Origin: Ruegeria sp. Alg231-54 | GTDB taxonomy: Bacteria; Pseudomonadota; Alphaproteobacteria; Rhodobacterales; Rhodobacteraceae | Assembly (NCBI RefSeq): GCF_900143525.1 | Contig: NZ_FREZ01000001.1 | Span: forward strand, 816,445-880,444 | Direction of reading: 5' to 3' | Length of the DNA stretch: 64,000 nucleotides | In this document: piece after piece, positions 1 to 64,000 of the stretch | Layout: every line of letters begins with the position of its first letter | Numbering within the stretch: position 1 is the first letter of the stretch | Made by a program: the position numbers and the translations under genes | Notes under the pieces: generated by a model | The model's database searches: none | Seen by the model: the letters and a program-made list of their open reading frames with translations, nothing else | What the model was told of the DNA's origin: nothing

Positions 1-180
1 ATCTGCGCGGCTGGATTTGCACTCGATCACCCACAGTTCCCCCTTGGGGCCCAATCCCATGACGTCGACGCGCAAACCGCGGGTGGGGACAAATTCCTCA
101 ACAGATACAAAGCCATGCGCCAACAAGTGGCGCGAAACCCCACGGGCCAGTTTTTGTCCGGGCTGTAAATCCAGTGTCAT
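1..180 (-). CDS. mmcB: MmcB family DNA repair protein, N-terminal part (runs off the left edge)
   Basis: Sixty codons are visible, starting at an ATG whose complement lies at 178-180 and running out of the window. The peptide contains GVSRHLLAHGF, then an R-V-D-V-M-G-L-G stretch and a WVIECKSS motif. This fits the MmcB family (PF06319), a restriction-endonuclease-like fold with an ExK-type active site (E-C-K here). In Caulobacter, MmcB is tied to translesion DNA repair. The gene is divergent from the ArsR gene at 297, and the 116 bp between them hold the ArsR promoter. Family assignment is from motif recall; the rest of the protein cannot be seen. Confidence 0.75.
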   Translation of the reverse strand, partial: MTLDLQPGQKLARGVSRHLLAHGFVSVEEFVPTRGLRVDVMGLGPKGELWVIECKSSRAD

Positions 181-230
181 TCCTGAAATGTGAACAATTC
201 GTGAACAAAAATCAAGCGCCTGAAAGACCC

Positions 231-260
231 TTGACATGATACCATCTGGTATCTCATAAA
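231..260 (+). promoter_or_regulatory. Putative sigma-70 promoter of the ArsR/SRPBCC operon
   Basis: A perfect TTGACA (-35) lies at 231-236. About 17-18 bases on, an AT-rich TCATAAA (254-260) could serve as the -10. The first palindromic operator fills the spacer between the two, so a bound repressor would exclude RNA polymerase. The -10 match is weak and the start point is unmapped. Confidence 0.5.
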
Positions 261-279
261 TTGCAATACCAAATGGTAT
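238..279. promoter_or_regulatory. Tandem pair of palindromic operators (ATACCA-N2-TGGTAT) upstream of the ArsR gene
   Basis: Two copies of the same perfect inverted repeat are present. The first is GATACCATCTGGTATC at 238-253; the second is ATACCAAATGGTAT at 266-279. Their centres are 27 bp apart. The first sits inside the putative promoter spacer and the second lies just upstream of the ribosome site, so negative autoregulation by the adjacent ArsR protein is the obvious reading. Binding itself is inference. Confidence 0.7.
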
Positions 280-296
280 CACTATTGAGGTGACCA

Positions 297-617
297 ATGC
301 AGACGCAAATTCAAAACGCGTTCCGCGCCCTTGCGGACCCGACCCGACGGGAGATCGTCCAAATCCTTGCCTCTGGCGACATGACGATCGCTCAGCTGAC
401 CGATCAGTTCGATATGACCCGTGCAGCGGTCAAAAAGCACCTGACCGTTCTTTCCGACGGCGGCCTCATCACCGTCGAGGCGCGTGGACGCGAGCGCATA
501 AACCGACTGGAGCCGAATGGAATGGCCCCCATCCTCGACTGGTTCAGTTATTTTGACCAGTTCTGGGATGATCGCCTGAATAATCTTAAGGAAGCTATTG
601 AAAGGAATAAAAAATGA
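297..617 (+). CDS. ArsR/SmtB-family winged-helix transcriptional regulator
   Basis: This 106-residue protein opens with ALADPTRREIVQILA, the hallmark of ArsR regulators. It continues with a helix-turn-helix (about residues 30-55, TIAQLTDQFDMTRAAVKKHL) and a wing ending near EARGRERINRL. It lacks the CVC metal-binding motif of metal-sensing ArsR proteins, so metal sensing is unlikely. GAGG lies just upstream of the ATG. The stop overlaps the next gene's ATG (ATGA), so the two are probably co-translated. ArsR regulators paired with SRPBCC/AHSA1 proteins are a recurring arrangement, and here the twin operators suggest autorepression. The ligand is unknown. Confidence 0.9.
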   Translation: MQTQIQNAFRALADPTRREIVQILASGDMTIAQLTDQFDMTRAAVKKHLTVLSDGGLITVEARGRERINRLEPNGMAPILDWFSYFDQFWDDRLNNLKEAIERNKK

Positions 618-1039
618 CGAATGCAGTTCTGCAAAAGCAGATTTTCCTGAGGGCCAAGCCGGAAACCGTATGGGCCTATTTGACCGAACCCGCCCGCTTG
701 GCAGAGTGGTTTCACAAACCAGGCCGTCCGTTGGCCGCCGGTCAGAAGCTTGAGATGTTCGGTACATCCAGTGGCGATCTTCTGATCTGGGGTGAGGTAC
801 GCGCTGCCCGTCCGCCCGAATATCTCGAATATACATTCACTATCAAACCCATGGGAGACGTTGTTAGTGTCGTAAAATGGACGCTGGACCCGGTACCGGG
901 CGGTACACGGCTGGGCTTGGTTCACGAAGGGCTGCCGCAAGGCGCAGAGGGATTTGGCCTGATCCTTGCACTCGATGACGGTTGGGACGAACATTTGGGC
1001 AAGATGCGCAATGCGCTGCACGAAACTGTTGACGCCTGA
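614..1039 (+). CDS. SRPBCC (AHSA1/START-like) domain protein
   Basis: The 141 residues match the AHSA1-type SRPBCC fold: an early KPETVWAYLTEPARLAEWF segment, a beta-rich middle (YTFTIKPMGDVVSVVKWTL) and a C-terminal long helix with a GWDEHLGKM motif. These proteins form a hydrophobic ligand cavity and are usually cytoplasmic. It overlaps the ArsR gene by 4 bases, implying translational coupling. Its exact role is unknown; a ligand-binding partner or detoxification protein controlled by the ArsR repressor is a reasonable inference. A hairpin follows the stop codon. Confidence 0.88.
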   Translation: MTNAVLQKQIFLRAKPETVWAYLTEPARLAEWFHKPGRPLAAGQKLEMFGTSSGDLLIWGEVRAARPPEYLEYTFTIKPMGDVVSVVKWTLDPVPGGTRLGLVHEGLPQGAEGFGLILALDDGWDEHLGKMRNALHETVDA

Positions 1040-1050
1040 CCCCTTGTGCA

Positions 1051-1087
1051 AACCCGCCGCAACCCCTACTTAGGCCCGTGGCGGGTT
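1051..1087 (+). terminator. Hairpin after the ArsR/SRPBCC operon, possible terminator
   Basis: AACCCGCC (1051-1058) pairs with GGCGGGTT (1080-1087) as an 8 bp perfect stem around a 21-base loop, 12 bases after the SRPBCC stop. No clear T-run follows (TTCTGCCCTTCTT), so intrinsic termination would be weak. The rest of 1088-1294 shows no convincing gene. Confidence 0.35.
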
Positions 1088-1294
1088 CTGCCCTTCTTGT
1101 GATTGGTAGCATTCTGGTGGCCTTAAGCAATTCCGAGGGGGCTGGCTCTGTTCAGGTCCTGGCCTGATTACCTGGCGCCCACCTGTACATACAGGTCCTC
1201 GGGAATCACACCGCACGGTTGACTGGCGGTCCTGCCACATAAATTTGTCTCTCGCCCGGTCTGGGAGAGTCTTCATTTCCCGAAATAGGTTGGC

Positions 1295-1591
1295 TCAGCC
1301 CTTGTCCACCGCCACGCGGGCGGGTTCGAACTCGGCCGCAATAGGTGTACCGCGCCTGGGGCCCTGCGGCTTTTCCGCCATACTCATGATCGCGTAAGCG
1401 AACTGAACACCGGCGAAAACAATGCCATTCATGAACCAGATCATTGCCAGAGCGATTAACCCGATCTCGGATCCGAAAATCAGGCCGCGCAAGTTGGCCA
1501 CGTTCAGCGCCAGCAGCACCCCGACAAACAGGGCCGAGATGACAAATCCCCATGCAACTTGCGTGATGTAAAGGCGGATCAGTTTGGGCAC
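1295..1591 (-). CDS. Small conserved membrane protein of unknown function
   Basis: The 98-residue product has two hydrophobic segments (about residues 9-28 and 40-65) and a basic, proline-containing C-terminal tail (EKPQGPRRGTPIAAEF). I place the start at the GTG whose complement is 1589-1591 because AAGGAG lies 8 bases upstream; a longer frame upstream would overlap the divergent LuxR gene. It resembles short two-helix membrane proteins common in Rhodobacteraceae, but I cannot name a family. It sits alone between the SRPBCC gene and luxR. Confidence 0.7.
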   Translation of the reverse strand: MPKLIRLYITQVAWGFVISALFVGVLLALNVANLRGLIFGSEIGLIALAMIWFMNGIVFAGVQFAYAIMSMAEKPQGPRRGTPIAAEFEPARVAVDKG

Positions 1592-1685
1592 GACAAAGCT
1601 CCTTGTCTGATACCGTGATGATAGCGCATGGTCGTGCTGAGTAAACCGCGGCCTCAACGGGTGCGACACTATATTCGGAGTCTCT

Positions 1686-2465
1686 ATGAATGCCCTCAGC
1701 CTGTTCACGTTGGATCTTCTCGAAGAACTTTCTCTGTGCCATGATGATCAGGAACGGTGGGAGTTCACGTTAGACCGTCTGACTGAAATCGGGTTTAACG
1801 CCCTGAACATGCTTTGCTTCACACCCGAGACTGGCGCCATTCATTGGGTTCGAAGTTCAATGTCCAAAGGTTGGCTGAACCGCTATGACAGCCAAGGGTA
1901 CGCCGAAGCGGATCCGATGCTGGCGCAGGTTCAAAATGGCAAGGAAAGCCTCTACGTGCAGGCCGCAAGCCTCCGGTCCGCGGACGGCCATTCCTCCAAG
2001 GCGCTGGGTCTGAACCACGATCTGGAAAAGGCCGGATATATTCACCTTTACTCTCTGGTGGTTCCCTGCCCTAACAACGAGGCCAAGTTGGTGGTTCTGT
2101 CATCGGGCCGACCGGACGCCGAGGCTCAAATGACCGAGCGGCACCGCGAAATGCGTGTCCTGGCAACCGTGCTGGCCACTAATCTGGGATCGGATATTCC
2201 AAGTAATCACGGTCGTGTGTACGATATCACAAGCATTGCTCCAACCACTCCAGACCTGACACCGCGAGAGCTGCAGGTCCTGAACCTTTTGGCTCTTGGG
2301 CACCGAAACGATAGAATCGCCGAACTATTGAACCTCTCGGAAGTTACGGTACGAACCCATTTGAAGAATGCGCGCGAAAAACTGAGAGCCCCGACCAGAG
2401 AATCCGCACTGGTCCGAGCGATGCAACTTGGCCTGATCAATCCGCCGGGCTATCGGAATCGATAG
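1686..2465 (+). CDS. LuxR-type quorum-sensing regulator, apparently a solo
   Basis: This 259-residue protein has an N-terminal autoinducer-binding-like domain (about residues 20-165) with GWLNRYDSQGYAEADPML, which carries the W..Y...D spacing of the family. A C-terminal LuxR helix-turn-helix follows (about 190-250: LTPRELQVLNLLALG, then EVTVRTHLKNAREKL). No luxI-type synthase lies in the window, so it may be a solo. The residues around the second ligand-pocket Trp and Gly of TraR/LasR do not look conserved, so its ligand may not be a standard acyl-homoserine lactone. GGAG precedes the ATG. It is divergent from the small membrane protein gene. Confidence 0.85.
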   Translation: MNALSLFTLDLLEELSLCHDDQERWEFTLDRLTEIGFNALNMLCFTPETGAIHWVRSSMSKGWLNRYDSQGYAEADPMLAQVQNGKESLYVQAASLRSADGHSSKALGLNHDLEKAGYIHLYSLVVPCPNNEAKLVVLSSGRPDAEAQMTERHREMRVLATVLATNLGSDIPSNHGRVYDITSIAPTTPDLTPRELQVLNLLALGHRNDRIAELLNLSEVTVRTHLKNAREKLRAPTRESALVRAMQLGLINPPGYRNR

Positions 2466-2568
2466 GTGGCACGCCGGATGCGTTCCGATAAAATGCTGGT
2501 GTCTTTGGAAAAAACTGTGAGTGGTGGAGGCCGAAGACTTGTTTGAACAAGCGTATTATTAGATTTCA

Positions 2569-2594
2569 GGCGCAGCGCTTTGTGTGGCTGCGCC
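2569..2594. terminator. Hairpin between convergent luxR and nusB
   Basis: GGCGCAGC (2569-2576) and GCTGCGCC (2587-2594) form a perfect 8 bp stem with a 10-base loop, placed between the stops of two convergent genes. It is followed by TTATTC on the plus strand and by an AT-rich stretch on the minus strand, so it may serve either direction. The T-tract is poor. Confidence 0.5.
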
Positions 2595-2619
2595 TTATTC
2601 ATCTGGACTAAGGCTTAAC

Positions 2620-3102
2620 TCAAAACGCCTCTGGCTGTGCTTCGCGGGCCATGTGATCCAAAACAGCGTTGACGAATTTCGGTTCTTTGCCGTCCGGGAA
2701 GAATGCGCGCGCCACGTCAACAAATTCGGTGATGACAACCTTTGGTGGCGTATCGCCTTGGGTCAGTTCGGCCCCGGCTGCACGGAAGGTGGCGCGCAGG
2801 GTCGGGTCGATGCGTGCAATAGGCCATTTGGCGACCAAAGCGCGGTCGGTCATCTGGTCAATCGGTGCCTGATAATTCACTGCGTCTTCAACCAACTTGC
2901 GGAACACGCGGATATCGCCGTCCAGCATTTCCTCGCCCTCATAGACAGCGCCAAACCGATGATCCAAAAACTCGTTCACGACTGCTTCCGTCGTTTGGCC
3001 CGATTGCTCCATCTGGAACAGCGCCTGCACGGCATAAAGCCGGGCGGCGGATTTCATCAGGCGTTTCTGGTTGGCCGGTTTCGGCGCGTCAGTCTGGGTC
3101 AT
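2620..3102 (-). CDS. nusB: Transcription antitermination factor NusB
   Basis: The 160-residue product shows the NusB all-helical pattern: SAARLYAVQALFQMEQSG near the N-terminus and a C-terminal KVVITEFVDVARAF...KFVNAVLDHMA. NusB binds boxA RNA with NusE (S10) to assemble the rRNA antitermination complex. The ATG (complement 3100-3102) overlaps the ribH stop in an ATGA arrangement, showing translational coupling. An in-frame extension to 3189 would run inside ribH and is not needed. The ribH-nusB pairing is standard in proteobacteria. Confidence 0.95.
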   Translation of the reverse strand: MTQTDAPKPANQKRLMKSAARLYAVQALFQMEQSGQTTEAVVNEFLDHRFGAVYEGEEMLDGDIRVFRKLVEDAVNYQAPIDQMTDRALVAKWPIARIDPTLRATFRAAGAELTQGDTPPKVVITEFVDVARAFFPDGKEPKFVNAVLDHMAREAQPEAF

Positions 3103-3650
3103 GCTGTTGTGGGTCCGTTGTTGTCGCCCGCCACAAGGATGGACTCGGACGGCGGCTTGAACCCGACGCCCTTTTTGGAAGAGCCCCACTTACGGCTGAG
3201 TGCAATCAGATGCAAGGCCGCAGCGGCCGCACCACCGCCTTTATTCATCTTTTTGGTATTTGCGCGGACTTCGGCCTGATCGTCATTTTCGACCGTCAGG
3301 ATGCCGTTGCCAATAAGAAGACCCTGCAGGCCCATCAACTGGATCGCCCGGCTCGAGTCGTTGCACACCGTTTCATAGTGCGTGGTCTCGCCACGAATGA
3401 CACAGCCCAGCGCCACGTAACCATCATAGTTGCACTGGCGATCCGCCATGGCGATGACGGTCGGGATTTCCAGCGCGCCGGGAACTTCAACAACTTCGCA
3501 GGTGCCGCCAGCGGCTTCGATCTCGGCCTTGGCACCGGCAACCAGATTGTCGGCAATGGCGCGATAGAACGGGGCCACCACGATCAAGAGTTTCACAGGC
3601 TTGTCGAATGTCGGCGTTGGCAGTACGCCGTGTTTGTCTTGTTCAGCCAC
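3099..3650 (-). CDS. ribH: 6,7-dimethyl-8-ribityllumazine synthase
   Basis: RibH condenses 5-amino-6-ribitylaminouracil with 3,4-dihydroxy-2-butanone 4-phosphate, the penultimate step of riboflavin synthesis. Landmarks are LLIVVAPFY near the start, VPGALEIP, YVALGCVIRGETTHYE and a KGGGAAAAAL segment. Alternative starts exist: a TTG at 3656 inside the ribB stop and a GTG at 3650. I chose GTG because AAGGA lies about 9 bases upstream. The C-terminus extends about 25 residues beyond the AAAAAL helix (SSKKGVGFKPPSES...), longer than many RibH proteins. It is coupled to nusB downstream and ribB upstream. Confidence 0.93.
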   Translation of the reverse strand: MAEQDKHGVLPTPTFDKPVKLLIVVAPFYRAIADNLVAGAKAEIEAAGGTCEVVEVPGALEIPTVIAMADRQCNYDGYVALGCVIRGETTHYETVCNDSSRAIQLMGLQGLLIGNGILTVENDDQAEVRANTKKMNKGGGAAAAALHLIALSRKWGSSKKGVGFKPPSESILVAGDNNGPTTA

Positions 3651-3652
3651 GA

Positions 3653-4774
3653 TCAATCATCCTTGAGAATGGAACGGGTTCCGACGATGGAGATTCCAAA
3701 CGCGTCGAGCCCCAGGTATTTCGTTTCCGGTGTATCTGTCAGCAAAACCAGTTCCTGGATGCCCAGTTTGGACAAGATCTGCGCCCCAAGACCGGTTTGC
3801 TTGATGGTGCGCGGGCCTTCGTCATCGGTTGCGTAAAGCGCATTGCGCGGCTCACGAAACAGGCAAACCACGCCCCGCCCTTCGGCGGCGATCTTTTCCA
3901 TCGCACGCGGCAGTTCCTGCGGCGATTTTGGACCCAGGCCCAGAACATCAGGCGCTTCATGCAGTGCATGGGTCCGGGTCAAAACCGGCTCGGGCGTGGT
4001 GATGTCACCCTTGATCATGACGACGTGTTCGATGCCATGTGTCTGATCGGTGAAGAGGCGCATTTCCCACTCGCCGCCATATTCTGACGTCACAGTCCTG
4101 CGCGAGGTTTCGACGACCAGATTGTCGTTGCGCGAGCGATAGGTGATCAGATCGCTGATCGTGCCGATCTTCATGTCATGTTCTTTGGCGAACGCGACCA
4201 GATCAGGCAGGCGCGCCATGGTGCCGTCGGGCTTCATGATCTCGCAAATTACCCCTGAGGGGTTCAACCCGGCAAGCCGAGAGATATCGACCGCCGCCTC
4301 TGTATGACCGGCGCGCACCAGCACCCCGCCCCGCTTGGCGCGTAGCGGAAAGATATGACCCGGCGTCGCGATTTGCGCCATCGTGTTCTGTTCGTTGATT
4401 GCTGTTTCAACGGTCAGCGCGCGATCTGCTGCCGAGATGCCGGTTGACACGCCTTCTCGTGCCTCGATGGACACGGTAAACGCGGTTTCATGACGGGATG
4501 AGTTGTTTACAGCCATCATCGGCAGGCCAAGGGCTTCGACGCGCTCTGCCGTCATCGGCAGGCAGATCAGCCCGCGCCCATGGGTGGCCATAAAATTGAT
4601 CGCCTCGGCATCCGCAAACTCGGCCGCGATGACCAGATCACCCTCGTTCTCGCGATCTTCATGATCGACCAGGATATACATCCGGCCCTTGCGCGCCTCT
4701 TCGATGATATCTTCGATCGGACTGATCGCGTCGCGCAGCTGGGCCTCGACGGGTCCGGGGGTTTCAAAGCTCAT
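3653..4774 (-). CDS. ribB: 3,4-dihydroxy-2-butanone 4-phosphate synthase fused to a degenerate GTP cyclohydrolase II-like domain (RibBX type)
   Basis: The N-terminal half (about residues 15-215) is RibB, converting ribulose 5-phosphate to the four-carbon riboflavin precursor. It shows the metal-site [23 protein letters not shown] and [13 protein letters not shown] motifs. The C-terminal half aligns with GTP cyclohydrolase II, but the zinc-binding segment (normally G-S-L-R-C-D-C-G) reads DVLGLGPKS and contains none of the three cysteines. GTP cyclohydrolase activity is therefore unlikely, and a separate ribA should exist elsewhere. The ATG at 4774 (AAAGG upstream) gives 373 residues; an in-frame extension to 4888 is rejected because it lacks conserved sequence. 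The stop overlaps the ribH start region. Confidence 0.93.
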
Positions 4775-5034
4775 GGGGCAGCCTTTCGCAAGAGCGTTTC
4801 TGACCGGCTGGATAGACCAACCGAAAGCCAAATGCCAGAGCACAATCGGCCGCGGAATTCTGCCAGGCTGCCCGCTCACCTTATACAAAACCGGTGTTTT
4901 TTGCCCCGATACAACTCTTAAGGGTTAGGCTATAGCCCGAAACGACCGAGCAGACTAGTAAGTCCCAATAACGCCCACTCAGAATTCTTAAATTAATTAT
5001 CTCGAAACAATTTCAATCAAACTGACTTCTCTAG

Positions 5035-6111
5035 ATGTACCAGATAAATTACGGGATCATTTACAACGGTTTAACAGCTGCTGAACGTACGTTGGCGTCA
5101 GCGCTTTGGCGAAACAGATTGTTTTTGTTCATCGTTGGCCTCCACATGCTTACCGGCGCGGTGATCTGTTCGATATTTCATATTCCGTTTTGGGCGCCGC
5201 TGATTGAAAATCTCATCACAATTCTGAATAAGATCCTCAACTTCACCATTGTTTGCGCGACAGGATTTATAGTGTGGCGATTTATCTACGCCATGTTTCG
5301 CGTAAGGCCGAAAAAGCCGATCCATTGGATGGTATCCGACATCAGAACATACTTATCTCGCTACGTCAGATTGGTAGATGGTACGATATGCTTTGTCGCT
5401 CTCGCTGCTCTGGCGAACACGTTTACACTTCTAAAAAACCTGGTCTCGAATTTTGTTCCATTTTCCTGGGATCCGACCTTTGCTGAACTGGACCGGATCC
5501 TGCATGGAGGTGTCGATGTGTGGACCCTTCTTTGGCCCGTGTTCGGATACCCCTTTATCACAACGATGATAAACGTAGCCTACCATTTTTGGTTCGTTTT
5601 AATTTACGCCATGGCCTTTGTTGCGGCTTATGACCGACGCGATCCGGAACGTGGCATGACCTATCTTGTGGCTTTCGCTCTGACTTTCATCATTGGCGGA
5701 AATGTTCTGGCCACTCTGTTCTCTTCAGTTGGCCCAGTTTATTTCGAAGAGTTCGGATTTGGGGACACGTTTACAGAACAGTTGCTCAAGCTTGAAATGC
5801 TAAACGAGATCAGCCCCGTCTGGGCCCTTAGCGTACACGATCTTCTTTTGACCAACTACAACACCGAAGGCATGATCCGCGGTATTTCCGCCATGCCCAG
5901 CATGCACGTCGCAAGCAGCGTTCTCATGGCACTCTTCGCATTCCGCTACTCGCGCTGGCTTGGTTGGGCGTTCACCGTCTTTGCAGTGGTAATCCAAATC
6001 GGTTCTGTACATCTGGCATGGCATTACGCAGTTGACGGTTACCTTGGCGCGTTGGTCGCCTTGGTCTGCTGGTATGTCGCCCAAATCCTGAGCAAAAAAA
6101 GTTCTATTTGA
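5035..6111 (+). CDS. PAP2-superfamily integral membrane phosphatase/phosphotransferase (Aur1/inositolphosphotransferase-like)
   Basis: This 358-residue protein has about seven to eight hydrophobic segments. It carries the two C-terminal PAP2 motifs: SAMPSMHVASS (residues 285-295) and HLAWHYAVDG (326-335), with the H330...D334 pair. The first classical PAP2 motif (KxxxxxxRP) is absent, as in the Aur1/Ipt1-like PAP2_3 branch, so a lipid phosphodiester transferase or phosphatase is likely; the substrate is unknown. It is AT-richer than its neighbours, preceded by an AT-rich spacer (4900-5034), and sits alone on the plus strand between ribE and ribB. Its last 8 bases overlap the ribE 3' end. These points suggest insertion into an older riboflavin gene cluster. 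Confidence 0.85.
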   Translation: MYQINYGIIYNGLTAAERTLASALWRNRLFLFIVGLHMLTGAVICSIFHIPFWAPLIENLITILNKILNFTIVCATGFIVWRFIYAMFRVRPKKPIHWMVSDIRTYLSRYVRLVDGTICFVALAALANTFTLLKNLVSNFVPFSWDPTFAELDRILHGGVDVWTLLWPVFGYPFITTMINVAYHFWFVLIYAMAFVAAYDRRDPERGMTYLVAFALTFIIGGNVLATLFSSVGPVYFEEFGFGDTFTEQLLKLEMLNEISPVWALSVHDLLLTNYNTEGMIRGISAMPSMHVASSVLMALFAFRYSRWLGWAFTVFAVVIQIGSVHLAWHYAVDGYLGALVALVCWYVAQILSKKSSI

Positions 6112-6706
6112 GGTCGGTCGGACTCCAATCAGCAAGCCTAGCTACATAACGCGCCAGCGTGTCAATCTCGAGGTTCACCTGATCACCGACCGAGACATCG
6201 CCCCAGGTTGTCACCTCTTTGGTGTGGGGGATGAAATTGATCCCGAAATCGCAACCGTCCACGTCATTGACCGTCAGCGAGGTTCCGTTCAGCGCAACTG
6301 ATCCCTTGGGCGCGACAAAGCGGGCCAATTCCCTGGGCGCGCGCAACGTTACACGGGTGCTGTCGCCTTCGTCCTGCAGGGCAACAACCTCGGCCACGCC
6401 GTCGATATGGCCGGAAACGATGTGCCCACCCAGTTCGTCCCCAACCTTGAGGGCGCGTTCAAGGTTCACGCGTTTGCCAACTTGCCATGTGTTAAGATTG
6501 GTTTTCGACACCGTCTCGGCACTGATCTGCACATCGTACCAATCATCCCCAAGGGCGATCACGGTCAGACAGACGCCGTCACTGGCGATGGATGCGCCAA
6601 TATCGATACCCGCAGTGTCATAGCCGGTTTTGATCCGGGCGCGCAGATCCCCTTGCTGGTCCAACACGGTAACAATTCCGATATCGGTGACGATCCCTGT
6701 GAACAT
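6104..6706 (-). CDS. ribE: Riboflavin synthase alpha chain
   Basis: The 200-residue protein begins MFTGIVTDIG and contains two similar lumazine-binding halves: SIASDGVCLTVIAL in the first (about residues 38-51) and SVALNGTSLTVNDV in the second, plus GGHIVSGHIDG between them. It dismutates two lumazine molecules to riboflavin, the last step of the pathway. The ATG at 6706 has AAGGG upstream; the longer frame to 7045 is rejected because it overlaps the divergent kpsS-like gene. In related bacteria it usually follows ribD; here capsule genes intervene. Confidence 0.95.
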   Translation of the reverse strand: MFTGIVTDIGIVTVLDQQGDLRARIKTGYDTAGIDIGASIASDGVCLTVIALGDDWYDVQISAETVSKTNLNTWQVGKRVNLERALKVGDELGGHIVSGHIDGVAEVVALQDEGDSTRVTLRAPRELARFVAPKGSVALNGTSLTVNDVDGCDFGINFIPHTKEVTTWGDVSVGDQVNLEIDTLARYVARLADWSPTDLK

Positions 6707-6787
6707 TGCTTTCACCCTTAGCTTATAACCTGTGCGTATGTGTAACCGCCGAGGTAAGCCCAAGAAACGCTGTGGGCAAGCCCTGCC

Positions 6788-6816
6788 TTGCCCGGATTGA
6801 TGTATACAGGCATAAT
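6788..6816 (+). promoter_or_regulatory. Putative sigma-70 promoter of the capsule operon
   Basis: TTGCCC (6788-6793) and CATAAT (6811-6816) are separated by exactly 17 bases. A start point near 6823 would place the earlier in-frame ATG (6800) outside the transcript, supporting the ATG at 6848 as the kpsS start. The -35 match is 4 of 6. Confidence 0.45.
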
Positions 6817-6847
6817 TTTGGTACCAAACGATAAAGAGCAGACCCGG

Positions 6848-8146
6848 ATGCATCCACTCGCCTCGCGCGCGCCTCGCCGTGTATTCCTGTTTTTGCAGGG
6901 ACCGCATGGCCCTTTCTTTAGCGCACTGGCACGCGCTTTGCGCGCCGCCGGGGCTGATGTTCTGCGCGTGGGGTTTAACGCGGGCGATCAGGCGTTCTGG
7001 TTTGACCGCAGCACCTACATCCCGTTTTTGGACCATTCCGTGCAATGGCCCGAAACCCTTCGGGAACTGATCCGGACGCAGTCGGTCACAGATATCGTTC
7101 TATACGGTGACACCCGTCCGGTTCATGCCAATGCTGTGGATGTTGCGCGCGAGATGGATGTGACTGTCCATGTCTTCGAAGAGGGGTATCTGCGCCCGTG
7201 GTGGGTCACTTACGAACGCAACGGATCAAATGGGCACTCACGGCTGATGTCTTTGGATGTCGCGCAGATGCAAGATGCGCTTGACCAGTCCGAGGCGCCG
7301 GTTCCACCGCCACCGTCCCATTGGGGCGATATGCGGCAACACATATTCTACGGAGCGCTTTATCACTGGTTTGTTCTGTTCCTGAACCGGAGGTACTCCA
7401 ACTTCAAGCCGCACCGGGAATTGCCGGTATCAACAGAGTTTCGCCTGTACTTCAAACGGCTTGCGCTGATGCCTTTCCACAGAATTAGGCGTCGCTGGGC
7501 CACCATGCGCGTTCGGCAAAACGGTGCACCCTATCACCTGGCCCTGTTGCAACTGGGTCATGACAGTTCGGTGCAGGCCCATTCAGATTATACCTGCATG
7601 TCGGACTTTTTGGAGCATGTCATATCAGGTTTTGCCAAAGGCGCTCCGGGCCATCACCTTCTGGTTCTGAAGGAACATCCGCTGGAAAACCATCGCGAGC
7701 CGCTGCGTCGCAGAGCGCGCGAAATAGCCCGCGCGCACCAAGTGGCGGATCGCGTGCACTACGTTCCCGGCGGCAAACTGGCCGGATTGCTAGATGACGC
7801 GAACACAGCTGTGACGATCAATTCCACCGCAGGTCAACAAGTTCTGTGGCGCGGAATCCCGTTGCGCAGTTTTGGAAAGTCCGTCTATGACAAACCCGAG
7901 TTTGTTTCACAGCAACCCATTGCCCAGTTTTTTGCCGACCCGGACATACCGGACCACGGAGCCTATCGGGCTTACCGGCAATTTCTATTGAAAACCAGCC
8001 AGTTACCCGGCGGCTTTTATTCACTTCGCGGGCGGCGGCAATTGCTGCGCCGCGCCGCCGACATGCTGTTGCGGGCACATGACCCCTATCAGTCCGTTCT
8101 GTCCGACAACGAGGCGTCGACGCCACAGTTGAAACTCGTCGATTAA
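6848..8146 (+). CDS. KpsS-like capsular polysaccharide beta-Kdo transferase / export protein
   Basis: The 432-residue protein has the KpsS/capsule-biosynthesis layout. It opens with VFLFLQGPHGPFFSALARAL, followed by VFEEGYLRPWWVTYE, HHLLVLKEHPLE and AVTINSTAGQQVLWRG near the C-terminus, the glycosyltransferase-B type nucleotide-sugar motif. In E. coli, KpsS adds the first beta-Kdo to a phosphatidylglycerol anchor for group 2 capsules. I start at ATG 6848 because a promoter-like element covers the earlier TTG 6788 and ATG 6800. It heads a plus-strand cluster with the wza-like and kpsC genes. Genes for the inner-membrane ABC exporter (kpsMT, kpsE) are not in the window. Confidence 0.85.
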   Translation: MHPLASRAPRRVFLFLQGPHGPFFSALARALRAAGADVLRVGFNAGDQAFWFDRSTYIPFLDHSVQWPETLRELIRTQSVTDIVLYGDTRPVHANAVDVAREMDVTVHVFEEGYLRPWWVTYERNGSNGHSRLMSLDVAQMQDALDQSEAPVPPPPSHWGDMRQHIFYGALYHWFVLFLNRRYSNFKPHRELPVSTEFRLYFKRLALMPFHRIRRRWATMRVRQNGAPYHLALLQLGHDSSVQAHSDYTCMSDFLEHVISGFAKGAPGHHLLVLKEHPLENHREPLRRRAREIARAHQVADRVHYVPGGKLAGLLDDANTAVTINSTAGQQVLWRGIPLRSFGKSVYDKPEFVSQQPIAQFFADPDIPDHGAYRAYRQFLLKTSQLPGGFYSLRGRRQLLRRAADMLLRAHDPYQSVLSDNEASTPQLKLVD

Positions 8147-8226
8147 GCCGGGTTGGTTGGTGCTGGATGTTGGACCCCGAACAAGCTAAGTTGACGCAAA
8201 CAAAAGACGACTGAGGATAATCGGCA

Positions 8227-9360
8227 GTGCAGTGCTTTCCAATTCGCTGGGTGCGAGGGGCCGCCCTTGTGGCTGTATGTAGCGTACTGGCCGCGTGCCA
8301 GCTCCCTAAATCTGGCCCCAACAAATCCGAAATTCTGGCCGGTTCAGTGAAAAATGGTGGCAATGCCTTTGTCGTCGAGGTGGATGACAGAGTCGCGCGC
8401 GCGACATCCAAAGTCCACCAATTCGGTTTTTCGTCTTCCTTCACCAGCGCGCAGAGCCTGACGGCGGATACCGTTCGCCCTGGCGACGTGTTGGGATTGA
8501 CGATCTGGGAAAACGTTGATGATGGTCTGCTGTCAGGTGACATCAGCTCTGCCACATCACTCAATGATGTACAGGTAGACGCTGATGGCTTCATCTTTGT
8601 GCCCTATGCAGGGCGTGTGCGCGCCTCTGGAAACACGCCCGAGCAACTGCGTCAAATAATTACTGAAAAATTGCAGGATCAGACACCTGACCCTCAAGTC
8701 GAAGTCCGTCGAGCTGCGGGAGATGGTGCGACCGTTTCACTAACAGGAAGCATTGGGTCGGCGGGGATCTATCCAATTGAACTTCCTACCCGTACCCTCT
8801 CAGGCATGCTGTCACGTGCAGGTGGCGTATCCGTTGGTTCCGACATAGCGGTTGTGACGCTACTCAGGGGCAACCAAAAAGGGACGGTCTGGTACGACGA
8901 TTTGTTCAGCAACCCAAAGCTGGATGTTGCTCTGCGTGGCGGCGATCGCATTTTGGTTGAAGCGGACAGCCGGTCGTACATTGCGCTTGGCGCAACCGGT
9001 GGCCAGTCCCGGGTTGCGTTTGACACCCAGGACCTTTCGGCGCTTGAAGCATTGGCGCAGGTTGGCGGATTGCTGCCCCTCTCCTCGGACCCGACCGGCA
9101 TTTTCGTGTTGCGAAAGGAACGTCAGGACATTGCTCGTTCAGTGATGGGGCGTTCGGACCTGCAGGGCGATCAGCGCATGATTTACCTGCTGAACCTGAC
9201 GGCCCCCAACGGGCTTTTCATTGCACGGGATTTCGTGATCCGCGACGATGACACAATCTATGTGACCGAAGCGCCATATGCGCAGTGGACAAAGTCTATT
9301 TCCCTGATCTCCGGCGGCCTTACACCGCTGGCCAATGTCGCCACGCTGACAGGCAACTGA
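8227..9360 (+). CDS. Outer-membrane polysaccharide export lipoprotein (Wza/KpsD-like)
   Basis: The N-terminus has a signal sequence ending in a lipobox (VLAAC, Cys about residue 24). The mature part carries a polysaccharide-export (Poly_export) domain (VRPGDVLGLTIWEN at about 84-97, VDADGFIFVPYAGRVRASG) and then SLBB-type beta-grasp repeats (VSLTGSIGSAGIYPI; SYIALGATGG). Such proteins form the outer-membrane channel for capsule or exopolysaccharide. The start is GTG at 8227 with GAGGA about 10 bases upstream; an internal GTG a few codons later is possible. Its TGA overlaps the ATG of kpsC (ATGA-like), so the two are coupled. Confidence 0.88.
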   Translation: MQCFPIRWVRGAALVAVCSVLAACQLPKSGPNKSEILAGSVKNGGNAFVVEVDDRVARATSKVHQFGFSSSFTSAQSLTADTVRPGDVLGLTIWENVDDGLLSGDISSATSLNDVQVDADGFIFVPYAGRVRASGNTPEQLRQIITEKLQDQTPDPQVEVRRAAGDGATVSLTGSIGSAGIYPIELPTRTLSGMLSRAGGVSVGSDIAVVTLLRGNQKGTVWYDDLFSNPKLDVALRGGDRILVEADSRSYIALGATGGQSRVAFDTQDLSALEALAQVGGLLPLSSDPTGIFVLRKERQDIARSVMGRSDLQGDQRMIYLLNLTAPNGLFIARDFVIRDDDTIYVTEAPYAQWTKSISLISGGLTPLANVATLTGN

Positions 9361-11357
9361 TGTCGCTTGAAACAACAGCCGGGTCTGAACGTACCCGGCT
9401 GCTTGTCTACAATGGTGGTTTCCTGACATCCCGCCGAATTCGTCGAATATTGTCCCTGTCCGGTTACGACATCCGGATTGGCCTGCCCAAAGACGGTGAT
9501 GCCGTCGGCGTTTGGGGCAACAGCCTGACGGCTTATCGCGGCCTTGCTGTTGCGGCTCGGAATAATGCCCCAGTGCTGCGCGTCGAAGACGCCTTTCTTC
9601 GGTCTTTGCATCCTGGCCGCAGCGGAGAGCCGCCACTTGGCCTGTTGCTTGATCGGTCCGGCTTACATTTCGATGCGGCTCAGGCGTCCGATCTGGAAAC
9701 GCTGTTGGGCACCGATCCCTTGGACGACACCGCCCTGCTGAACCGCGCACGGGGCGGGATTGAACGGATGCGCGACCTGCAACTTAGCAAATACTCGGCC
9801 TTTGATCTGACCGCTCCGCCCCCTGACCCCGGCTATGTACTGGTGGTGGATCAGGTTCGCGACGACGCAGCTGTGACGGCCAGCGCCGGGGATGCGGCCC
9901 GGTTTCGCGAAATGCTGGTCATGGCGCAGGAAGAGAATCCTGGCGCCAAAGTTCTGATCAAGACACATCCCGACACCATCGCCGGGCATCGTTCAGGCTA
10001 TTTCTCCACCGCTGACCAAACCGATCGCGTCTCGGTGATCAGCACACCGGTCAGCCCGTGGGCTTTGTTGGAAGGTGCGGTTGGCGTTTACACCTTGTCC
10101 TCACAGATGGGGTTCGAGGCGATATTGGCCGGACATAAGCCGCGTGTTTTTGGCCAGCCCTTCTATGCAGGTTGGGGACTGACGCAGGATGAAGCACACC
10201 TGCCACGCCGCCAACGCAACCTAACGCGCGCGCAATTGTTCGCTGCAGCGATGATCCTCTATCCGACCTGGTACGATCCATACCGGGACCAGCTGTGCGA
10301 GTTGGAAACCGTTCTGGACACGCTTGAGGCGAGAACCCGCGCCTGGCGGCAGGATCACAAGGGTTGGACGGCCTCGGGTATGCGCCTGTGGAAACGCAAA
10401 CACCTGCAACAGATGTTTGGGCGCGAAAAAACGATCCGCTTCACTGACGATCAGCCGGCGCAGTCAGATCGTCCTCATATGGTCTGGGCAAGTAAAGCCA
10501 GGGGCACGGAAAGTGCCGTCCGGGTCGAGGATGGCTTTCTACGCTCGCGCGGGCTGGGCGCAAAACTTGTACCGCCCGTGTCATTGGCAACGGACAATCA
10601 GGGGATCTATTACGACCCGACGCATCCCAGCCAACTGGAAGGGTTTATTGCCGCCCGGGAAACTCTGCGGCCAGATCAGGAATTGCGTGCCGAAAGGCTG
10701 ATCGCTCAAATCCTGTCCGCCCAAATCACCAAGTACAACACAGGGTTCGGCGCACCGAATTTGCCTGAGGGGCATCGCATACTCGTCCCCGGTCAGGTCG
10801 AAGACGATGCTTCGATCCAGTTGGGCACCAACACTGTTCGCACAAATGCTGATCTGTTGCGCGCCGTGCGCGAGGCAAACCCAAACGCCATTCTGATCTA
10901 CAAACCGCACCCCGATGTCGAAGCGGGCTTGCGCGATGGGGCAGTCGAGGCCGCAGACCTCGCCGATGTCATCGCCACTCAATGCGACCCGGCAGCCCTG
11001 CTGTCGCAGGTCCAGGAGGTCTGGACCATGACCTCTTTACTGGGGTTCGAAGCTTTGATGCGCGGTGTCAATGTGACCACCCTGGGCGCGCCTTTTTATG
11101 CGGGTTGGGGGCTGACGAACGATTTGGGAACCGTCCCAGTCCGCAGGGGCGCACGACCTACGGTTTTAGGTTTGGTTCACGCGGCGCTGATCGACTATCC
11201 CCGGTATTTGGACCCAGTGACAGGTGAGCCCTGCCCCGTAGAAGTCGCGGTTGAACGGCTGTCACAAGGTGCTGCACCCGCAGGCGGTCCACTGCTTCGA
11301 GTTCTGTCAAAACTACAAGGCGCATTCGCGACCCATGCACATATCTGGCGTCGTTAA
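9360..11357 (+). CDS. kpsC: KpsC-like dual-module capsule beta-Kdo transferase
   Basis: KpsC extends the poly-Kdo linker that joins group 2 type capsules to their lipid anchor, and has two glycosyltransferase modules. Both are visible here. VLRVEDAFLRSLHPG with FYAGWGLT lies in the first half; VRVEDGFLRSRGLGA with a second FYAGWGLT lies in the second. DDA and HPD motifs (VRDDAAVTAS, KTHPDT; VEDDASIQLG, KPHPDV) are duplicated in parallel. The 665 residues match the usual length. The ATG at 9360 overlaps the wza-like stop; an upstream in-frame ATG lies inside that gene and is rejected. The 3' end overlaps the convergent ribD by 4 bases, leaving no room for a terminator. Confidence 0.92.
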   Translation: MSLETTAGSERTRLLVYNGGFLTSRRIRRILSLSGYDIRIGLPKDGDAVGVWGNSLTAYRGLAVAARNNAPVLRVEDAFLRSLHPGRSGEPPLGLLLDRSGLHFDAAQASDLETLLGTDPLDDTALLNRARGGIERMRDLQLSKYSAFDLTAPPPDPGYVLVVDQVRDDAAVTASAGDAARFREMLVMAQEENPGAKVLIKTHPDTIAGHRSGYFSTADQTDRVSVISTPVSPWALLEGAVGVYTLSSQMGFEAILAGHKPRVFGQPFYAGWGLTQDEAHLPRRQRNLTRAQLFAAAMILYPTWYDPYRDQLCELETVLDTLEARTRAWRQDHKGWTASGMRLWKRKHLQQMFGREKTIRFTDDQPAQSDRPHMVWASKARGTESAVRVEDGFLRSRGLGAKLVPPVSLATDNQGIYYDPTHPSQLEGFIAARETLRPDQELRAERLIAQILSAQITKYNTGFGAPNLPEGHRILVPGQVEDDASIQLGTNTVRTNADLLRAVREANPNAILIYKPHPDVEAGLRDGAVEAADLADVIATQCDPAALLSQVQEVWTMTSLLGFEALMRGVNVTTLGAPFYAGWGLTNDLGTVPVRRGARPTVLGLVHAALIDYPRYLDPVTGEPCPVEVAVERLSQGAAPAGGPLLRVLSKLQGAFATHAHIWRR

Positions 11358-12454
11358 CGCAGCGCCCGCGCCCAACGGTGCATGACATCCGGCCCGATGA
11401 CCTGGGCCTCGATCAGCTCAAAACGCGGTGCATTGTCCAACTTGGCCAACCCCAGCGTGCCGATGGCAGATAACCCTTCGGCACCGATCGCAAGCCCGGC
11501 GGTGAACCCGACCAATTCATCGACCAAATCCGCAGCAAGCAGCGACGCGGCCAAAGCTGCCCCACCCTCGCAGAACACGCGGGTCAGACCTGCTTTACCC
11601 AACTGCTGCAACAAGTCCGCTGCATCGATCTGGTGATCGTCCAGCGCGCAAGGCAGCAGTTGCGCCCCAAGCCCTTCCCACGCACGGGCACGCTCGGCAT
11701 CCGGGGATGGGCCGTGACATAGCCAAACAGGAACCTCAGCAGCCGTGCGCGCCAGCTGCCCCAACAAAGGAATGTCCAAATGGCGCGAGACCACAATTCG
11801 CACAGGCTGAGCGTCGACCCCTATATCCCGAACGGTCAAGGATGGGTCATCGGCGCGCGCGGTGCCTGCCCCGACCATCACCGCATCATGACGCGCTCGC
11901 ATGGCATGCACCGCACGCCGCGCTTTTGGGCCGGTGATCCATTGACTGTGCCCCGTGGCGGTGGCGATGCGCCCATCAAAACTGCTGGCCAGTTTCAGGG
12001 TTACGAAAGGACGCCCCTGTTCGGTTTTCAGGAAGAACCCCGCAAGATCCAGGGCTGCCTGTTCGGCCAGAACACCGGTGACAACTTCGATCCCCGCCTC
12101 GCGCAGCATGGCAAAGCCTTGTCCTGCAACACGCGGATCGCTGTCTTCGATGGCCGCGACAACACGGGCCACACCGGCAGCGATCAGGGCCTCGGCGCAA
12201 GGGGGTGTTTTACCGTGGTGGGCGCAGGGTTCAAGCGTGACATAGACCGTGGCACCCCGCGCCGCGTCTCCGGCTTGAGCCAGCGCTTGCGGTTCGGCGT
12301 GCGGGCGGCCACCCGGCTGGGTCCAGCCGCGTCCCACAATGCGCCCGTCACGCACGATCACGCAACCGACGGCTGGGTTTGGCCAGCACGTCCCTTGACC
12401 GCGCCGCCCCAAAGACAGGGCAAGCGCCATGTATCGCTTATCTGTTTCGCTCAC
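11354..12454 (-). CDS. ribD: Riboflavin biosynthesis deaminase/reductase RibD
   Basis: RibD performs two steps: deamination of the GTP cyclohydrolase II product, then NADPH-dependent reduction of its ribose. The deaminase (residues 1-145) has zinc ligands H52-A-E54 and C77/C86 in [12 protein letters not shown]. The reductase (about 150-366) has [15 protein letters not shown] and [21 protein letters not shown]. The start is GTG at 12454, overlapping the nrdR stop (GTGA), so nrdR-ribD are translationally coupled. Length (366) is normal. Confidence 0.95.
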
Positions 12455-12921
12455 TCGTCCGTCGAAGGCTGCGGCGGGCGCAGTTCGTGGACAAACTCCT
12501 CGAAGTCATCGGCCGCCTGGAAATTCTTATATACGCTCGCAAAGCGAACATAGGCGACGGTGTCGATCCGCGCCAGAGCTTCCATGACGATCTCGCCAAT
12601 TTTGCTGGACGGGATATCGGTCTCGCCCATGCTTTCCAGGCGACGCACAATTCCAGAAATCATCTGGTCAATACGTTCCGGATCAATCGGGCGTTTCTGC
12701 ATCGAAATGCGGATCGAACGCTCCAACTTGTCCCGATCAAAATCTTCGCGTTTGCCGTTGGTTTTGATTACCACCAGATCGCGCAACTGGACACGTTCGT
12801 AGGTCGTAAACCGCCCCCCACACGCGGGACAGAACCGACGCCGACGAATGGCCGCATGGTCCTCTGCCGGGCGTGAATCTTTGACTTGAGTATCGATATT
12901 TCCGCAAAACGGGCAGCGCAT
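12451..12921 (-). CDS. nrdR: Transcriptional repressor NrdR
   Basis: NrdR represses ribonucleotide reductase genes through an ATP/dATP-sensing ATP-cone. The zinc ribbon is intact (C3, C6, C31, C34). The ATP-cone follows (about residues 47-137, [21 protein letters not shown]). At 156 residues it is of normal size. GAGGAG upstream of the ATG is a strong ribosome site. It heads the ribD transcript. Its upstream region contains a perfect DnaA box, but I see no clear NrdR box. Confidence 0.96.
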
Positions 12922-12974
12922 CCACCGTCTCCTCGTCCCTGGTTCCGCCTCTTTTTGTAAGCACTATGACTTAC

Positions 12975-12983
12975 TTATCCACA
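12975..12983 (+). promoter_or_regulatory. Perfect DnaA-box consensus upstream of nrdR
   Basis: TTATCCACA, the consensus R1-type DnaA box, lies 54 bases upstream of the nrdR start, in the spacer to the yjbQ 3' end. It could couple nrdR to replication initiation, but a single 9-mer can arise by chance. Confidence 0.4.
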
Positions 12984-13042
12984 ACTATAGGGTAGCCGCT
13001 AGGATTTGGGTAGTCGGAAATTTCCACCGCAAGATAAAGGGG

Positions 13043-13456
13043 TCAGGCGAAATGCGCCGCGACCTTTCGCACATGCGCTGCGGTGCGGTGTTCAAACAGG
13101 TAAATACCCTGCCATGTTCCCAGCACCGGTTGCCCCGCGGACACGGGAACAGAAAGCGATACAGGTAAAAGTGCCGCCTTGATATGTGCCGGCATGTCGT
13201 CGGGGCCTTCGTACGTATGGCGCAGATAGGCCATAACCGGGTTATCAGACGGCGGCACCAAACGTTCAAAAAAGGCCTGCAGATCTGTTTGCACCTCAGG
13301 ATCAGCGTTTTCCTGAATGGTCAGCGAACACGACGTATGCCGCACGAACAATGTCAGCAAACCATCGCCTGAGACCGAGTTAAGCCAGTTGCGCACGTCC
13401 CGGGTGAATTCGTACAACCCTGGTCCGTTCGTCGAAATAATAAACTCGGTCTGCAT
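13043..13456 (-). CDS. YjbQ family protein (UPF0047, secondary thiamine-phosphate synthase type)
   Basis: The 137 residues carry the UPF0047 signature near the C-terminus (VLGTWQGIYLFEHR) and the conserved TLFVRHTSCSLTIQENADPEV and HIKAALLPVSLSVPV segments. The fold forms trimers, and E. coli YjbQ has weak thiamine phosphate synthase activity; the true function is unsettled. The gene stands alone between nrdR and a secreted protein, all on the minus strand. Confidence 0.92.
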   Translation of the reverse strand: MQTEFIISTNGPGLYEFTRDVRNWLNSVSGDGLLTLFVRHTSCSLTIQENADPEVQTDLQAFFERLVPPSDNPVMAYLRHTYEGPDDMPAHIKAALLPVSLSVPVSAGQPVLGTWQGIYLFEHRTAAHVRKVAAHFA

Positions 13457-13474
13457 ATGGCGACCAGTCCTCGA

Positions 13475-13876
13475 TCAGTCGCGGAATGGGCGGATGTTGC
13501 AACGTCCGTTTGCCCCCTGAACCGACATGCTTTCGCCAGCCTTGAAACCGACTGAGATCGAACTGCTTTGCTGGGCAACGTTTGTAGGTTGCTGCAGCGA
13601 GAATTGAACAGCCGTGCGGCGGCCCGTTGCTTCGCTGGGACCATAGCCGCGCACCACATAAATACGTTGCTGCCAACCTGCACCCAAAGTCCGGCGCGCA
13701 AAGTCTGCAGCCGCGCACCAATACCCGTCCACGTCCTGACGGGCCCGCGGGATCACTTCGAACATATTGCTGTTGACGGCAACCGTCTGAAATCCGTTTC
13801 GCGCAGCCGAGGCCGACGATAGGGGCACAGACAGCAAGATCGCGGCAGAAACCGCAAATGTCATAACCTGTTTCAT
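13475..13876 (-). CDS. Small secreted protein of unknown function
   Basis: The 133-residue product starts with a clear signal peptide (MKQVMTFAVSAAILLSVPLS, cleavage likely after SASA). The mature domain of about 110 residues has two cysteines (in YWCAAADFARR and GRCNIRPF) that could form a disulfide across the domain, and a central RIYVVRGYGPSEATGRRT segment. I chose the ATG at 13876 because GAGAG lies 7 bases upstream; earlier ATGs at 13894 and beyond lack this. It resembles short periplasmic proteins common in roseobacters, but I can assign no function. Confidence 0.7.
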   Translation of the reverse strand: MKQVMTFAVSAAILLSVPLSSASAARNGFQTVAVNSNMFEVIPRARQDVDGYWCAAADFARRTLGAGWQQRIYVVRGYGPSEATGRRTAVQFSLQQPTNVAQQSSSISVGFKAGESMSVQGANGRCNIRPFRD

Positions 13877-13954
13877 AATCATACTCTCATTCATTTCGAG
13901 GTAATTTCTCAAATAGTATACATTCTTACCGGGCAAAGCTGGTTCACAATCAAT

Positions 13955-14503
13955 TCAGTCAACGCGGGTCCTCGCGTGATCGGACGTTAGCCAGCCCTGA
14001 TACCGGATCAAAGCCCCAACAAGCGGCATCCGGGCCGACACGTCAAACCGGAACCGTCCTTCATCATCCTGCCATTCCTCGGTCTTTGATTGCGGTAGAA
14101 GCACCTTCGGGAAAGGAACTCGCAACAGGCTGAGGCGCATGATCTGGATCTCTAACCTCTCGGGTACAAATACCGGCTTTAACCATACGGGGACCTGCCC
14201 AAACTGCTCGCAGACGCATCCCTGGTCCTGGTCCAAAGTCAGCCGCGATCGGGTGATGTGACCATCGAAATCGCGCGTCCATATCCAAGCGTTTCCCTCT
14301 TGCTCGACGCTGAGCCGCACCGGGATGTCGTCACCCCCGGACGGCATGCCGGCAAAGCGCAACGCGAGTTTGGCCAGCCACCCCTTGCCCGGCGTGACCG
14401 AGCATCGCCCGGAATAAAATCCGCCCGTGCTGTGCAAGGCTTGCAGTGCCTTGGGCAGGTTCGTGCCCACGGGCAAGGCTTGCATAAAGGGATCAGGGTG
14501 CAC
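13955..14503 (-). CDS. DUF4166 domain protein
   Basis: The 182 residues look like a DUF4166 protein: GGFYSGRCSVTPGKGWLAKLALRFAG early, an IPVRLSVEQEG...WIWTRDFDGH centre and a C-terminal FRFDVSARMPLVGALIRYQGWL. Function is unknown; related domains are often fused to oxidoreductase or DCC-type proteins. The start is GTG at 14503, preceded by GAGGGG, directly adjoining the stop of the DCC-family gene, so they form a two-gene unit. Confidence 0.75.
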   Translation of the reverse strand: MHPDPFMQALPVGTNLPKALQALHSTGGFYSGRCSVTPGKGWLAKLALRFAGMPSGGDDIPVRLSVEQEGNAWIWTRDFDGHITRSRLTLDQDQGCVCEQFGQVPVWLKPVFVPERLEIQIMRLSLLRVPFPKVLLPQSKTEEWQDDEGRFRFDVSARMPLVGALIRYQGWLTSDHARTRVD

Positions 14504-14938
14504 TCAGAACCCCTCAGGCAGAAAGCGAGCTTGCAGCGTTTTGTCTGGGATCATGCAGGTCGGCGAACGTCCGAAGACTGCATACCGGTTTCTGGCGATT
14601 ACGTAATACAGCGGGTCTTTGATGATGCGAGGAAGAAACCTGCAGATCGAAAGAACCCACCAAAACCCCGGCAACTTGCGCATCGCAGTTGCGAAAGCAT
14701 CCAACCGATGATGAACCACGCCATCGGTAACGACGAGATTGGTTTCAAAGTCCCGCGTCGGTAGTCCGAGGTGAGAATACAGCCTTTGCCCCAATGGCGA
14801 CTGCGCGGTGGCAAATTTGAACCGCTGCGCCTTGTCTCGCGCGACCATCAAACGAAAGAAGCCCGAACAGAGAACGCATTCGCCGTCAAAGACAATGAAA
14901 TCCTGACCATCTGCCGCATCGGTTGCCAGTGTGGTCAT
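14504..14938 (-). CDS. DCC-family thiol-disulfide oxidoreductase-like protein (DUF393)
   Basis: The 144-residue protein has the DxxCxxC motif of the family: FDGECVLCSGFFRLMVARD at about residues 15-33. FKFATAQSPLGQRL and a C-terminal DPLYYVIARNRYAVFG segment, typical of DUF393, follow. The ATG at 14938 gives a normal length; the open frame continues upstream but without family-like sequence. It directly precedes the DUF4166 gene. A redox role is suggested by the motif, but no substrate is known. The 264 bp between this gene and the divergent AraC gene should hold both promoters. Confidence 0.82.
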   Translation of the reverse strand: MTTLATDAADGQDFIVFDGECVLCSGFFRLMVARDKAQRFKFATAQSPLGQRLYSHLGLPTRDFETNLVVTDGVVHHRLDAFATAMRKLPGFWWVLSICRFLPRIIKDPLYYVIARNRYAVFGRSPTCMIPDKTLQARFLPEGF

Positions 14939-15202
14939 ATCAGTTACGCCTGCTAACCCATTTTGAAGCACATTCGCATCACTGCACATTCCGGGCAATG
15001 CGACACTGGGCCATCTTTGCGAATTGATATGTGTCGGGGAGCCGCGGGTCATCTGCGCGACAAGTTTCCTGGGCTCTGACCTCATCCCCACAAGGCTTAA
15101 CCCGACAGCACGCGGAAAATACGTATGACACCCAATGTAGTCTTGCGAAATTCTGCCATTGTTATTTGAATAGATGACAGCGGCCGGAACAAATGCCGCG
15201 AA

Positions 15203-16240
15203 ATGAAATACGCTGCTAACTCGGGTTTGAACATGGACGTCGATATTGCCCGCATTCAAGTGTTGTCCAAAACACTAGATCAAAGGGCAGAAGATCCTTC
15301 GATTGGTGATCGCGTGCTGGCCAAATCCGGTCTGAGCCGCAGCGACATTGCGCCACCTGCAACAGCCTATAGCGCGCACAAAGAGGCGTTGTTTGTCCGC
15401 TACGCCTGCGACGCGCTGAATGACATCACCTTTTCGGCCAGTGCTGGGCTTGGCTTCAGGTCGTCCTCCAGCCTGACGGCGTATATCAGCAAATACTCAC
15501 GCGATCTGAAGCAAGTGGTCGAAAACTCGTCGCGGTTTCACGGGATGATCGACCCGGCTTTGTACTTCAGCCTGCGCGTTTCCGGAAACTTTGCTTCAAT
15601 CGAAGCCGACTGGAAGGATGCCAGTTTTGCCCGATATCACCGTCGAACCGAATTTTTGATTTTCGCGGCCCTCGCCCGCATACGCTCGTTAACGCAGACA
15701 AGTTTTTTTCCTATCGAAATCCGCTTTCAGCACGAGGTCGGCGAAGCCAGAAAAGAGTTTCAGAAATTAGCGGGCTTTCCTGTGTCCTTTGGTGCAGAAC
15801 GGTTGGAAATTATACTGACGCTGTCCTCATTGGATCTGCCGGTGCCGACATATGACCCCTCCCTGCGCGAGCATCTTCTGTCATATGGCGACAGGGTTCA
15901 GGCAAAAAGTGACCAGCCTGCGCAAAAACTCAGGGCGCAAGTCGAGGGGCTGATCACCCGGTCGATGCCCGGCGCGATTATTCAGGCGGACGACGCAGCC
16001 TCGAACCTTGGGATGAGTCCGCGCACGTTTGCCAGACGGTTGAACAATGAAGGGACAAGCTATCGTGAGATTGTCGAAGACCTGAGGTGCGATTTGGCGC
16101 AGACCTTTATCACCAACGGGATGCCTCTGTCGGAAATCGCCTATTCTCTGGGCTATGCGGATCAACCTGCGTTCTCGACAGCGTTCAAACGCTGGACCGG
16201 TCAGGCGCCCAGCACGTTCCGCACCCGGTTGGAACCATAA
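15203..16240 (+). CDS. AraC-family transcriptional regulator with arabinose-binding-like N-terminal domain
   Basis: The 345-residue protein has an N-terminal domain of the OruR/VirS type (about residues 30-210, with YISKYSRDLKQVVENSSRFHG). A C-terminal AraC double helix-turn-helix follows (about 240-340): AASNLGMSPRTFARRLNNEG, then PLSEIAYSLGYADQPAFSTAFKRWTG. The second ATG (15233) is also possible as a start; neither has a strong ribosome site. It is divergent from the DCC/DUF4166 pair and may regulate it. The effector is unknown. Confidence 0.87.
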   Translation: MKYAANSGLNMDVDIARIQVLSKTLDQRAEDPSIGDRVLAKSGLSRSDIAPPATAYSAHKEALFVRYACDALNDITFSASAGLGFRSSSSLTAYISKYSRDLKQVVENSSRFHGMIDPALYFSLRVSGNFASIEADWKDASFARYHRRTEFLIFAALARIRSLTQTSFFPIEIRFQHEVGEARKEFQKLAGFPVSFGAERLEIILTLSSLDLPVPTYDPSLREHLLSYGDRVQAKSDQPAQKLRAQVEGLITRSMPGAIIQADDAASNLGMSPRTFARRLNNEGTSYREIVEDLRCDLAQTFITNGMPLSEIAYSLGYADQPAFSTAFKRWTGQAPSTFRTRLEP

Positions 16241-16401
16241 GACAATCTGGGTGGCCGGGGGTCGTCTGCGGCACAGCCTCGCCCCGGCCTGTCCCATGAG
16301 TGGACAAATCAGAAATAGGGACCACAACGTCGCTTGCCTTGTGAGTTCTCGCCAATTTGAGGTTTGAACCGGTCACCGTGATCATCGCGTGAACGGATAA
16401 G

Positions 16402-16431
16402 AAAAAGGCGCCTCAATCGAGGCGCCTTTTT
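16402..16431. terminator. Strong bidirectional intrinsic terminator between AraC gene and rpoD
   Basis: A perfect 13 bp inverted repeat, AAAAAGGCGCCTC (16402-16414) and GAGGCGCCTTTTT (16419-16431), encloses a 4-base AATC loop. A-rich and T-rich arms give a U-tail in both directions. It lies 3 bases past the rpoD stop and about 160 bases past the AraC gene stop. Confidence 0.93.
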
Positions 16432-16433
16432 GA

Positions 16434-18422
16434 TTACTGATCCAGGAAGGACCGCAATTTGCGCGATCGGCTGGGATGCTTCAGTTTCCGAAGTGCTTTC
16501 GCCTCGATCTGTCGAATACGTTCGCGGGTCACGCTGAACTGTTGACCAACCTCTTCCAGAGTGTGGTCGGTATTCATGCCGATGCCAAAACGCATCCGCA
16601 GAACACGTTCCTCACGCGGTGTGAGCGAGGCCAGAACCCGTGTGGTCGTTTCCTTGAGGTTTTCTTGAATGGCGCTGTCCAAAGGCAGCACGGCATTCTT
16701 ATCCTCAATGAAATCGCCCAGTTGGCTGTCTTCCTCGTCGCCAATCGGAGTTTCGAGGCTGATCGGTTCCTTGGCGATTTTCATCACCTTGCGAACTTTC
16801 TCAAGCGGCATCTGCAGCTTTTCGGCCAGTTCTTCCGGCGTCGGCTCGCGGCCGATCTCGTGAAGCATCTGGCGACCGGTCCGGACCAATTTGTTGATCG
16901 TTTCGATCATGTGCACCGGAATACGGATCGTACGGGCCTGATCCGCGATAGACCGCGTGATCGCCTGACGAATCCACCAGGTCGCATAGGTCGAGAACTT
17001 GTACCCGCGACGGTATTCAAACTTGTCCACCGCCTTCATCAGGCCGATGTTGCCTTCCTGAATAAGATCAAGGAATTGCAGGCCACGGTTCGTGTACTTT
17101 TTGGCAATCGAAATCACTAGGCGCAGGTTGGCTTCGACCATTTCTTTCTTGGCCTGACGCGCCTCTTTTTCACCCTTTTGAACTTGCTGCACGATGCGGC
17201 GGAATTCAGGGATGTCCAGGCCGACATACTGACCGACCTGAGCCATATCGTTGCGCAGTTCCTCGACCTTGGCGGTCGAGCGTTCGATAAACATCTGCCA
17301 ACCCCGGCCCGGTTTTTCTGCCATCTCGGTCAGCCAGTTCGGGTCCAGTTCGCGCCCGCGGTATGCGTCGATGAATTCGCGACGGTTGATGCGCGCCTGA
17401 TCCGCCAGTTTCACCATCGAGCTGTCCAACGACATGATACGACGGTTGATGCCGTACAGCTGGTCAATCAGCGCTTCAATACGGTTGTTGTGCAGATGCA
17501 GACCGTTCACCAGTTCTACGATCTCAGACCGCAGCTGTTGATAGGTCGCCTCTTGTTTTTCCGAGAAGGTGTCGTCTTCGTTCAGGGTCGCCGAGATCCG
17601 GCTATCCTGCATTTCCGACAGCATCGAGAAGTCGGTCGAGATCCGTTCCAGTGTAGTCAGAACCTGATCTTTCAGCGCGGCTTCCATCGCGGCCAACGAC
17701 ATGTTTGCCTGCTCGTCGTCGTCGTCGTCGTCATCATTGTTCAGCGGGTTGCCATCGGCGTCCAGCTCGGGGCCGGTGTCCTTGGCGGGTTTTGCCGCCT
17801 GAACCGCAGACGTGTCGACAACCGGTTCTTCCACATCGCCGTCTTCGTCTAACTGGTTGCCAAACGTGGCCTCCAGATCGATGACGTCACGCAACAGAAT
17901 GTCTTCGGACAACAATTCGTCGTGCCAGATGGTGATCGCCTGGAAGGTCAGCGGGCTTTCGCACAGACCGGCAATCATGGTGTTACGACCGGCTTCGATC
18001 CGCTTAGCGATGGCAATCTCGCCTTCGCGGCTCAGCAGTTCGACGCTGCCCATCTCACGCAAATACATGCGGACCGGGTCATCTGTGCGATCCAGCTTTT
18101 CAGCACCAGCACCCGCCAGCGCAACCTCTCGGTTGCTTTCTGCGGCAACCAGTTCGGTCGAGCCTTTGTTCTCTTCTTCCTCGGCCTCTTCATCTTCGAT
18201 GATGTTGATGCCCATCTCGGACAGCATCGACATAACGTCTTCGATCTGTTCCGAGCTGACTTGATCAGGCGGCAGAACCTGATTGAGCTGGTCGTAGGTG
18301 ATGTAACCTTTTTCGCGGGCCTCGGCGATCATTTTCTTGACGTTGGCCTGGCTCATGTCCAGCGAGATTTCCTGTTCCTGCTCGTCGGATTTGCGGTCTT
18401 CGTTTGTATCCTTGGCGGCCAT
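16434..18422 (-). CDS. rpoD: RNA polymerase primary sigma factor RpoD
   Basis: The 662-residue protein has all sigma-70 regions. Region 1.1 is at about 20-75. A long non-conserved spacer includes an acidic D7 run. Region 2 holds the core-binding [20 protein letters not shown] and the -10 recognition [20 protein letters not shown]. Region 4.2 ends with [30 protein letters not shown] lies 7 bases before the ATG. It follows dnaG on the same strand, a remnant of the macromolecular synthesis operon without rpsU, and ends at a strong terminator. Confidence 0.98.
17714..17737. repeat. Short trinucleotide repeat inside rpoD coding an aspartate run
   Basis: Six CGT units followed by two CAT units on the plus strand encode part of an N-N-D7-E segment in the non-conserved spacer of RpoD. 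The tract is in frame and in a tolerant region, so unit gain or loss would change only the acidic run. Confidence 0.7.
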
Positions 18423-18444
18423 TCAATGCTCCTGCAGGGATGGG

Positions 18445-18465
18445 TGATTCGTTTGTACCGAATCA
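18445..18465. promoter_or_regulatory. Inverted repeat in the rpoD leader
   Basis: TGATTCG (18445-18451) and CGAATCA (18459-18465) form a perfect 7 bp inverted repeat with a 7-base spacer, 23-43 bases upstream of the rpoD ATG. A third partial copy (TGATTCGG) starts at 18480. It may be an operator or a leader hairpin; its function is unknown. Confidence 0.4.
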
Positions 18466-18536
18466 TTAGCGCGTAGAAGTGATTCGGCCACCCGTTTACC
18501 CGTTTTTCTTTTCCAGTGCCTTACGAAAACACCACA

Positions 18537-20486
18537 TTAGCGACGTTTCCGTTCAAAATTGATGCCAGACATGATCGCCTGAAACGCGTCTTTCTCGTCG
18601 CGGTTGATTCGTGCGCCGTTATCGGCGATGTCAAAAACCGCCCTATCTTCGTTCTGACTGCGGCTTGTGCGGTTGCGCTCTTCGGCGGCCTGGGCCAGCC
18701 GGTATGTCAGCGCTTCATCAGCCAGATCAGACAGTTCCTCTGCAGCTTCGGCAATCTCGGCATCCAACCCCCGGAACGCTTTGATTTTCGCGAGTTCCTC
18801 GGCCAGAGTCATCTCGGCCTTTTCGACGTCGCCTGGTTTGAATACACAAGGGATTACTGCGACATGGCGAAGGGCCAGCAGGTTTTCAAGGACTTCGCCG
18901 CCCAAAGTTTCAAAAATGTGGTCTTTCAGATGCTCTGGGTCGTCGATCGCATGTCGAAGGATGGCGGCGCGTAAGGCGGCATGATCAGGATCATGGCACT
19001 CCATTTCTTCAAGCTGATGTTCGAATTGGACCACAACAGTGGGGTTCAGGATGGCGATTGCCAGAATAGCAGCCTCGCGCATCTGGATATCCGCGGTTTC
19101 TGAAGACGCCAGAAAAGATGAGCGCGCACCGGGGGTTGCCGGCTGTTTCGGAGGTTGCCACTTGCCGCGTGGCTGCCATTGGCGATTTTGCGGCTGGCGA
19201 TGCGGGCGGAACAATCGCCAGCGCAAGTCTTTGATCTCTTGCCCGTAATGTGACCGGATCGAGGGATCGCGGATCAGTTTGATCTTGTCCCGCAGCGACT
19301 TATCCAACGCAGCTTTGCGTTCCGGGCTGTCGAACACCTTGCCCTCTGTTTCACGCTGCCACAGCAGTTTGACCATCGGGATAGCGCCTTCAAGCACTGT
19401 TTTCACCGCTGCCGGACCCTCGGCCCGCAGCAGATCATCGGGATCCTTGCCCTCGGGCATCAGCGCAAAGCGCAGGGATTTCCCGGCCTCTAACAATGGC
19501 AACGCCAGATCAACGGCCCGCATCGCGGCACGCAGACCGGCCGTGTCGCCATCCAATGCGATGATCGGCTCATCCGAGACGCGCCATAGTAGCTGCAACT
19601 GATGTTCGGTGATCGCCGTGCCTAATGGGGCGACCGACGCCCCGAATCCGGCTTCGGCCAGGGCGATCACATCCATGTACCCTTCGGCCACGATCAGAGG
19701 TTGCCCTTTTCCTGCGGCCTGACGCGCAGGGCCGTGGTTATAAAGACTACGCCCCTTGTCGAACAATTCCGTTTCGGGCGAGTTCAGGTATTTTGCATTG
19801 TCATTGGGATCCATTGCCCGACCACCAAACGCGATGCACCGCCCGCGCGGATCGCGGATGGGGTACATAATCCGATTGCGGAACGTGTCATAAGGCTTTT
19901 TGCCCTTGTTCGAGGGTTTGGCCAGCCCGGCCCCAAGGATCAGGTCCTCGGCCACGTTCTTGCCGCGCAGGTGATCCCACAAACCTTGCCAGCCATCCGG
20001 CGCAAACCCGATCTCCCACCGGTCCAATGCCTGTGCATCCAATCCTCGACGGGTCAGGTAATCGCGCGCAGCGCCCCCTGCCCCGGTCTTGAGTTGCAAG
20101 CGGAAGAATTGCGCGGCCTGCTCCATGACGTCGGCCAGTTGCGACCGGCGGTCCTGTTTTTCCTGTGCCTTTGGATCACGTGCTGGCATCGGCATGCCTG
20201 CCTCGCGCGCCAAAATCTCAACCGCTTCGATGAACGAGACATTCTCAGTCTCTTTCACAAAGCTGATCGCATCGCCTTTGGCCTGACAACCAAAGCAGTA
20301 ATAAAACCCCTTCTGGTCATCTACATGGAAGGACGCGGTCTTTTCGTGGTGAAACGGGCATGGCGCCCACATGTCGCCCTTACCCTGGTTGGACTTGCGC
20401 GGATCCCACATGACTTTACGCCCGACAACCTGAGACAGGCTCAGGCGGGTGCGTAGTTCATCCAGAAATCCGGGGGGCAGAGACAT
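18537..20486 (-). CDS. dnaG: DNA primase DnaG
   Basis: The 649-residue protein has the CHC2 zinc finger (C43, H46, C64, C67). The primase N-terminal domain follows, then a TOPRIM domain with VAEGYMDVIALAEAGF and ALDGDTAGLRAA, and a helicase-binding C-terminal part rich in helices. A linker near residues 430-460 is rich in Q, R, W and P. It synthesises RNA primers for replication. The start is the ATG at 20486. It lies 114 bp upstream of rpoD on the same strand. Confidence 0.98.
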   Translation of the reverse strand: MSLPPGFLDELRTRLSLSQVVGRKVMWDPRKSNQGKGDMWAPCPFHHEKTASFHVDDQKGFYYCFGCQAKGDAISFVKETENVSFIEAVEILAREAGMPMPARDPKAQEKQDRRSQLADVMEQAAQFFRLQLKTGAGGAARDYLTRRGLDAQALDRWEIGFAPDGWQGLWDHLRGKNVAEDLILGAGLAKPSNKGKKPYDTFRNRIMYPIRDPRGRCIAFGGRAMDPNDNAKYLNSPETELFDKGRSLYNHGPARQAAGKGQPLIVAEGYMDVIALAEAGFGASVAPLGTAITEHQLQLLWRVSDEPIIALDGDTAGLRAAMRAVDLALPLLEAGKSLRFALMPEGKDPDDLLRAEGPAAVKTVLEGAIPMVKLLWQRETEGKVFDSPERKAALDKSLRDKIKLIRDPSIRSHYGQEIKDLRWRLFRPHRQPQNRQWQPRGKWQPPKQPATPGARSSFLASSETADIQMREAAILAIAILNPTVVVQFEHQLEEMECHDPDHAALRAAILRHAIDDPEHLKDHIFETLGGEVLENLLALRHVAVIPCVFKPGDVEKAEMTLAEELAKIKAFRGLDAEIAEAAEELSDLADEALTYRLAQAAEERNRTSRSQNEDRAVFDIADNGARINRDEKDAFQAIMSGINFERKRR

Positions 20487-20566
20487 GGGTCAAACCTGAC
20501 AGAAACAGGAACGCGCGCCAAGGGTATGACGCGCGTTTGTCCACAAGGAAATGATGGGGCTGTGGA

Positions 20567-20863
20567 TTATTGCTGCAAACACAGCTCAAGCCACGCGGCA
20601 CCCAGATCCTTTTTACGCACGTCGCGCATCTTTTGTTCGTAGACCCAAGGCGCGATCAAAGGGATGGCAGCATTGTAATTTTCGGGCCAGGTCGGGCTGG
20701 TTTCGGCAACTGCCTGGGGCACGTTGCGCTCTTTTACACGGTCCAGCCGTGCCTTCTGGATCGCCGCAACAACTTCAGCCTGGTATTGGCAGCTTTGCTC
20801 TTTGGTTTCTTCCGCAACTAATGGGGTGGCCAGCAAAGCGGCTGCAATGGCGATACGCAACAT
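20567..20863 (-). CDS. Small secreted protein of unknown function
   Basis: The 98-residue product begins MLRIAIAAALLATPLVAEET, a clear signal peptide cleaved near VAE. The mature part of about 80 residues contains two cysteines (QSCQYQAEVV and LELCLQQ at the C-terminus) and a YNAAIPLIAPWVYEQKMRDVRKKDL helix. GGAG sits upstream of the ATG at 20863; the longer frame to 20914 is rejected. No family recognised. It lies just upstream of dnaG on the same strand. Confidence 0.72.
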   Translation of the reverse strand: MLRIAIAAALLATPLVAEETKEQSCQYQAEVVAAIQKARLDRVKERNVPQAVAETSPTWPENYNAAIPLIAPWVYEQKMRDVRKKDLGAAWLELCLQQ

Positions 20864-20974
20864 AGGGAACTCCGGTAATCGATTCTGTCGCTGCAGCTTA
20901 CCTGTCGCAGGCACGGCCTGCCATTGCAGTTTTTGGCGTGTCTACCGTGGTTAAGTCGGCCAGCCCTTACCGTT

Positions 20975-21003
20975 GGGGCGGCCTGACAAAGCCAGGCTGC
21001 CCC
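20975..21003 (-). terminator. Hairpin downstream of the glutamate dehydrogenase gene
   Basis: An 11 bp stem with one G-U pair (20975-20985 with 20993-21003) and a 7-base loop lies 14 bases past the minus-strand stop at 21017. No T-run follows, so it may be a processing or weak termination hairpin. Confidence 0.5.
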
Positions 21004-21016
21004 TGATTTCAAAACA

Positions 21017-22447
21017 TCACAGCCCTTTGGCACGATAGCTTTTCGAGACGCGGTCAATGGCCACGATATAGGCCGCCGTCCGCAGATCCTCGACATCGTC
21101 GCGGCTGTGCCAGACTTCGCGCATGGATTGATAGGCAATGCGCATCGTGTCATCGAGGCCCGAGCGCACCAGTTCCAGCTCGTCCGCGCCGCGAAGGTAC
21201 TTGGCCTTAAAGTCCGGAGACATCGACCAGGCATCGCCAAGATAACGATCCAGCCGCTGCAGTTCACTCACGATCAGCTCGTGCCGGGCCTCTTCCTGTC
21301 GGCGCTGCATACGGCCAAAGCGAATATGGCTGAGGTTCTTGACCCATTCAAAATAGGAAACCGTCACACCACCCGCGTTTGCGTACATGTCCGGAATGAT
21401 CACCGTACCCTTTTTGCGCAGAATCTCATCCGCACCGGCAGTCACTGGGCCATTCGCGGCCTCAATGATCAAAGGTGCCTTGATCCGGTCTGCATTAGAC
21501 AGGTTGATGACCGCCTCCAGCGCAGCAGGAATTAGGATATCGCAGTCTTCTTCAAGAACTGCCCCACCTTCGGCCGAGTGTGTCGCATCGGGATAATCAC
21601 TAACACCGCCATGCTTGACGATCCACTGGCGTACGGATTCCACGTCGATGCCGTCGGGATTATAAAGCGCACCATCCCATTCGATGATGCCGACAATTCT
21701 GGATCCATCCTCTTCGCTCAGGAACTTCGCGGCGTGATAACCCACATTGCCCAGCCCCTGAACGATGACACGTTTTCCATCCAGCTTGCCGGTCAGCCCG
21801 GCCTTTTGCATGTCTTCCGGGTGGCGGAAGAATTCACGCAGGGCGTATTGGATGCCGCGACCTGTTGCTTCGACCCGGCCAGCAATGCCGCCCGCGTTCA
21901 GCGGCTTTCCTGTAACACAGGCGCGTGCATTGATGTCCGTCGTGTTCATCCTGGCGTATTGATCCGCCATCCAGGCCATCTCACGCTCACCCGTTCCCAT
22001 GTCGGGCGCGGGCACGTTTTGCGAGGGGTTGATCAGATCGCGCTTGGCCAGCTCATAGGCAAAGCGGCGGGTGATCTGCTCCAACTCGTGCTCTTCGTAT
22101 TTACGGGGATCGATGCACAATCCCCCTTTTGATCCGCCAAAGGGCGTTTCGACCAGAGCACATTTATAGGTCATCAGGGCGGCAAGCGCCTCGACCTCGT
22201 CCTGGTTCACAGCAAGGGCGTAACGAATACCGCCCTTTACAGGCTCCATATGCTCGGAATGAACCGAGCGGTAACCGGTGAATGTATGGATATCGCCGCG
22301 CAGGCGGACGCCGAACCGAACAGTGTAGGTGGCGTTGCAGACACGGATCTTTTCCTCCAACCCCGGCGGCAGGTCCATAAGGGACGCAGCCCTGTTAAAC
22401 ATCAAATCTACACTTTCGCGAAAGCTGGGTTCATTAATGGCCGTCAT
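21017..22447 (-). CDS. Glu/Leu/Phe/Val-family glutamate dehydrogenase
   Basis: The 476-residue enzyme interconverts glutamate and 2-oxoglutarate plus ammonium. The glutamate-binding and catalytic stretch is clear (VKGGIRYALAVNQDEVEALA, then ALVETPFGGSKGG with the catalytic Lys region). The Rossmann domain has VIVQGLGNVGYHAA. The ATG at 22447 has GGAGGATT just upstream; the open frame to 22639 is an untranslated extension. It resembles the NAD-preferring bacterial type by eye, but cofactor use cannot be proven here. A hairpin follows the stop. Confidence 0.93.
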   Translation of the reverse strand: MTAINEPSFRESVDLMFNRAASLMDLPPGLEEKIRVCNATYTVRFGVRLRGDIHTFTGYRSVHSEHMEPVKGGIRYALAVNQDEVEALAALMTYKCALVETPFGGSKGGLCIDPRKYEEHELEQITRRFAYELAKRDLINPSQNVPAPDMGTGEREMAWMADQYARMNTTDINARACVTGKPLNAGGIAGRVEATGRGIQYALREFFRHPEDMQKAGLTGKLDGKRVIVQGLGNVGYHAAKFLSEEDGSRIVGIIEWDGALYNPDGIDVESVRQWIVKHGGVSDYPDATHSAEGGAVLEEDCDILIPAALEAVINLSNADRIKAPLIIEAANGPVTAGADEILRKKGTVIIPDMYANAGGVTVSYFEWVKNLSHIRFGRMQRRQEEARHELIVSELQRLDRYLGDAWSMSPDFKAKYLRGADELELVRSGLDDTMRIAYQSMREVWHSRDDVEDLRTAAYIVAIDRVSKSYRAKGL

Positions 22448-22772
22448 GTAATCCTCCGTGCCGACGAACGACGAGCGTTCTGACGTTTTGTCGCACCCAT
22501 TGGCTAAACGATCAATAATTAAGCAACAATAAAACCCGAAATCGTCATGAAAGCTCTCGAACCGGGCTGAGTCGCGCACGGCGCTTAACTTTGGAAGAAT
22601 TGTCGCCTGACCGAAAACAGAGGCAAAGAAGCCGTTCAATTATCTACGGTTCGCACCCAAAGTTGCCATATCTTCGGCGCTTCCGCCCAATTCACGCCAC
22701 GATTCGCCGTTAGTTTTCAAACGTTAACTTTTCCTTAGCAGCGCCGGATGTCTGCTCAGCGAGGTCGGCCAG
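22448..22772. other. 325 bp divergent intergenic region between glutamate dehydrogenase and the Tad-type genes
   Basis: No gene is supported here. It contains an inverted repeat GAACG-N5-CGTTC (22466-22480) in the leader of the dehydrogenase gene and AT-rich blocks near 22515-22530 and 22712-22735 that probably hold the two divergent promoters. No terminator or RNA gene was recognised. Confidence 0.5.
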
Positions 22773-24554
22773 ATGAAAATGCGCGTATTTAAGTGCAACA
22801 CCAAGAATTTTGAGAACGCAGCCGCCGCTGCTCGTCGTTTTTCACACGACGAGGATGGTGGCGTGTTCACGATCTTTGTGACCCTTGGATTTTTGCTCAT
22901 ATTTGCGACAGCAGGTATCGGCGTTGACATAATGAACTTTGAACGTGACAGAGCCAGCCTCCAGGGAACGCTGGATCGCGCGGTTCTTGCGGCGGCCAAC
23001 GTCAAACAAAAGCTCCCCCCTGCGGAAGTGGTCAAGTCATATATTGAGAAATCCGACGTCCGCGGCAAGCTTACGGAAGAACCTGAAGTAGAGGATGATC
23101 CCAGGGTTGGATCGAGAAAAGTCACAGCAAAAGCTAAAGTCGACGTTCCCACACATTTTATGTGGTTCTTCGGGTATCCCCAACTGACGGCTTCGGTCAC
23201 GAGCGTCGCGGAAGAGGCCATTGGGTCGCTCGAAATCGCGATGGTTCTGGATATCTCCGGCTCTATGAGTTGGGATTCGGCAACTGACAGCAAATCAAAA
23301 ATGGAAGTGCTTCAGGAAGCAGCAACGCAGTTCGTGACAACGATGTACACGAAAGAGAACCCGGACAAGATTTCGATTTCAATCATACCTTACAACAACC
23401 AGGTGAATGCCGGCGCAAACATTCTGGCCAACATGCCGGGTGTTACTACTGAACACAATTATTCGCACTGCGTGGACTTTGTCGATAATGATTTCACGGA
23501 ATACTGGATCGATCCAAACAAAAAGCTCAATCGCACGGCCCATTTCGATCGCAGAAACTATAACGACGACTACAATGATGAAATACACCAAATCTCACGC
23601 TCGGTCTGCACAACACGCGCGGGCAGCGATATTACAGCAGTGACAAACGTCATTTCCGACTTGCACAGTCAGATCGCGGCCATGTCACCCGGCGGAAACA
23701 CGTCGATTGATATCGGGGTGAAATGGGGGGCCGCGCTGCTGGATCCTCAGTTCCAACCTGTGATAAACAAGCTTTCGAAACAGAACGCCGACCCTGACGC
23801 AATTAATCCGGAAACAGGGTTAGACACCAACACGGGTTTGGCGCCAAAGAAAATAGTTCCGGTGACTTTTGATAATCGCCCCTTGGCATACGAATCCAAT
23901 GTCAAAAAAATCATGATCGTCATGACCGACGGCGAGAACACCGAAAATTGGGTTCTGAACGAGGCATACCGCGATGGGGATTCGGATGTTTGGTACAACC
24001 CCAACTATGAGCACGAGGTCAGAAGGTGTTGGTATAACAGGTGGGGTCAACTCCGCTGTAGGACCGACAGGTACGGCGGCGAATACAGCGTCCGGACCTC
24101 AGCTCCTGGCGACACACCTGAGTATTACTGGACAAGACAGGAGCTGGAAGGCCAGTCCGAACCCTTTGGCGGTGAGGCGGCAGATCAATCAGTGCGCCTG
24201 ACCTACCCGCAGTTGTGGAACCGCGTCACCTTGGACTGGAATGCCGAGTATAACTATGCTTGGCAGTCCAACCACAATCAAACTTGGTATGACAAAGCAT
24301 TTACCGAGATTTACCGGACCAAAAAGGACACGCGGCTGCAAGATATCTGCACCAAGGTCAAAGGTAAGGATGTCGATGTCTATGGGATTGCCTTTGAGGC
24401 ACCTTCAGTAGGTGTAACAGCAATCAGAAACTGCTCCAGCGGCGCCGGATTCTTCTATGAAGTCAAAAGCGACGGCAAACTGGGTGACCTGACTCTTCCG
24501 CAAGTCTTTGATTCTATTGCTACGGCAATCAAACAACTGAGACTAACGCAATGA
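22773..24554 (+). CDS. TadG-type surface/pilus assembly protein with von Willebrand factor A domain
   Basis: This 593-residue protein starts with the Tad 'pseudopilin-like' N-terminus (DEDGGVFTIFVTLGFLLIFATAGIGVD, residues 26-52, one membrane helix). It continues with a vWA domain whose MIDAS motif D-I-S-G-S is at 160-164, with a later VMTDGEN. Between about residues 385 and 520 is an unusual segment rich in Tyr, Trp, Asn and Arg with four Cys in the surrounding region. Such proteins are exported or anchored and often associated with Flp/Tad pili or adhesion. It heads a three-gene operon (ATGA overlap with the next gene). No tadA, cpaB or flp genes are in the window. Confidence 0.85.
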   Translation: MKMRVFKCNTKNFENAAAAARRFSHDEDGGVFTIFVTLGFLLIFATAGIGVDIMNFERDRASLQGTLDRAVLAAANVKQKLPPAEVVKSYIEKSDVRGKLTEEPEVEDDPRVGSRKVTAKAKVDVPTHFMWFFGYPQLTASVTSVAEEAIGSLEIAMVLDISGSMSWDSATDSKSKMEVLQEAATQFVTTMYTKENPDKISISIIPYNNQVNAGANILANMPGVTTEHNYSHCVDFVDNDFTEYWIDPNKKLNRTAHFDRRNYNDDYNDEIHQISRSVCTTRAGSDITAVTNVISDLHSQIAAMSPGGNTSIDIGVKWGAALLDPQFQPVINKLSKQNADPDAINPETGLDTNTGLAPKKIVPVTFDNRPLAYESNVKKIMIVMTDGENTENWVLNEAYRDGDSDVWYNPNYEHEVRRCWYNRWGQLRCRTDRYGGEYSVRTSAPGDTPEYYWTRQELEGQSEPFGGEAADQSVRLTYPQLWNRVTLDWNAEYNYAWQSNHNQTWYDKAFTEIYRTKKDTRLQDICTKVKGKDVDVYGIAFEAPSVGVTAIRNCSSGAGFFYEVKSDGKLGDLTLPQVFDSIATAIKQLRLTQ

Positions 24555-25084
24555 TCCGCAAAGCTCTGGTAAAAGTTGTCCGGTTTAAACGAACAGAAGA
24601 CGGTTCATTCACCGTCGAGTTCGCCATACTGTTCCCTTTGTACATATTCTTCATTCTGGGCGTCATTGAATACTCAATGGTCTCAATTCAGAAAGCGATG
24701 CTAAATCGCTCTATGGATCTGGTCGTGCGCGACATTCGACTTGGGATCAATTTGACGGATACCGATCACGATACGATCAAGGATGCCATCTGCGATAACA
24801 TGGCAGTGATGCGGGACTGTTCCGACAACATGTTATTGGAGATGATTATTCAAAACCCATATGGCGGTGTGAATTTTCCAATCGAAGCAACCTGTGTAGA
24901 CAGAGCAGAAGAGGTTCAACCTGTCACCGAGTTCCAAAATGGCGGATCAAACGCATTGATGATTTTGCGTGCCTGCGCCAAGGTCGATCCACTTTTTCCA
25001 ACGACCGCAATGGGGCGCTCTGTATCCGGCGAAGATGGGCTGGTCAGACTTACGGCGACGACTACCTTTGTTCAGGAGCCTTAA
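24551..25084 (+). CDS. TadE-family pilus assembly protein
   Basis: The 177-residue protein has the TadE N-terminal signature: EDGSFTVEFAILFPLYIFFILGVIEYSMVS, with the Glu of the prepilin-like FxxE motif followed by one membrane helix. A periplasmic domain with four cysteines follows (CDNMAVMRDC, ATCVDRA, LRACAKV). It overlaps the previous stop (ATGA), so it is translationally coupled to the vWA protein. Its likely role is a minor surface component of a Tad-type secretion apparatus; a defined partner is not visible. Confidence 0.85.
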   Translation: MIRKALVKVVRFKRTEDGSFTVEFAILFPLYIFFILGVIEYSMVSIQKAMLNRSMDLVVRDIRLGINLTDTDHDTIKDAICDNMAVMRDCSDNMLLEMIIQNPYGGVNFPIEATCVDRAEEVQPVTEFQNGGSNALMILRACAKVDPLFPTTAMGRSVSGEDGLVRLTATTTFVQEP

Positions 25085-25085
25085 A

Positions 25086-25721
25086 ATGATGCGTCTTCCT
25101 TCACGTATCTGTAACCTGCTTGGCACTTTTGCGAGCAAGGACAACGGCAGCCTGTCCATTGAAACAGCTCTTATTTTTCCTGTTCTCGTTTGGACTATCA
25201 CGCTTACCTATACATTTTTTGATGGTTTTCTTGAAAACACGGCGAACCTGAAGGCGGCGTATACAATAAGTGACTTGATTTCACGTGAGGGAGAGAATGA
25301 AATTACGGATACCTATGCGGAATCCATGTATTTGGTTTACAATCGCATGGTAACCGACAATTCACCGCTTAAAATGCGTTTGTCGGCGATCCAGTATATT
25401 GCCGCGGATCAAGATGAGGGTACAGAAGAGAGATATAGAGTAGAGTGGTCTACAACTTGCGGGTTTGAGAGCAATTGGACCGCGGACAACCTTGATCCGT
25501 TGATTGAAAAGCTGCCGAGAATGGCAGATTTAGACACACTGATCATTGTTGAAACGTCTAAACCCTATGTTCCAATTCTGAACACCGAATGGCTGAACAG
25601 AGATCACATATTCAACAATTTCATTTTCACGCGCCCGCGTTTTGTTCCCATCGTCAAAGGGAGCGTTTCTGATCACTTCTGTCAGCAGGATGTAGCAGTG
25701 GCTGTAGCACCTGGAGCATAA
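25086..25721 (+). CDS. TadE/TadF-like membrane-anchored protein
   Basis: The 211-residue product starts MMRLPSRICNLLG and has a TadE-like helix with a conserved Glu (NGSLSIETALIFPVLVWTITLTYTFF, about residues 20-45). A periplasmic domain of about 165 residues follows. GGAG lies 7 bases before the ATG at 25086; the longer upstream frame overlaps the previous gene and is rejected. Third gene of the Tad-like operon. Its last 68 bases overlap the convergent gene at 25654. Confidence 0.8.
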   Translation: MMRLPSRICNLLGTFASKDNGSLSIETALIFPVLVWTITLTYTFFDGFLENTANLKAAYTISDLISREGENEITDTYAESMYLVYNRMVTDNSPLKMRLSAIQYIAADQDEGTEERYRVEWSTTCGFESNWTADNLDPLIEKLPRMADLDTLIIVETSKPYVPILNTEWLNRDHIFNNFIFTRPRFVPIVKGSVSDHFCQQDVAVAVAPGA

Positions 25722-26148
25722 ATTTGGTTTCGGCGGCCGTGGTCAGGCCGCCTATGCCAACACGGCGCCCCAATCGCCACCACAGTCCCGGTGCCCAGCT
25801 GTTTTCTGCGCTTTCCTCAGTCTTCAACAAAAATCCATTTGACGGCTTGAACGCAAACACCCCCTGATCGATCGACTCGATATCTTCGACACGCGCAATC
25901 ACCTGCCCTGAACCGGTCCGCAATTCAGTCTCGGTCAGCTCGATCCAGTCACTGGTGGCTTGCCACATGCGATAGGCCAGCCAGAACGCCGCCACACCAA
26001 CGACAAGTAAAAAGACCAGCCAGGCCGGTTCCGGTGGCGTGGTCAAAGCGACATAGATGACCAGCACACCCACGGTCGACAGCATCCCCACCCCTATCCA
26101 ACGTCTGGATGATGAAGGTCGGACCGTGGCCAGAATTTCTTGTTGCAT
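25654..26148 (-). CDS. Two-helix membrane protein with a PH-like C-terminal domain, function unknown
   Basis: The 164-residue protein has two predicted membrane helices (about residues 19-38 and 43-60). A cytosolic beta-rich domain follows (DWIELTETELRTGSGQVIARVEDIESIDQGVF), resembling bacterial PH-like domains next to membrane hairpins. AGGGGAC precedes the ATG at 26148. It is divergent from pirin and its 3' end overlaps the Tad-like gene. I recognise no named family with certainty. Confidence 0.65.
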   Translation of the reverse strand: MQQEILATVRPSSSRRWIGVGMLSTVGVLVIYVALTTPPEPAWLVFLLVVGVAAFWLAYRMWQATSDWIELTETELRTGSGQVIARVEDIESIDQGVFAFKPSNGFLLKTEESAENSWAPGLWWRLGRRVGIGGLTTAAETKFMLQVLQPLLHPADRSDQKRSL

Positions 26149-26306
26149 CGACGTCCCCTGCTCTGTTCGGTCCGGGTTTATCCGCTTTGTCTTCCAAAAA
26201 ACAGAGGGAAGCCGACTATGGAATTGCGCACAGCACCCGTGTTTGCACGCAAATTGACGCATATCGCCAACAGCATACATGATCCCCACAAATTCAGGAG
26301 GCCATC

Positions 26307-27218
26307 ATGTCCCTTAGACCAACATTGGAAACCCGCAAAGCCATGCCAACCATGGAAGGCGCAGGCGTCAAATTGCACCGGGCGTTTGGCTTTCAGGACC
26401 CGTCCGAGCTTGACCCGTTCCTGTTGTTCGACGACTTCCGCAATGATCACCCCAAGGATTATCAGGCAGGCTTCCCCTGGCATCCGCATCGCGGCATCGA
26501 AACGATCACTTATGTCCTGTCCGGCTCGGTCGAGCATGCGGATTCGCTGGGCAACACCGGCAATTTGGGCGCAGGCGACGTTCAGTGGATGACCGCCGGG
26601 TCCGGAATCCTGCATCAGGAAATGCCCAAGGGAAACGGTGCGGGCCAAATGCACGGTTTCCAGCTGTGGGGCAATCTGCCGTCAGATCAAAAGATGACAG
26701 CCCCCCGCTATCAGGATGTTCAAAGCAAAGAGATCCCCGAGGTCATTGATGATGACGGCACCACTGTGCGCGTTATTGTTGGTGAGTTCTGGGGCAAAAC
26801 CGGCCCGGTAGACGGTATTGCCGCCGACCCGCAGTACTTGGATATTCAGGTTCCGGCCGGTGTGAGAAAGACCTTTCGCATCGACACCTACCGGCGGGCG
26901 TTTGCCTATGTGTTCCAAGGACAGGCGGCCTTTGCCGATGCATCACAACCTACCGGCGTTCTTTTGGAAAAAGAGGTCGCGGGACAAGAGGTCAACATCC
27001 GTGATCTGTCCGGTGACCGCACTCTGGTTCGGTTCGGCACCGGTGATGAGGTCACGGTTCAAGCTGGTCCGGAAGGTGTCCGGTTTCTGTTGATCTCGGG
27101 CGCGCCGATTGATGAGCCTGTCGCATGGCATGGTCCAATTGTCATGAACACGCGTGCCGAACTAGAACTGGCTTTCAAAGAACTCCGCAATGGCACATTC
27201 ATCCGCGCCGCGCACTGA
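26307..27218 (+). CDS. Pirin family protein
   Basis: The 303-residue bicupin has the pirin metal site in the N-terminal cupin (FPWHPHRGIETITYVLSGSVEHADS, His ligands about residues 55-60 and 77) and the GILHQEMPKG motif. The C-terminal cupin is degenerate, as usual. Bacterial pirins are redox-associated proteins; some have quercetinase activity. AGGAGG precedes the ATG. It converges with the TetR gene 14 bp downstream with no room for a terminator. Confidence 0.92.
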   Translation: MSLRPTLETRKAMPTMEGAGVKLHRAFGFQDPSELDPFLLFDDFRNDHPKDYQAGFPWHPHRGIETITYVLSGSVEHADSLGNTGNLGAGDVQWMTAGSGILHQEMPKGNGAGQMHGFQLWGNLPSDQKMTAPRYQDVQSKEIPEVIDDDGTTVRVIVGEFWGKTGPVDGIAADPQYLDIQVPAGVRKTFRIDTYRRAFAYVFQGQAAFADASQPTGVLLEKEVAGQEVNIRDLSGDRTLVRFGTGDEVTVQAGPEGVRFLLISGAPIDEPVAWHGPIVMNTRAELELAFKELRNGTFIRAAH

Positions 27219-27232
27219 TTAAACAAAGTTGG

Positions 27233-27820
27233 TCAGGCGGTTACGGCGCGTCTGACCATATCCCAATAAACCTGCTCAACTTCGTCCAGCGACAAGCGTC
27301 CGCCTGCACGATACCAGGTCATCACACCGTTCAACATGGCGATCACGGCCAGGGTCGCGATTTTGGTATCAGCAACCGAAAAGAGCCCAGACTTCTGCCC
27401 ATCCTGCAAGATGGCCTCTAGCGAATCCTCATAAGCCCGGCGCAAGCCTTCAATTTCCGAGAAGTTTTCGGGCGTGAGGTTGCGCAACTCCATATAGGCA
27501 ATAAAGACTTCATCCGGTCGCTCCATATGAAACCGAATGTGAAAGCCGACAAAGCGGCGTAGCGCGGTCTCGGCATCGGCGGGTTTTTCAAGTTCACCAT
27601 AAGCAGCCAACAGATCCTGCATGTGATCCTGCATCAGGCGAAACAGCAGGCTTTGCTTGTCGGGCGTGTAGTTGTACAGCGCCCCCGCCTGCACACCCAC
27701 GTCTTTTGCGATCTGGCGCATGGATACAGCGGCATAGCCATGTCGAGCAAACAGCCCCAGCGCTGCTTTTCGAATGCGCGGGCCGGTGATATCGGAGTGA
27801 GAGCCTTGGGTACGTGCCAT
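27233..27820 (-). CDS. TetR-family transcriptional regulator
   Basis: The 195-residue protein has a TetR helix-turn-helix at about residues 14-58 (ITGPRIRKAALGLFARHGYAAVSM, then VQAGALYNYTPDKQSLL). The TetR_C ligand domain contains ENFSEIEGLRRAYED. The ATG at 27820 is chosen; a frame to 27841 would enter the operator. A 22 bp palindrome lies 10 bp upstream of the start, pointing to autorepression and perhaps control of the divergent lipoprotein gene at 27920. The ligand is unknown. Confidence 0.88.
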   Translation of the reverse strand: MARTQGSHSDITGPRIRKAALGLFARHGYAAVSMRQIAKDVGVQAGALYNYTPDKQSLLFRLMQDHMQDLLAAYGELEKPADAETALRRFVGFHIRFHMERPDEVFIAYMELRNLTPENFSEIEGLRRAYEDSLEAILQDGQKSGLFSVADTKIATLAVIAMLNGVMTWYRAGGRLSLDEVEQVYWDMVRRAVTA

Positions 27821-27830
27821 ACCGCCACCG

Positions 27831-27852
27831 TATATGAACAAGCGTTCATATA
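27831..27852. promoter_or_regulatory. Palindromic operator TATATGAAC-N4-GTTCATATA
   Basis: A perfect 9 bp inverted repeat with a 4 bp spacer lies between the TetR start (27820) and the divergent lipoprotein gene (27920). Position and symmetry fit a TetR dimer site. Binding is inference. Confidence 0.75.
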
Positions 27853-27919
27853 GAACCCCGCTTGAACGACCGCCGCAAAAGGTGCATCACGGGGGCAGTC
27901 TCCATTGAAAGGGTTCGGT

Positions 27920-28168
27920 ATGAAGCCCCTGCCACTTTTGGTTCTGCTTCTGACTTGCGCAGCCTGCACGGACTTCCCGGAATTGGAAGGACGCGAACAG
28001 CCGAATGTGCGCTCGGCCGCGTACCCGAAGCTGGTCCCACTTCAGGACATTCTTGGCCCGCCCATAAATCCCGTGAACGAAGCGGCCGAGGTTGAAGAAG
28101 ACCTGACCGCGCGCCGCGAAGCGCTGGCCAAAAGGGCCGAAGCGCTGCAGAACGTGCAAACCAACTGA
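27920..28168 (+). CDS. Small lipoprotein of unknown function
   Basis: The 82-residue product starts MKPLPLLVLLLTCAACTDFP, a lipoprotein signal with Cys at about residue 16. The -3 position is Cys rather than Leu, Val or Ile, so the lipobox is slightly unusual. The mature part ends in a charged coiled segment (EVEEDLTARREALAKRAEALQ). AAAGGG precedes this ATG; an earlier in-frame ATG at 27905 lacks one. Divergent from the TetR gene, whose operator lies 68 bp upstream. No family recognised. Confidence 0.7.
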   Translation: MKPLPLLVLLLTCAACTDFPELEGREQPNVRSAAYPKLVPLQDILGPPINPVNEAAEVEEDLTARREALAKRAEALQNVQTN

Positions 28169-28295
28169 CCTTTCGCGTTTCAACCGACTGTTACCGCTGT
28201 CTCGGATTGCGCCTCGACGCCGAACCCGTTAAGGCACCTTTGAACGGGCAAACAGCCCGAAACCAAGGACATTCGAGCGGAAAGGAACCCACGGG

Positions 28296-29582
28296 ATGAC
28301 ACAGGCGCTGCGGCTGGGAATTGCCGGCTTGGGAACAGTTGGCGTGGGTGTCGTGCGGATCGTGCGCCGCCATGCCGACCTGCTGCAGGCGCGTACAGGT
28401 CGCGCGATCGAAATCACCGCTGTTTCTGCGCGCGACGCAAACAAAGACCGTGGCGTGAACCTGTCGGAATATGCATGGGAGACTGATCCCGTCTCATTGG
28501 CGCAGCGCGACGATGTCGATATTTTTGTCGAACTTATGGGCGGCGAAGACGGCCCCGCCAAAGCATCTGTCGAGGCCGCGTTGGCCGCTGGCAAGGATGT
28601 GGTGACCGCGAACAAGGCTTTGTTGGCCATTCACGGGCAGGAACTGGCTGAAAAAGCCGAGGCCGCAGGCCGTGTAGTCCGTTTCGAAGCGGCCGTTGCA
28701 GGTGGTATCCCTGTGATCAAATCCCTGACCGAGGGGCTGGCCGGGAACGAAATCACCCGCGTCATGGGCGTGATGAACGGCACCTGCAACTATATCCTGA
28801 CACGGATGCAATCGCAGGAACTGGGGTATAACGCGCTGTTCAAGGAATGTGCCGAGCTGGGCTACCTCGAGGCTGACCCGAACCTGGACGTGGGCGGCAT
28901 CGACGCGGCGCACAAGCTGGCACTGTTGTCCTCAATCGCGTTTGGCACCAAACCGAATTTCGACGGCATCCAGATCGAAGGCATCCAGCATATCAGTCTG
29001 GATGACATTCATCAGGCAGCCGACATGGGCTATCGTATCAAGTTGCTGGGTGTCGCTCAGCGCTCGGCACGCGGTCTGGAACAGCGGATGCAGCCGTGCC
29101 TTGTACCCAGCGGCTCGCCCTTGGGTCAGCTGGAAGGCGGCACCAATATGGTCGTCATCGAAGGCGACGCAGTCGATCAGGTCGTCCTGCGCGGCCCCGG
29201 TGCGGGCGAAGGTCCAACGGCTAGCGCCGTGATGGGCGACGTCTGCGATCTGGCGCGCGGATTGCAAATTCCGACCTTTGGCCGCCCTGCAGCAACGTTG
29301 GAGGACGCAAAACCCGCCATTACCGGCCTGCCCGCCCCCTACTATCTGCGCCTCGCGCTGTTCGACAAACCCGGTGCGCTGGCCAAAGTGGCCGCCATTC
29401 TGGGTGACGCGGGTGTCTCGATCGACCGGATGCGCCAGTACGGGCACACCGAAGCCACCGCGCCGGTTCTGATTGTGACGCACAAGACCACGCGGGCCAC
29501 GCTGGATGTCGCATTGGAAGGGCTTCGCGCGACCGATGTCGTGTCGGGTGAGCCCGTCGCATTGCGGATTGAAGAGGTTTGA
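28296..29582 (+). CDS. hom: Homoserine dehydrogenase
   Basis: The 428-residue enzyme reduces aspartate semialdehyde to homoserine in methionine, threonine and isoleucine synthesis. It has the NAD(P)-binding GIAGLGTVGVGVV (about 7-19). The catalytic domain includes GVMNGTCNYILTRM and GYLEADPNLDVGGIDAAHKL. A C-terminal ACT domain (about 350-428: LALFDKPGALAKVAAILGDAG) suggests feedback control by an amino acid, usually threonine. AAAGGAAC precedes the ATG. glpX follows 70 bp on. Confidence 0.97.
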   Translation: MTQALRLGIAGLGTVGVGVVRIVRRHADLLQARTGRAIEITAVSARDANKDRGVNLSEYAWETDPVSLAQRDDVDIFVELMGGEDGPAKASVEAALAAGKDVVTANKALLAIHGQELAEKAEAAGRVVRFEAAVAGGIPVIKSLTEGLAGNEITRVMGVMNGTCNYILTRMQSQELGYNALFKECAELGYLEADPNLDVGGIDAAHKLALLSSIAFGTKPNFDGIQIEGIQHISLDDIHQAADMGYRIKLLGVAQRSARGLEQRMQPCLVPSGSPLGQLEGGTNMVVIEGDAVDQVVLRGPGAGEGPTASAVMGDVCDLARGLQIPTFGRPAATLEDAKPAITGLPAPYYLRLALFDKPGALAKVAAILGDAGVSIDRMRQYGHTEATAPVLIVTHKTTRATLDVALEGLRATDVVSGEPVALRIEEV

Positions 29583-29652
29583 CCCTTGCGGCCTGCACAA
29601 AACGCAGGCTATGCCCGATGAAACGCCTTTATTGACCTGAGGATACGAAAAA

Positions 29653-30636
29653 ATGAGCGCTGCCAAAATCGATTTCAACGACCGTCTGTTGTCTCTTGGC
29701 CTTGCACGGGTCGCAGAGCAGGCCGCACTTGCCTCGGCCTCGCTGGTCGGACGTGGTGACGAAAAGGCTGCGGATCAGGCGGCTGTAAACGCGATGCGCG
29801 AACAGCTGAACCTGCTGGATATTGCGGGTGTGGTTGTCATCGGCGAAGGCGAACGCGACGAAGCACCGATGCTGTATATTGGCGAAGAGGTCGGCACCGG
29901 AAACGGTCCCGGTGTGGATATCGCACTGGACCCGCTTGAGGGCACGACTCTGACCGCGAAGGATATGCCGAACGCGCTGACCGTGATCGCGATGGGCCCG
30001 CGCGGGTCGATGCTGCATGCTCCTGACGTTTACATGGATAAGCTGGCCATTGGTCCGGGCTTTCCCGAAGGCGTCGTAAACCTGGACATGAGCCCGCGTG
30101 AACGCGTTGAAGCGCTGGCCAATGCCAAAGGCTGCAAGCCTGCCGACATCACCGTCTGCATTCTGGAGCGTCCCCGCCACGAAGCGATGATCGCTGAAGT
30201 GCGCGAAACCGGCGCCTCGATCCGCCTGATCACCGATGGTGACGTGGCCGGCGTCATGCACTGTGCCGAAAGCGAAGAGACCGGCATCGATATGTACATG
30301 GGGCAAGGCGGAGCACCCGAGGGCGTTCTGGCCGCTGCCGCGCTGAAATGCATGGGTGGGCAGATCTTTGGCCGCCTGCTGTTCCGCAACGACGACGAGC
30401 GTGGCCGCGCCGCCAAGGCGGGTATCACCGATCTGGACCGCGTTTATTCTCGCGATGAGATGGTGACGGCAGACGTGATCTTTGCCGCAACTGGCGTGAC
30501 GGGTGGCTCTTTGCTGCCGCGGATCAAACGCCAGCCGGGCTGGGTTGAAACCACCACCCTGCTGATGCGTTCCAAAACCGGGTCGGTGCGCCGCATGTCC
30601 TACCGCACGCCAACCTGGCCGCACGACAACGCGTGA
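29653..30636 (+). CDS. glpX: Class II fructose-1,6-bisphosphatase
   Basis: The 327-residue enzyme dephosphorylates fructose 1,6-bisphosphate in gluconeogenesis. Motifs include VIGEGERDEAPMLYIGEEVG and the metal-binding DPLEGTTLTA, with LITDGDVAG and GQGGAPEGVLAAAALKCMGG in the second half. GAGGA precedes the ATG. It follows hom in the same direction, and recJ comes 90 bp later. Confidence 0.96.
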   Translation: MSAAKIDFNDRLLSLGLARVAEQAALASASLVGRGDEKAADQAAVNAMREQLNLLDIAGVVVIGEGERDEAPMLYIGEEVGTGNGPGVDIALDPLEGTTLTAKDMPNALTVIAMGPRGSMLHAPDVYMDKLAIGPGFPEGVVNLDMSPRERVEALANAKGCKPADITVCILERPRHEAMIAEVRETGASIRLITDGDVAGVMHCAESEETGIDMYMGQGGAPEGVLAAAALKCMGGQIFGRLLFRNDDERGRAAKAGITDLDRVYSRDEMVTADVIFAATGVTGGSLLPRIKRQPGWVETTTLLMRSKTGSVRRMSYRTPTWPHDNA

Positions 30637-30681
30637 TGGCTTGCACCTTTGCCTTTGGCAGAGGTTTCGATAGATACAATG

Positions 30682-30707
30682 AGGCCGGATCCGAGAGGGT
30701 CCGGCCT
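30682..30707 (+). terminator. Hairpin between glpX and recJ
   Basis: AGGCCGGA (30682-30689) and TCCGGCCT (30700-30707) form a perfect 8 bp stem with a 10-base loop, 45 bases after the glpX stop. Only TAG follows rather than a T-run, so termination may be partial and allow read-through to recJ. Confidence 0.45.
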
Positions 30708-30726
30708 TAGCATATGAGAGGCAGGC

Positions 30727-32469
30727 ATGAGCTTTTTAGGGGTTGAGCAGTCACTGACCGGGCGGCGTTGGATCGGACCGGAGGCCGAGGTCGAACGGGC
30801 CACGGAAATGCTGGTGCAACAGTCCGGGCTGCCACGTGCGCTATGTCAGGTTCTGGCACGGCGCGGAGTGCCACCCATGGAAGCCGAAAGCTTTCTTGAA
30901 CCAAAGCTGAAGGAATTGCTGCCCGATCCCCGGTCCATGAAAGATATGGAGACCGCCGCAACGCGGTTTTTGGAAGCTGTCCGAAACAAGCAGCGGATCG
31001 CGGTTTTTGCCGATTACGACGTCGATGGGGGCAGTTCGGCGGCTTTGTTGCTTGTCTGGATGCGTCAGATGGGGCTGCAAGCCACGCTGTATGTGCCAGA
31101 CCGAATTGATGAGGGTTATGGGCCGAACGTGCCTGCAATGCAGGAACTGGCGGCCACGCATGACCTGATTATCTGCGTGGATTGCGGAACGCTTAGCCAT
31201 GAACCTATCGCGGCGGCAAAAGGCGCGGATGTCATTGTGCTGGACCACCACCTTGGTGGTGAAACGCTGCCCGATTGCGTGGCGGTCGTGAACCCAAACC
31301 GGCAGGATGAGAGCGGTGATTTGGGGTATTTCTGCGCTGCCGGCGTGGTGTTCCTGATGCTGGTTGAGGCCGGGCGGCAACTGCGTGAGGCTGAGGTTAA
31401 GGGTCCCGACCTGATCGGGCTGCTGGATCTTGTGGCATTGGCAACCGTTGCAGACGTGGCCCCGCTGATTGACGCGAACCGGGCGCTGGTGCGGCAAGGC
31501 CTTAAGGTCATGGCACAGAGGCAACGACCCGGATTAGTGGCGCTGTCGGATGTGGCGCGTATGGATTCAGCCCCTACCAGCTATCACCTGGGTTTTCTTC
31601 TGGGTCCGCGCGTCAATGCGGGCGGGCGGATCGGTCAGGCCGATCTGGGCGCGCGACTGCTGAGCACGAACTCGATGACCGAAGCTGAAGCGCTGTCTCA
31701 AAGGTTGGATGAGTTGAACACCGAGCGTCGTGATATCGAAAACGCGGTACGAGCGGCAGCACTGGAACAAGCCGAGGAACGCGGATTGGACGCACCTCTG
31801 GTTTGGGCGGCGGGCGAAGGATGGCATCCCGGCGTTGTCGGCATCGTGGCATCCCGCCTCAAGGAAAACGCCAACAGACCCGCCATTGTCATCGGCTTTG
31901 ATGGTGATGAAGGCAAGGGTTCAGGGCGGTCGGTTTCTGGCGTTGATCTGGGGGCATCAATCCAACGATTGGCGGCTGAGGGACTTTTGGTCAAAGGCGG
32001 CGGGCACAAGATGGCCGCAGGGCTGACCGTTATGCGGGATCAGTTGGAACCGGCCATGGAACGCCTCAGCGAGTTGTTGGCCAAGCAAGGCGCGGGCAAA
32101 GGCGGTCCTGCAGACATGAAGCTAGACGGAGCGCTTATGCCGGGCGCAGCTTCGGTCGATCTGATCGAACAGATAGAAAAAGCCGGTCCTTTCGGGGCCA
32201 GCGCCCCTGCCCCACGCTATGCGTTGCCGGACCTGCAGGTGCGCTTTGCCAAGCGCGTGGGGGAATCGCATCTGAAACTGTCGCTGACCGACGGGGTTGG
32301 TGGTGGCCTTGATGCCATTGCCTTTGGCGCCTTTGACGGGCCGATGGGGGAAAAGCTGTCCAACCATGGCGGGGCGCGCTTTCATTTCGCCGGGCGGCTT
32401 GAGGTGAACACATGGGGTGGACGGCAAAGCGTTCAGCTGAGACTGGAGGACGCGGCAGAGGCAAACTGA
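30727..32469 (+). CDS. recJ: Single-stranded-DNA-specific exonuclease RecJ
   Basis: The 580-residue protein is a 5'-3' exonuclease acting in recombination and mismatch repair. It has the DHH motifs: FADYDVDGGSSAALL (95-109), VDCGT and LDHHLGGE (about 175). The DHHA1 part has VVGIVASRLKENANRPAIVIG and KGGGHKMAAG. GAGGCAGGC lies just before the ATG. Length matches the family. tRNA-Glu genes follow about 100 bp later. Confidence 0.97.
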   Translation: MSFLGVEQSLTGRRWIGPEAEVERATEMLVQQSGLPRALCQVLARRGVPPMEAESFLEPKLKELLPDPRSMKDMETAATRFLEAVRNKQRIAVFADYDVDGGSSAALLLVWMRQMGLQATLYVPDRIDEGYGPNVPAMQELAATHDLIICVDCGTLSHEPIAAAKGADVIVLDHHLGGETLPDCVAVVNPNRQDESGDLGYFCAAGVVFLMLVEAGRQLREAEVKGPDLIGLLDLVALATVADVAPLIDANRALVRQGLKVMAQRQRPGLVALSDVARMDSAPTSYHLGFLLGPRVNAGGRIGQADLGARLLSTNSMTEAEALSQRLDELNTERRDIENAVRAAALEQAEERGLDAPLVWAAGEGWHPGVVGIVASRLKENANRPAIVIGFDGDEGKGSGRSVSGVDLGASIQRLAAEGLLVKGGGHKMAAGLTVMRDQLEPAMERLSELLAKQGAGKGGPADMKLDGALMPGAASVDLIEQIEKAGPFGASAPAPRYALPDLQVRFAKRVGESHLKLSLTDGVGGGLDAIAFGAFDGPMGEKLSNHGGARFHFAGRLEVNTWGGRQSVQLRLEDAAEAN

Positions 32470-32567
32470 GCCCATTTCCGGCCCTGCCAAAAAAGTTTCG
32501 CATCCCTGCATTTTTCGGCTTGCGGGGGTCAGAGGTAAACCGTAAAAGGCCCTCCACAAGCAAGCGT

Positions 32568-32642
32568 GGCCCGTTCGTCTATCGGTTAGGACGCCAGGTT
32601 TTCAACCTGGAAAGAGGGGTTCGATTCCCCTACGGGCTACCA
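32568..32642 (+). tRNA. tRNA-Glu (UUC), copy 1
   Basis: A complete 75-base cloverleaf including encoded CCA. The acceptor pairs GGCCCGT with ACGGGCT through a G1-U72 wobble. The D-arm is TCTATCGGTTAGGA, the anticodon stem CCAGG/CCTGG holds TTC, and the T-arm is GGGGTTCGATTCCCC. Confidence 0.97.
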
Positions 32643-32666
32643 CTTGTGCTAATGCCACTACCAGAT

Positions 32667-32741
32667 GGCCCGTTCGTCTATCGGTTAGGACGCCAGGTTT
32701 TCAACCTGGAAAGAGGGGTTCGATTCCCCTACGGGCTACCA
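32667..32741 (+). tRNA. tRNA-Glu (UUC), copy 2
   Basis: Sequence-identical to copy 1 and 99 bp downstream of it, also with encoded CCA. Together they form a tandem duplication. It ends 10 bp before the 3' end of the convergent V-ATPase A-subunit gene; no terminator is seen between them. Confidence 0.97.
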
Positions 32742-32751
32742 TTTCCCTGAC

Positions 32752-34593
32752 CTACACTCCAAATTTCTCGCGACTCAGGTCCTGTATCTGCCCCCACAGC
32801 GACTTGAATTCCGGCGTGTTTTCCGCGGCATAGTGGAAGTTCTTCATAAGACCAGTGAGCTGGGTGAACACCTGACGCACTTCACCCTTATCCGCGAATT
32901 CAGCAGTTGATTGCGTAACATCATAGACCAGCTTGAATGTCATCTTCTGGCGCTCTAGCGGGACGGTTGCGTCGACTTTGTCAAAGGCATCCTGCTGTAG
33001 GTACACCATATCTACAAACAACGCTTTTTGCTGTGTGACGAAATCCTCGATGGTGACGCCTTCTTCGCCGGTCACCTGCATCATCTGGTCGACCTGTTCA
33101 CCTTTTTCAATCAGGGCCAGCAGATCGCGCACCTTGCCTGTCCAACCGGGCTCGGCGTTTTTGTCATACCAATCCGAGAGCTGATCAGTGTATCGCGACC
33201 AGCTAAGCATTGGGTCGACCGCAGGATAGAACCGTTTGTAAGCCCGTTCCGAGGACAGCCCCAAAAAGCACTTCACGGTAGACAGCGTGGACTGCGTCAC
33301 AGGCTCGTCAAAATTGCCACCCGCCGGTGAAACCGTACCGATCAGCGTCAGACTACCCAGATCGCCATCATTGGTCTCCATCGCTCCTGCGCGCTCGTAC
33401 AGGCCCTTGATCGAGCTTTCCAGATAGGCAGGGAAGCCTTCTTCACTGGGGATTTCCTCCAGCTTGCCGGAAGTCTCGCGCATGGCTTGCGCCCAGCGGC
33501 TGGTGCTGTCAGCAATCAACAGCACGTCATAGCCCATCTGGCGGTAATACTCGCCCAGGGTGATGCCGGTGAAAATCGACGCCTCGCGGGCCGCTACAGG
33601 CATGGAAGAGGTGTTACAGATGATGATCGTCCGATCCATCAGACTGCCGCCCGACATCGGGTCGGTCATCTTGGGGAATTCGTGGATCGTTTCCACCACC
33701 TCGCCCGCACGCTCACCGCAGGCCACCACGATCACGATATCCACTTTGGAGTTCCGAGCGATCAGGTTTTGCAGCACGGTTTTGCCCGCACCGAACGGGC
33801 CGGGAATACAGGCCGTGCCACCGCGCGCAATGGGGAAGAACGTGTCGATCAGGCGTTGCGAGGTCAGCACCGGTTCAGTCGGGTACAGGCGCTCGGACGA
33901 GGCGCGTTTCAGGATGGTTTCGGGCAACGGTCGTCGTACCGGCCACTTTTGGCACAGGGTCAGCGTGTGCTCCCCACCCTGCTCGTCTTCAAGACGCGCG
34001 ACGATCTCGTGGATCGATGCTGCACCTTTCTGAACCCAGACAACATTGTAATCGCCAACCCAGTTGAAAGGCAGCATGATTTTGTGGGTAAACCGGCCTT
34101 CGGGAACAGTGCCAATGCTGTCGCCGGCCTTGACCGTGTCGCCAACTTTGACTGTGGGAGTGAAAGACCATTTTGCCTGATCATCCAGCGGCGCCACATC
34201 CGCCCCGCGCGGCAGGAAAGTCCCGAATTCGGCCGCAACCTTGGTCAAAGGCGATTGCAGGCCGTCAAAGACCTGCCCCAAAAGACCCGGCCCAAGTTCG
34301 ACCGAAAGTAGTTGTCCCGATTGTTCAACCGGATCACCAACCGCGACGCCGTCCGTGCTTTCATAGACCTGAACGTCGGCTGTATCGCCGCGCACGCGCA
34401 GCACCTCAGCCTTCAGGCGTTCCTGACGCCCACCCGGGGCGGGACGAGTCGGAAGGATGAACACGACCTCGTTCTTGACCAGTTGTCCCGGAACACCAGC
34501 GGCATCTTGGTTGGCCTGAATTTTCACAAGCCCTTCCTGGACAGAGACGACGCGGGCGGTTGCGGTTTGAACCGAAGGTGTTTGGGCACTCAT
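32752..34593 (-). CDS. atpA: V-type ATPase catalytic subunit A
   Basis: The 613-residue protein has the V-type layout: an N-terminal beta-barrel, the non-homologous insertion typical of A subunits (about residues 115-215), and the Walker A loop GPFGAGKT at 265-272. Later come YFxQ-type catalytic segments including LLIADSTSRWAQAMRE and SEEGFPAYLESSIKGLYERAG. It hydrolyses or makes ATP in the V1 head. Last gene of the operon; its ATG overlaps the DUF2764 stop. The 3' end faces the tRNA-Glu genes with only 10 bp between. Confidence 0.96.
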   Translation of the reverse strand: MSAQTPSVQTATARVVSVQEGLVKIQANQDAAGVPGQLVKNEVVFILPTRPAPGGRQERLKAEVLRVRGDTADVQVYESTDGVAVGDPVEQSGQLLSVELGPGLLGQVFDGLQSPLTKVAAEFGTFLPRGADVAPLDDQAKWSFTPTVKVGDTVKAGDSIGTVPEGRFTHKIMLPFNWVGDYNVVWVQKGAASIHEIVARLEDEQGGEHTLTLCQKWPVRRPLPETILKRASSERLYPTEPVLTSQRLIDTFFPIARGGTACIPGPFGAGKTVLQNLIARNSKVDIVIVVACGERAGEVVETIHEFPKMTDPMSGGSLMDRTIIICNTSSMPVAAREASIFTGITLGEYYRQMGYDVLLIADSTSRWAQAMRETSGKLEEIPSEEGFPAYLESSIKGLYERAGAMETNDGDLGSLTLIGTVSPAGGNFDEPVTQSTLSTVKCFLGLSSERAYKRFYPAVDPMLSWSRYTDQLSDWYDKNAEPGWTGKVRDLLALIEKGEQVDQMMQVTGEEGVTIEDFVTQQKALFVDMVYLQQDAFDKVDATVPLERQKMTFKLVYDVTQSTAEFADKGEVRQVFTQLTGLMKNFHYAAENTPEFKSLWGQIQDLSREKFGV

Positions 34594-35282
34594 GCGCTTA
34601 CTCTCTCAAAATCGAAATCTGCGACATTGCTCATGGCTTGCTGGGCAAGCTTCTCAAATCTTGCGGCCGCATTCTGCGCGTTGCTTTGCGACCAGCGATC
34701 GAAAATGTTCCAGATCAAGACATAGATCGCCACGGCCTCAAAATCGAACAGGTGACGGGCGGCGTGTCGTTTCAGTTGCTTATGGCTGACTGACAGCAGC
34801 AGTCGTTCCAGACCCAAGGGGTCCTCGGCCTCAAGCAACTGGCGTGCTTCCTTGATCCACGGCATCGCCGTGGACAGACGGAAATCCGGGTCACCCCAAT
34901 TGGCAGGGATGTGACGGCTCCAACGTCCAAACCCATACGCACCGGACAGCGGATTGCCACCCTGCCCGCGCAGGCGCAGTGCTGCAACAACAGTACGCAG
35001 GTCCATCCGTTCAAGGAACAGGCGGCGCAAGGATGGTTGCGGGATTTCGGCCAACGCTTGTTTGCACCTCAATACAGCCTGCGCGTCAGTGACATCCATG
35101 TCATATGCGCTCCAATTCAGAGCATGTTCCATAACCTTCAGAACCTTAGCGTCCTCGGGCGTCAGCGCCTTAAGGCGACGATCCAGCCGCAGCCGCGACA
35201 GCGGAGGTTGTTTGGCCACGAACAACCGCTCAGAGCCTGGCAGGCTGCTGATCAGGGCGATATAGGCGTCTTGGTCAGACAT
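34590..35282 (-). CDS. DUF2764 protein, putative V-ATPase C-like stalk subunit
   Basis: The 230 residues are almost all helical (AYIALISSLPGSERLF at the start, SRHIPANWGDPDF centrally, FDFEAVAIYVLIWNIFDRW near the end). They match the DUF2764 protein that lies between subunits E and A in Chlamydia and Bacteroidetes V-ATPase operons. It is thought to replace subunit C (the d-type V0 connector), though this is not established. Here it again lies between E and A: 1 bp after atpE, overlapping atpA by 4 bp. Confidence 0.75.
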   Translation of the reverse strand: MSDQDAYIALISSLPGSERLFVAKQPPLSRLRLDRRLKALTPEDAKVLKVMEHALNWSAYDMDVTDAQAVLRCKQALAEIPQPSLRRLFLERMDLRTVVAALRLRGQGGNPLSGAYGFGRWSRHIPANWGDPDFRLSTAMPWIKEARQLLEAEDPLGLERLLLSVSHKQLKRHAARHLFDFEAVAIYVLIWNIFDRWSQSNAQNAAARFEKLAQQAMSNVADFDFERVSA

Positions 35283-35283
35283 C

Positions 35284-35961
35284 TCAGCGGATCACACCTT
35301 CCAGCACGGCGCGAAACCGGGGCTGAAGATGCTCCAACAGCAACGAGGCGACCGCCTTGTCTGTTAGATCAAGTACAACGCCCTGATCTTCGGCCCGCAC
35401 GCGGATACCGCCCTGCGCGTCATCCGATGCATGCAGCTCTACCTGTTCACGCAACATGTCGGCTGTCAGGCCGAGGACGTATTTGGTCAGCTTACCGGAT
35501 TGAATGTCATCGGCGTTCTGCTTGATGTCTTCTTGCGTTGCGACTTTGGCGGGCAGAATGACCTGCACCTTGCTATCCAGATTGACGCCTTCGGATTCGC
35601 GGCCGACGACCTCCAAAATCATCTGTTTCAGCAGGCCCGGCTCAGCCATTTCCTTGGTCACCAGACGTTCGACATCTTCGCGAAAGCGGTCGGTCAATCC
35701 ACCCTTCATGGTCAAAACCGCATCACGCATGGCGGTGTTGAGCGCCTCTTCCCCAGCAGCGCGATATTTGTCGGAATCGGTGCGTGCCTTTTTTTGATAG
35801 TCGTCCGCCTCGCGTTTGGCATCCGCCAGAATTTTGGCGGCTTCGGCCTTGGCGTCAGTGCGCAGTTTTTCGGCGTCGGCCTGACCAGCAGCCACGCCAT
35901 CATTGCGCAGCTTATCGATCAAGGCATCCACGCCATGAGAAATCATGCCATCCTGTGCCAT
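35284..35961 (-). CDS. atpE: V-type ATPase subunit E (peripheral stalk)
   Basis: The 225-residue protein has a long charged N-terminal coiled coil (AEKLRTDAKAEAAKILADAK and following, about residues 25-75), then a globular domain with DLDSKVQVILPAKV-type segments, as in E subunits that form the peripheral stalk with A/B. The ATG at 35961 overlaps the atpK stop. The frame is open to 36378 but that part lies inside atpK and is rejected. Confidence 0.85.
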   Translation of the reverse strand: MAQDGMISHGVDALIDKLRNDGVAAGQADAEKLRTDAKAEAAKILADAKREADDYQKKARTDSDKYRAAGEEALNTAMRDAVLTMKGGLTDRFREDVERLVTKEMAEPGLLKQMILEVVGRESEGVNLDSKVQVILPAKVATQEDIKQNADDIQSGKLTKYVLGLTADMLREQVELHASDDAQGGIRVRAEDQGVVLDLTDKAVASLLLEHLQPRFRAVLEGVIR

Positions 35962-36404
35962 CAACTGATCCCCGCACTGATGACAAGGGCAAAGACAAAG
36001 GCGAACACGCCAAACCCTTCGATGATCGCTGCTGGGGCAAGCGCCAGGCCAAAGATCTCCGGCTTTTCCTTGGTGGCATTGATCGCCGCAGCACAGGCCC
36101 GGCCCTGCCAGATCCCGCAATACATCAATGCGATGCCCGACAGGATACCAATCCCGAACAAGCCGCCCGCGTTTTCGGGTGTCACCTCGCGGTTCAGGGT
36201 AAACATGATGACGATGCCGTAAATCACCATCGTCGAAGGAAAGGCCGAAACGCCGACAAAGCGGCCATATCCGCCGTCGGTTTCCGTCATGGCGCCAATA
36301 CTGGCCATGCCCGCGATCGAGCATCCGACGGCGCTGGCGGCTGCGCCCAGCGCCATGGGCGCGTAGATGCCAAGCCAACCCAATGTCAAAACAAGCTCAT
36401 TCAT
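35961..36404 (-). CDS. atpK: V-type ATPase proteolipid subunit K (c ring)
   Basis: The 147-residue protein has four membrane helices arranged as two hairpins. The second hairpin carries the ion-binding carboxylate in PAAIIEGFGVFAF; the matching spot in the first (FPSTMVIYGIVIMF) has no acid, as in duplicated V-type rotors. A GIWQGRACAAA segment between them resembles the Gln-containing loop of K subunits. Whether it moves H+ or Na+ cannot be decided from sequence by eye. It overlaps both neighbours. Confidence 0.92.
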   Translation of the reverse strand: MNELVLTLGWLGIYAPMALGAAASAVGCSIAGMASIGAMTETDGGYGRFVGVSAFPSTMVIYGIVIMFTLNREVTPENAGGLFGIGILSGIALMYCGIWQGRACAAAINATKEKPEIFGLALAPAAIIEGFGVFAFVFALVISAGIS

Positions 36405-38197
36405 TCCTGAACCTCCTTGCGGGCGAACGGACGAAAGACGATGCCTTCATCCGGCAGACCCCATTTAAAGAATTCGATGTAATTGAGACGCAATCCGTGG
36501 ACGACGCCGCTCATCATGGCGAGAGCGAAGTTGAGAATGTGGCCGATGATCAGGATCAGCAGGGCGAAAAGAACGCCCAACCCCTTGAGCGAATGCATGA
36601 CTGAAACCGCCAGATCGTTGAACGTGATCGCCAGTGAGGCCGAGGCCAGACCCAACGCAAACAGGCGCATGTAACTTAGCACGTCTCCAAATGCGCCCAT
36701 GGCCCCGGCCAGGCTTTGCAGCCCATCGATCAGACGCCAAACCCAATCGGTTGGTTTCTTGATGACCCGCTCGCTTGAGAACCAGACAATGGCCAGAACC
36801 CCGATCCCCATCAAGTCCGCACCCGGCACCGGAGAATTACCCTTCATGTAGCTGAGCCATAGAACGAACCCGCCAATCAGCGCAGCGATCCAGCCCAGAT
36901 TGGCGATGGCCTTCCGGTGCCCCCATGCCGCCCGTGCGGCAAGCGCATTGGCCAGTACCAAATGCAAAACGCCAACGACAATCGAGACCATCATCATCGC
37001 ACCGAAATTGTTCAGGTCGAGCAATTTGAACTTGGACCAGAACGACCCCTCGGCTGGCGACACGCCGAAATAACTGCCGACGAGGACGCCATACAGGATT
37101 GTTGCGCTGGAAATGATCACCCCAAAGCGTCGCCAGGATCGTTCACCCGGTGTTGCATCAAGCCGTTTCCAGAATAGTAAAAGGCCCAACAGGATGATCG
37201 CGCCGTATCCCGCGTCGGCTACGATCATTGCGAAGAAGACCGCAAATGAAACGGCGACGATGACACTGGGGTCCCAGTCCTTGTAACCCGGCACTTGATA
37301 AAATAGCGCCAAGTCCACGGCAGCACTGCGCTTTTCCGGTTGTTCCAACAAGGTTGGCGGGCTGTCATAGGGGCTGGGTTCTTCGATCAGTACGGCAGCG
37401 TCCTTGGCGATTGCCATGTCCAGAACCGCATCTATACGATCCTCGGGCACCCAGCCCTGAAGGGCAAACATCGCCTCTTCGTCGCGAACCTTTTGCGTGG
37501 CATGGGCCAGCTCGGCCGCGCTTTCGGCAACCGAAAGGTTCCGGCGCATCAGTGCTAGGTATCGGGTTTGCGCAACGCGTTCAGCCTCAAGCGCTTCGAT
37601 GGCGATCTCAGCCTCTTCCAGTTGCGCCTCAAGCTCGTGAATGGGCAGCGATCCTGTGTGCGTGCGCGGAACTGGCAGGATATCGTCATCCGGCTCATCC
37701 GGGTCGATCAGTACGGCATAGATGAACCTATGGTCCTGCTCGAGTATGGCCCAGGGCATATCCAGGGCCTCCAACGCATCGCGATACTTCAGTGGCAGTT
37801 GATAAAACCACAACCGGTTCCCCGCCAAAACATCGTCTGGTGGAAAATCCAGATCGCCCCAAGGGCGAACCTGCGCGATCCGGTTGGCCAGAAAATCCCT
37901 TTGGTCCGTCATGTCACGGGTCCGTTGCATCAGGTCCAGCACATCCTTGACGAACTGCTCCATTTCAAAACCGGGGTCGCGCTGGATCTGTCGGCGCGGT
38001 TCGGACACGTCATTCAGGAACCGTAGCGCCTTATAGGCATTGCGCGCGCCCCGCTCACTGATCTTTTCCGGCTCAGAGGGTGGCGGGGCCAGCGGTAGGA
38101 CGTGCATACAGCCCAGATTCTGCAGCGCCTCAAGGGTCGCAGCCTTCTGGCCTGCTCGCCCGACCAGTGACAGTTTCTTGAGCCTCGCAACACTCAT
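36401..38197 (-). CDS. atpI: V-type ATPase subunit I (a-type stator)
   Basis: The 598-residue protein has a cytosolic N-terminal half with coiled-coil regions (about 60-290), then about seven membrane helices. The key conserved Arg lies in LSYMRLFALGLASASLA (about residue 515), which faces the rotor carboxylate and drives ion transfer. HILNFALAMMSGVVHGLRLNYIEFF at the C-terminus is typical of the family. It overlaps atpK and atpD by four bases each. Confidence 0.95.
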   Translation of the reverse strand: MSVARLKKLSLVGRAGQKAATLEALQNLGCMHVLPLAPPPSEPEKISERGARNAYKALRFLNDVSEPRRQIQRDPGFEMEQFVKDVLDLMQRTRDMTDQRDFLANRIAQVRPWGDLDFPPDDVLAGNRLWFYQLPLKYRDALEALDMPWAILEQDHRFIYAVLIDPDEPDDDILPVPRTHTGSLPIHELEAQLEEAEIAIEALEAERVAQTRYLALMRRNLSVAESAAELAHATQKVRDEEAMFALQGWVPEDRIDAVLDMAIAKDAAVLIEEPSPYDSPPTLLEQPEKRSAAVDLALFYQVPGYKDWDPSVIVAVSFAVFFAMIVADAGYGAIILLGLLLFWKRLDATPGERSWRRFGVIISSATILYGVLVGSYFGVSPAEGSFWSKFKLLDLNNFGAMMMVSIVVGVLHLVLANALAARAAWGHRKAIANLGWIAALIGGFVLWLSYMKGNSPVPGADLMGIGVLAIVWFSSERVIKKPTDWVWRLIDGLQSLAGAMGAFGDVLSYMRLFALGLASASLAITFNDLAVSVMHSLKGLGVLFALLILIIGHILNFALAMMSGVVHGLRLNYIEFFKWGLPDEGIVFRPFARKEVQE

Positions 38198-38799
38198 GCT
38201 ACAGCCTCCTGCGCATGTTTGCGTTTCGAGATTTTCGAGCGCACGACGGCCTGCATCTGCTCATCGCTCAGATAGATGCGGATTTTCTTGATGTTGGCAC
38301 TGGCGCGCGGGATCAGGACCTTTTCAAACAAGTTGACGCGCTGGGTGATGGTGGCCACAGCCTTATCGAATATCTTCACTCGCTCTTCGGCCACTTTGAC
38401 CCGTAGACGCGCCTCGATCATATCGTGTAGCAACCGGGCCGCCGCATCGACCCAGTGGGGTTTGGCCAAATAGGAGTACGGGCGCACCGCGACCTCAATC
38501 CGGTCTAGCGCAGGCATCTTTACACCCACGACGTTGACCTCTTCGACTTTGTAGTCTTTCAGCTCGACCAACCCGTCCAGATCAACGCCTTGCTGCGCCA
38601 GCATCGGTAACTTTTCCCCAACCTTTTGCGCCAGCTCCTGGACCTCATCCTGCAAGCGCAGCACTTCCCCGCGCGCCTTGGCACGTTCCGCCATCAATTG
38701 CTGGCGTTTCAGGTCCAGCGACGGCAAGAACCGTTCATAGCTTTTCAGCTGCGTCTGCTCGCGTGCGAGCGACGATTTATTCAGCTGCAACCGCGCCAT
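38194..38799 (-). CDS. atpD: V-type ATPase subunit D (central rotor shaft)
   Basis: The 201-residue protein is a long helical hairpin: LNKSSLAREQTQLKSYERF at the start and RVNLFEKVLIPRASANIKKIRIYL near the end, a diagnostic motif of subunit D. I use the second ATG (38799), which has AAAGG 6 bases upstream; the first ATG at 38805 would leave no spacing. The start lies within the last bases of atpB, showing tight coupling. Confidence 0.94.
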   Translation of the reverse strand: MARLQLNKSSLAREQTQLKSYERFLPSLDLKRQQLMAERAKARGEVLRLQDEVQELAQKVGEKLPMLAQQGVDLDGLVELKDYKVEEVNVVGVKMPALDRIEVAVRPYSYLAKPHWVDAAARLLHDMIEARLRVKVAEERVKIFDKAVATITQRVNLFEKVLIPRASANIKKIRIYLSDEQMQAVVRSKISKRKHAQEAVA

Positions 38800-40138
38800 C
38801 GGCATCCTTTGGGAAATACTTGTCGATCAGGGCCTGCTTCATCAGTAGCTGCTCAGGTGCGAAACACTCGGCCAGAGTTTTCCACCCCAAATCCAGCGCA
38901 TCTTCCAGCGAGATTGAAACATTGATGTCCATGAACCGGGTTTTGAACAGGTCACCAAACTTCAACAACTGATGGTCGTAATCCGAAAGGTCGAACGCCA
39001 TTGCCTGTTTCTGCGCGGCGTCGCGGCTTTCGGAATAGAATCGGATCATCGTGTTCATGATCTGCCCGTGATCCTCGCGCGTCGTCTTGCCGATCACGTT
39101 CTGCTTGAGGCGCGAGAGGCTGCCGAACGGGTCAATCACACCCGAATGCAGATAGATCTGCCCCTCGGTGATATAGCCCGTGTTATCCGGCACAGGATGG
39201 GTCACGTCATTGCCGGGCATCGTCGTCACGGTCAGCACAGTGACCGATCCGCCCTTGGCATAGTCGCAGGCTTTTTCGTATCGGCGGGCCAACTGGGAAT
39301 AGAGGTCGCCCATATAGCCACGCTGCGACGGTACGCGCTCTTGGCTGATACCAACTTCCTTCATCGCGTCGGCATAAGCGGTCATATCAGTCAGTAGAAC
39401 CAGCACGCGTTTGCCCTCTTCCACCGCGAATTTCTCGGCCACGGCCAGCGCCATATCAGGTACCAGCAGCCGTTCGACCAGCGGATCCATCGCCTGGTTG
39501 ACGAACATCACCGTTCGGGAAAACACGCCCGCATCCTCGAAGGACGTCCTGAAGGTAAAGTAGTCGTCAAAGATCAGACCCAGCCCGCCAAACACCACGA
39601 TATCCGCGTCCGCCTGAATGCCGATACGACTGAGGAACGCGTTGAACGGCTCACCTGAAACCGAAAAGATCGGGACTTTCTGGCTTTCGACCAGCGTGTT
39701 GAACACGTCGATCATCGGCACGTCTGTTCGGATCATCTTGTTAGGCACGGCGCGTTCTGCCGGGTTCACGGTTGGCCCGCCAATAGCCACGCGCGGCTCA
39801 GACGACAGGCCGGGTCCACCGTCGATTGACACGCCCGCGCCATCAAAAACGCGGCCCAGAATGTTCTGTGAGTACGGCGTCTGCATCGGGTGGCCCAGAA
39901 ACGTCGCCGTGGCCTCAGTCGAAATCCCCTTGGTGCCGGAAAACACCTGCAAGGTGACAACGTCCCGGTCGATAAAGATCGCCTGAGCCAGCGTCTTGTG
40001 GCCGTCCACGGTTTCAATCACGGCCAGATCGTTGAAACGCACGGCCGCGTCGGTCGATCCGTCCAGAGGCACTCTGACCTTTATTGTGTCTCCGACGATC
40101 TCAAGAACACGCGTGTACTTCAAAAGACTTCCGGACAT
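38777..40138 (-). CDS. atpB: V-type ATPase regulatory subunit B
   Basis: The 453-residue protein is the non-catalytic head subunit. Where A has a P-loop, B has SVSGEPFNAFLSRIG, and it retains LLTDMTAYADAMKEVG and SQRGYMGDLYSQLA. First gene of the operon. The upstream 193 bp contain a hairpin followed by a T-run on the opposite strand and should hold the promoter. Confidence 0.96.
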   Translation of the reverse strand: MSGSLLKYTRVLEIVGDTIKVRVPLDGSTDAAVRFNDLAVIETVDGHKTLAQAIFIDRDVVTLQVFSGTKGISTEATATFLGHPMQTPYSQNILGRVFDGAGVSIDGGPGLSSEPRVAIGGPTVNPAERAVPNKMIRTDVPMIDVFNTLVESQKVPIFSVSGEPFNAFLSRIGIQADADIVVFGGLGLIFDDYFTFRTSFEDAGVFSRTVMFVNQAMDPLVERLLVPDMALAVAEKFAVEEGKRVLVLLTDMTAYADAMKEVGISQERVPSQRGYMGDLYSQLARRYEKACDYAKGGSVTVLTVTTMPGNDVTHPVPDNTGYITEGQIYLHSGVIDPFGSLSRLKQNVIGKTTREDHGQIMNTMIRFYSESRDAAQKQAMAFDLSDYDHQLLKFGDLFKTRFMDINVSISLEDALDLGWKTLAECFAPEQLLMKQALIDKYFPKDADGAVAAE

Positions 40139-40174
40139 TGCTCATCCTCGGTCGTTAAAGGTGTTTTTGAAATC

Positions 40175-40204
40175 AACGCCCCGAAATAACTTGGCGTTTT
40201 TTTT
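40175..40204 (+). terminator. Terminator-like hairpin with T8 in the V-ATPase leader, pointing away from the operon
   Basis: AACGCC (40175-40180) pairs with GGCGTT (40193-40198), giving a 6 bp stem with a T8 run (40197-40204) on the plus strand. No plus-strand gene needs it, so it may end antisense transcripts, act as a leader structure in the minus direction, or be chance. Confidence 0.4.
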
Positions 40205-40331
40205 GCAATCTTAAGCTCAGCTTACAACGAATTCATGAATTGGCAAATGAGGATGTCTTAGTTGCGGCAAAGGAGACAAATGTCGCTTCTGGTGACCAAA
40301 AACCGATGGCATTTTAGCGCCCAGGGACGAT

Positions 40332-41735
40332 TCACCACCCCCTGCGCCCAAACAGGGATTGCAGCCGGCTTTGCCCGGCAAATGGATCGACCTCTGTTGG
40401 CGCAGTCAGGCCCGAGACAACGCGGCGCACCATTACCCAGCAGATTGCAGCAAATATCACACCGCCCAGCGCCTGCCCCAACAACACCCCCGGAGCGCCA
40501 GCCAAATAGGCCCCGGCGACCGCAAAGGGCCATGTGCCCAGCGTATGACGCCCCCAGTTAATCCACGTGGAATAAATGGGATAGCCAAGGTTGTTGAAGC
40601 TTGCATTCGCAACAAAGATCACCCCGTTGAAGAAAGACGCCAAGGCCAGCGGCCCGCAGAACAGGTAAATCAGCGCCCGCGTCTCGCCTTGGGCCTGAAA
40701 CAAATCGGCGATGGGGGCACGCAGCACGAACAGCACCGCCGCCATCAGAACCACATAGACGGCGGTGAATTTTACGCCTGCCAGGAATGCGCCCTTCACC
40801 CTGTCATACTGCCCTGCCCCAAAGTTCTGCCCCACGATCGGGCCTATGGCCCCGGACAGTGCAAACACGACAGAAAAGGCGACAGGCATCAGCCGCCCTA
40901 TTACTGCCATGCCTGCCACGGCATCTGTGCCAAACTGCGCTACCTCACGGATCACGATGGCGTTGCCGACAGGCGTGGCGACATTGGTCAGAACCGCCGG
41001 TATTGCAATCGCCCGCACCGGTTGGAGGTCTTCCACCACTTGCTTCAGCGACGGTCGCGCAAATCCACGGTGCACGCGCACGGCGGGCCGGACCGCTGCT
41101 ATCAGCATACAGATACGCGCAATCACCGAGGCAATCGCCGCCCCGTCCAGGCCAAGACCAACGGCAAAGATCAGAATCGGATCCAATATCGCGTTGGCCA
41201 GCCCACCGTAAATCGTAGCCTGCATAGACCGGCGCGCATCACCATGCGCGCGCAACACAGCCATACCCGTCATTGCCGCAGCCATCACCCACATGGTCGG
41301 CAGAATGATGCTGACATACCGTGCGGCCAGTTGCAGAACCTCACCCTGTGCGCCCAGCAAAGACAGCAGAAACTTGATGTTAATCATGACTATGGCAGAC
41401 ACAATCAATCCCATCAGAATACCAAGAAGGGCAACGCTGGTTCCGAATTGGCGGGCTTTTTCGGGCCGCCCCGCCCCCAGCTCGCGGGCGACAAGGGCGC
41501 CGGCGGCAATCGACAGTCCCACATTGATTGAGTTGGTGAAAAACAAAAGCGTGCCCGCATAGCCGACCGCTGCGGCCAAGGCGTCATTGCCCAGCATAGA
41601 GATGAACACCATGTCCACGAAATCCACGGCAAAGACCGCCATAAGGCCAATGCTGGTGGTCAGCGACATTCGGGTCACATGCCGCATCAGACTGCCGGTC
41701 AAAAAGACAGCCATGCCCTTGGGTTGTTGTGTCAT
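40332..41735 (-). CDS. MATE-family multidrug/toxin efflux protein
   Basis: The 467-residue protein has about 12 membrane helices and duplicated MATE features: IGLMAVFAVDFVDMVFISMLGNDALAAAVGYAG in the first half and GNAIVIREVAQFGTDAVAGMAVIGRL in the second, with PIVGQNFGAGQYDRVKGA. MATE proteins export cationic drugs and toxins using Na+ or H+ gradients. It lies upstream of the V-ATPase operon on the same strand but is separated by 193 bp. Confidence 0.93.
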   Translation of the reverse strand: MTQQPKGMAVFLTGSLMRHVTRMSLTTSIGLMAVFAVDFVDMVFISMLGNDALAAAVGYAGTLLFFTNSINVGLSIAAGALVARELGAGRPEKARQFGTSVALLGILMGLIVSAIVMINIKFLLSLLGAQGEVLQLAARYVSIILPTMWVMAAAMTGMAVLRAHGDARRSMQATIYGGLANAILDPILIFAVGLGLDGAAIASVIARICMLIAAVRPAVRVHRGFARPSLKQVVEDLQPVRAIAIPAVLTNVATPVGNAIVIREVAQFGTDAVAGMAVIGRLMPVAFSVVFALSGAIGPIVGQNFGAGQYDRVKGAFLAGVKFTAVYVVLMAAVLFVLRAPIADLFQAQGETRALIYLFCGPLALASFFNGVIFVANASFNNLGYPIYSTWINWGRHTLGTWPFAVAGAYLAGAPGVLLGQALGGVIFAAICWVMVRRVVSGLTAPTEVDPFAGQSRLQSLFGRRGW

Positions 41736-42283
41736 TGGCGGTCCGTCCCTTTGTTCTGGAAATTAATCTGCCCCTGATGGGCGCCAGTCAGCAACCTCAA
41801 ACTGGTGCCGTGCGCGACGAATACAGTCCTACCTTTTTTGGCATTCCGCATTTTGCACCGCTGCGATGATGTTGCAGTACGAAAATCCTTGCCGCTTTGG
41901 ATATCGGCTTCCAGCGCTGCGTCCACTGGCGGCTCGCAGCCGACATTCTAAGTCAACGGATTTTGCCGGAATTGACTGATCGACGCGAAGGTCACCGTTC
42001 TCAACGAACTGGGCAAACTCACCCATCCCGGCGTGTACGGCATTTTCGACACCGAAGTTCGCGCAGTGTATGTCGAGGGCGGGCACCCAAGTGGCGGCCG
42101 TGCGAAACGGTCGATGGTGGTGAGGTACTCAGAGCGCGAGTACCGCCACGCGGGGCACCAGCCTGCACTGGACGCAGGTCCCAAGGTAGAAAAATCAGTA
42201 CCAATACCCGCTCAATACATTATAAGAAATGAATATACTAAATTTACGATATTCGATTAGCGCGAAGACCTGGGGAGGATTCA
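41736..42283. other. 548 bp stretch without a convincing gene, possible gene remnant
   Basis: No normal start plus ribosome site plus family match was found. On the plus strand a frame from about 41979 to 42190 reads well (KVTVLNELGKLTHPGVYGIF, then DTEVRAVYVEGGHPSGGRAK) but begins right after a TGA and has no ATG. The GVYGIFD...VYVE spacing is faintly like a GIY-YIG nuclease core, which is speculation. The last 70 bp before 42284 are AT-rich and probably hold the promoter of the DUF3604 operon. Confidence 0.4.
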
Positions 42284-44206
42284 ATGCTTCGACTTACAAC
42301 CTGTTTGATCTCTTTGCTGACACTACCAGCGCTTGTTTGGGCAGACGCGGTCCCCAGCAAAGAGGCTGCTGAGGGCACCTTTGCCGACCGCCCATATTCG
42401 CCCTACGCCAACCGATCGTTCCCCGAACGGCCGCTTTGGGGTGATACACACCTGCACACCGGTTTGTCGCTGGATGCAGGCGCATTCGGAAACACCTTGC
42501 TTCCTGATGAGGCATGGCGGTTCGCAAAGGGGGAACAAGTTATTTCGTCAACCGGTCAGGCCGTCAGGCTGGCGCGGCCCCTGGATTGGATGGTGCTGAC
42601 GGATCATACTGATTTGATGGGTTTCGCCCCGGACCTGCAGGCCGGTAAACCTGGCGTTATTGGTGACCCAAAAGGCTTGGAGTGGTACGAGGGATACAAA
42701 GCAGGCGGTGAAGAAGCCGGGAAAGCGGCCTTCGACATTATTACAAATTTCTCTCAAATGACCCTGCCGGAAATCCTACTTGAGTCATACAGCCCAGGCG
42801 CGGACGCATTCGCATTTACATGGGAAAACATCGTTATGGCAGCGGAACGGCATAACGACCCCGGCAATTTCACCGCCTTTATTGGGTTTGAATGGACGTC
42901 CGTTCCCAAGGGGTTCAACCTGCACCGCAATGTCATGCTACGTGACGGACCAATTCGAGCACTGCAAATGGTGCCACCCGTGACTCAGCCTCCTTACGGC
43001 GACACCGACCCCAAGGCGCTTTATGCGTGGCTTGAAGAATATCAGGGTAAAACTGGCGGTCGCGCGGTTGCTTTTGCACATAACGGCAACCTGTCAAATG
43101 GCTGGATGTTCCCCACTGAGGATACTTATCACGGCGGCAAGGTAGACGAAGAATACGTGCAGAACCGCGCCAAGTGGGAGCCGCATTATGAGGTCACCCA
43201 AATCAAAGGCGACGGAGAAGCACACCCCTTCCTAAGCCCGGAAGACGAATTTGCGGACTATGAAAACTGGGACGTCGGCAACCTCGACATTACCGAGCTG
43301 AAAACAGAGGACATGCTGGCCGGTGAATATGCCAGAGAAGCCTTGAAACGTGGCCTGATGCTGGAAGAAAAATTCGGGGTGAACCCTTATAAGTTCGGAA
43401 TGGGTGGGGCAACAGACAGCCACACATCGCTGGCAACAGCTGAAGAGGACAACTTTTTCGGAAAATCCGTCAGCGTTGAACCGTCGGCCACAAGAATCCA
43501 GCACCCCTTCATCGCCAATGATCTTGGCGAAATCCCCGGCGACCTTCTTGTCGCATCTGGTTACACTGCCGTCTGGGCCACCGAGAACACGCGTTCCGCG
43601 ATCTTTGATGCTTTCAAACGGCGTGAAACCTATGCCACGACTGGTCCTCGGATCGGTCTGCGGTTCTTTGGTGGATGGGAATTTGACGAAGCAGATCTTG
43701 AGACCCGGTTCCTTGCGGACGTTGGCTACACCAAAGGCGTTCCGATGGGCTCGGACTTACGCCCTAACGAAGGTGATGGAGCGCCTTCATTCCTGATTGC
43801 AGCACTACGGGATCCGGTTGGGGCCAATCTGGACCGGGTACAGGTCGTAAAAGGGTGGCTCGATGGCGAAGGAGAGTTGCACGAGAAAGTCTACGACGTT
43901 GCATGGTCGGATGACCGGGCTGCTGATGAAAACGGCAAAGTCCCGGCTGTCGGCAACACCGTCGATATCGAAACCGCCAGCTGGAGTAACACGATTGGCA
44001 CCGCCGAGCTTGTGTCGGTTTGGGCCGATCCAGACTTTGATCCAAATGCGCGGGCCTTCTACTATGTCCGGGCGCTTGAAATTCCCACACCCCGTTGGGT
44101 CTTGTACGACAAGGTCCGGTTCGGTATTGACCTGCCGGAAGAGGCGCAGCTGATCCATCAAGAGCGCGCGTATTCGTCGCCAATCTGGTACACACCTAGC
44201 GAGTAA
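42284..44206 (+). CDS. Secreted DUF3604 protein (PHP-like metal-dependent hydrolase)
   Basis: The 640-residue protein begins with a signal peptide ([20 protein letters not shown]). The mature domain starts with [16 protein letters not shown], a metal-ligand DxHxH motif like PHP/amidohydrolase enzymes. [27 protein letters not shown] and [17 protein letters not shown] add further His/Asp ligands. The substrate of DUF3604 proteins is unknown. GGGGAGGA precedes the ATG. It heads an operon with a PpiC-like protein and a HupE-like membrane protein. Confidence 0.88.
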
Positions 44207-44226
44207 CCGAATAATACACTAATGAC

Positions 44227-44256
44227 ATTGCCGGGCGGTTAACCCCGCCCGGCAAT
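44227..44256 (+). terminator. Strong intergenic hairpin between the DUF3604 and PpiC-like genes
   Basis: A perfect 12 bp inverted repeat (44227-44238 with 44245-44256, arms ATTGCCGGGCGG / CCGCCCGGCAAT) encloses a TTAACC loop. It starts 20 bases after the DUF3604 stop and ends 26 bases before the next ATG. No T-run follows, so it may stabilise or attenuate the transcript rather than end it. Confidence 0.55.
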
Positions 44257-44282
44257 ATTGCGACACGACATTGAGAACCCGA

Positions 44283-45113
44283 ATGCAAATTTTTAAACAG
44301 CCATTATTCCACTTCATTTTGATCGGGGTTGCCATTTTCGCTTGGTTTGCATGGGTTTCCCCGCAACAGGACGTCGTTGAAGAAACCGACACGATCACAG
44401 TCGACGGTAACGATGTCGCCCTTCTGAAAACACGTTTCCAAAACAGCTGGAACCGCCCACCGACGGAAGACGAGTTACAGGCCCTGATTGACGGGGCGAT
44501 CCGCGAAGAAGTTCTTGTGCGCGAAGCACGCAAGCTGGGTCTGGATCAAGGTGATCAGGTCATCCGTGCACGCCTGGCGCAGAAGATGGATTTTCTGACT
44601 GACGCAATCGCAGCTTCGATCGAACCCGAGCCCGAAGTGTTGCAGACCTTTCTGAACGAATATCCGGAACGGTTTACCAAACCGGCACAGATTGCTTTTG
44701 ATCAGATCTACCTGAACGAGAACGCTGATCTGGATGCCATCGAAAGCGCGATCGAGGCTGCAAACACTCAGCAGGACTGGAGCAGCATCGGATCGACAAC
44801 TTTGCTTCCAAAGTCGATGCCTCTGACGGTAGTGCGCGTGGTGGACGCAAACTTTGGCACTGGCTTTTCGGCGGCTCTGAATTCGTTGGAGCCAGGCAAC
44901 TGGTCCGGCCCGGTCCGATCCGCATATGGCATCCACGTCGTTCGCGTTATAGACAAACAAGACCCCATATTGCCAAAGCTGGAAGATATCCGCGATACCG
45001 TTTTACTGGAATGGCGCCGCGAAGCCGGGTCGGACCTGGCGCAGGCGCAATATGAAAGCCTGGCGTCGAATTACCAGGTCGAAACACCCGACATGGACAA
45101 GGCGGTCGAATGA
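44283..45113 (+). CDS. PpiC-like peptidyl-prolyl isomerase / periplasmic chaperone, membrane-anchored
   Basis: The 276-residue protein has one N-terminal membrane helix (PLFHFILIGVAIFAWFAWVS). A SurA-like region follows (residues 50-110: LIDGAIREEVLVREARKLGL), then a parvulin-like domain ending in GNWSGPVRSAYGIHVVRVIDKQ, the usual PpiC terminus. The catalytic parvulin residues are not obvious, so it may act mainly as a chaperone. The ATG at 44283 has GAGA upstream; an earlier TTG is less likely. It overlaps the next gene (ATGA). Confidence 0.82.
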   Translation: MQIFKQPLFHFILIGVAIFAWFAWVSPQQDVVEETDTITVDGNDVALLKTRFQNSWNRPPTEDELQALIDGAIREEVLVREARKLGLDQGDQVIRARLAQKMDFLTDAIAASIEPEPEVLQTFLNEYPERFTKPAQIAFDQIYLNENADLDAIESAIEAANTQQDWSSIGSTTLLPKSMPLTVVRVVDANFGTGFSAALNSLEPGNWSGPVRSAYGIHVVRVIDKQDPILPKLEDIRDTVLLEWRREAGSDLAQAQYESLASNYQVETPDMDKAVE

Positions 45114-46111
45114 AGCGGCTCTTTTGCCTGTTATTCTCGGGCTGGCTGATGTTCGCCGCACAAGCGGGACATGCACATGCACTTGACCCCGGTTATTTGG
45201 ACCTGCGGCAATTGGCGAGCAACACTTGGCAAGTGCTATGGCGCAAGCCTGATGTGAATGGCCGCCCCATGGGCATCGATGCCATATTACCCGCTCACTG
45301 TGCCCAAAACCGAGGACCCGAGCCGCGGTCCGACGGAACAGCTTGGATCGCGACCTGGGTTCTTGAATGCGAGGACGATATCGCCGGTCACACCATCACC
45401 ATTGAAGGGCTGGAGCAACAACGAAACGACGTTCTGCTGCGCATCCAACCCATCTCGTCAGAACCATCCACATTGCGGTTCACACCCGAGACACCTGCAT
45501 TGATCATTCCAGAACAGCCAACGACCTGGTCGGTTCTGAGCAGTTACTTCCGTCTTGGGTTCGAACATATTCTGGAAGGTTGGGATCATCTTCTGTTTGT
45601 ATTCGCCTTGTTTGTCCTGGTGCGCGATCCATGGCGGTTGGTCGGGGCAGTGACCGCCTTTACCGTCGCGCATTCCATTACGCTGGCGCTTGCCACTCTG
45701 GGCGTGCTGAACGTGCCCGGCCCTCCGGTCGAAGCCGTGATCGCCTTGTCAATCGTGTTCCTCGCTCTGGAAATCCTCAACCGAAAAGATGGTGAGCTGC
45801 GCCTGTCCGAACAATATCCCTGGATCGTCTGCTTTTGCTTCGGGCTGTTGCACGGGCTGGGATTTGCCGGCGCGCTGGCCGATATTGGAGTTCCAACTGA
45901 GGATATCTTCGCCGCACTGCTGGCCTTCAACATCGGGGTCGAGGCCGGGCAACTTTTGTTTATTGCCGGACTGTCGGCCCTGATCTTGGTGTGGCGCCTT
46001 ACGCTGCCCACAATTTCCCAAAGGGCAGGCGTAGTCGCCGTACCCGTCACAGGATATGCCATCGGCTGCGTGTCGATGTACTGGTTGGTTGAACGCGTCA
46101 GCGGGTTTTAG
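45110..46111 (+). CDS. HupE/UreJ-2 family membrane protein
   Basis: The 333-residue protein starts with a signal peptide (LFCLLFSGWLMFAAQAGHAHA) and a periplasmic domain of about 120 residues. Six membrane helices follow: YFRLGFEHILEGWDHLLFVFALFVL, FTVAHSITLALATLG, FGLLHGLGFAGAL and IGVEAGQLLFI, with His residues in several helices. This fits HupE/UreJ_2 (metal or other solute transport). Overlaps the PpiC-like gene and converges on the cyclase gene 14 bp downstream. Confidence 0.85.
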   Translation: MKRLFCLLFSGWLMFAAQAGHAHALDPGYLDLRQLASNTWQVLWRKPDVNGRPMGIDAILPAHCAQNRGPEPRSDGTAWIATWVLECEDDIAGHTITIEGLEQQRNDVLLRIQPISSEPSTLRFTPETPALIIPEQPTTWSVLSSYFRLGFEHILEGWDHLLFVFALFVLVRDPWRLVGAVTAFTVAHSITLALATLGVLNVPGPPVEAVIALSIVFLALEILNRKDGELRLSEQYPWIVCFCFGLLHGLGFAGALADIGVPTEDIFAALLAFNIGVEAGQLLFIAGLSALILVWRLTLPTISQRAGVVAVPVTGYAIGCVSMYWLVERVSGF

Positions 46112-46124
46112 ATTGGAGCGACCG

Positions 46125-49100
46125 CTACTTCGCGGCCTCTTGCTGCTGCAGTAAACGCGCCTGAACCCGGTCCGTTTCCACCTGAGCCCAGCCTTCGTTG
46201 GTTAGTTTCTGGTGCTTGCGTGCCTCGAACAATACCTGCTGGGCACACTCGGGATCACCGGCTTTCAAAATCAGCTCGGCGATTAAAGTCAAAAGGAACG
46301 GTTTGTAATTCCCCGCACCGCTGTCCCACCAGGCCTCGGCCGCCTGACGTACCGCGCTGATGTTGTTAAAGGTCGGCACATCATAAGCAGTCGCCCAACT
46401 GCGCCACAGATTGGCAGTAACAGTCATGAAGGTAAACGAGTGCCTCTCGGACACCTCTTCAAGCTGTTGAGCGGCTTTCAAAACATGATCCGGTTCACGA
46501 CGCAAAGTATGCAACATGCAAAGATAGGTCAGCGCCTGGGCGATACTGTGGGCATGCTTTAGGTCCTTGGCGGCATCGACGGCCCTTCGCTGGATATCAA
46601 CGGCTCGGTCAGGATCGCCTTTCAACCACAGCGCCATGCTTAAAAAACACGACGTTATCGCTGCGTGGTCGGATCCGTAGACATAAGCAAGCCGTCCATG
46701 CAGATCGGGTTGATAAAGGTCCAGCGCCAACTGTAGATGTTCATGCGCCGCCTCCAGATCACCGATATGCAGCAAGACCGCCCCCATCGCGCGACGGGCA
46801 ATCATAAAATGATGTGCCTCGTCAGACTGACTTGCCAGATCGAGGATTTGCCGCGCCGCGTCCTTCGCCAAATCATATTCGGCCCGCACCAAATGGAACG
46901 AATAAAGGCCATTGAGAACAGGAAACAGGTTCTCGGTCTCGTCCAAGCGATTACACAGTTTCCGAATTCGGGCATAGACAGCGCCCGTTTCGTCAGCGGC
47001 AATGCCAGCCGTCGAACGGGTCACACCCGCGCGAAGCACTTGTATCTCGACCTCTTTGCGGTCGCGTTCAACGGTGCTTTCCAATTCGTGCAACTGCTGT
47101 ATCGCATGTCCCAGCTGGGTCACCGCTTCAACATTCGCAGAGCGCTCGGCTGCGCGTTGGCCTGCAAGGTGCCACTGTCCGATGGCCTCGCGGGGCATTT
47201 TAGCCATGGTGTAGTGGTGCGCCAGAACTTCGGGGGCCGCATCTGCGTGACTATGCGTTCCGTGATGCAAGGCCCCTGCTACGCGCGCATGCAACCCGCG
47301 GCGTTCGCTTTTCAGGAGGCTGTTATAGGCCGTGTCACGAATAAGAGCGTGACGGTAGGCAAATGTCTCTTCTGCCTTTTTCTGCGTCACGGTGACAATG
47401 CCCGCGTCGACCAGCAGATCCAGACCCGCGCGCAACGCCTTATCCCCAAACCCGGACACGCCGGAGATCAATTGATAGGTGAAATGCGGACCGATAACGG
47501 AACCGATTTGTGCGACTTCCTTCGCCGAACTCAAACGGTCCAATCGCGCCATCAACGCATCCTGTAACGTAGTGGGGACTAAAGGCGCGGGACCGGGCGC
47601 GCCATCCAACCCAAGTGCATCTGCCCCATCGGTCAATTGACCGGATTCCAGCAAATCCTTTGTCACCTCTTCAACATAGAGGGGATTACCGTTCGTCCGC
47701 CCCGCGATCACGCCGAACATTTCGGGCGAGATCGGCTTACCCCCAGCCACCTGAAGAACAATCTCGCGGACCTGCGCGAAATCCAACTGCCGGAGAGGGA
47801 CATGAGTGACGTTGGGCTTGGCGGTCCAATTAGGATCAAAAGCCGTCCGGTACGTCATGACGATCAGAACCGGTACTTCCTGAATTCTGTCCACGATCCG
47901 GTCAAGCAAGGTTTTCGTCGTCGGATCAATCCAATGCGCATCTTCGATGAGGCATAGGATGGGCTTTCGCGCGGCCCGTGCAATAAGCTGACCGGCTAAC
48001 ATGTCCAAGGTCTGATCCATGACTTGCTGTGGCGTCAGATCAAGCGAACCAAGCTGGTCTTCGAATGGAACAGACAAAAGCGCCGCTGCCAGCTTCACAC
48101 TGTGGTCAGGCGGATCTTCCAGATGTTTGGCAATTTTCCTGAGTCGGACACTTCCTGTATCATCAGCACGCAGGTCCGCAGCGTTTTCAATCTGACGGAT
48201 TACAGGGTAGAGCGCACTTGTCTCATGATACGGTGAACACTGAAACCGCACTTGCAACGCTTCTGCCTTGGCAACACCCAACCGCAGCTCTTCGATCAAG
48301 CGGGATTTACCGATACCTGCTTCGCCGGACACCAATGCGACCTGCCCCTGGCCTGCCCGGGCCAGCGCCAATTTGCTGCGCAGAATGTCAAACTCCGGGT
48401 CGCGACCAATCAACGGGCTCAACGCGGTACTGTCAGTCGTCATGAACCGGCTGATCGTCTCTCGTGTTCCGGTGACCTGCCAGGCCTCAACCTCTTTCGC
48501 GAAGCCTTTGAGCTTGAACGCTCCACGCAAAACATACTCGAACGCGTCGCCTGCCAGTTGGTGCGTGGTCGGAGCGACAATCAGGGTGCCGGGATCGGCC
48601 ATAGCCTGAAGGCGCGCTGCCAGGTTTGGCGTTTCGCCCATGGCGGTCCCGTCCTCAAACATGTTTTCACCGCGCAGGTCACCGACAACGACCAAACCCG
48701 TCGCGATCCCTGTCCGCACTTCGAGCTTTGCGTGGGTCCGAACTTCCGGCATTTCCTGAATGATCCTCAGCCCCGCACGTATCGCGCGTTCGGGGTCATC
48801 CTCATGCGCATGCGGAAAGCCAAAAAAGACCATAATGCCATCGCCATAATAACTTGCGATATGGCCGTCGTACGCAGCCACAGCCGCCGCGCAGGTTTCC
48901 TTGAACAGGCGCAGAACCTCGGCCAGATCCTCAGGGTCCAAGCGCTGCGCGATCTCGGTGGATCCGACGAGGTCGATGAACATGACAGTCAATTGCCGCC
49001 GTTCGGCAACAATTGTCGGGCTGAGGGTCGAATGTAGTGATGGAACGCCAGCCCCGGATTGTTCGCGCAAGGCTTTTGCAAACCGTCGCCGTGGCCCAAG

Positions 49101-49232
49101 CGGCAGTCCAATTGCGACAAGATCGTCTTCTGTCAGCTCAGGCAGATCACCCACCACTATTTCATGACGGGCGAAGGCCTCAGCGTATTTTGACAGGCCG
49201 TTTTTATCCAGCCAGATCTCGATTTCAGACAT
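46125..49232 (-). CDS. SAM-domain class III adenylate/guanylate cyclase with AAA ATPase and TPR region
   Basis: The 1035-residue protein has a SAM domain (1-57, IEIWLDKNGLSKYAEAFARHE). A class III cyclase domain follows (about 78-255) with both metal-site segments (VMFIDLVGSTEIAQRL and GDGIMVFFGFP). An AAA-type ATPase (about 275-560) has Walker A GEAGIGKS (303-310) and Walker B ILCLIEDAHW. A TPR-like C-terminal third completes it. This architecture is a cytoplasmic signal-dependent cyclase with a STAND-like module. It is flanked by convergent HupE and a divergent serine hydrolase, so it stands alone. The signal is unknown. Confidence 0.92.
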   Translation of the reverse strand: MSEIEIWLDKNGLSKYAEAFARHEIVVGDLPELTEDDLVAIGLPLGPRRRFAKALREQSGAGVPSLHSTLSPTIVAERRQLTVMFIDLVGSTEIAQRLDPEDLAEVLRLFKETCAAAVAAYDGHIASYYGDGIMVFFGFPHAHEDDPERAIRAGLRIIQEMPEVRTHAKLEVRTGIATGLVVVGDLRGENMFEDGTAMGETPNLAARLQAMADPGTLIVAPTTHQLAGDAFEYVLRGAFKLKGFAKEVEAWQVTGTRETISRFMTTDSTALSPLIGRDPEFDILRSKLALARAGQGQVALVSGEAGIGKSRLIEELRLGVAKAEALQVRFQCSPYHETSALYPVIRQIENAADLRADDTGSVRLRKIAKHLEDPPDHSVKLAAALLSVPFEDQLGSLDLTPQQVMDQTLDMLAGQLIARAARKPILCLIEDAHWIDPTTKTLLDRIVDRIQEVPVLIVMTYRTAFDPNWTAKPNVTHVPLRQLDFAQVREIVLQVAGGKPISPEMFGVIAGRTNGNPLYVEEVTKDLLESGQLTDGADALGLDGAPGPAPLVPTTLQDALMARLDRLSSAKEVAQIGSVIGPHFTYQLISGVSGFGDKALRAGLDLLVDAGIVTVTQKKAEETFAYRHALIRDTAYNSLLKSERRGLHARVAGALHHGTHSHADAAPEVLAHHYTMAKMPREAIGQWHLAGQRAAERSANVEAVTQLGHAIQQLHELESTVERDRKEVEIQVLRAGVTRSTAGIAADETGAVYARIRKLCNRLDETENLFPVLNGLYSFHLVRAEYDLAKDAARQILDLASQSDEAHHFMIARRAMGAVLLHIGDLEAAHEHLQLALDLYQPDLHGRLAYVYGSDHAAITSCFLSMALWLKGDPDRAVDIQRRAVDAAKDLKHAHSIAQALTYLCMLHTLRREPDHVLKAAQQLEEVSERHSFTFMTVTANLWRSWATAYDVPTFNNISAVRQAAEAWWDSGAGNYKPFLLTLIAELILKAGDPECAQQVLFEARKHQKLTNEGWAQVETDRVQARLLQQQEAAK

Positions 49233-49524
49233 GCAATCGTTTCATTTGCGTCAATCCAAACAGGGCTCATTCAAGCGAACCTTCCCTGATCGCGCCCAGA
49301 AAATCGGAATTGCCAGTTCAGTTATCGGCGTGACCGACAAGGCTTGTCACCATCAAGGACGACCCCAAGGGTTTGGTCAAGTGAAACGAAAAAGGCGGGT
49401 CCACAGTTGAAATTGGGCAGAACGAACGCGACGGAATGGTGGCAACCAAAGACGATACGCTCTTAACTCGGACGAAATCCGGAGACAAACGGGAGGGGGC
49501 CGGTACGACCGGTTCGAAAATCGA

Positions 49525-50862
49525 TTGATCATCAAAGCGCTGAAAGTCGTCACAGGCATGCTTATTCTGGGTGTCGTCGCAATTGTGGGCTATCTGCTGA
49601 TCGCCCCGCCTGACCTCTTGAAGGTTGGGACGAACTATTCAGCAAAGATCGTCTGTTCCAATGTCTTCATTGCCGGGCGCGACCCGGAAGAGGTTCTGAC
49701 CGTCGATGTGCAGGCTCCCGGGCATCCGTTGCTCAAGCAGATCTCGATCGACGTGGACGCTGAAGCCCAAACCGTCACGGCACGGATTTTCCGGTTCTTT
49801 GCCCCCGCGACCTCGCAATATCGCGAGGGGCTTGGCTGCACCAATGTCCATGACGCGACGCTCAGCGACGCGACCCTGACCGCGATTGAACCCTTGCCCA
49901 CTGGAATCTGGCCCGTCGGTAACGAAGTTCAACTGTCACAAGATCCTGAAGTTGCGCGTGTCCTGGCGGATAGCACCCTTCTGGGCGAAGGATACCGCGC
50001 CGTGGTTGTCGTGCGGGGTGGGCGTATCGTTGGCGAAACCTATGCGGAGGGGTTTGACGAAAACACGCCTTTGCTTGGGTGGTCGATGACCAAGACAGTT
50101 ACTGCGGGCTTGATCGGTACCCTGATCAAATCCGGCCAGATGTCGCTGGAGGATACGCTGACCGACAGCTATCCGGACTGGGCACAGGACGGACGCAAAA
50201 ACATCACCCTAAAGGACATGCTGGCCATGTCCAGTGGCCTGCAATGGAATGAGGAATATGGGGACGTCTCGGACGTGACCAAGATGCTGTATCTTAATGA
50301 TGACATGGCAGGTTTTGTCTCGGGCCGTCCGGCGGAAAGTGAGATTGGGGCGGATTTCAACTACTCTTCGGGGACAACCACAGCCCTGTCGCGCGTCTGG
50401 CAGGACAAGCTGCCGGATGGCAGTCTGACCTATCCACAAGAGGCGCTGTTCGAACCATTGGGCATGGCATCCGTCGTGCTCGAGACCGATGCGGCGGACA
50501 CATTTGTCGGGTCCAGCTATATGTATGCCACTGCGCGCGACTGGGCGCGTTTTGGGCAACTGCTATTGCAGAAAGGCGAATGGAACGACCAACAAATCCT
50601 GCCCGAGGGTTTTACGGACTGGATGTTTGAGCCGGTTGCCGCATCTGACGGAATGTACGCCAAAGGTCATCTGTGGCTGGATTCTCCGGGTGGGTTACCA
50701 CCCTATGCAGATGCCGTCTGGCTTCAGGGGCATGACGGGCAGTTTATCGGTGTATTCCCATCGCAGGACATGGTCGTTGTGCGGCTGGGTCTGACACCCT
50801 CCCGGCACGGATATTCCTCGTTGCCGCTGGCCGAGGCGCTCATCTCTGCCTTGCAGGATTGA
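49525..50862 (+). CDS. Membrane-anchored serine beta-lactamase-like hydrolase
   Basis: The 445-residue protein has an N-terminal membrane anchor (residues 8-28) and a beta-lactamase/class C-type fold with S187-M-T-K190, a Y-S-S motif near 285 (matching YxN with Ser in place of Asn) and HDGQFIGVF. This suggests a hydrolase of the EstB/AmpC-related group, substrate unknown. I kept the TTG at 49525 since it gives basic residues before the helix, but no ribosome site is seen; ATG 49558 is an alternative. The 292 bp upstream (49233-49524) hold the divergent promoters and a CCGGT-N3-ACCGG repeat at 49500-49512, but no gene. Confidence 0.85.
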   Translation: MIIKALKVVTGMLILGVVAIVGYLLIAPPDLLKVGTNYSAKIVCSNVFIAGRDPEEVLTVDVQAPGHPLLKQISIDVDAEAQTVTARIFRFFAPATSQYREGLGCTNVHDATLSDATLTAIEPLPTGIWPVGNEVQLSQDPEVARVLADSTLLGEGYRAVVVVRGGRIVGETYAEGFDENTPLLGWSMTKTVTAGLIGTLIKSGQMSLEDTLTDSYPDWAQDGRKNITLKDMLAMSSGLQWNEEYGDVSDVTKMLYLNDDMAGFVSGRPAESEIGADFNYSSGTTTALSRVWQDKLPDGSLTYPQEALFEPLGMASVVLETDAADTFVGSSYMYATARDWARFGQLLLQKGEWNDQQILPEGFTDWMFEPVAASDGMYAKGHLWLDSPGGLPPYADAVWLQGHDGQFIGVFPSQDMVVVRLGLTPSRHGYSSLPLAEALISALQD

Positions 50863-50893
50863 TAAGAACGGCCCGCTGGTCGAGTCCTTTTCG

Positions 50894-51676
50894 CTATTCC
50901 AGAATTTGCGTTGCAATACCGGTGTTTGTCAGCTCATCCTCTACCAAGGCATAGATCTGATCCGGCGGCGTGTTCAGAGAATACAACATCAATGCAGGAT
51001 CGACACCCATGTCGATCAGATGCTGCATCGTCTCGCCCTGCCCCTTTTGGATGCTTTCAACGGCAAAGACCACGGGGATCAGGCGCGGTTGGTCATAGTA
51101 ATGCTGATGAAGTCCGACAATGCCTTGCAGTGACACGATACGCGCGACCCCACCGGCCAGTATATACGGACAGGCGGACATGCAGACCGCGCCGGGCAGT
51201 ACAGCCGATGACAACCCGGCCTCGCGTATCTGCGCGCCGATCAACAAAGCTTCGGACACTTGGCCGCCCGGGCTGTGCAGCGCGATCAGGTCGAGTTGTT
51301 CTTGCATCTCGGACAAATAGGTATCGAACCGATCAGCATCACCTGTTTCGATCTGACCGCTCACCAGAAGGATCCGCCCCAGATCACCGGCTTGTTTTTC
51401 AGTAAATTCCAACCGCGTGGGAAAGCTCTGAGGTACCAGCACATCCAGCGGTTGGTCCTGCGGCAACAGCGACGGATCGGTGCGGTCGGTGCGGTACTCG
51501 CGCCGCTGATCCCCAGGTGAGATGGGGCCGGTCGGCAGTTCAACCCTTGGCGTGAACGGGTTGGAGACAACGTCGGCCACATCCGACAGGATCAGAATAC
51601 CTGCGATCACCAGCTGGAACACCAGCACGTATCGCAGCCCCCTGCGCACATCAATTCGGGACAGGAAGCCCATCAT
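50894..51676 (-). CDS. Membrane-anchored ClpP-like protein (COG3904 type)
   Basis: The 260-residue protein has one N-terminal membrane helix (RYVLVFQLVIAGILILSDVADVV) and a ClpP/crotonase-fold domain. LDLIALHSPGGQVSEALLIG and GAVCMSACPYILAGG resemble the oxyanion loop and nucleophile Ser turn of ClpP and SppA. A later GLHQHYYD holds a candidate His. A peptidase role is plausible but not proven. Its ATG overlaps the stop of the preceding frameshifted gene, so the two were made as an operon. Confidence 0.75.
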   Translation of the reverse strand: MMGFLSRIDVRRGLRYVLVFQLVIAGILILSDVADVVSNPFTPRVELPTGPISPGDQRREYRTDRTDPSLLPQDQPLDVLVPQSFPTRLEFTEKQAGDLGRILLVSGQIETGDADRFDTYLSEMQEQLDLIALHSPGGQVSEALLIGAQIREAGLSSAVLPGAVCMSACPYILAGGVARIVSLQGIVGLHQHYYDQPRLIPVVFAVESIQKGQGETMQHLIDMGVDPALMLYSLNTPPDQIYALVEDELTNTGIATQILE

Positions 51677-52941
51677 GTTTCGTCTTTTTTCGGTGTGGCG
51701 CGATCAAGAATTGCGGCATCTGCGACGCCCATCGTCGCCTTGACGTCTTTCATCGCATTCATGGCCGCGCGCAGGTCAGACAGCGTTAGCGTATCCTCAA
51801 ATGCTCATACCGTCCTTCCCGCTTCGGATGGCGGCTTGGGTGATCGCCAGCACGAACACAAGAACGGCGGGCAGCAGGTCGATTGCGATGGCTCCGGCCC
51901 AGGACGGCACAAAGTTGTGCGCATACTTGATCTGGAAATGGGATTATAGGCCGTCTCAATTGGCGGCTCGATCTCCAGAACCTCTTCAGCCGCAGTCCGA
52001 AGGGTCTTGCCGCGCTGATCCAGCGCGTTCAGGACCGAGTTGATGGTCGATGATTGGGCGTCGCGCACCTCGGAACTGCGCCCATCAAGTTCGGGCAGCA
52101 CGACCGACGACGGCAAATCCCCGGCAGCGCGCGCAACAAGCGGCGCCACGTTGTATTGGTTCAGACGCGAAATCACCCCAGCCAGCTTGACGCTTTCTTC
52201 GGAAAACTGCACCGACCGGCGATCAACCGGCCCCGGGGCAACGGTGAGCTCTCGCATTCGAGCAAGGATTTCGTTGCCCTGCTGGAACGCATTTTCGATC
52301 AGCGGCTGCTGGTTTGCGATCTGTTCTTCCAGATTGCGCAGCTCTTCGACCTTTTGGGTCAGCACGCGAAACACTGCCCCACGGCCCGCCGTGCCCGAAA
52401 GATCACCGGATTGCTCCAGCTCGGCCAGTTCTTCGAAGCTTTGGCGCGCGCGTTCGACCTCGCGCCCCAGTGCCTGACCGCTGAGTGCAATATCATGCGC
52501 CTGTTCAAGCGCAGCCTGGTAGTCACGCACCGTGTTTTCCAAATGCTGTTCGACCGCAGCCGCGCCGGCCAGGGCAGCAGCGTTAAGCCAGCTGGACATG
52601 GCGATGATTGCAACCGATCCAACGATCGTCGAGATCGTCAGGCCTATGAAACCGCTGGCCGTGCGCATCGACGGCAGTAAGCGCAGCATACAGCTCCAGA
52701 ACACAAAGATGCCGACGGACACTGCGATCGAATAGGCGACCGCTGCGAAGAAGGTCACCGCGCCATTGTCTTCCAGCAATGATGAAACGCCAAGGTAAGT
52801 GTAAATACCTGAGGCTATGGCCAAAACACCCAAAGCGGCGGGCGTGAACGTGTCCAACCACGCTAGATGCGCCTCAAGCTCTTTGGCCGTCCGCAGACCC
52901 CTCGCCTCCTCTGCGGTCAGGCGGTCCCTTTTCTCTGTCAT
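51673..52941 (-). pseudogene. Frameshifted membrane/coiled-coil protein, ClpP-like gene's partner
   Basis: From the ATG at 52941 the frame encodes four membrane helices (about residues 30-130) and long coiled-coil segments (130-270). After residue ~335 (ETAYNPI) homology-like sequence jumps to the -1 frame (QIKYAHNFVPSWAGAIAIDL, then LPAVLVFVLAITQAAI), which ends at a TGA at 51797-51799. It then resumes in the original frame (AFEDTLTLSDLRAAMNAMKD...) to a TGA overlapping the ClpP-like ATG at 51674. The whole span is 423 codons, so two compensating frame errors, one near the AAA at 51936-51938, explain it. Sequencing error, recoding or real decay cannot be separated here. Confidence 0.7.
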
Positions 52942-53070
52942 GTCACCCCACGCTCCAAATCGTTAATCTTTTTTAATCACTAGATAATAACGCACGGGAC
53001 CATTTGATATGGTCCTATGCGTAACTTCAAGTTGAGCGGGTTGGGGCGAAGTTGTTTGATCGCTCCAGGA

Positions 53071-53739
53071 TTACACGGACGGGTTCAAAACACCGGCGAG
53101 TCCAGCATGACAGAACTGCAACAGGTTCCGGATTGCACCCTCGGCGTCGCGTTTTTGGTCAGGGCCGGAAAGTGCCCTGATCCGCCATTCCGACGTGCAC
53201 AACGCCAGCATGGACGACACCGAAAAAACCAGCGCCCCGGCAACGTTCGCCGGGTCGGCCTCGGGGTATTTTGTGCACAGCTTTTGAACGACCAGCGAGG
53301 CGACGGGATCAAAATGGGTTTTCGCCAGCGTATGCCAACGCGCATCAGCGGAAACTATCGCCACAATGCGCGCATAGGCCAGCCATTGGGGATCATTACT
53401 GAATGCGCGGGTCAGCAACGGCCTCATGAAGGCTGACATCAGGTCCGCGGCGTCCCAATCGCCGCACTCCTCCAATCGGCTGATGGTTTCACGGCGCTCT
53501 TGCGATAGTTCACTGGCGCGACGCGCAACGATGCGTTCAAAAAGCTCATCCTTTGGACCGCCGTGAAAGTTCACGTTGGCCTTCTGAACCTGCGCCCGCT
53601 CGGCGATGTCGCGAATCGAGGCACCGTCGAATCCCTGCTCGGCAAAGACCAGTTCCGCAGCGTCAAGAATACGCTCCCGTGCCGCAATGGATCGCTGCGA
53701 AGGCGCTCTTTTTCTTTCTTTTACAGCGTGTTGTGCCAT
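53071..53739 (-). CDS. TetR-family transcriptional regulator
   Basis: The 222-residue protein has a TetR helix-turn-helix at about residues 18-65 (ARERILDAAELVFAEQGFDG, then DIAERAQVQKANVNFHGGPKDELF) and a TetR_C-type C-terminal domain. The common YYHF of TetR helix 3 is VNFHGG here. The ATG at 53739 is chosen; a TTG at 53751 with AAGG upstream is possible. Divergent from the monooxygenase operon, with a 12 bp palindrome between them. Confidence 0.87.
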   Translation of the reverse strand: MAQHAVKERKRAPSQRSIAARERILDAAELVFAEQGFDGASIRDIAERAQVQKANVNFHGGPKDELFERIVARRASELSQERRETISRLEECGDWDAADLMSAFMRPLLTRAFSNDPQWLAYARIVAIVSADARWHTLAKTHFDPVASLVVQKLCTKYPEADPANVAGALVFSVSSMLALCTSEWRIRALSGPDQKRDAEGAIRNLLQFCHAGLAGVLNPSV

Positions 53740-53764
53740 TTCAAAAACCAATTTGCCTTATTTC

Positions 53765-53776
53765 GAACGATCGTTC
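53765..53776. promoter_or_regulatory. Palindromic operator GAACGATCGTTC
   Basis: A perfect 12 bp palindrome lies 26 bp from the TetR start and 32 bp from the monooxygenase start. TetR sites often have this size and position, so it probably controls both directions. Confidence 0.7.
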
Positions 53777-53807
53777 AAGATAAATAGTGTCGCAGGAGGA
53801 GAAACGA

Positions 53808-55163
53808 ATGGAACAGGTGCAAGTCGGAGCGGGCCAGCCGGTCACGGTGAAGGCCCGCCCGGAAGAGTGTTTTGCTCTGATCGGAGCTGGGCCCATGGGT
53901 CTGGCAATGGCCAAGACACTTGTCGAGCAGGGAGTGCCATTTCAGGGATATGAACTGGCTGATGATGTGGGTGGTCTGTGGAACATCGATGCCCCTCGGT
54001 CTACGATGTACGAGACCGCCCACCTCATATCGTCAAAGAAGATGACCGAATTCACCGACTTCCCTATGCAGGAAGAAACGGCGGAGTATCCATCACATCG
54101 CGAGCTCAAGACGTATTTCCACGACTTCGCAAACGCATTTGACCTTTACCAGCACTATCACTTTGGTGCCGAGGTCCTGAGTACCACACCGCTGGACGCA
54201 GGCGGATGGGAGGTGAAATGGCGTGACAAGGCAGGCACTGAGCACTGCCAGATCTTTGCGGGTATCCTGATCGCCAACGGCACATTGTCCGAACCCAACC
54301 TACCCAAGTTTGAGGGAGAGTTTTCAGGCGAGCTGATCCACGCTTCGGACTACCGTTATCCTACGCAATTCACAGGCAAGCGGGTTCTGGTCATCGGGGC
54401 CGGAAACTCGGGCTGCGATATCGCGGTTGACGCCATTCACCACGGGCAGTCCAGCGATATCTCGATGCGCCGGGGGTATTACTTTGTGCCTAAATACGTC
54501 TTCGGTGTTCCGGCCGACACAATGGGCGGGAAGATCAAACTGCCCATGTGGCTGAAACGTAAAGTAGACGGGGCAATTCTGAAATGGTTCGTGGGTGATC
54601 CGCAGAAGTATGGCTTTCCCAAACCGGATTATGCCCTGTACGAGTCCCATCCCGTCGTCAATTCGCTAATCCTGTTCCACGCCGGGCATGGCGATTTGAA
54701 GGTGCGCCCTGACATTGAGCGTTTCGACGGCAAGACCGTCCATTTCCGTGATGGCACCAGTGCTGAATACGACATGGTTCTGGCCGCGACCGGATATAAA
54801 CTGTACTACCCGTTCATCGATAAGTCACACTTGAACTGGCAGGGCGACGCCCCGCACTTGTACCTGAACTGCATGCACCCGACCCGCGATGACCTGTTCG
54901 TCCTGGGTATGATCGAGGCGTCGGGCCTTGGGTGGCAAGGACGGCACGAACAGGCCGAGATGGTGGCGCGCTATATCGCGGGACTAAGATCCGGGAACTC
55001 TGCCGCAAAGGCCATTCACGCGGCCAAATCCCAAAAGTTCGAACGTGCGACCGGCGGCATGAACTATATCGACCTGCCCCGGATGGCCTATTATGTCGAC
55101 AAAGCGACCTACCGCGGTGAAGTGACCCGACAGATCGCGGCGTTGAAAGCGGCCCAGTCATGA
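53808..55163 (+). CDS. Flavin-containing monooxygenase
   Basis: The 451-residue enzyme has an FAD-binding GAGPMGLAM (about 27-35), an FMO-identifying motif FSGELIHASDYRYP (about 172-185) and an NADPH-binding GAGNSGCD (about 203-210). Known members oxidise N or S atoms of small molecules or insert O next to carbonyls; the substrate here is unknown. The ATG at 53808 has AGGAGG about 9 bases upstream; a GTG at 53787 is less likely. Its last 4 bases overlap the symporter gene. Confidence 0.93.
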   Translation: MEQVQVGAGQPVTVKARPEECFALIGAGPMGLAMAKTLVEQGVPFQGYELADDVGGLWNIDAPRSTMYETAHLISSKKMTEFTDFPMQEETAEYPSHRELKTYFHDFANAFDLYQHYHFGAEVLSTTPLDAGGWEVKWRDKAGTEHCQIFAGILIANGTLSEPNLPKFEGEFSGELIHASDYRYPTQFTGKRVLVIGAGNSGCDIAVDAIHHGQSSDISMRRGYYFVPKYVFGVPADTMGGKIKLPMWLKRKVDGAILKWFVGDPQKYGFPKPDYALYESHPVVNSLILFHAGHGDLKVRPDIERFDGKTVHFRDGTSAEYDMVLAATGYKLYYPFIDKSHLNWQGDAPHLYLNCMHPTRDDLFVLGMIEASGLGWQGRHEQAEMVARYIAGLRSGNSAAKAIHAAKSQKFERATGGMNYIDLPRMAYYVDKATYRGEVTRQIAALKAAQS

Positions 55164-56074
55164 ACGGGATCGACGATGTCGCGCTGAACTTCGATGCAGG
55201 CAACCTAAAGCTGCTGAACGTCATCCTTGCCGTCGTGATGTTTTCAATCGCGCTGGATCTTAGGATGGATGACTTTCGCCGGATCCTGCGCGGACCGAAA
55301 CCGTTGCTTGTTGGGCTGGCATCCCAGTTTTTGGTTCTACCCGCACTCACCTTTCTGATGCTGCTGGTGGTCAATCCACTACCGTCGGTCGCGATGGGGC
55401 TGATCCTTGTAGCGGCCTGCCCGGGAGGGAACATCTCGAATTTCATGACGCACCGTGCTGGCGGAAACGTGGCGCTTTCGGTGTCGATGACAGCTTTCGC
55501 AACCGTCGGCGCGATCATCATCACGCCCGCTAATGTTGCGTTGTGGGGGAATCTTTACGCCCCAACACGAGAAATCCTGCAAAGGACAGAAATCGACCCG
55601 GTCGCAGTGGCCATTACAGTCGGCTTCATGCTGATCCTGCCCCTTATCCTTGGCATGCTGGTCAATGCGCGTTTCACAGCCGTCGCCGATAAAATCCGCC
55701 GCCCGATGCAGTGGCTCTCGATGGCGATCTTCATCACTTTCATCCTGGTGGCGCTCGCCGCGAACTGGGGAATTTTCCAACATTTTGCGACCGCGATCAT
55801 CGGAATCGTCATCCTGCATAACGCGCTGGCTTTTATGGGCGGGTATCTGACCGCGACGGCCGCCAACCTGTCGGAGCGCGACCGTAGATCTGTCACAATC
55901 GAAACGGGAATTCAAAACTCGGGCCTTGGCCTCATCCTGATATTCGCCTTTTTTGGCGGGCTTGGCGGAATGGCGGTTGCCGCGGCGCTTTGGGGCATCT
56001 GGCACGCGATCTCGGGACTGGCGTTGGCCACCTTTTTCGCAAGACGAGAGGTGCCCGAATGCGCCACATCCTGA
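55160..56074 (+). CDS. Bile acid:sodium symporter (BASS) family transporter
   Basis: The 304-residue protein has about nine to ten hydrophobic segments. BASS features include VAACPGGNISNFMTHRAGGNVALSVSMTA, the crossover motif with Na+-site Asn and Ser, and ETGIQNSGLGLILIFAFF, the matching second motif. Known members import sterol acids, pyruvate or other organic anions with Na+. It overlaps the FMO gene by ATGA and the epimerase gene by 16 bp, so it is fully embedded in the operon. Confidence 0.92.
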   Translation: MNGIDDVALNFDAGNLKLLNVILAVVMFSIALDLRMDDFRRILRGPKPLLVGLASQFLVLPALTFLMLLVVNPLPSVAMGLILVAACPGGNISNFMTHRAGGNVALSVSMTAFATVGAIIITPANVALWGNLYAPTREILQRTEIDPVAVAITVGFMLILPLILGMLVNARFTAVADKIRRPMQWLSMAIFITFILVALAANWGIFQHFATAIIGIVILHNALAFMGGYLTATAANLSERDRRSVTIETGIQNSGLGLILIFAFFGGLGGMAVAAALWGIWHAISGLALATFFARREVPECATS

Positions 56075-56997
56075 TCACCGGAGCTGCGGGCGCGGTGGGC
56101 ACTGCCCTGCTGCAACGACTGGGCAACCGCGACGACGTCACAATCACTGCAACAGATATTCAAGAACCCGCCGACCTGCCGAAAAATGCAAGGTTCGTCA
56201 CGATGGACGTCACGGGCAACGCGCCTCTCAACGTCATTCTGGCTGAAGAACCGGACACCATCGTGCATCTGGCTTCCATCGTGACCCCCGGCCCATCATC
56301 GACCAGAGAGCATGAATATCAGGTCGATGTCGAAGGAACCCGTAATGTCCTGAATGCCGCGATCGCCGCAGGGGTCAAGCGTCTGGTCGTTACTTCATCA
56401 GGTGCAGCCTACGGATATCATGCCGATAACCCGGTTCCTCTTTGTGAAACGGATTCGATACGAGGCAATCAGGAATTCGCCTATTCGTGGCACAAGCGGC
56501 TGGTCGAAGAAATGCTGGCCGATGCCAGACAGGTCGAGCCCGACCTCGAACAGGTTGTTCTGCGCGTGGGCACTGTGCTGGGGCCAAAGGTTGAAAATCA
56601 GATAACGGCCCTGTTTCACAAACCCCGTCTGCTGGGGCTGAAAGGATCAGACAGCCCGTTTGTGTTCATCTGGGATGAAGATCTGGCCGATATCCTGGTT
56701 CGTGCGGCGACTGACGGGCCTGCCGGTGTTTTCAACGTTGCCGGCGACGGCGCGCTGACCATCTCTCAGATCGCATCACAGATGAGCAAACCGTTGCGTC
56801 GGCTATCTCCGGCGGTGGTCAGGGCCGCTCTGACCATTGCCCGCCCGCTGCGTCTGTCGCGTTATGGCCCAGAGCAAGTGCGTTTTCTTCTGTATCGCCC
56901 TGTATTGAACAATGCCGCGCTGAAAGGCGAATTCGGCTATCACCCCAAATTCACGAGTGCCGAGGCGTTCGATCGCTGGTGGGAGGCTACCCAATGA
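56059..56997 (+). CDS. NAD-dependent epimerase/dehydratase family protein
   Basis: The 312-residue protein has an N-terminal Rossmann motif ITGAAGAVGTALLQ (about 6-19), DVTG for adenine binding, VHLASIV and the catalytic S-x-Y-x3-K region (SSGAAYGYH, then YSWHK at about 145). The extended-SDR family covers sugar epimerases and steroid or terpenoid dehydrogenases alike. The ATG at 56059 is used, overlapping the symporter; the longer frame to 55990 is rejected. Overlaps the next SDR gene by ATGA. Confidence 0.9.
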   Translation: MRHILITGAAGAVGTALLQRLGNRDDVTITATDIQEPADLPKNARFVTMDVTGNAPLNVILAEEPDTIVHLASIVTPGPSSTREHEYQVDVEGTRNVLNAAIAAGVKRLVVTSSGAAYGYHADNPVPLCETDSIRGNQEFAYSWHKRLVEEMLADARQVEPDLEQVVLRVGTVLGPKVENQITALFHKPRLLGLKGSDSPFVFIWDEDLADILVRAATDGPAGVFNVAGDGALTISQIASQMSKPLRRLSPAVVRAALTIARPLRLSRYGPEQVRFLLYRPVLNNAALKGEFGYHPKFTSAEAFDRWWEATQ

Positions 56998-57773
56998 AAC
57001 CAACCGCTGTCATTACAGGAGGAGCCGGAGGGCTGGGCCGTGCATTGTCCGCCGTGCTAAGGGCCGACGGTTGGCATACTGCATTAATTGATTTACCGGG
57101 GCAAGAACTTGACGCGCTGGCCAATCAAGATGACGTCAGCACCTATGCCTGTGATCTGACCGACGCTGATCAATGCAAAGACACCTGCACCCGGATCATT
57201 GCGGCAAGAGACTCCATAGATCTGGTGATCTACAATGCGGGCGTCTCGCAGATTTCCGCGTTTTCGGACAGCGATATGCGCTCGCACCGAAACTTGTTCG
57301 AAATCAACTATTTCGCTGCAGTTTGTTGCGCTCAGGATTTTCTGGACTCGGTCAGGAAAGCCAAGGGTACACACCTTGCGATCTCTTCCGTTGCAGGTTT
57401 TGCACCCCTCATTCATCGAACCGCCTATGCAGCCAGCAAACACGCGATGGAGGGGTTCTTTAAGTCCCTTCGCGCCGAGGAATCCGCCCACGGGGTTCGC
57501 GTTTCCATCGCCGCGCCATCCTTTGTGGCGACCAATATCGGGCGACCGGAGGCCGCAGACGCTGGGTTCGTTCGTCCCGGCTCAGCCTCGGATGGTATCG
57601 ACTACATGGAGCCGGAAGCGGCGGCGCAAGTAATCTTGCAAGGTTACCGGCGACGTAAAGACTACATCCCAGTCGGGCGGATCGCACAGATCGCCAATCT
57701 GCTAAACCGTCTGGCACCAAAGCTCTATTTCCGTCAGATGATGCGGACGGTAGGTAAGCGACGAACGCCCTGA
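56994..57773 (+). CDS. SDR-family oxidoreductase
   Basis: The 259-residue enzyme has TGGAGGLGRAL at about 9-19, VIYNAGVS, a Ser at SSVAGF and the Tyr-Lys pair in YAASKHAMEGF (about 149-159), so the active site is intact. It probably reduces or oxidises a hydroxyl or carbonyl group. Last gene of the FMO operon; it converges with the histidine kinase gene 4 bp downstream. Confidence 0.92.
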   Translation: MKPTAVITGGAGGLGRALSAVLRADGWHTALIDLPGQELDALANQDDVSTYACDLTDADQCKDTCTRIIAARDSIDLVIYNAGVSQISAFSDSDMRSHRNLFEINYFAAVCCAQDFLDSVRKAKGTHLAISSVAGFAPLIHRTAYAASKHAMEGFFKSLRAEESAHGVRVSIAAPSFVATNIGRPEAADAGFVRPGSASDGIDYMEPEAAAQVILQGYRRRKDYIPVGRIAQIANLLNRLAPKLYFRQMMRTVGKRRTP

Positions 57774-57777
57774 CCTG

Positions 57778-59982
57778 TCAACTGACCGAAGCCTCTAACA
57801 CGGATTTTAGCTTTTGTGCATCAATCGGCTTGTGCAGCAAAAGGTAGCCTGCCGTCTTGCAAGAGGCTGCCAATTCGGTCGAACGATCAGCGGAAATAAT
57901 GCAACCGGGCAGTTGCCCGAATTCGCGTGTCAATTCGGCAATGGTTTCGGTACCGGTCTTTCCGCCGTCCAGTTGAAAATCGGCGACAATGACATCCGGT
58001 AAAATCCCGATCTCGTGCAGCAGGTTTGCCGCCTCATCTTTGCTGGCCGCTTCCAATACCTGAACGCCCCAGTTTTCCATCGTCATGCACAGCGCCCCGC
58101 GCAGGTTGTCATCGTTTTCAATCAGCAAGGCAACCGTCCTGTGCAGCACGTCCGAGCGCGACTGTATCGACGGCTCACCACTATTCAGCGCATCGCGTGC
58201 CTGGCCTGCTGATGGAACCGTGATTGAAAAAACGGTTCCGCGCCCCAGTTCGGACTGCAAATGTATCGGGTGTTTCAGCAAACCACAGGCGCGCTCCACA
58301 ATGGCAAGGCCCAAACCCATCCCTTCGGCCGCACTGGCGTCTGAATGAATACGTTTAAACTCTTGAAAAACAACGTCTCTCTGGTCTGGCGCGATCCCAA
58401 TCCCTGTATCCCAAACCTGGATCGAAACGGTCTTCCCCAGTCGCCTTACACCGACCAGAACCCTGCCCATTTCCGTGTAACGGATCGCATTTGACAGCAG
58501 GTTTTGCAGAATGCGCCGCATGTAACTGGCATCACTTCTGATAACTGTATCAGTGCCGACAAATCGCAACCCAAGCCCCTTGGCTTGCGCCATAGGCCTA
58601 AAGGCGTCCTCCATCTGGGAAAAAAGCTCACCGACCGGCACTGAGGATAAGTGAACCGATGCCCGCCCGGAATCCAGTTTCGAAATATCCAGCAGCGCCT
58701 CAAGAATGTGTTCGACACTGTTTAGGGCGCTCTCTGCTTTCACCGCGACTGCGCGCGCATCGGCCTTGTCCAATCCACTGCCCAATGTCGAGACGTAGAG
58801 TTTTGCAGCCGACAGAGGTTGCAGCAGATCATGGCTGGCCGCCGCGACAAAGCGCGATTTTGATGCGTTCGCACGCTCTGCTTCGTTCAGCGCGTCAGCA
58901 AGCTCCATTGTTCGCGATGCAACGCGCTGTTCCAACAGTTCCTTGGCCTCGACCAGGGCTTGTGCGGATTTTCTTTCAGCCGTCACATCGGTGAAGGAAA
59001 TCACGAAACCCCGATCCGGCATTTCCTGCGCGAAGACTGACAATATCTTGGCACGACCGCTGTGCATCTGGAATTGCAACGGCGGGCGCTCGGTCGAGCG
59101 ATTGACCCAGGCCAGCAGGTCAGCGTCGCTCACGCCGCCCTCAAAACTGATGGTCGCGCTCAACCGGTGAAACAACGTCTGGAACGGTGCTCCCATCTGA
59201 AATTGCGCGTTGGGAATGGCCAGAAGTTCGCTGGCGCGGTTGTTCCACCCGACCAGACGCAGCTTGCTGTCAAAGATACAAACCCCCTGATCGATATGTT
59301 CCAGTGTCGCGCGGATCAGCCGGGCCTGGTCATCTAGGATACGGTCCCTTTCCTGCCGCTCGACCCGCATAATGTCTGTCACATCCGTTTGTAAGATGAC
59401 GGTGCCGCCATCCGGTGTCCGATGTTCCGACACCTGCATCCAGCGGTTGCCGCTAAGGCGGATGTTAAAGACAACGTGATCTTCAGCATGGCGCGCCATG
59501 CGCCGTTGCACCCAGTCTTTTGGGGAAACTACTCCAGGTAGGGACAGGAACCTGGACTGGCTGACCAACCCGACATAATCGGTGAACCGCAGCCCCGGTG
59601 TCAGCTTGGTTTGGATGTCAGGCATATGCAGGCCAAAGCGGCTATTGCACAGGACCATTTCTTCATCCCGGTTGAACAGCGCAAACCCTTCCTGCACCGC
59701 CTCGATCGCATTGGCGAGGTTTGCGCGGGCGGCTTCGGTTTCCTGATTGGCCTGCGCCAGGCGCGCGTTCGAGTCGTTGAGCAAGTCCAACGCCCGTTCA
59801 AGGTCATCCGTACGCGCCCGCACTTCTTGTTCAAGCATGGCAGCCCGTTGAAACTGAGCGTAAGCCGCGCCCGAGGCGTCAGTGGATTCCTCGACCCGCC
59901 GCATCAGGGCCGCGACGATTATCAGCAGTTTTTCATTCTGCCGATCAAGCGGATCATTGGGGTCGGTCAGAGATTCAATCAT
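57778..59982 (-). CDS. PAS-domain hybrid histidine kinase (NahK-like)
   Basis: The 734-residue protein has an N-terminal coiled coil (about 50-90) and two PAS domains (about 90-205 and 222-340). A HisKA domain follows with His384 (FVAAASHDLLQPL), then an HATPase domain with NLLSNAIRYT and GMGLGLAI. A C-terminal receiver domain has Asp668 (VADFQLDGGKTG). No membrane helix is visible, so it is likely cytoplasmic. It lies 3 bp after the FIST gene. This layout matches the NahK/ErcS' kinases partnered by NosP-type FIST proteins. Confidence 0.93.
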   Translation of the reverse strand: MIESLTDPNDPLDRQNEKLLIIVAALMRRVEESTDASGAAYAQFQRAAMLEQEVRARTDDLERALDLLNDSNARLAQANQETEAARANLANAIEAVQEGFALFNRDEEMVLCNSRFGLHMPDIQTKLTPGLRFTDYVGLVSQSRFLSLPGVVSPKDWVQRRMARHAEDHVVFNIRLSGNRWMQVSEHRTPDGGTVILQTDVTDIMRVERQERDRILDDQARLIRATLEHIDQGVCIFDSKLRLVGWNNRASELLAIPNAQFQMGAPFQTLFHRLSATISFEGGVSDADLLAWVNRSTERPPLQFQMHSGRAKILSVFAQEMPDRGFVISFTDVTAERKSAQALVEAKELLEQRVASRTMELADALNEAERANASKSRFVAAASHDLLQPLSAAKLYVSTLGSGLDKADARAVAVKAESALNSVEHILEALLDISKLDSGRASVHLSSVPVGELFSQMEDAFRPMAQAKGLGLRFVGTDTVIRSDASYMRRILQNLLSNAIRYTEMGRVLVGVRRLGKTVSIQVWDTGIGIAPDQRDVVFQEFKRIHSDASAAEGMGLGLAIVERACGLLKHPIHLQSELGRGTVFSITVPSAGQARDALNSGEPSIQSRSDVLHRTVALLIENDDNLRGALCMTMENWGVQVLEAASKDEAANLLHEIGILPDVIVADFQLDGGKTGTETIAELTREFGQLPGCIISADRSTELAASCKTAGYLLLHKPIDAQKLKSVLEASVS

Positions 59983-59985
59983 CGC

Positions 59986-61155
59986 CTACCCGTCTTCCGG
60001 AGGGTAAATCGCGACGCCGGTCAGCGTCTGGTTCACATGGATCGAATTGAATTGCTCGCCATAGGTCGAAAACCCGACGACATGGTTCTCCGCAAGCAAT
60101 CGCGAAATCTCGCCCGTCTTTTGCTTTTCCTGCGCTTCCAGCCGGCGCAGGATGCAATCACAGCCCAGGATCGTGTCCGGACGGGTAGTCTGTGTCAGCG
60201 CAGCGATTTCTTCCTCGAGATGCGAAACCATGTCCCGAGGTTCAGCCAGCGTCAGCACCAGCCCCTCATCAATCGCGGAAAAGAACACAAGGTCACCATT
60301 GCCCGCGACGCGCTGAATGGCCCGCACATGATGCTGGCCGCCGATCTGCACAACCAGCGGGTGGGCCGCGAAGGTAAAGGTCGTCAGCTGTTCAGGGTCT
60401 TTTCCAAGTAGACGGGCATATTCGCGCGCGGCTGGCTCGGCGTTGATTTCCTGCACGATGCGGTTTGCCGGATCGGCCTTGGTGACGACCATACGCCGCG
60501 CCGTTGGCAACAGGTGATCCGTCTTGAACACTTTGATCGGGCAGCGCGTGCGAACCTGCGTCAGGATAGCCGCGTTCTGCATGGCCTGACCGTCCATCAA
60601 CACATAGGTCGCGCCGAAACGGGTTCCGTCCCCTGCGGACCCGCCGAACAAGGGCACCGGCCCCAGTCCAACGGCGAGTTCCGACGTCAGCGCATCCTCT
60701 TTCGTCGACAACCCGTCGATCATCAAAAAGGAAAACTCGTGTTTCCAATCCGGTGCGGACGCCGCCATTTCGTTACGGTTGCGGATCATCTGGTCGATGA
60801 TGTCCTGCGCCGAGAAATTCCCAAGGTCGGGCACCAGCAGAGTGCGCACCTCGAAATGCGAAGACGGTAATCCGATGGCAACAATCTGATCTTCGCCATA
60901 GCCGCAATCTGCAAGCTCGCCCGCTGTGGTGCATCCGATTACAGGCGTTGGCGCAAAGGCATCGACTGCCTCGGAAATAACCGCCGCCGCATCCGCGCCG
61001 GAGCTCACGAACAGAATAACCAAGGACAAAAGATCATCGCCTAACGATCCGGCGAGTTTTTCAATCGCCTGATCCGTGTCGCGATGTACAAAGCCCGTTT
61101 TGACGATACCTGGCGCACGGGCAGCAGCTGTCGCCCACCCGACTGCTTGGTTCAT
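59986..61155 (-). CDS. FIST-domain sensor protein (NosP-like)
   Basis: The 389-residue protein has FIST_N (about 30-215: SLVILFVSSGADAAAV, VIGCTTAGELADCGYG, LVGLGPVPLFGGSAGDGT-type region) and FIST_C (about 230-370, including DLVFFSAIDEGLVLTLAEPRDM and ILGCDCILRRLE). FIST proteins are ligand sensors; NosP members bind heme and NO. AGGGAGGAGG precedes the ATG at 61155. It lies between the response regulator and the hybrid kinase, as in NosP/NahK loci. Heme binding cannot be read from the sequence. Confidence 0.9.
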   Translation of the reverse strand: MNQAVGWATAAARAPGIVKTGFVHRDTDQAIEKLAGSLGDDLLSLVILFVSSGADAAAVISEAVDAFAPTPVIGCTTAGELADCGYGEDQIVAIGLPSSHFEVRTLLVPDLGNFSAQDIIDQMIRNRNEMAASAPDWKHEFSFLMIDGLSTKEDALTSELAVGLGPVPLFGGSAGDGTRFGATYVLMDGQAMQNAAILTQVRTRCPIKVFKTDHLLPTARRMVVTKADPANRIVQEINAEPAAREYARLLGKDPEQLTTFTFAAHPLVVQIGGQHHVRAIQRVAGNGDLVFFSAIDEGLVLTLAEPRDMVSHLEEEIAALTQTTRPDTILGCDCILRRLEAQEKQKTGEISRLLAENHVVGFSTYGEQFNSIHVNQTLTGVAIYPPEDG

Positions 61156-61206
61156 CCTGCCCTCCTCCCTGAAGCGCAACGTTTTCATATGATATGGCGC
61201 GAGGGC

Positions 61207-61884
61207 TTATTCTTGCAAGACGCTGGCAAGAGAAGCCTTCTTGGCAAGCAGCACGGCCTGCGTACGACTTTGCACGCCGAGTTTACGCATGATTGCAGTT
61301 ACATGCGCCTTGACTGTGGTCTCGGCAATGGACAGATCAAACGCAATCTGCTTGTTCAATTTGCCTTCACAGATAAGCTGCAGAATGCGCGATTGCTGAT
61401 TGGTCAAAGTGGCAAGCCGATTGGCGGCGTCGCTGTGTTCGGTATCCGCATCGTCGTCAATCAGTGCAAAACCGTCTGGCACGAAGACGTCCCCGGAATG
61501 AACTGTCTCGAAAGCTGTACGAAATACGTCTCGCTGGCTGTGCTTGGGGACATAGCCTGAGGCACCCGCACGGATCACCTGACTGATCACGCGGTTCTCT
61601 GAAATCGACGAAACTACGATGACCGGTGCATCGGTGGCCGCTTTGACGCGCACCAAACCTTCAAGCCCGTCCACATCCGGCAGGTTGAGGTCCAGTATGA
61701 CCGCATCTGGTCGCAACCCACCGGCAATCAGAGCAATCGCGTTTTCCAATCGATCTGCGGTGTGGATTTCACCGATACGAGTGACACTTTGCAGCGTCAT
61801 CGACAAAGCATCACAAAACAATGGATGGTCATCGACGATCAGGACCTTGTCAAAATCAATTTGTCCGGCTTTTTTTGCAAACAT
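61207..61884 (-). CDS. NarL/LuxR-type response regulator
   Basis: The 225-residue protein has a receiver domain (about 12-130; acidic DD at 18-19, phosphoacceptor D65 in ILDLNLPD, Lys in VPKHS). A LuxR helix-turn-helix follows (about 162-218: LTNQQSRILQLICEGKLNKQIA, then ETTVKAHVTAIMRKLGV). AAGG lies 8 bases before the ATG. First gene of the FIST/kinase operon and its likely output. It resembles ErbR/AgmR-type regulators found beside NahK-like kinases. Confidence 0.92.
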   Translation of the reverse strand: MFAKKAGQIDFDKVLIVDDHPLFCDALSMTLQSVTRIGEIHTADRLENAIALIAGGLRPDAVILDLNLPDVDGLEGLVRVKAATDAPVIVVSSISENRVISQVIRAGASGYVPKHSQRDVFRTAFETVHSGDVFVPDGFALIDDDADTEHSDAANRLATLTNQQSRILQLICEGKLNKQIAFDLSIAETTVKAHVTAIMRKLGVQSRTQAVLLAKKASLASVLQE

Positions 61885-61980
61885 AAAACTTGGCCTTCGT
61901 AATCTGGTTGTCCCAACCCTAGCAACCGTCGGGTGCCGCGCCTACTGGCGAAACGTCGTATAACCGGAACCAAAGTTTGG

Positions 61981-62451
61981 CTATGCCTCGGGGCTTTGGG
62001 GAAAAATCGATTGACGTAAGATCGCTGTCACTTTGGCCCCGATCTGGGGGGCTTCACTTTCTCTTGGGCCAGCGATGTTCAATATCGTATTAGGTCTCGC
62101 CATGACCCATTGCTTTACTTGGCGCTCGCACGCTTCAAGCCCCCGCCCTAGATCAACAATCTGGTAAGGTTTTCCGATCTCTTGCGCAAAATCGATGGTC
62201 AACTGCGTTCCCGGACTGGTCGATCCATCCACAAACACCAGCAAAGCGTCACAGGCCAAAACGTTCAGCTTTGTGCGTTCGGCGACATCCGTGGACTGTG
62301 TTTCATTCAAACCAGAGAAGCGATCCGGAATGCGGCCCGCCTCATTCAAGCGGCCTTTCGGAACCCAGCCGCCATAGGGAATGTCGTTTTCCAAAGCGAA
62401 CTGGAAAGCCGCCATATCAACGCCTGTTTGTCCGCCGGTTATGATTTTCAC
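61981..62451 (-). CDS. Putative molybdenum-carrier/YpsA-like Rossmann protein
   Basis: The 156-residue protein starts with IITGGQTGVDMAAFQFALEN and has YGGWVPKGRLNEAGRIPD, then LLVFVDGSTSPGTQLTIDFA. These match the pMoCo-carrier family (PF12694), related to lysine decarboxylase-like nucleotide-binding folds. True function is unknown. Same strand as the signalling operon but with its own upstream space. Confidence 0.8.
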   Translation of the reverse strand: MKIITGGQTGVDMAAFQFALENDIPYGGWVPKGRLNEAGRIPDRFSGLNETQSTDVAERTKLNVLACDALLVFVDGSTSPGTQLTIDFAQEIGKPYQIVDLGRGLEACERQVKQWVMARPNTILNIAGPRESEAPQIGAKVTAILRQSIFPQSPEA

Positions 62452-62482
62452 AAGACGCTCCCTACTCTAAATCAGCGCCTTG

Positions 62483-62917
62483 CTAGCCCAACAGACCGAT
62501 TTCATGCCCGTCAATGATAATCGCCAGATCCCAGTATTTTCTGATTTCTTCCTCGGCGGCCTGGGCTGCAGCGGCCTCTTCGGGAACGCGTTCGACCCGA
62601 AACCCGAACCGTTCAAGCCCGCAATAGTCCACGCGGCTGAGAATGACAGGAAAAACCTCTCGCTCCATCGCGGCGGCGGCCAATAGCCTTGCGATAAGAT
62701 ATGGCGTTTCTGGCGGTTCATGCACCCGCACGCCGATATGCACCGGGCCGCCGGGCTCCCGGTCCCACAGCATGAGCGAGGGGGCCAGCCGCATATTCGG
62801 AAAGATAACCTTGCCAAGCGGCTTGGCGGCACGATCCTCATTGATCAGATCGTCCAGCGGCTCGGGTCGATTTGGCGACGCTCTGCTGAGGATTTCGAAC
62901 CATAGATCACTGGTCAT
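62483..62917 (-). CDS. Conserved hypothetical protein
   Basis: The 144-residue soluble protein has no signal peptide. It shows VIFPNMRLAPSLMLWDREPGG and HIGVRVHEPPETPYLIARLLAAAAMER, then a Glu/Ala-rich helix, EEAAAAQAAEEEIRKY. I recognise no domain. Its ATG overlaps the stop of the glycosyltransferase gene (ATGA), so the two form an operon. Confidence 0.65.
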   Translation of the reverse strand: MTSDLWFEILSRASPNRPEPLDDLINEDRAAKPLGKVIFPNMRLAPSLMLWDREPGGPVHIGVRVHEPPETPYLIARLLAAAAMEREVFPVILSRVDYCGLERFGFRVERVPEEAAAAQAAEEEIRKYWDLAIIIDGHEIGLLG

Positions 62918-64000
62918 ATCCGCGCCCCCAATTCGGTTAGCAATTCGGCGGCCTTGACTGCCCCCGTTTTGGGCAGCTCAAAACCATTCAATGCAGATCG
63001 GTAAAATTCGGCTCCGTCGTGATCCAGCCAATCTGCCACTGTGCGCTCGAGCGTCATGAATTCGCGTTCGGTGATGGCGGCGCACAAGTCTCGGTCGGCC
63101 ATAGCTGCGGCGCGCCGTTCCTGATCGTCCAGATAGGGGGCTGACTGCGGAATAAATATCGCCGGGATGCGATGGTACAGCATCTCAAGGACCGAGTTGT
63201 ATCCGGCCGCAGATATGACCACGTCCGCGGCAAGGCTAAGCTTGGTCGCCTCCAGTGTCTGAACCACGCGGGTGTTTTTCCAACCGAATGTGGCAGGCTG
63301 AACCGTGCTTCCGGGCCATGTTACAACAAGGTGCAGGCAATCATCGCGCGCCTCAAGCATGCCCGAGATCGCCTGCAATTGCGCAGACCTGTCCGAGGCA
63401 ACGCCGCCCCCCAGCATGCTGACAACCAGCTGCTTAAAGTCGCGCCCGAAACGTTCCGCCAGCCGGGCCCTGAGCTGTTCTTTTTCCGCGGCGGACTGTT
63501 CCACCTGACGCACGATTGGCCCGACATAATGAACATGATCACCATAGCTGTAGGCGTCGTTCAACTCGTCAAATGCCTCGGAGGGCACGATGACCCGGTC
63601 AAATACGCTTTCGCGGCGCAGCATAGTCTGCCTTGACCGGCCTTCAGGCCACAACCCGCGCCGGATCCAAGCCGCCGACAACTTACGTTCACGGATCACC
63701 CGGTAGACGGAGTCAAACACGTAGCCGCCGTCAAAAACCAGCGTGTCGTTTTCCTGAAGCACCGCACCAAGACGCCTATACGTCAGCACGTCATTGCCAT
63801 CTGAATTGGTCTTTGTATCGGCGCGCTGAACCAGAGGGATACAGTCGATACCCTCACGGCGAACAAGCGGGACGCAGCTGGGAAAGGCCGCGAACATTTT
63901 TGTCATGGTGTCCGGCATTTCACGGGCAATGATGCTGCACCGCTGCGCGTGGCCCAGCCCCACGCCGTTCGTCGGGAAAAACAGGGTTTTGCGCTTGTCC
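62914..64000 (-). CDS. GT28-like glycosyltransferase, N-terminus beyond the right edge
   Basis: The frame is open to the window edge (TLFFPTNGVGLGHAQRC at the visible N-terminus, a glycosyltransferase-B-type GxGH acceptor-site start). A GTG at 63963 inside that motif cannot be the true start. The C-terminal half has LGGGVASDRSAQL and VISAAGYNSVLEMLYHRIPAIFIP, the nucleotide-sugar-binding region of MurG-like GT28 enzymes. Donor and acceptor are unknown. Coupled to the downstream hypothetical gene. Confidence 0.8.
   Translation of the reverse strand, partial: DKRKTLFFPTNGVGLGHAQRCSIIAREMPDTMTKMFAAFPSCVPLVRREGIDCIPLVQRADTKTNSDGNDVLTYRRLGAVLQENDTLVFDGGYVFDSVYRVIRERKLSAAWIRRGLWPEGRSRQTMLRRESVFDRVIVPSEAFDELNDAYSYGDHVHYVGPIVRQVEQSAAEKEQLRARLAERFGRDFKQLVVSMLGGGVASDRSAQLQAISGMLEARDDCLHLVVTWPGSTVQPATFGWKNTRVVQTLEATKLSLAADVVISAAGYNSVLEMLYHRIPAIFIPQSAPYLDDQERRAAAMADRDLCAAITEREFMTLERTVADWLDHDGAEFYRSALNGFELPKTGAVKAAELLTELGARI

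Follow-up and report, generated by a model that had tools for sequence, protein, structure and literature searches.

A reduced V-ATPase operon in a Ruegeria genome, probably a back-up membrane energiser, with a DUF2764 protein that looks like a short subunit C

Analysis of a 64,000-nucleotide stretch of the Ruegeria sp. Alg231-54 genome (the window) revealed seven adjacent minus-strand genes in the order B-D-I-K-E-X-A that, according to open reading frames and family profile scans, make up a reduced V-ATPase (Table 1). We consider it probable that this is a complete machine of its type, working as an ATP-driven, ion-exporting back-up energiser fed by non-respiratory ATP. What is new here is the C/d-like predicted fold of the DUF2764 protein X, the altered sodium site in rotor subunit K and the linkage of the operon to kinases in relatives; the gene order is not new.

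Table 1. Genes of the V-ATPase operon and its flanks (positions in the window)
Feature	Position	Strand	Remarks
glpX	29653-30636		host marker, with recJ
recJ	30727..32469	+	flank of the operon site; host marker, with glpX
two tRNA-Glu (ttc) genes	32568..32741	+	convergent with A; 10 bases to the end of A
V-ATPase subunit A, catalytic, last operon gene	32752..34593	-	613 aa; NF003220 759.7 bits (cut-off 470), 1.8e-228
X, DUF2764 family protein, read as short C/d-like fold	34590..35282	-	230 aa
V-ATPase subunit E, peripheral stalk	35284..35961	-	225 aa; NF002424 91.4 bits (cut-off 241), 5.6e-26
V-ATPase subunit K, two-hairpin rotor	35961..36404	-	147 aa; NF007200 173.2 bits (cut-off 108), 2.8e-51
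V-ATPase subunit I, membrane stator	36401..38197	-	598 aa; PF01496 48.2 bits (cut-off 30.7)
V-ATPase subunit D, central stalk	38194..38805	-	203 aa; NF002565 196.9 bits (cut-off 189), 3.1e-58
V-ATPase subunit B, first operon gene	38777..40138	-	453 aa; NF002555 693.8 bits (cut-off 431), 7.9e-209
MATE transporter gene	40332..41735	-	same strand as B, 193 bases upstream of it

The seven overlapping genes proposed by the sequence-only reading were confirmed by reading frames and profiles, each junction overlapping by 1 to 29 bases with the exception of E/X, where one free base lies between the genes. The start of E is inside a longer listed reading frame, and its ATG has one base in common with the stop codon of K. 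The enzyme belongs among the V-type ATPases: its A subunit contains the extra domain PF16886, its B is of the V type, and D, E and I are accompanied by a K rotor bearing a membrane carboxylate. Subunits A, B, D and K all score above NCBIfam cut-offs; I is below that of NF004429 (2.7e-70), yet above the Pfam cut-off of PF01496, and E is below its NCBIfam cut-off and matches the solved E structure 2kk7 weakly (E 0.052). Subunit F (PF01990) was absent from a whole-genome search (0/1 genome), in which the positive control matched in 6/14, and family scans of the operon's own genes found no subunit G. The operon therefore differs from complete V/A-ATPases with C, F and G by its lack of F, and the DUF2764 gene between E and A assigns it to the reduced type, an assignment that a nearby F gene would have contradicted.

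As the sequence-only reading had suggested, the make-up is that of the Bacteroidota reduced type. The same seven genes occur in Bacteroides fragilis (ptos_002482-88, according to PMC10790697) and other Bacteroidota, and in the two Bacteroidota loci that we compared DUF2764 likewise lies between E and A, with no F or G annotated. These two loci have the order E-X-A-B-D-I-K, which defines the Bacteroidota subtype and of which the window's order is a rotation on one circle. The circular permutation is thus real, but it is no peculiarity of this genome, and a novel permutation was rejected: with genes sorted on their stop codons, B-D-I-K-E-X-A was read in 112 of the 133 loci examined, the loci with this order being assigned by record title to six phyla. 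Likewise, a second rotary ATPase is hardly unexpected within the genus, since 33 of 54 Ruegeria genomes have the V-ATPase marker, but it is rare in the family, where sampling at about one genome per genus gave the reduced type in 8/394 (window included) and another V-type in three.

Transfer, also proposed from the sequence, has to be considered at two scales. The recent arrival of a Chlamydia or Bacteroidetes operon, its gene order permuted on the way in, would agree with the seven genes and circular order shared with Bacteroidota and with the patchy distribution. We regard it as very improbable, given that subunit A shares only 42-44% identity with its Bacteroidota counterparts, as against 59-81% among 11 same-phylum relatives, that the order is common to the branch, and that both Bacteroidota rows fall outside the group of the window's type in the A tree (support 99; this tree includes one mistranslated row, L096_G826, branch 10, left out of the later A tree used to count kinase labels). 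Identity and tree placement led us to reject a recent transfer from Bacteroidota, the one of the two suggested donor groups whose sequences were compared. At a wider scale transfer has support, from plasmid copies and from at least three gains or losses forced on the host tree (markers recJ and glpX), for which losses alone could also account. Within Ruegeria the operon follows the host tree where testable. Plasmid operons with the window's order are found in Tateyamaria omphalii (pDOK1-4-1; A 74% identical), where a carbamate kinase gene overlaps B, and in Qingshengfaniella alkalisoli (A 62% identical), where an arginine deiminase set is divergent. No paper on the operon in Rhodobacteraceae was listed in searches of open-licence PMC papers.

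In Ruegeria the operon usually sits at this position next to tRNA-Glu genes. Of 33 Ruegeria loci, 9 have the MATE gene beside B; it was not counted as an operon member. Upstream of B in the window, no FNR-like site with up to two mismatches occurs within 300 bases. Across loci, FNR-type sites precede B in 6/107 at up to one mismatch (0.85 in shuffles) and in 24/107, the window not included, at up to two (12.25 in shuffles); the shuffles preserve base counts only, and these site numbers are not used as support.

By sequence, X is a DUF2764 protein at the edge of detection. The window's X had no family match at a limit of 0.001, and when the limit was raised to 1 it matched DUF2764 (PF10962) at 0.0023, under the cut-off; 62 of 68 aligned X members matched this family at E up to 1, the best of them at 7.4e-14. 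The AC39/C profile PF01992 matched 3 of the 68 weakly (best 0.0084), the window's X not being among the hits listed. Subunit C as an identity by sequence was rejected, because the X profile, run against the PDB with hmmsearch, returned only MafG (0.87 and 1.2), hhalign against six C sequences gave 1.6%, and a small C profile run over 77 X sequences reached 0.032 at best. The earlier claim that a canonical C is missing holds as far as sequence is concerned, but it needs qualifying at the level of fold, where X looks like a shortened subunit C/d. Two AlphaFold2 models, of proteins 32% identical and with input alignments from overlapping row sets, were each aligned structurally to 998 PDB chains. 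For the first model the top 16 rows were all C/d (Z 9.0-11.8, next row 7.4) and for the second the top 14 (Z 9.0-11.0, next row 4.3), with 192-208 residues aligned at an rmsd of 3.7-4.5; the alignment tool cautions that, where proteins are helical, Z values below about 13 may carry little meaning. The predicted fold aligns with subunit C of the Thermus thermophilus V/A-ATPase (1r5z, Z 10.8; 6ly9_M, Z 11.8) over 200 residues at 16-18% identity, although that protein has about 320 aa compared with 230 in X, and the window's genome lacks F.

X might instead be a helical assembly factor with no relation to C, the likeness of its model to C being fortuitous. The sequence comparisons lend the C reading no support, Foldseek alone gave its best C chain an E of just 0.24, and high Z values arise by chance with helical proteins. 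We nevertheless find such a coincidence quite unlikely, as the leading chains of both models belong to a single family before the scores drop, and as the X gene sits between E and A, where the E. gallinarum operon, of a gene order other than the window's, has annotated C and F. Our reading is therefore not that X should be filed under PF01992 but that, on the evidence of the models, it may fold and work like C. No paper treating DUF2764 as subunit C was listed in searches of open-licence PMC papers.

In an alignment with the Enterococcus hirae Na+ V-ATPase, which also has a two-hairpin K with one membrane glutamate, E129 in the second hairpin is the only membrane-helix glutamate of the window's K, as first read. 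The comparison with known Na+ sites that had been called for gave a divided answer: four of the six positions compared are kept, T58 (T64 in E. hirae), Y62 (Y68), Q100 (Q110) and E129 (E139), whereas the Na+ ligand Q65 is replaced by M59 and the backbone ligand L61 by F55. Each of the 30 Ruegeria K sequences counted has a non-polar residue at the Q65 position, and 54 of 78 other K have a polar one; both Bacteroidota K examined have Q. All predicted Na+ types have a polar side chain there, according to PMC2359735, and with M59 the window's K lacks the full ligand set of a Na+-translocating V-ATPase. The change from Q65 to M59 points to H+, which, judging by sequence, is probably the coupling ion in the Ruegeria lineage, even though one lost Na+ ligand is no proof of H+.

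Relatives of the operon suggest where its ATP may come from. Carbamate kinase, acetate kinase or PPK2, three families picked after looking at the data, lie near or inside the operon in 18 of 67 locus clusters (formed at 85% identity of A; 784 kb of flanks) and are all absent from the other 49; none occurred in 400 kb of control DNA (Pseudomonadota only) or at 20 operon-free Ruegeria sites. Carbamate kinase overlaps B in three loci (L159, L227, L231), and in L160 it is separated from B by 27 bases. In L169 the PPK2 gene stands between B and D, and in L230 it overlaps A. An arginine deiminase set (ADI, OTC, carbamate kinase) precedes B in L159, L160 and L166. Representative linked kinases were confirmed by Pfam. 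Mapping the three kinase labels onto the A tree takes 6, 5 and 7 gains or losses, so the linkage has arisen through more than a single event. All three kinases are missing from the window's own flanks; in its genome no carbamate kinase scored above the cut-off, and the acetate kinase that is present is not linked to the operon. Within Ruegeria, carbamate kinase is present in 14/33 genomes with the V-ATPase versus 2/21 without (p 0.014), an association that is not significant after kinship pairing (3 independent pairs on supported branches). Acetate kinase is present in 50 of 54, and in all four genomes without it the V-ATPase is missing too (p 0.019, with no correction for kinship). The reactions of carbamate kinase, acetate kinase and PPK2 are reversible.

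In the machine that we propose, A and B would form the catalytic head. D would act as the central shaft and X, in the role of a shortened subunit C, as the socket seating it on the K ring, with E as outer stalk and I as stator. ATP hydrolysis would drive the export of ions, probably H+ in this lineage, and the enzyme would serve as a back-up membrane energiser once respiration stops, its ATP being supplied by carbamate kinase, acetate kinase or polyphosphate kinase. A further pair of PF00006 matches, 1.7 kb apart on contig C21, is read as the alpha and beta genes of the F-type synthase expected elsewhere in the genome. A zeta gene is also present (144.5 bits), and PMC10469736 reports that the inhibitory function of zeta is kept in the free-living Rhodobacterales tested; the V-ATPase would thus complement a synthase that zeta holds against hydrolysis in this group.

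The enzyme could conversely be an ATP synthase driven by a gradient of sodium ions or protons, the role proposed for its Bacteroides fragilis relative, with the linked kinases spending or storing its ATP. PPK2, AckA and such kinases could work in this direction, but the arginine deiminase set before B is catabolic and yields ATP, the genome already has the pair read as F-type, and the Q65 position is M in the window's K. In favour of a synthase, PMC10790697 proposes a Na+-driven one for the B. fragilis relative, which it says has all Na+ ligands. Overall, we hold a synthase to be unlikely here.

Less likely still is a role under salt or acid stress, with the enzyme extruding sodium or serving pH homeostasis; the link to arginine deiminase would then reflect acid stress and not energy. 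Many of the named host genera are marine or saline, arginine deiminase also produces ammonia, and four of the six E. hirae site positions are kept; however, the acetate kinase and PPK2 links are a poor fit to acid stress, M59 is without the polar side chain of the predicted Na+ types, and a backbone ligand has become F55. The back-up energiser is the reading that we prefer.

The function of the second rotary ATPase of Bacteroides is stated to be unknown in PMC10790697. Our analysis gives such an enzyme a testable role and proposes what DUF2764 is. Tentatively, the DUF2764-type V-ATPases of this branch may be a portable emergency energiser, with DUF2764 as a minimal C, repeatedly joined to non-respiratory ATP makers (carbamate kinase, acetate kinase, PPK2) and charging the membrane while the F-type enzyme is locked against hydrolysis, with a switch from Na+ to H+ in Roseobacter-like bacteria and cyanobacteria. 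Furthermore, a single lineage with an altered coupling-ion site makes the selection of Na+ versus H+ testable on close relatives.

The window operon is a genuine, well-preserved V-ATPase of the DUF2764 type, with a permuted gene order that is branch-wide and an altered ion site. A listing of the window's ORFs bore out the seven genes and the order, B-D-I-K-E-X-A on the minus strand, of the sequence-only reading (X being the 230-residue DUF2764 protein), and profile searches matched six of the seven to V-ATPase families, with E-values from 1.8e-228 (A) to 5.6e-26 (E). Adjacent ORFs share as many as 29 bases or are spaced by a single base, as in a transcribed unit, and the operon reads toward two tRNA-Glu genes. 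The same reading had called the enzyme a reduced type lacking subunit F, and a genome-wide search indeed found no F gene. The genome (4.92 Mb) holds five PF00006 matches, two of which are A and B of this operon; two neighbouring matches on one contig (C21) probably encode the alpha and beta subunits of the F-type enzyme, and a single match on another (C11) is probably flagellar FliI.

Positions of the operon and of the features compared with it
Feature	Sequence	Position	Remark
V-ATPase operon	window	32752-40138	minus strand
MATE transporter and DUF3604 protein (781 bits)	window	40332-44206	upstream of operon
Operon in third rotation, D-I-K-E-X-A-B	L094 (genome G893, another Pseudomonadota)	7473-14874	
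PPK2 gene	L169 (record titled unicellular cyanobacterium)	1984-2796	inside operon, between B and D
X, split from A	L174, L177 (titled tubeworm endosymbionts)	about 3.5 kb	about 6 kb of other sequence between X and A
A, split from X	L174, L177	about 9.8 kb	

The gene order itself is ordinary. With genes sorted by stop codon, B-D-I-K-E-X-A was found in 112 of 133 loci, the window included, a set with duplicates, drawn from two collections, for some of the Ruegeria loci and a few of the others. The proposal that the known orders are rotations of one circle held, with three cuts seen, among them that of two Bacteroidota loci annotated E-DUF2764-A-B-D-I-K (the last gene of the first labelled hypothetical); the supposed novelty of the window's cut did not, as it is the common one. 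The remaining loci comprised five of another V type, one third rotation, two decayed Ruegeria copies and 13 partial operons, nearly all ending at a contig or locus boundary; at one locus (L218) only A was seen, inside an 18 kb contig. By record titles, many of them MAGs, the full order extends to Pseudomonadota, Cyanobacteriota, Nitrospirota, Gemmatimonadota, Myxococcota and Thermodesulfobacteriota.

Ruegeria strains are the closest relatives that carry a name, with A identity up to 98%. PF16886, which marks the V-type A subunit, exceeded the cut-off in 33 of 54 genus genomes and matched at full strength in 11 of 394 family genomes (about one per genus; weaker matches near 21-25 bits, one of which slightly exceeded the cut-off, were not counted), eight with B-D-I-K-E-X-A, window included, and three of another V type. 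A was matched at 1e-40 in 5 of 385 genomes of the class, window included, and in 31 of 398 of the phylum, six of these (window included) with identities of at least 62% and the remainder at 39-46%. Seventeen plasmid records also had an A match, the nearest in Tateyamaria omphalii (74%) and Qingshengfaniella alkalisoli (62%).

Among 33 Ruegeria operons (32 retrieved loci plus the window), 31 lie beyond recJ and within 3.5 kb of tRNA-Glu; the retrieved stretches of L102 and L149 have no recJ, and there the operon adjoins an arginine deiminase set. In L112 and L148, a single clade, the operon occupies the usual tRNA-Glu site in reversed orientation. The operon was not found at the equivalent site in 20 of 21 genomes lacking it (in the other, G046, recJ is at a contig end). 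A MATE gene adjoins B in 9 of the 33 loci and also occurs near two operon-free sites (L119, L131). On a RecJ and GlpX tree, operon presence needs eight changes, at least three of them forced, and over the 29 loci that have the seven subunits as well as the two host genes, operon distances correlate with host distances (r 0.85, a value reached in 0 of 2000 permutations). We read these results, with the L112/L148 clade, to mean that the operon is inherited within the genus, has been lost repeatedly and has occasionally moved. Loss appears to be under way in two decayed copies, one with broken frames (L115), the other with I, K, E and X undetectable (L116). In the A tree (SH-aLRT support only), the nine Ruegeria rows used form a clade (99) nested in an alphaproteobacterial group (96) that also contains two MAGs called Gammaproteobacteria; L090 and L091, of the window's class, fall outside that group, and L228, a strain named Ruegeria, outside the Ruegeria clade.

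In rotor subunit K, alignment equates T64, Y68, Q110 and E139 of the Enterococcus hirae protein (2bl2) with T58, Y62, Q100 and E129, and places M59 at Q65 and F55 at the backbone ligand L61. M59 is found in all 30 Ruegeria K proteins of the set, which come from the 33 loci, whereas 78 others, some duplicated, have 51 Q, 3 N, 14 F, 8 M, 1 V and 1 G; polar versus non-polar state takes four changes on the A tree, at least two forced. Applied to this position, the ligand rule in the available text of PMC2359735 predicts H+ as the coupling ion here, and Na+ for the majority of gammaproteobacterial relatives, a prediction that rests on one ligand.

X, with DUF2764 matches for 62 of its 68 members, is very probably a shortened subunit C, judging from predicted structures. 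Its AlphaFold2 model from 68 sequences (mean pLDDT 91.2) gave no significant Foldseek match, with Thermus thermophilus subunit C ranked second (E 0.24). After VIA-align 2 realignment, the top 16 chains were all V-ATPase C/d, the first being 6ly9_M (Z 11.8, with an rmsd of 3.7 over 200 aligned residues) and the last 3j9t_Q (Z 9.0); a designed cage came next (Z 7.4). A model of the 32% identical Desulfobacteraceae protein of L226 (pLDDT 89), whose alignment has rows in common with the first, gave 14 C/d chains at Z 11.0 to 9.0, the next being 4.3. Against this reading count the VIA-align 2 caution on helical proteins and a negative profile-profile comparison with subunit C sequences. The Bacteroides counterpart is listed merely as DUF2764 in the part of PMC10790697 available.

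Gene clustering of the flanks, with family representatives verified by Pfam, showed recurrence beyond plain synteny between close relatives for carbamate kinase (AA_kinase in Pfam, its name from annotation), ornithine carbamoyltransferase, arginine deiminase, acetate kinase and PPK2. The commonest other family was an ABC transporter ATPase; short-chain dehydrogenase, PhaC-like and DUF3141 genes also recur, the last at L078, L084, L093, L102, L149, L162 and L192, some with phosphate acetyltransferase, acetate kinase or PhaC-like genes. By tblastn over 119 loci (784 kb of flanks), 18 of 67 clusters had a kinase (carbamate kinase 7, acetate kinase 5, PPK2 7; one cluster had two), and none occurred in 20 control stretches (20 kb each) taken from ten operon-carrying Pseudomonadota genomes, the window's included, in 20 operon-free Ruegeria sites, or in the window's own flanks. 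A comparison by length of 19 versus 0 comes to 1.2e-5 when both controls are counted and to 4e-4 for the 400 kb control alone; if four copies per 4 Mb are assumed, 0.8 would be expected. These figures are a guide because the kinase families were selected after inspection.

We infer the direction, ion and conditions of use of the pump: ATP of non-respiratory origin would power the A-B head, D and X would rotate the K ring against I, and ions would exit the cell. A separate pump would be useful since a zeta gene, its N-terminus inspected, is present, and zeta inhibits F-type hydrolysis in the free-living Rhodobacterales tested, according to the available part of PMC10469736. As a precedent for hydrolysis, the accessible portion of a Thiomargarita paper gives the V-type enzyme of vacuolate sulfur bacteria the role of hydrolysing ATP at a vacuole, yet the subunit set listed there differs (PMC4914600). 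What merits following up is the C-like DUF2764 protein and the recurrent linkage to kinases.
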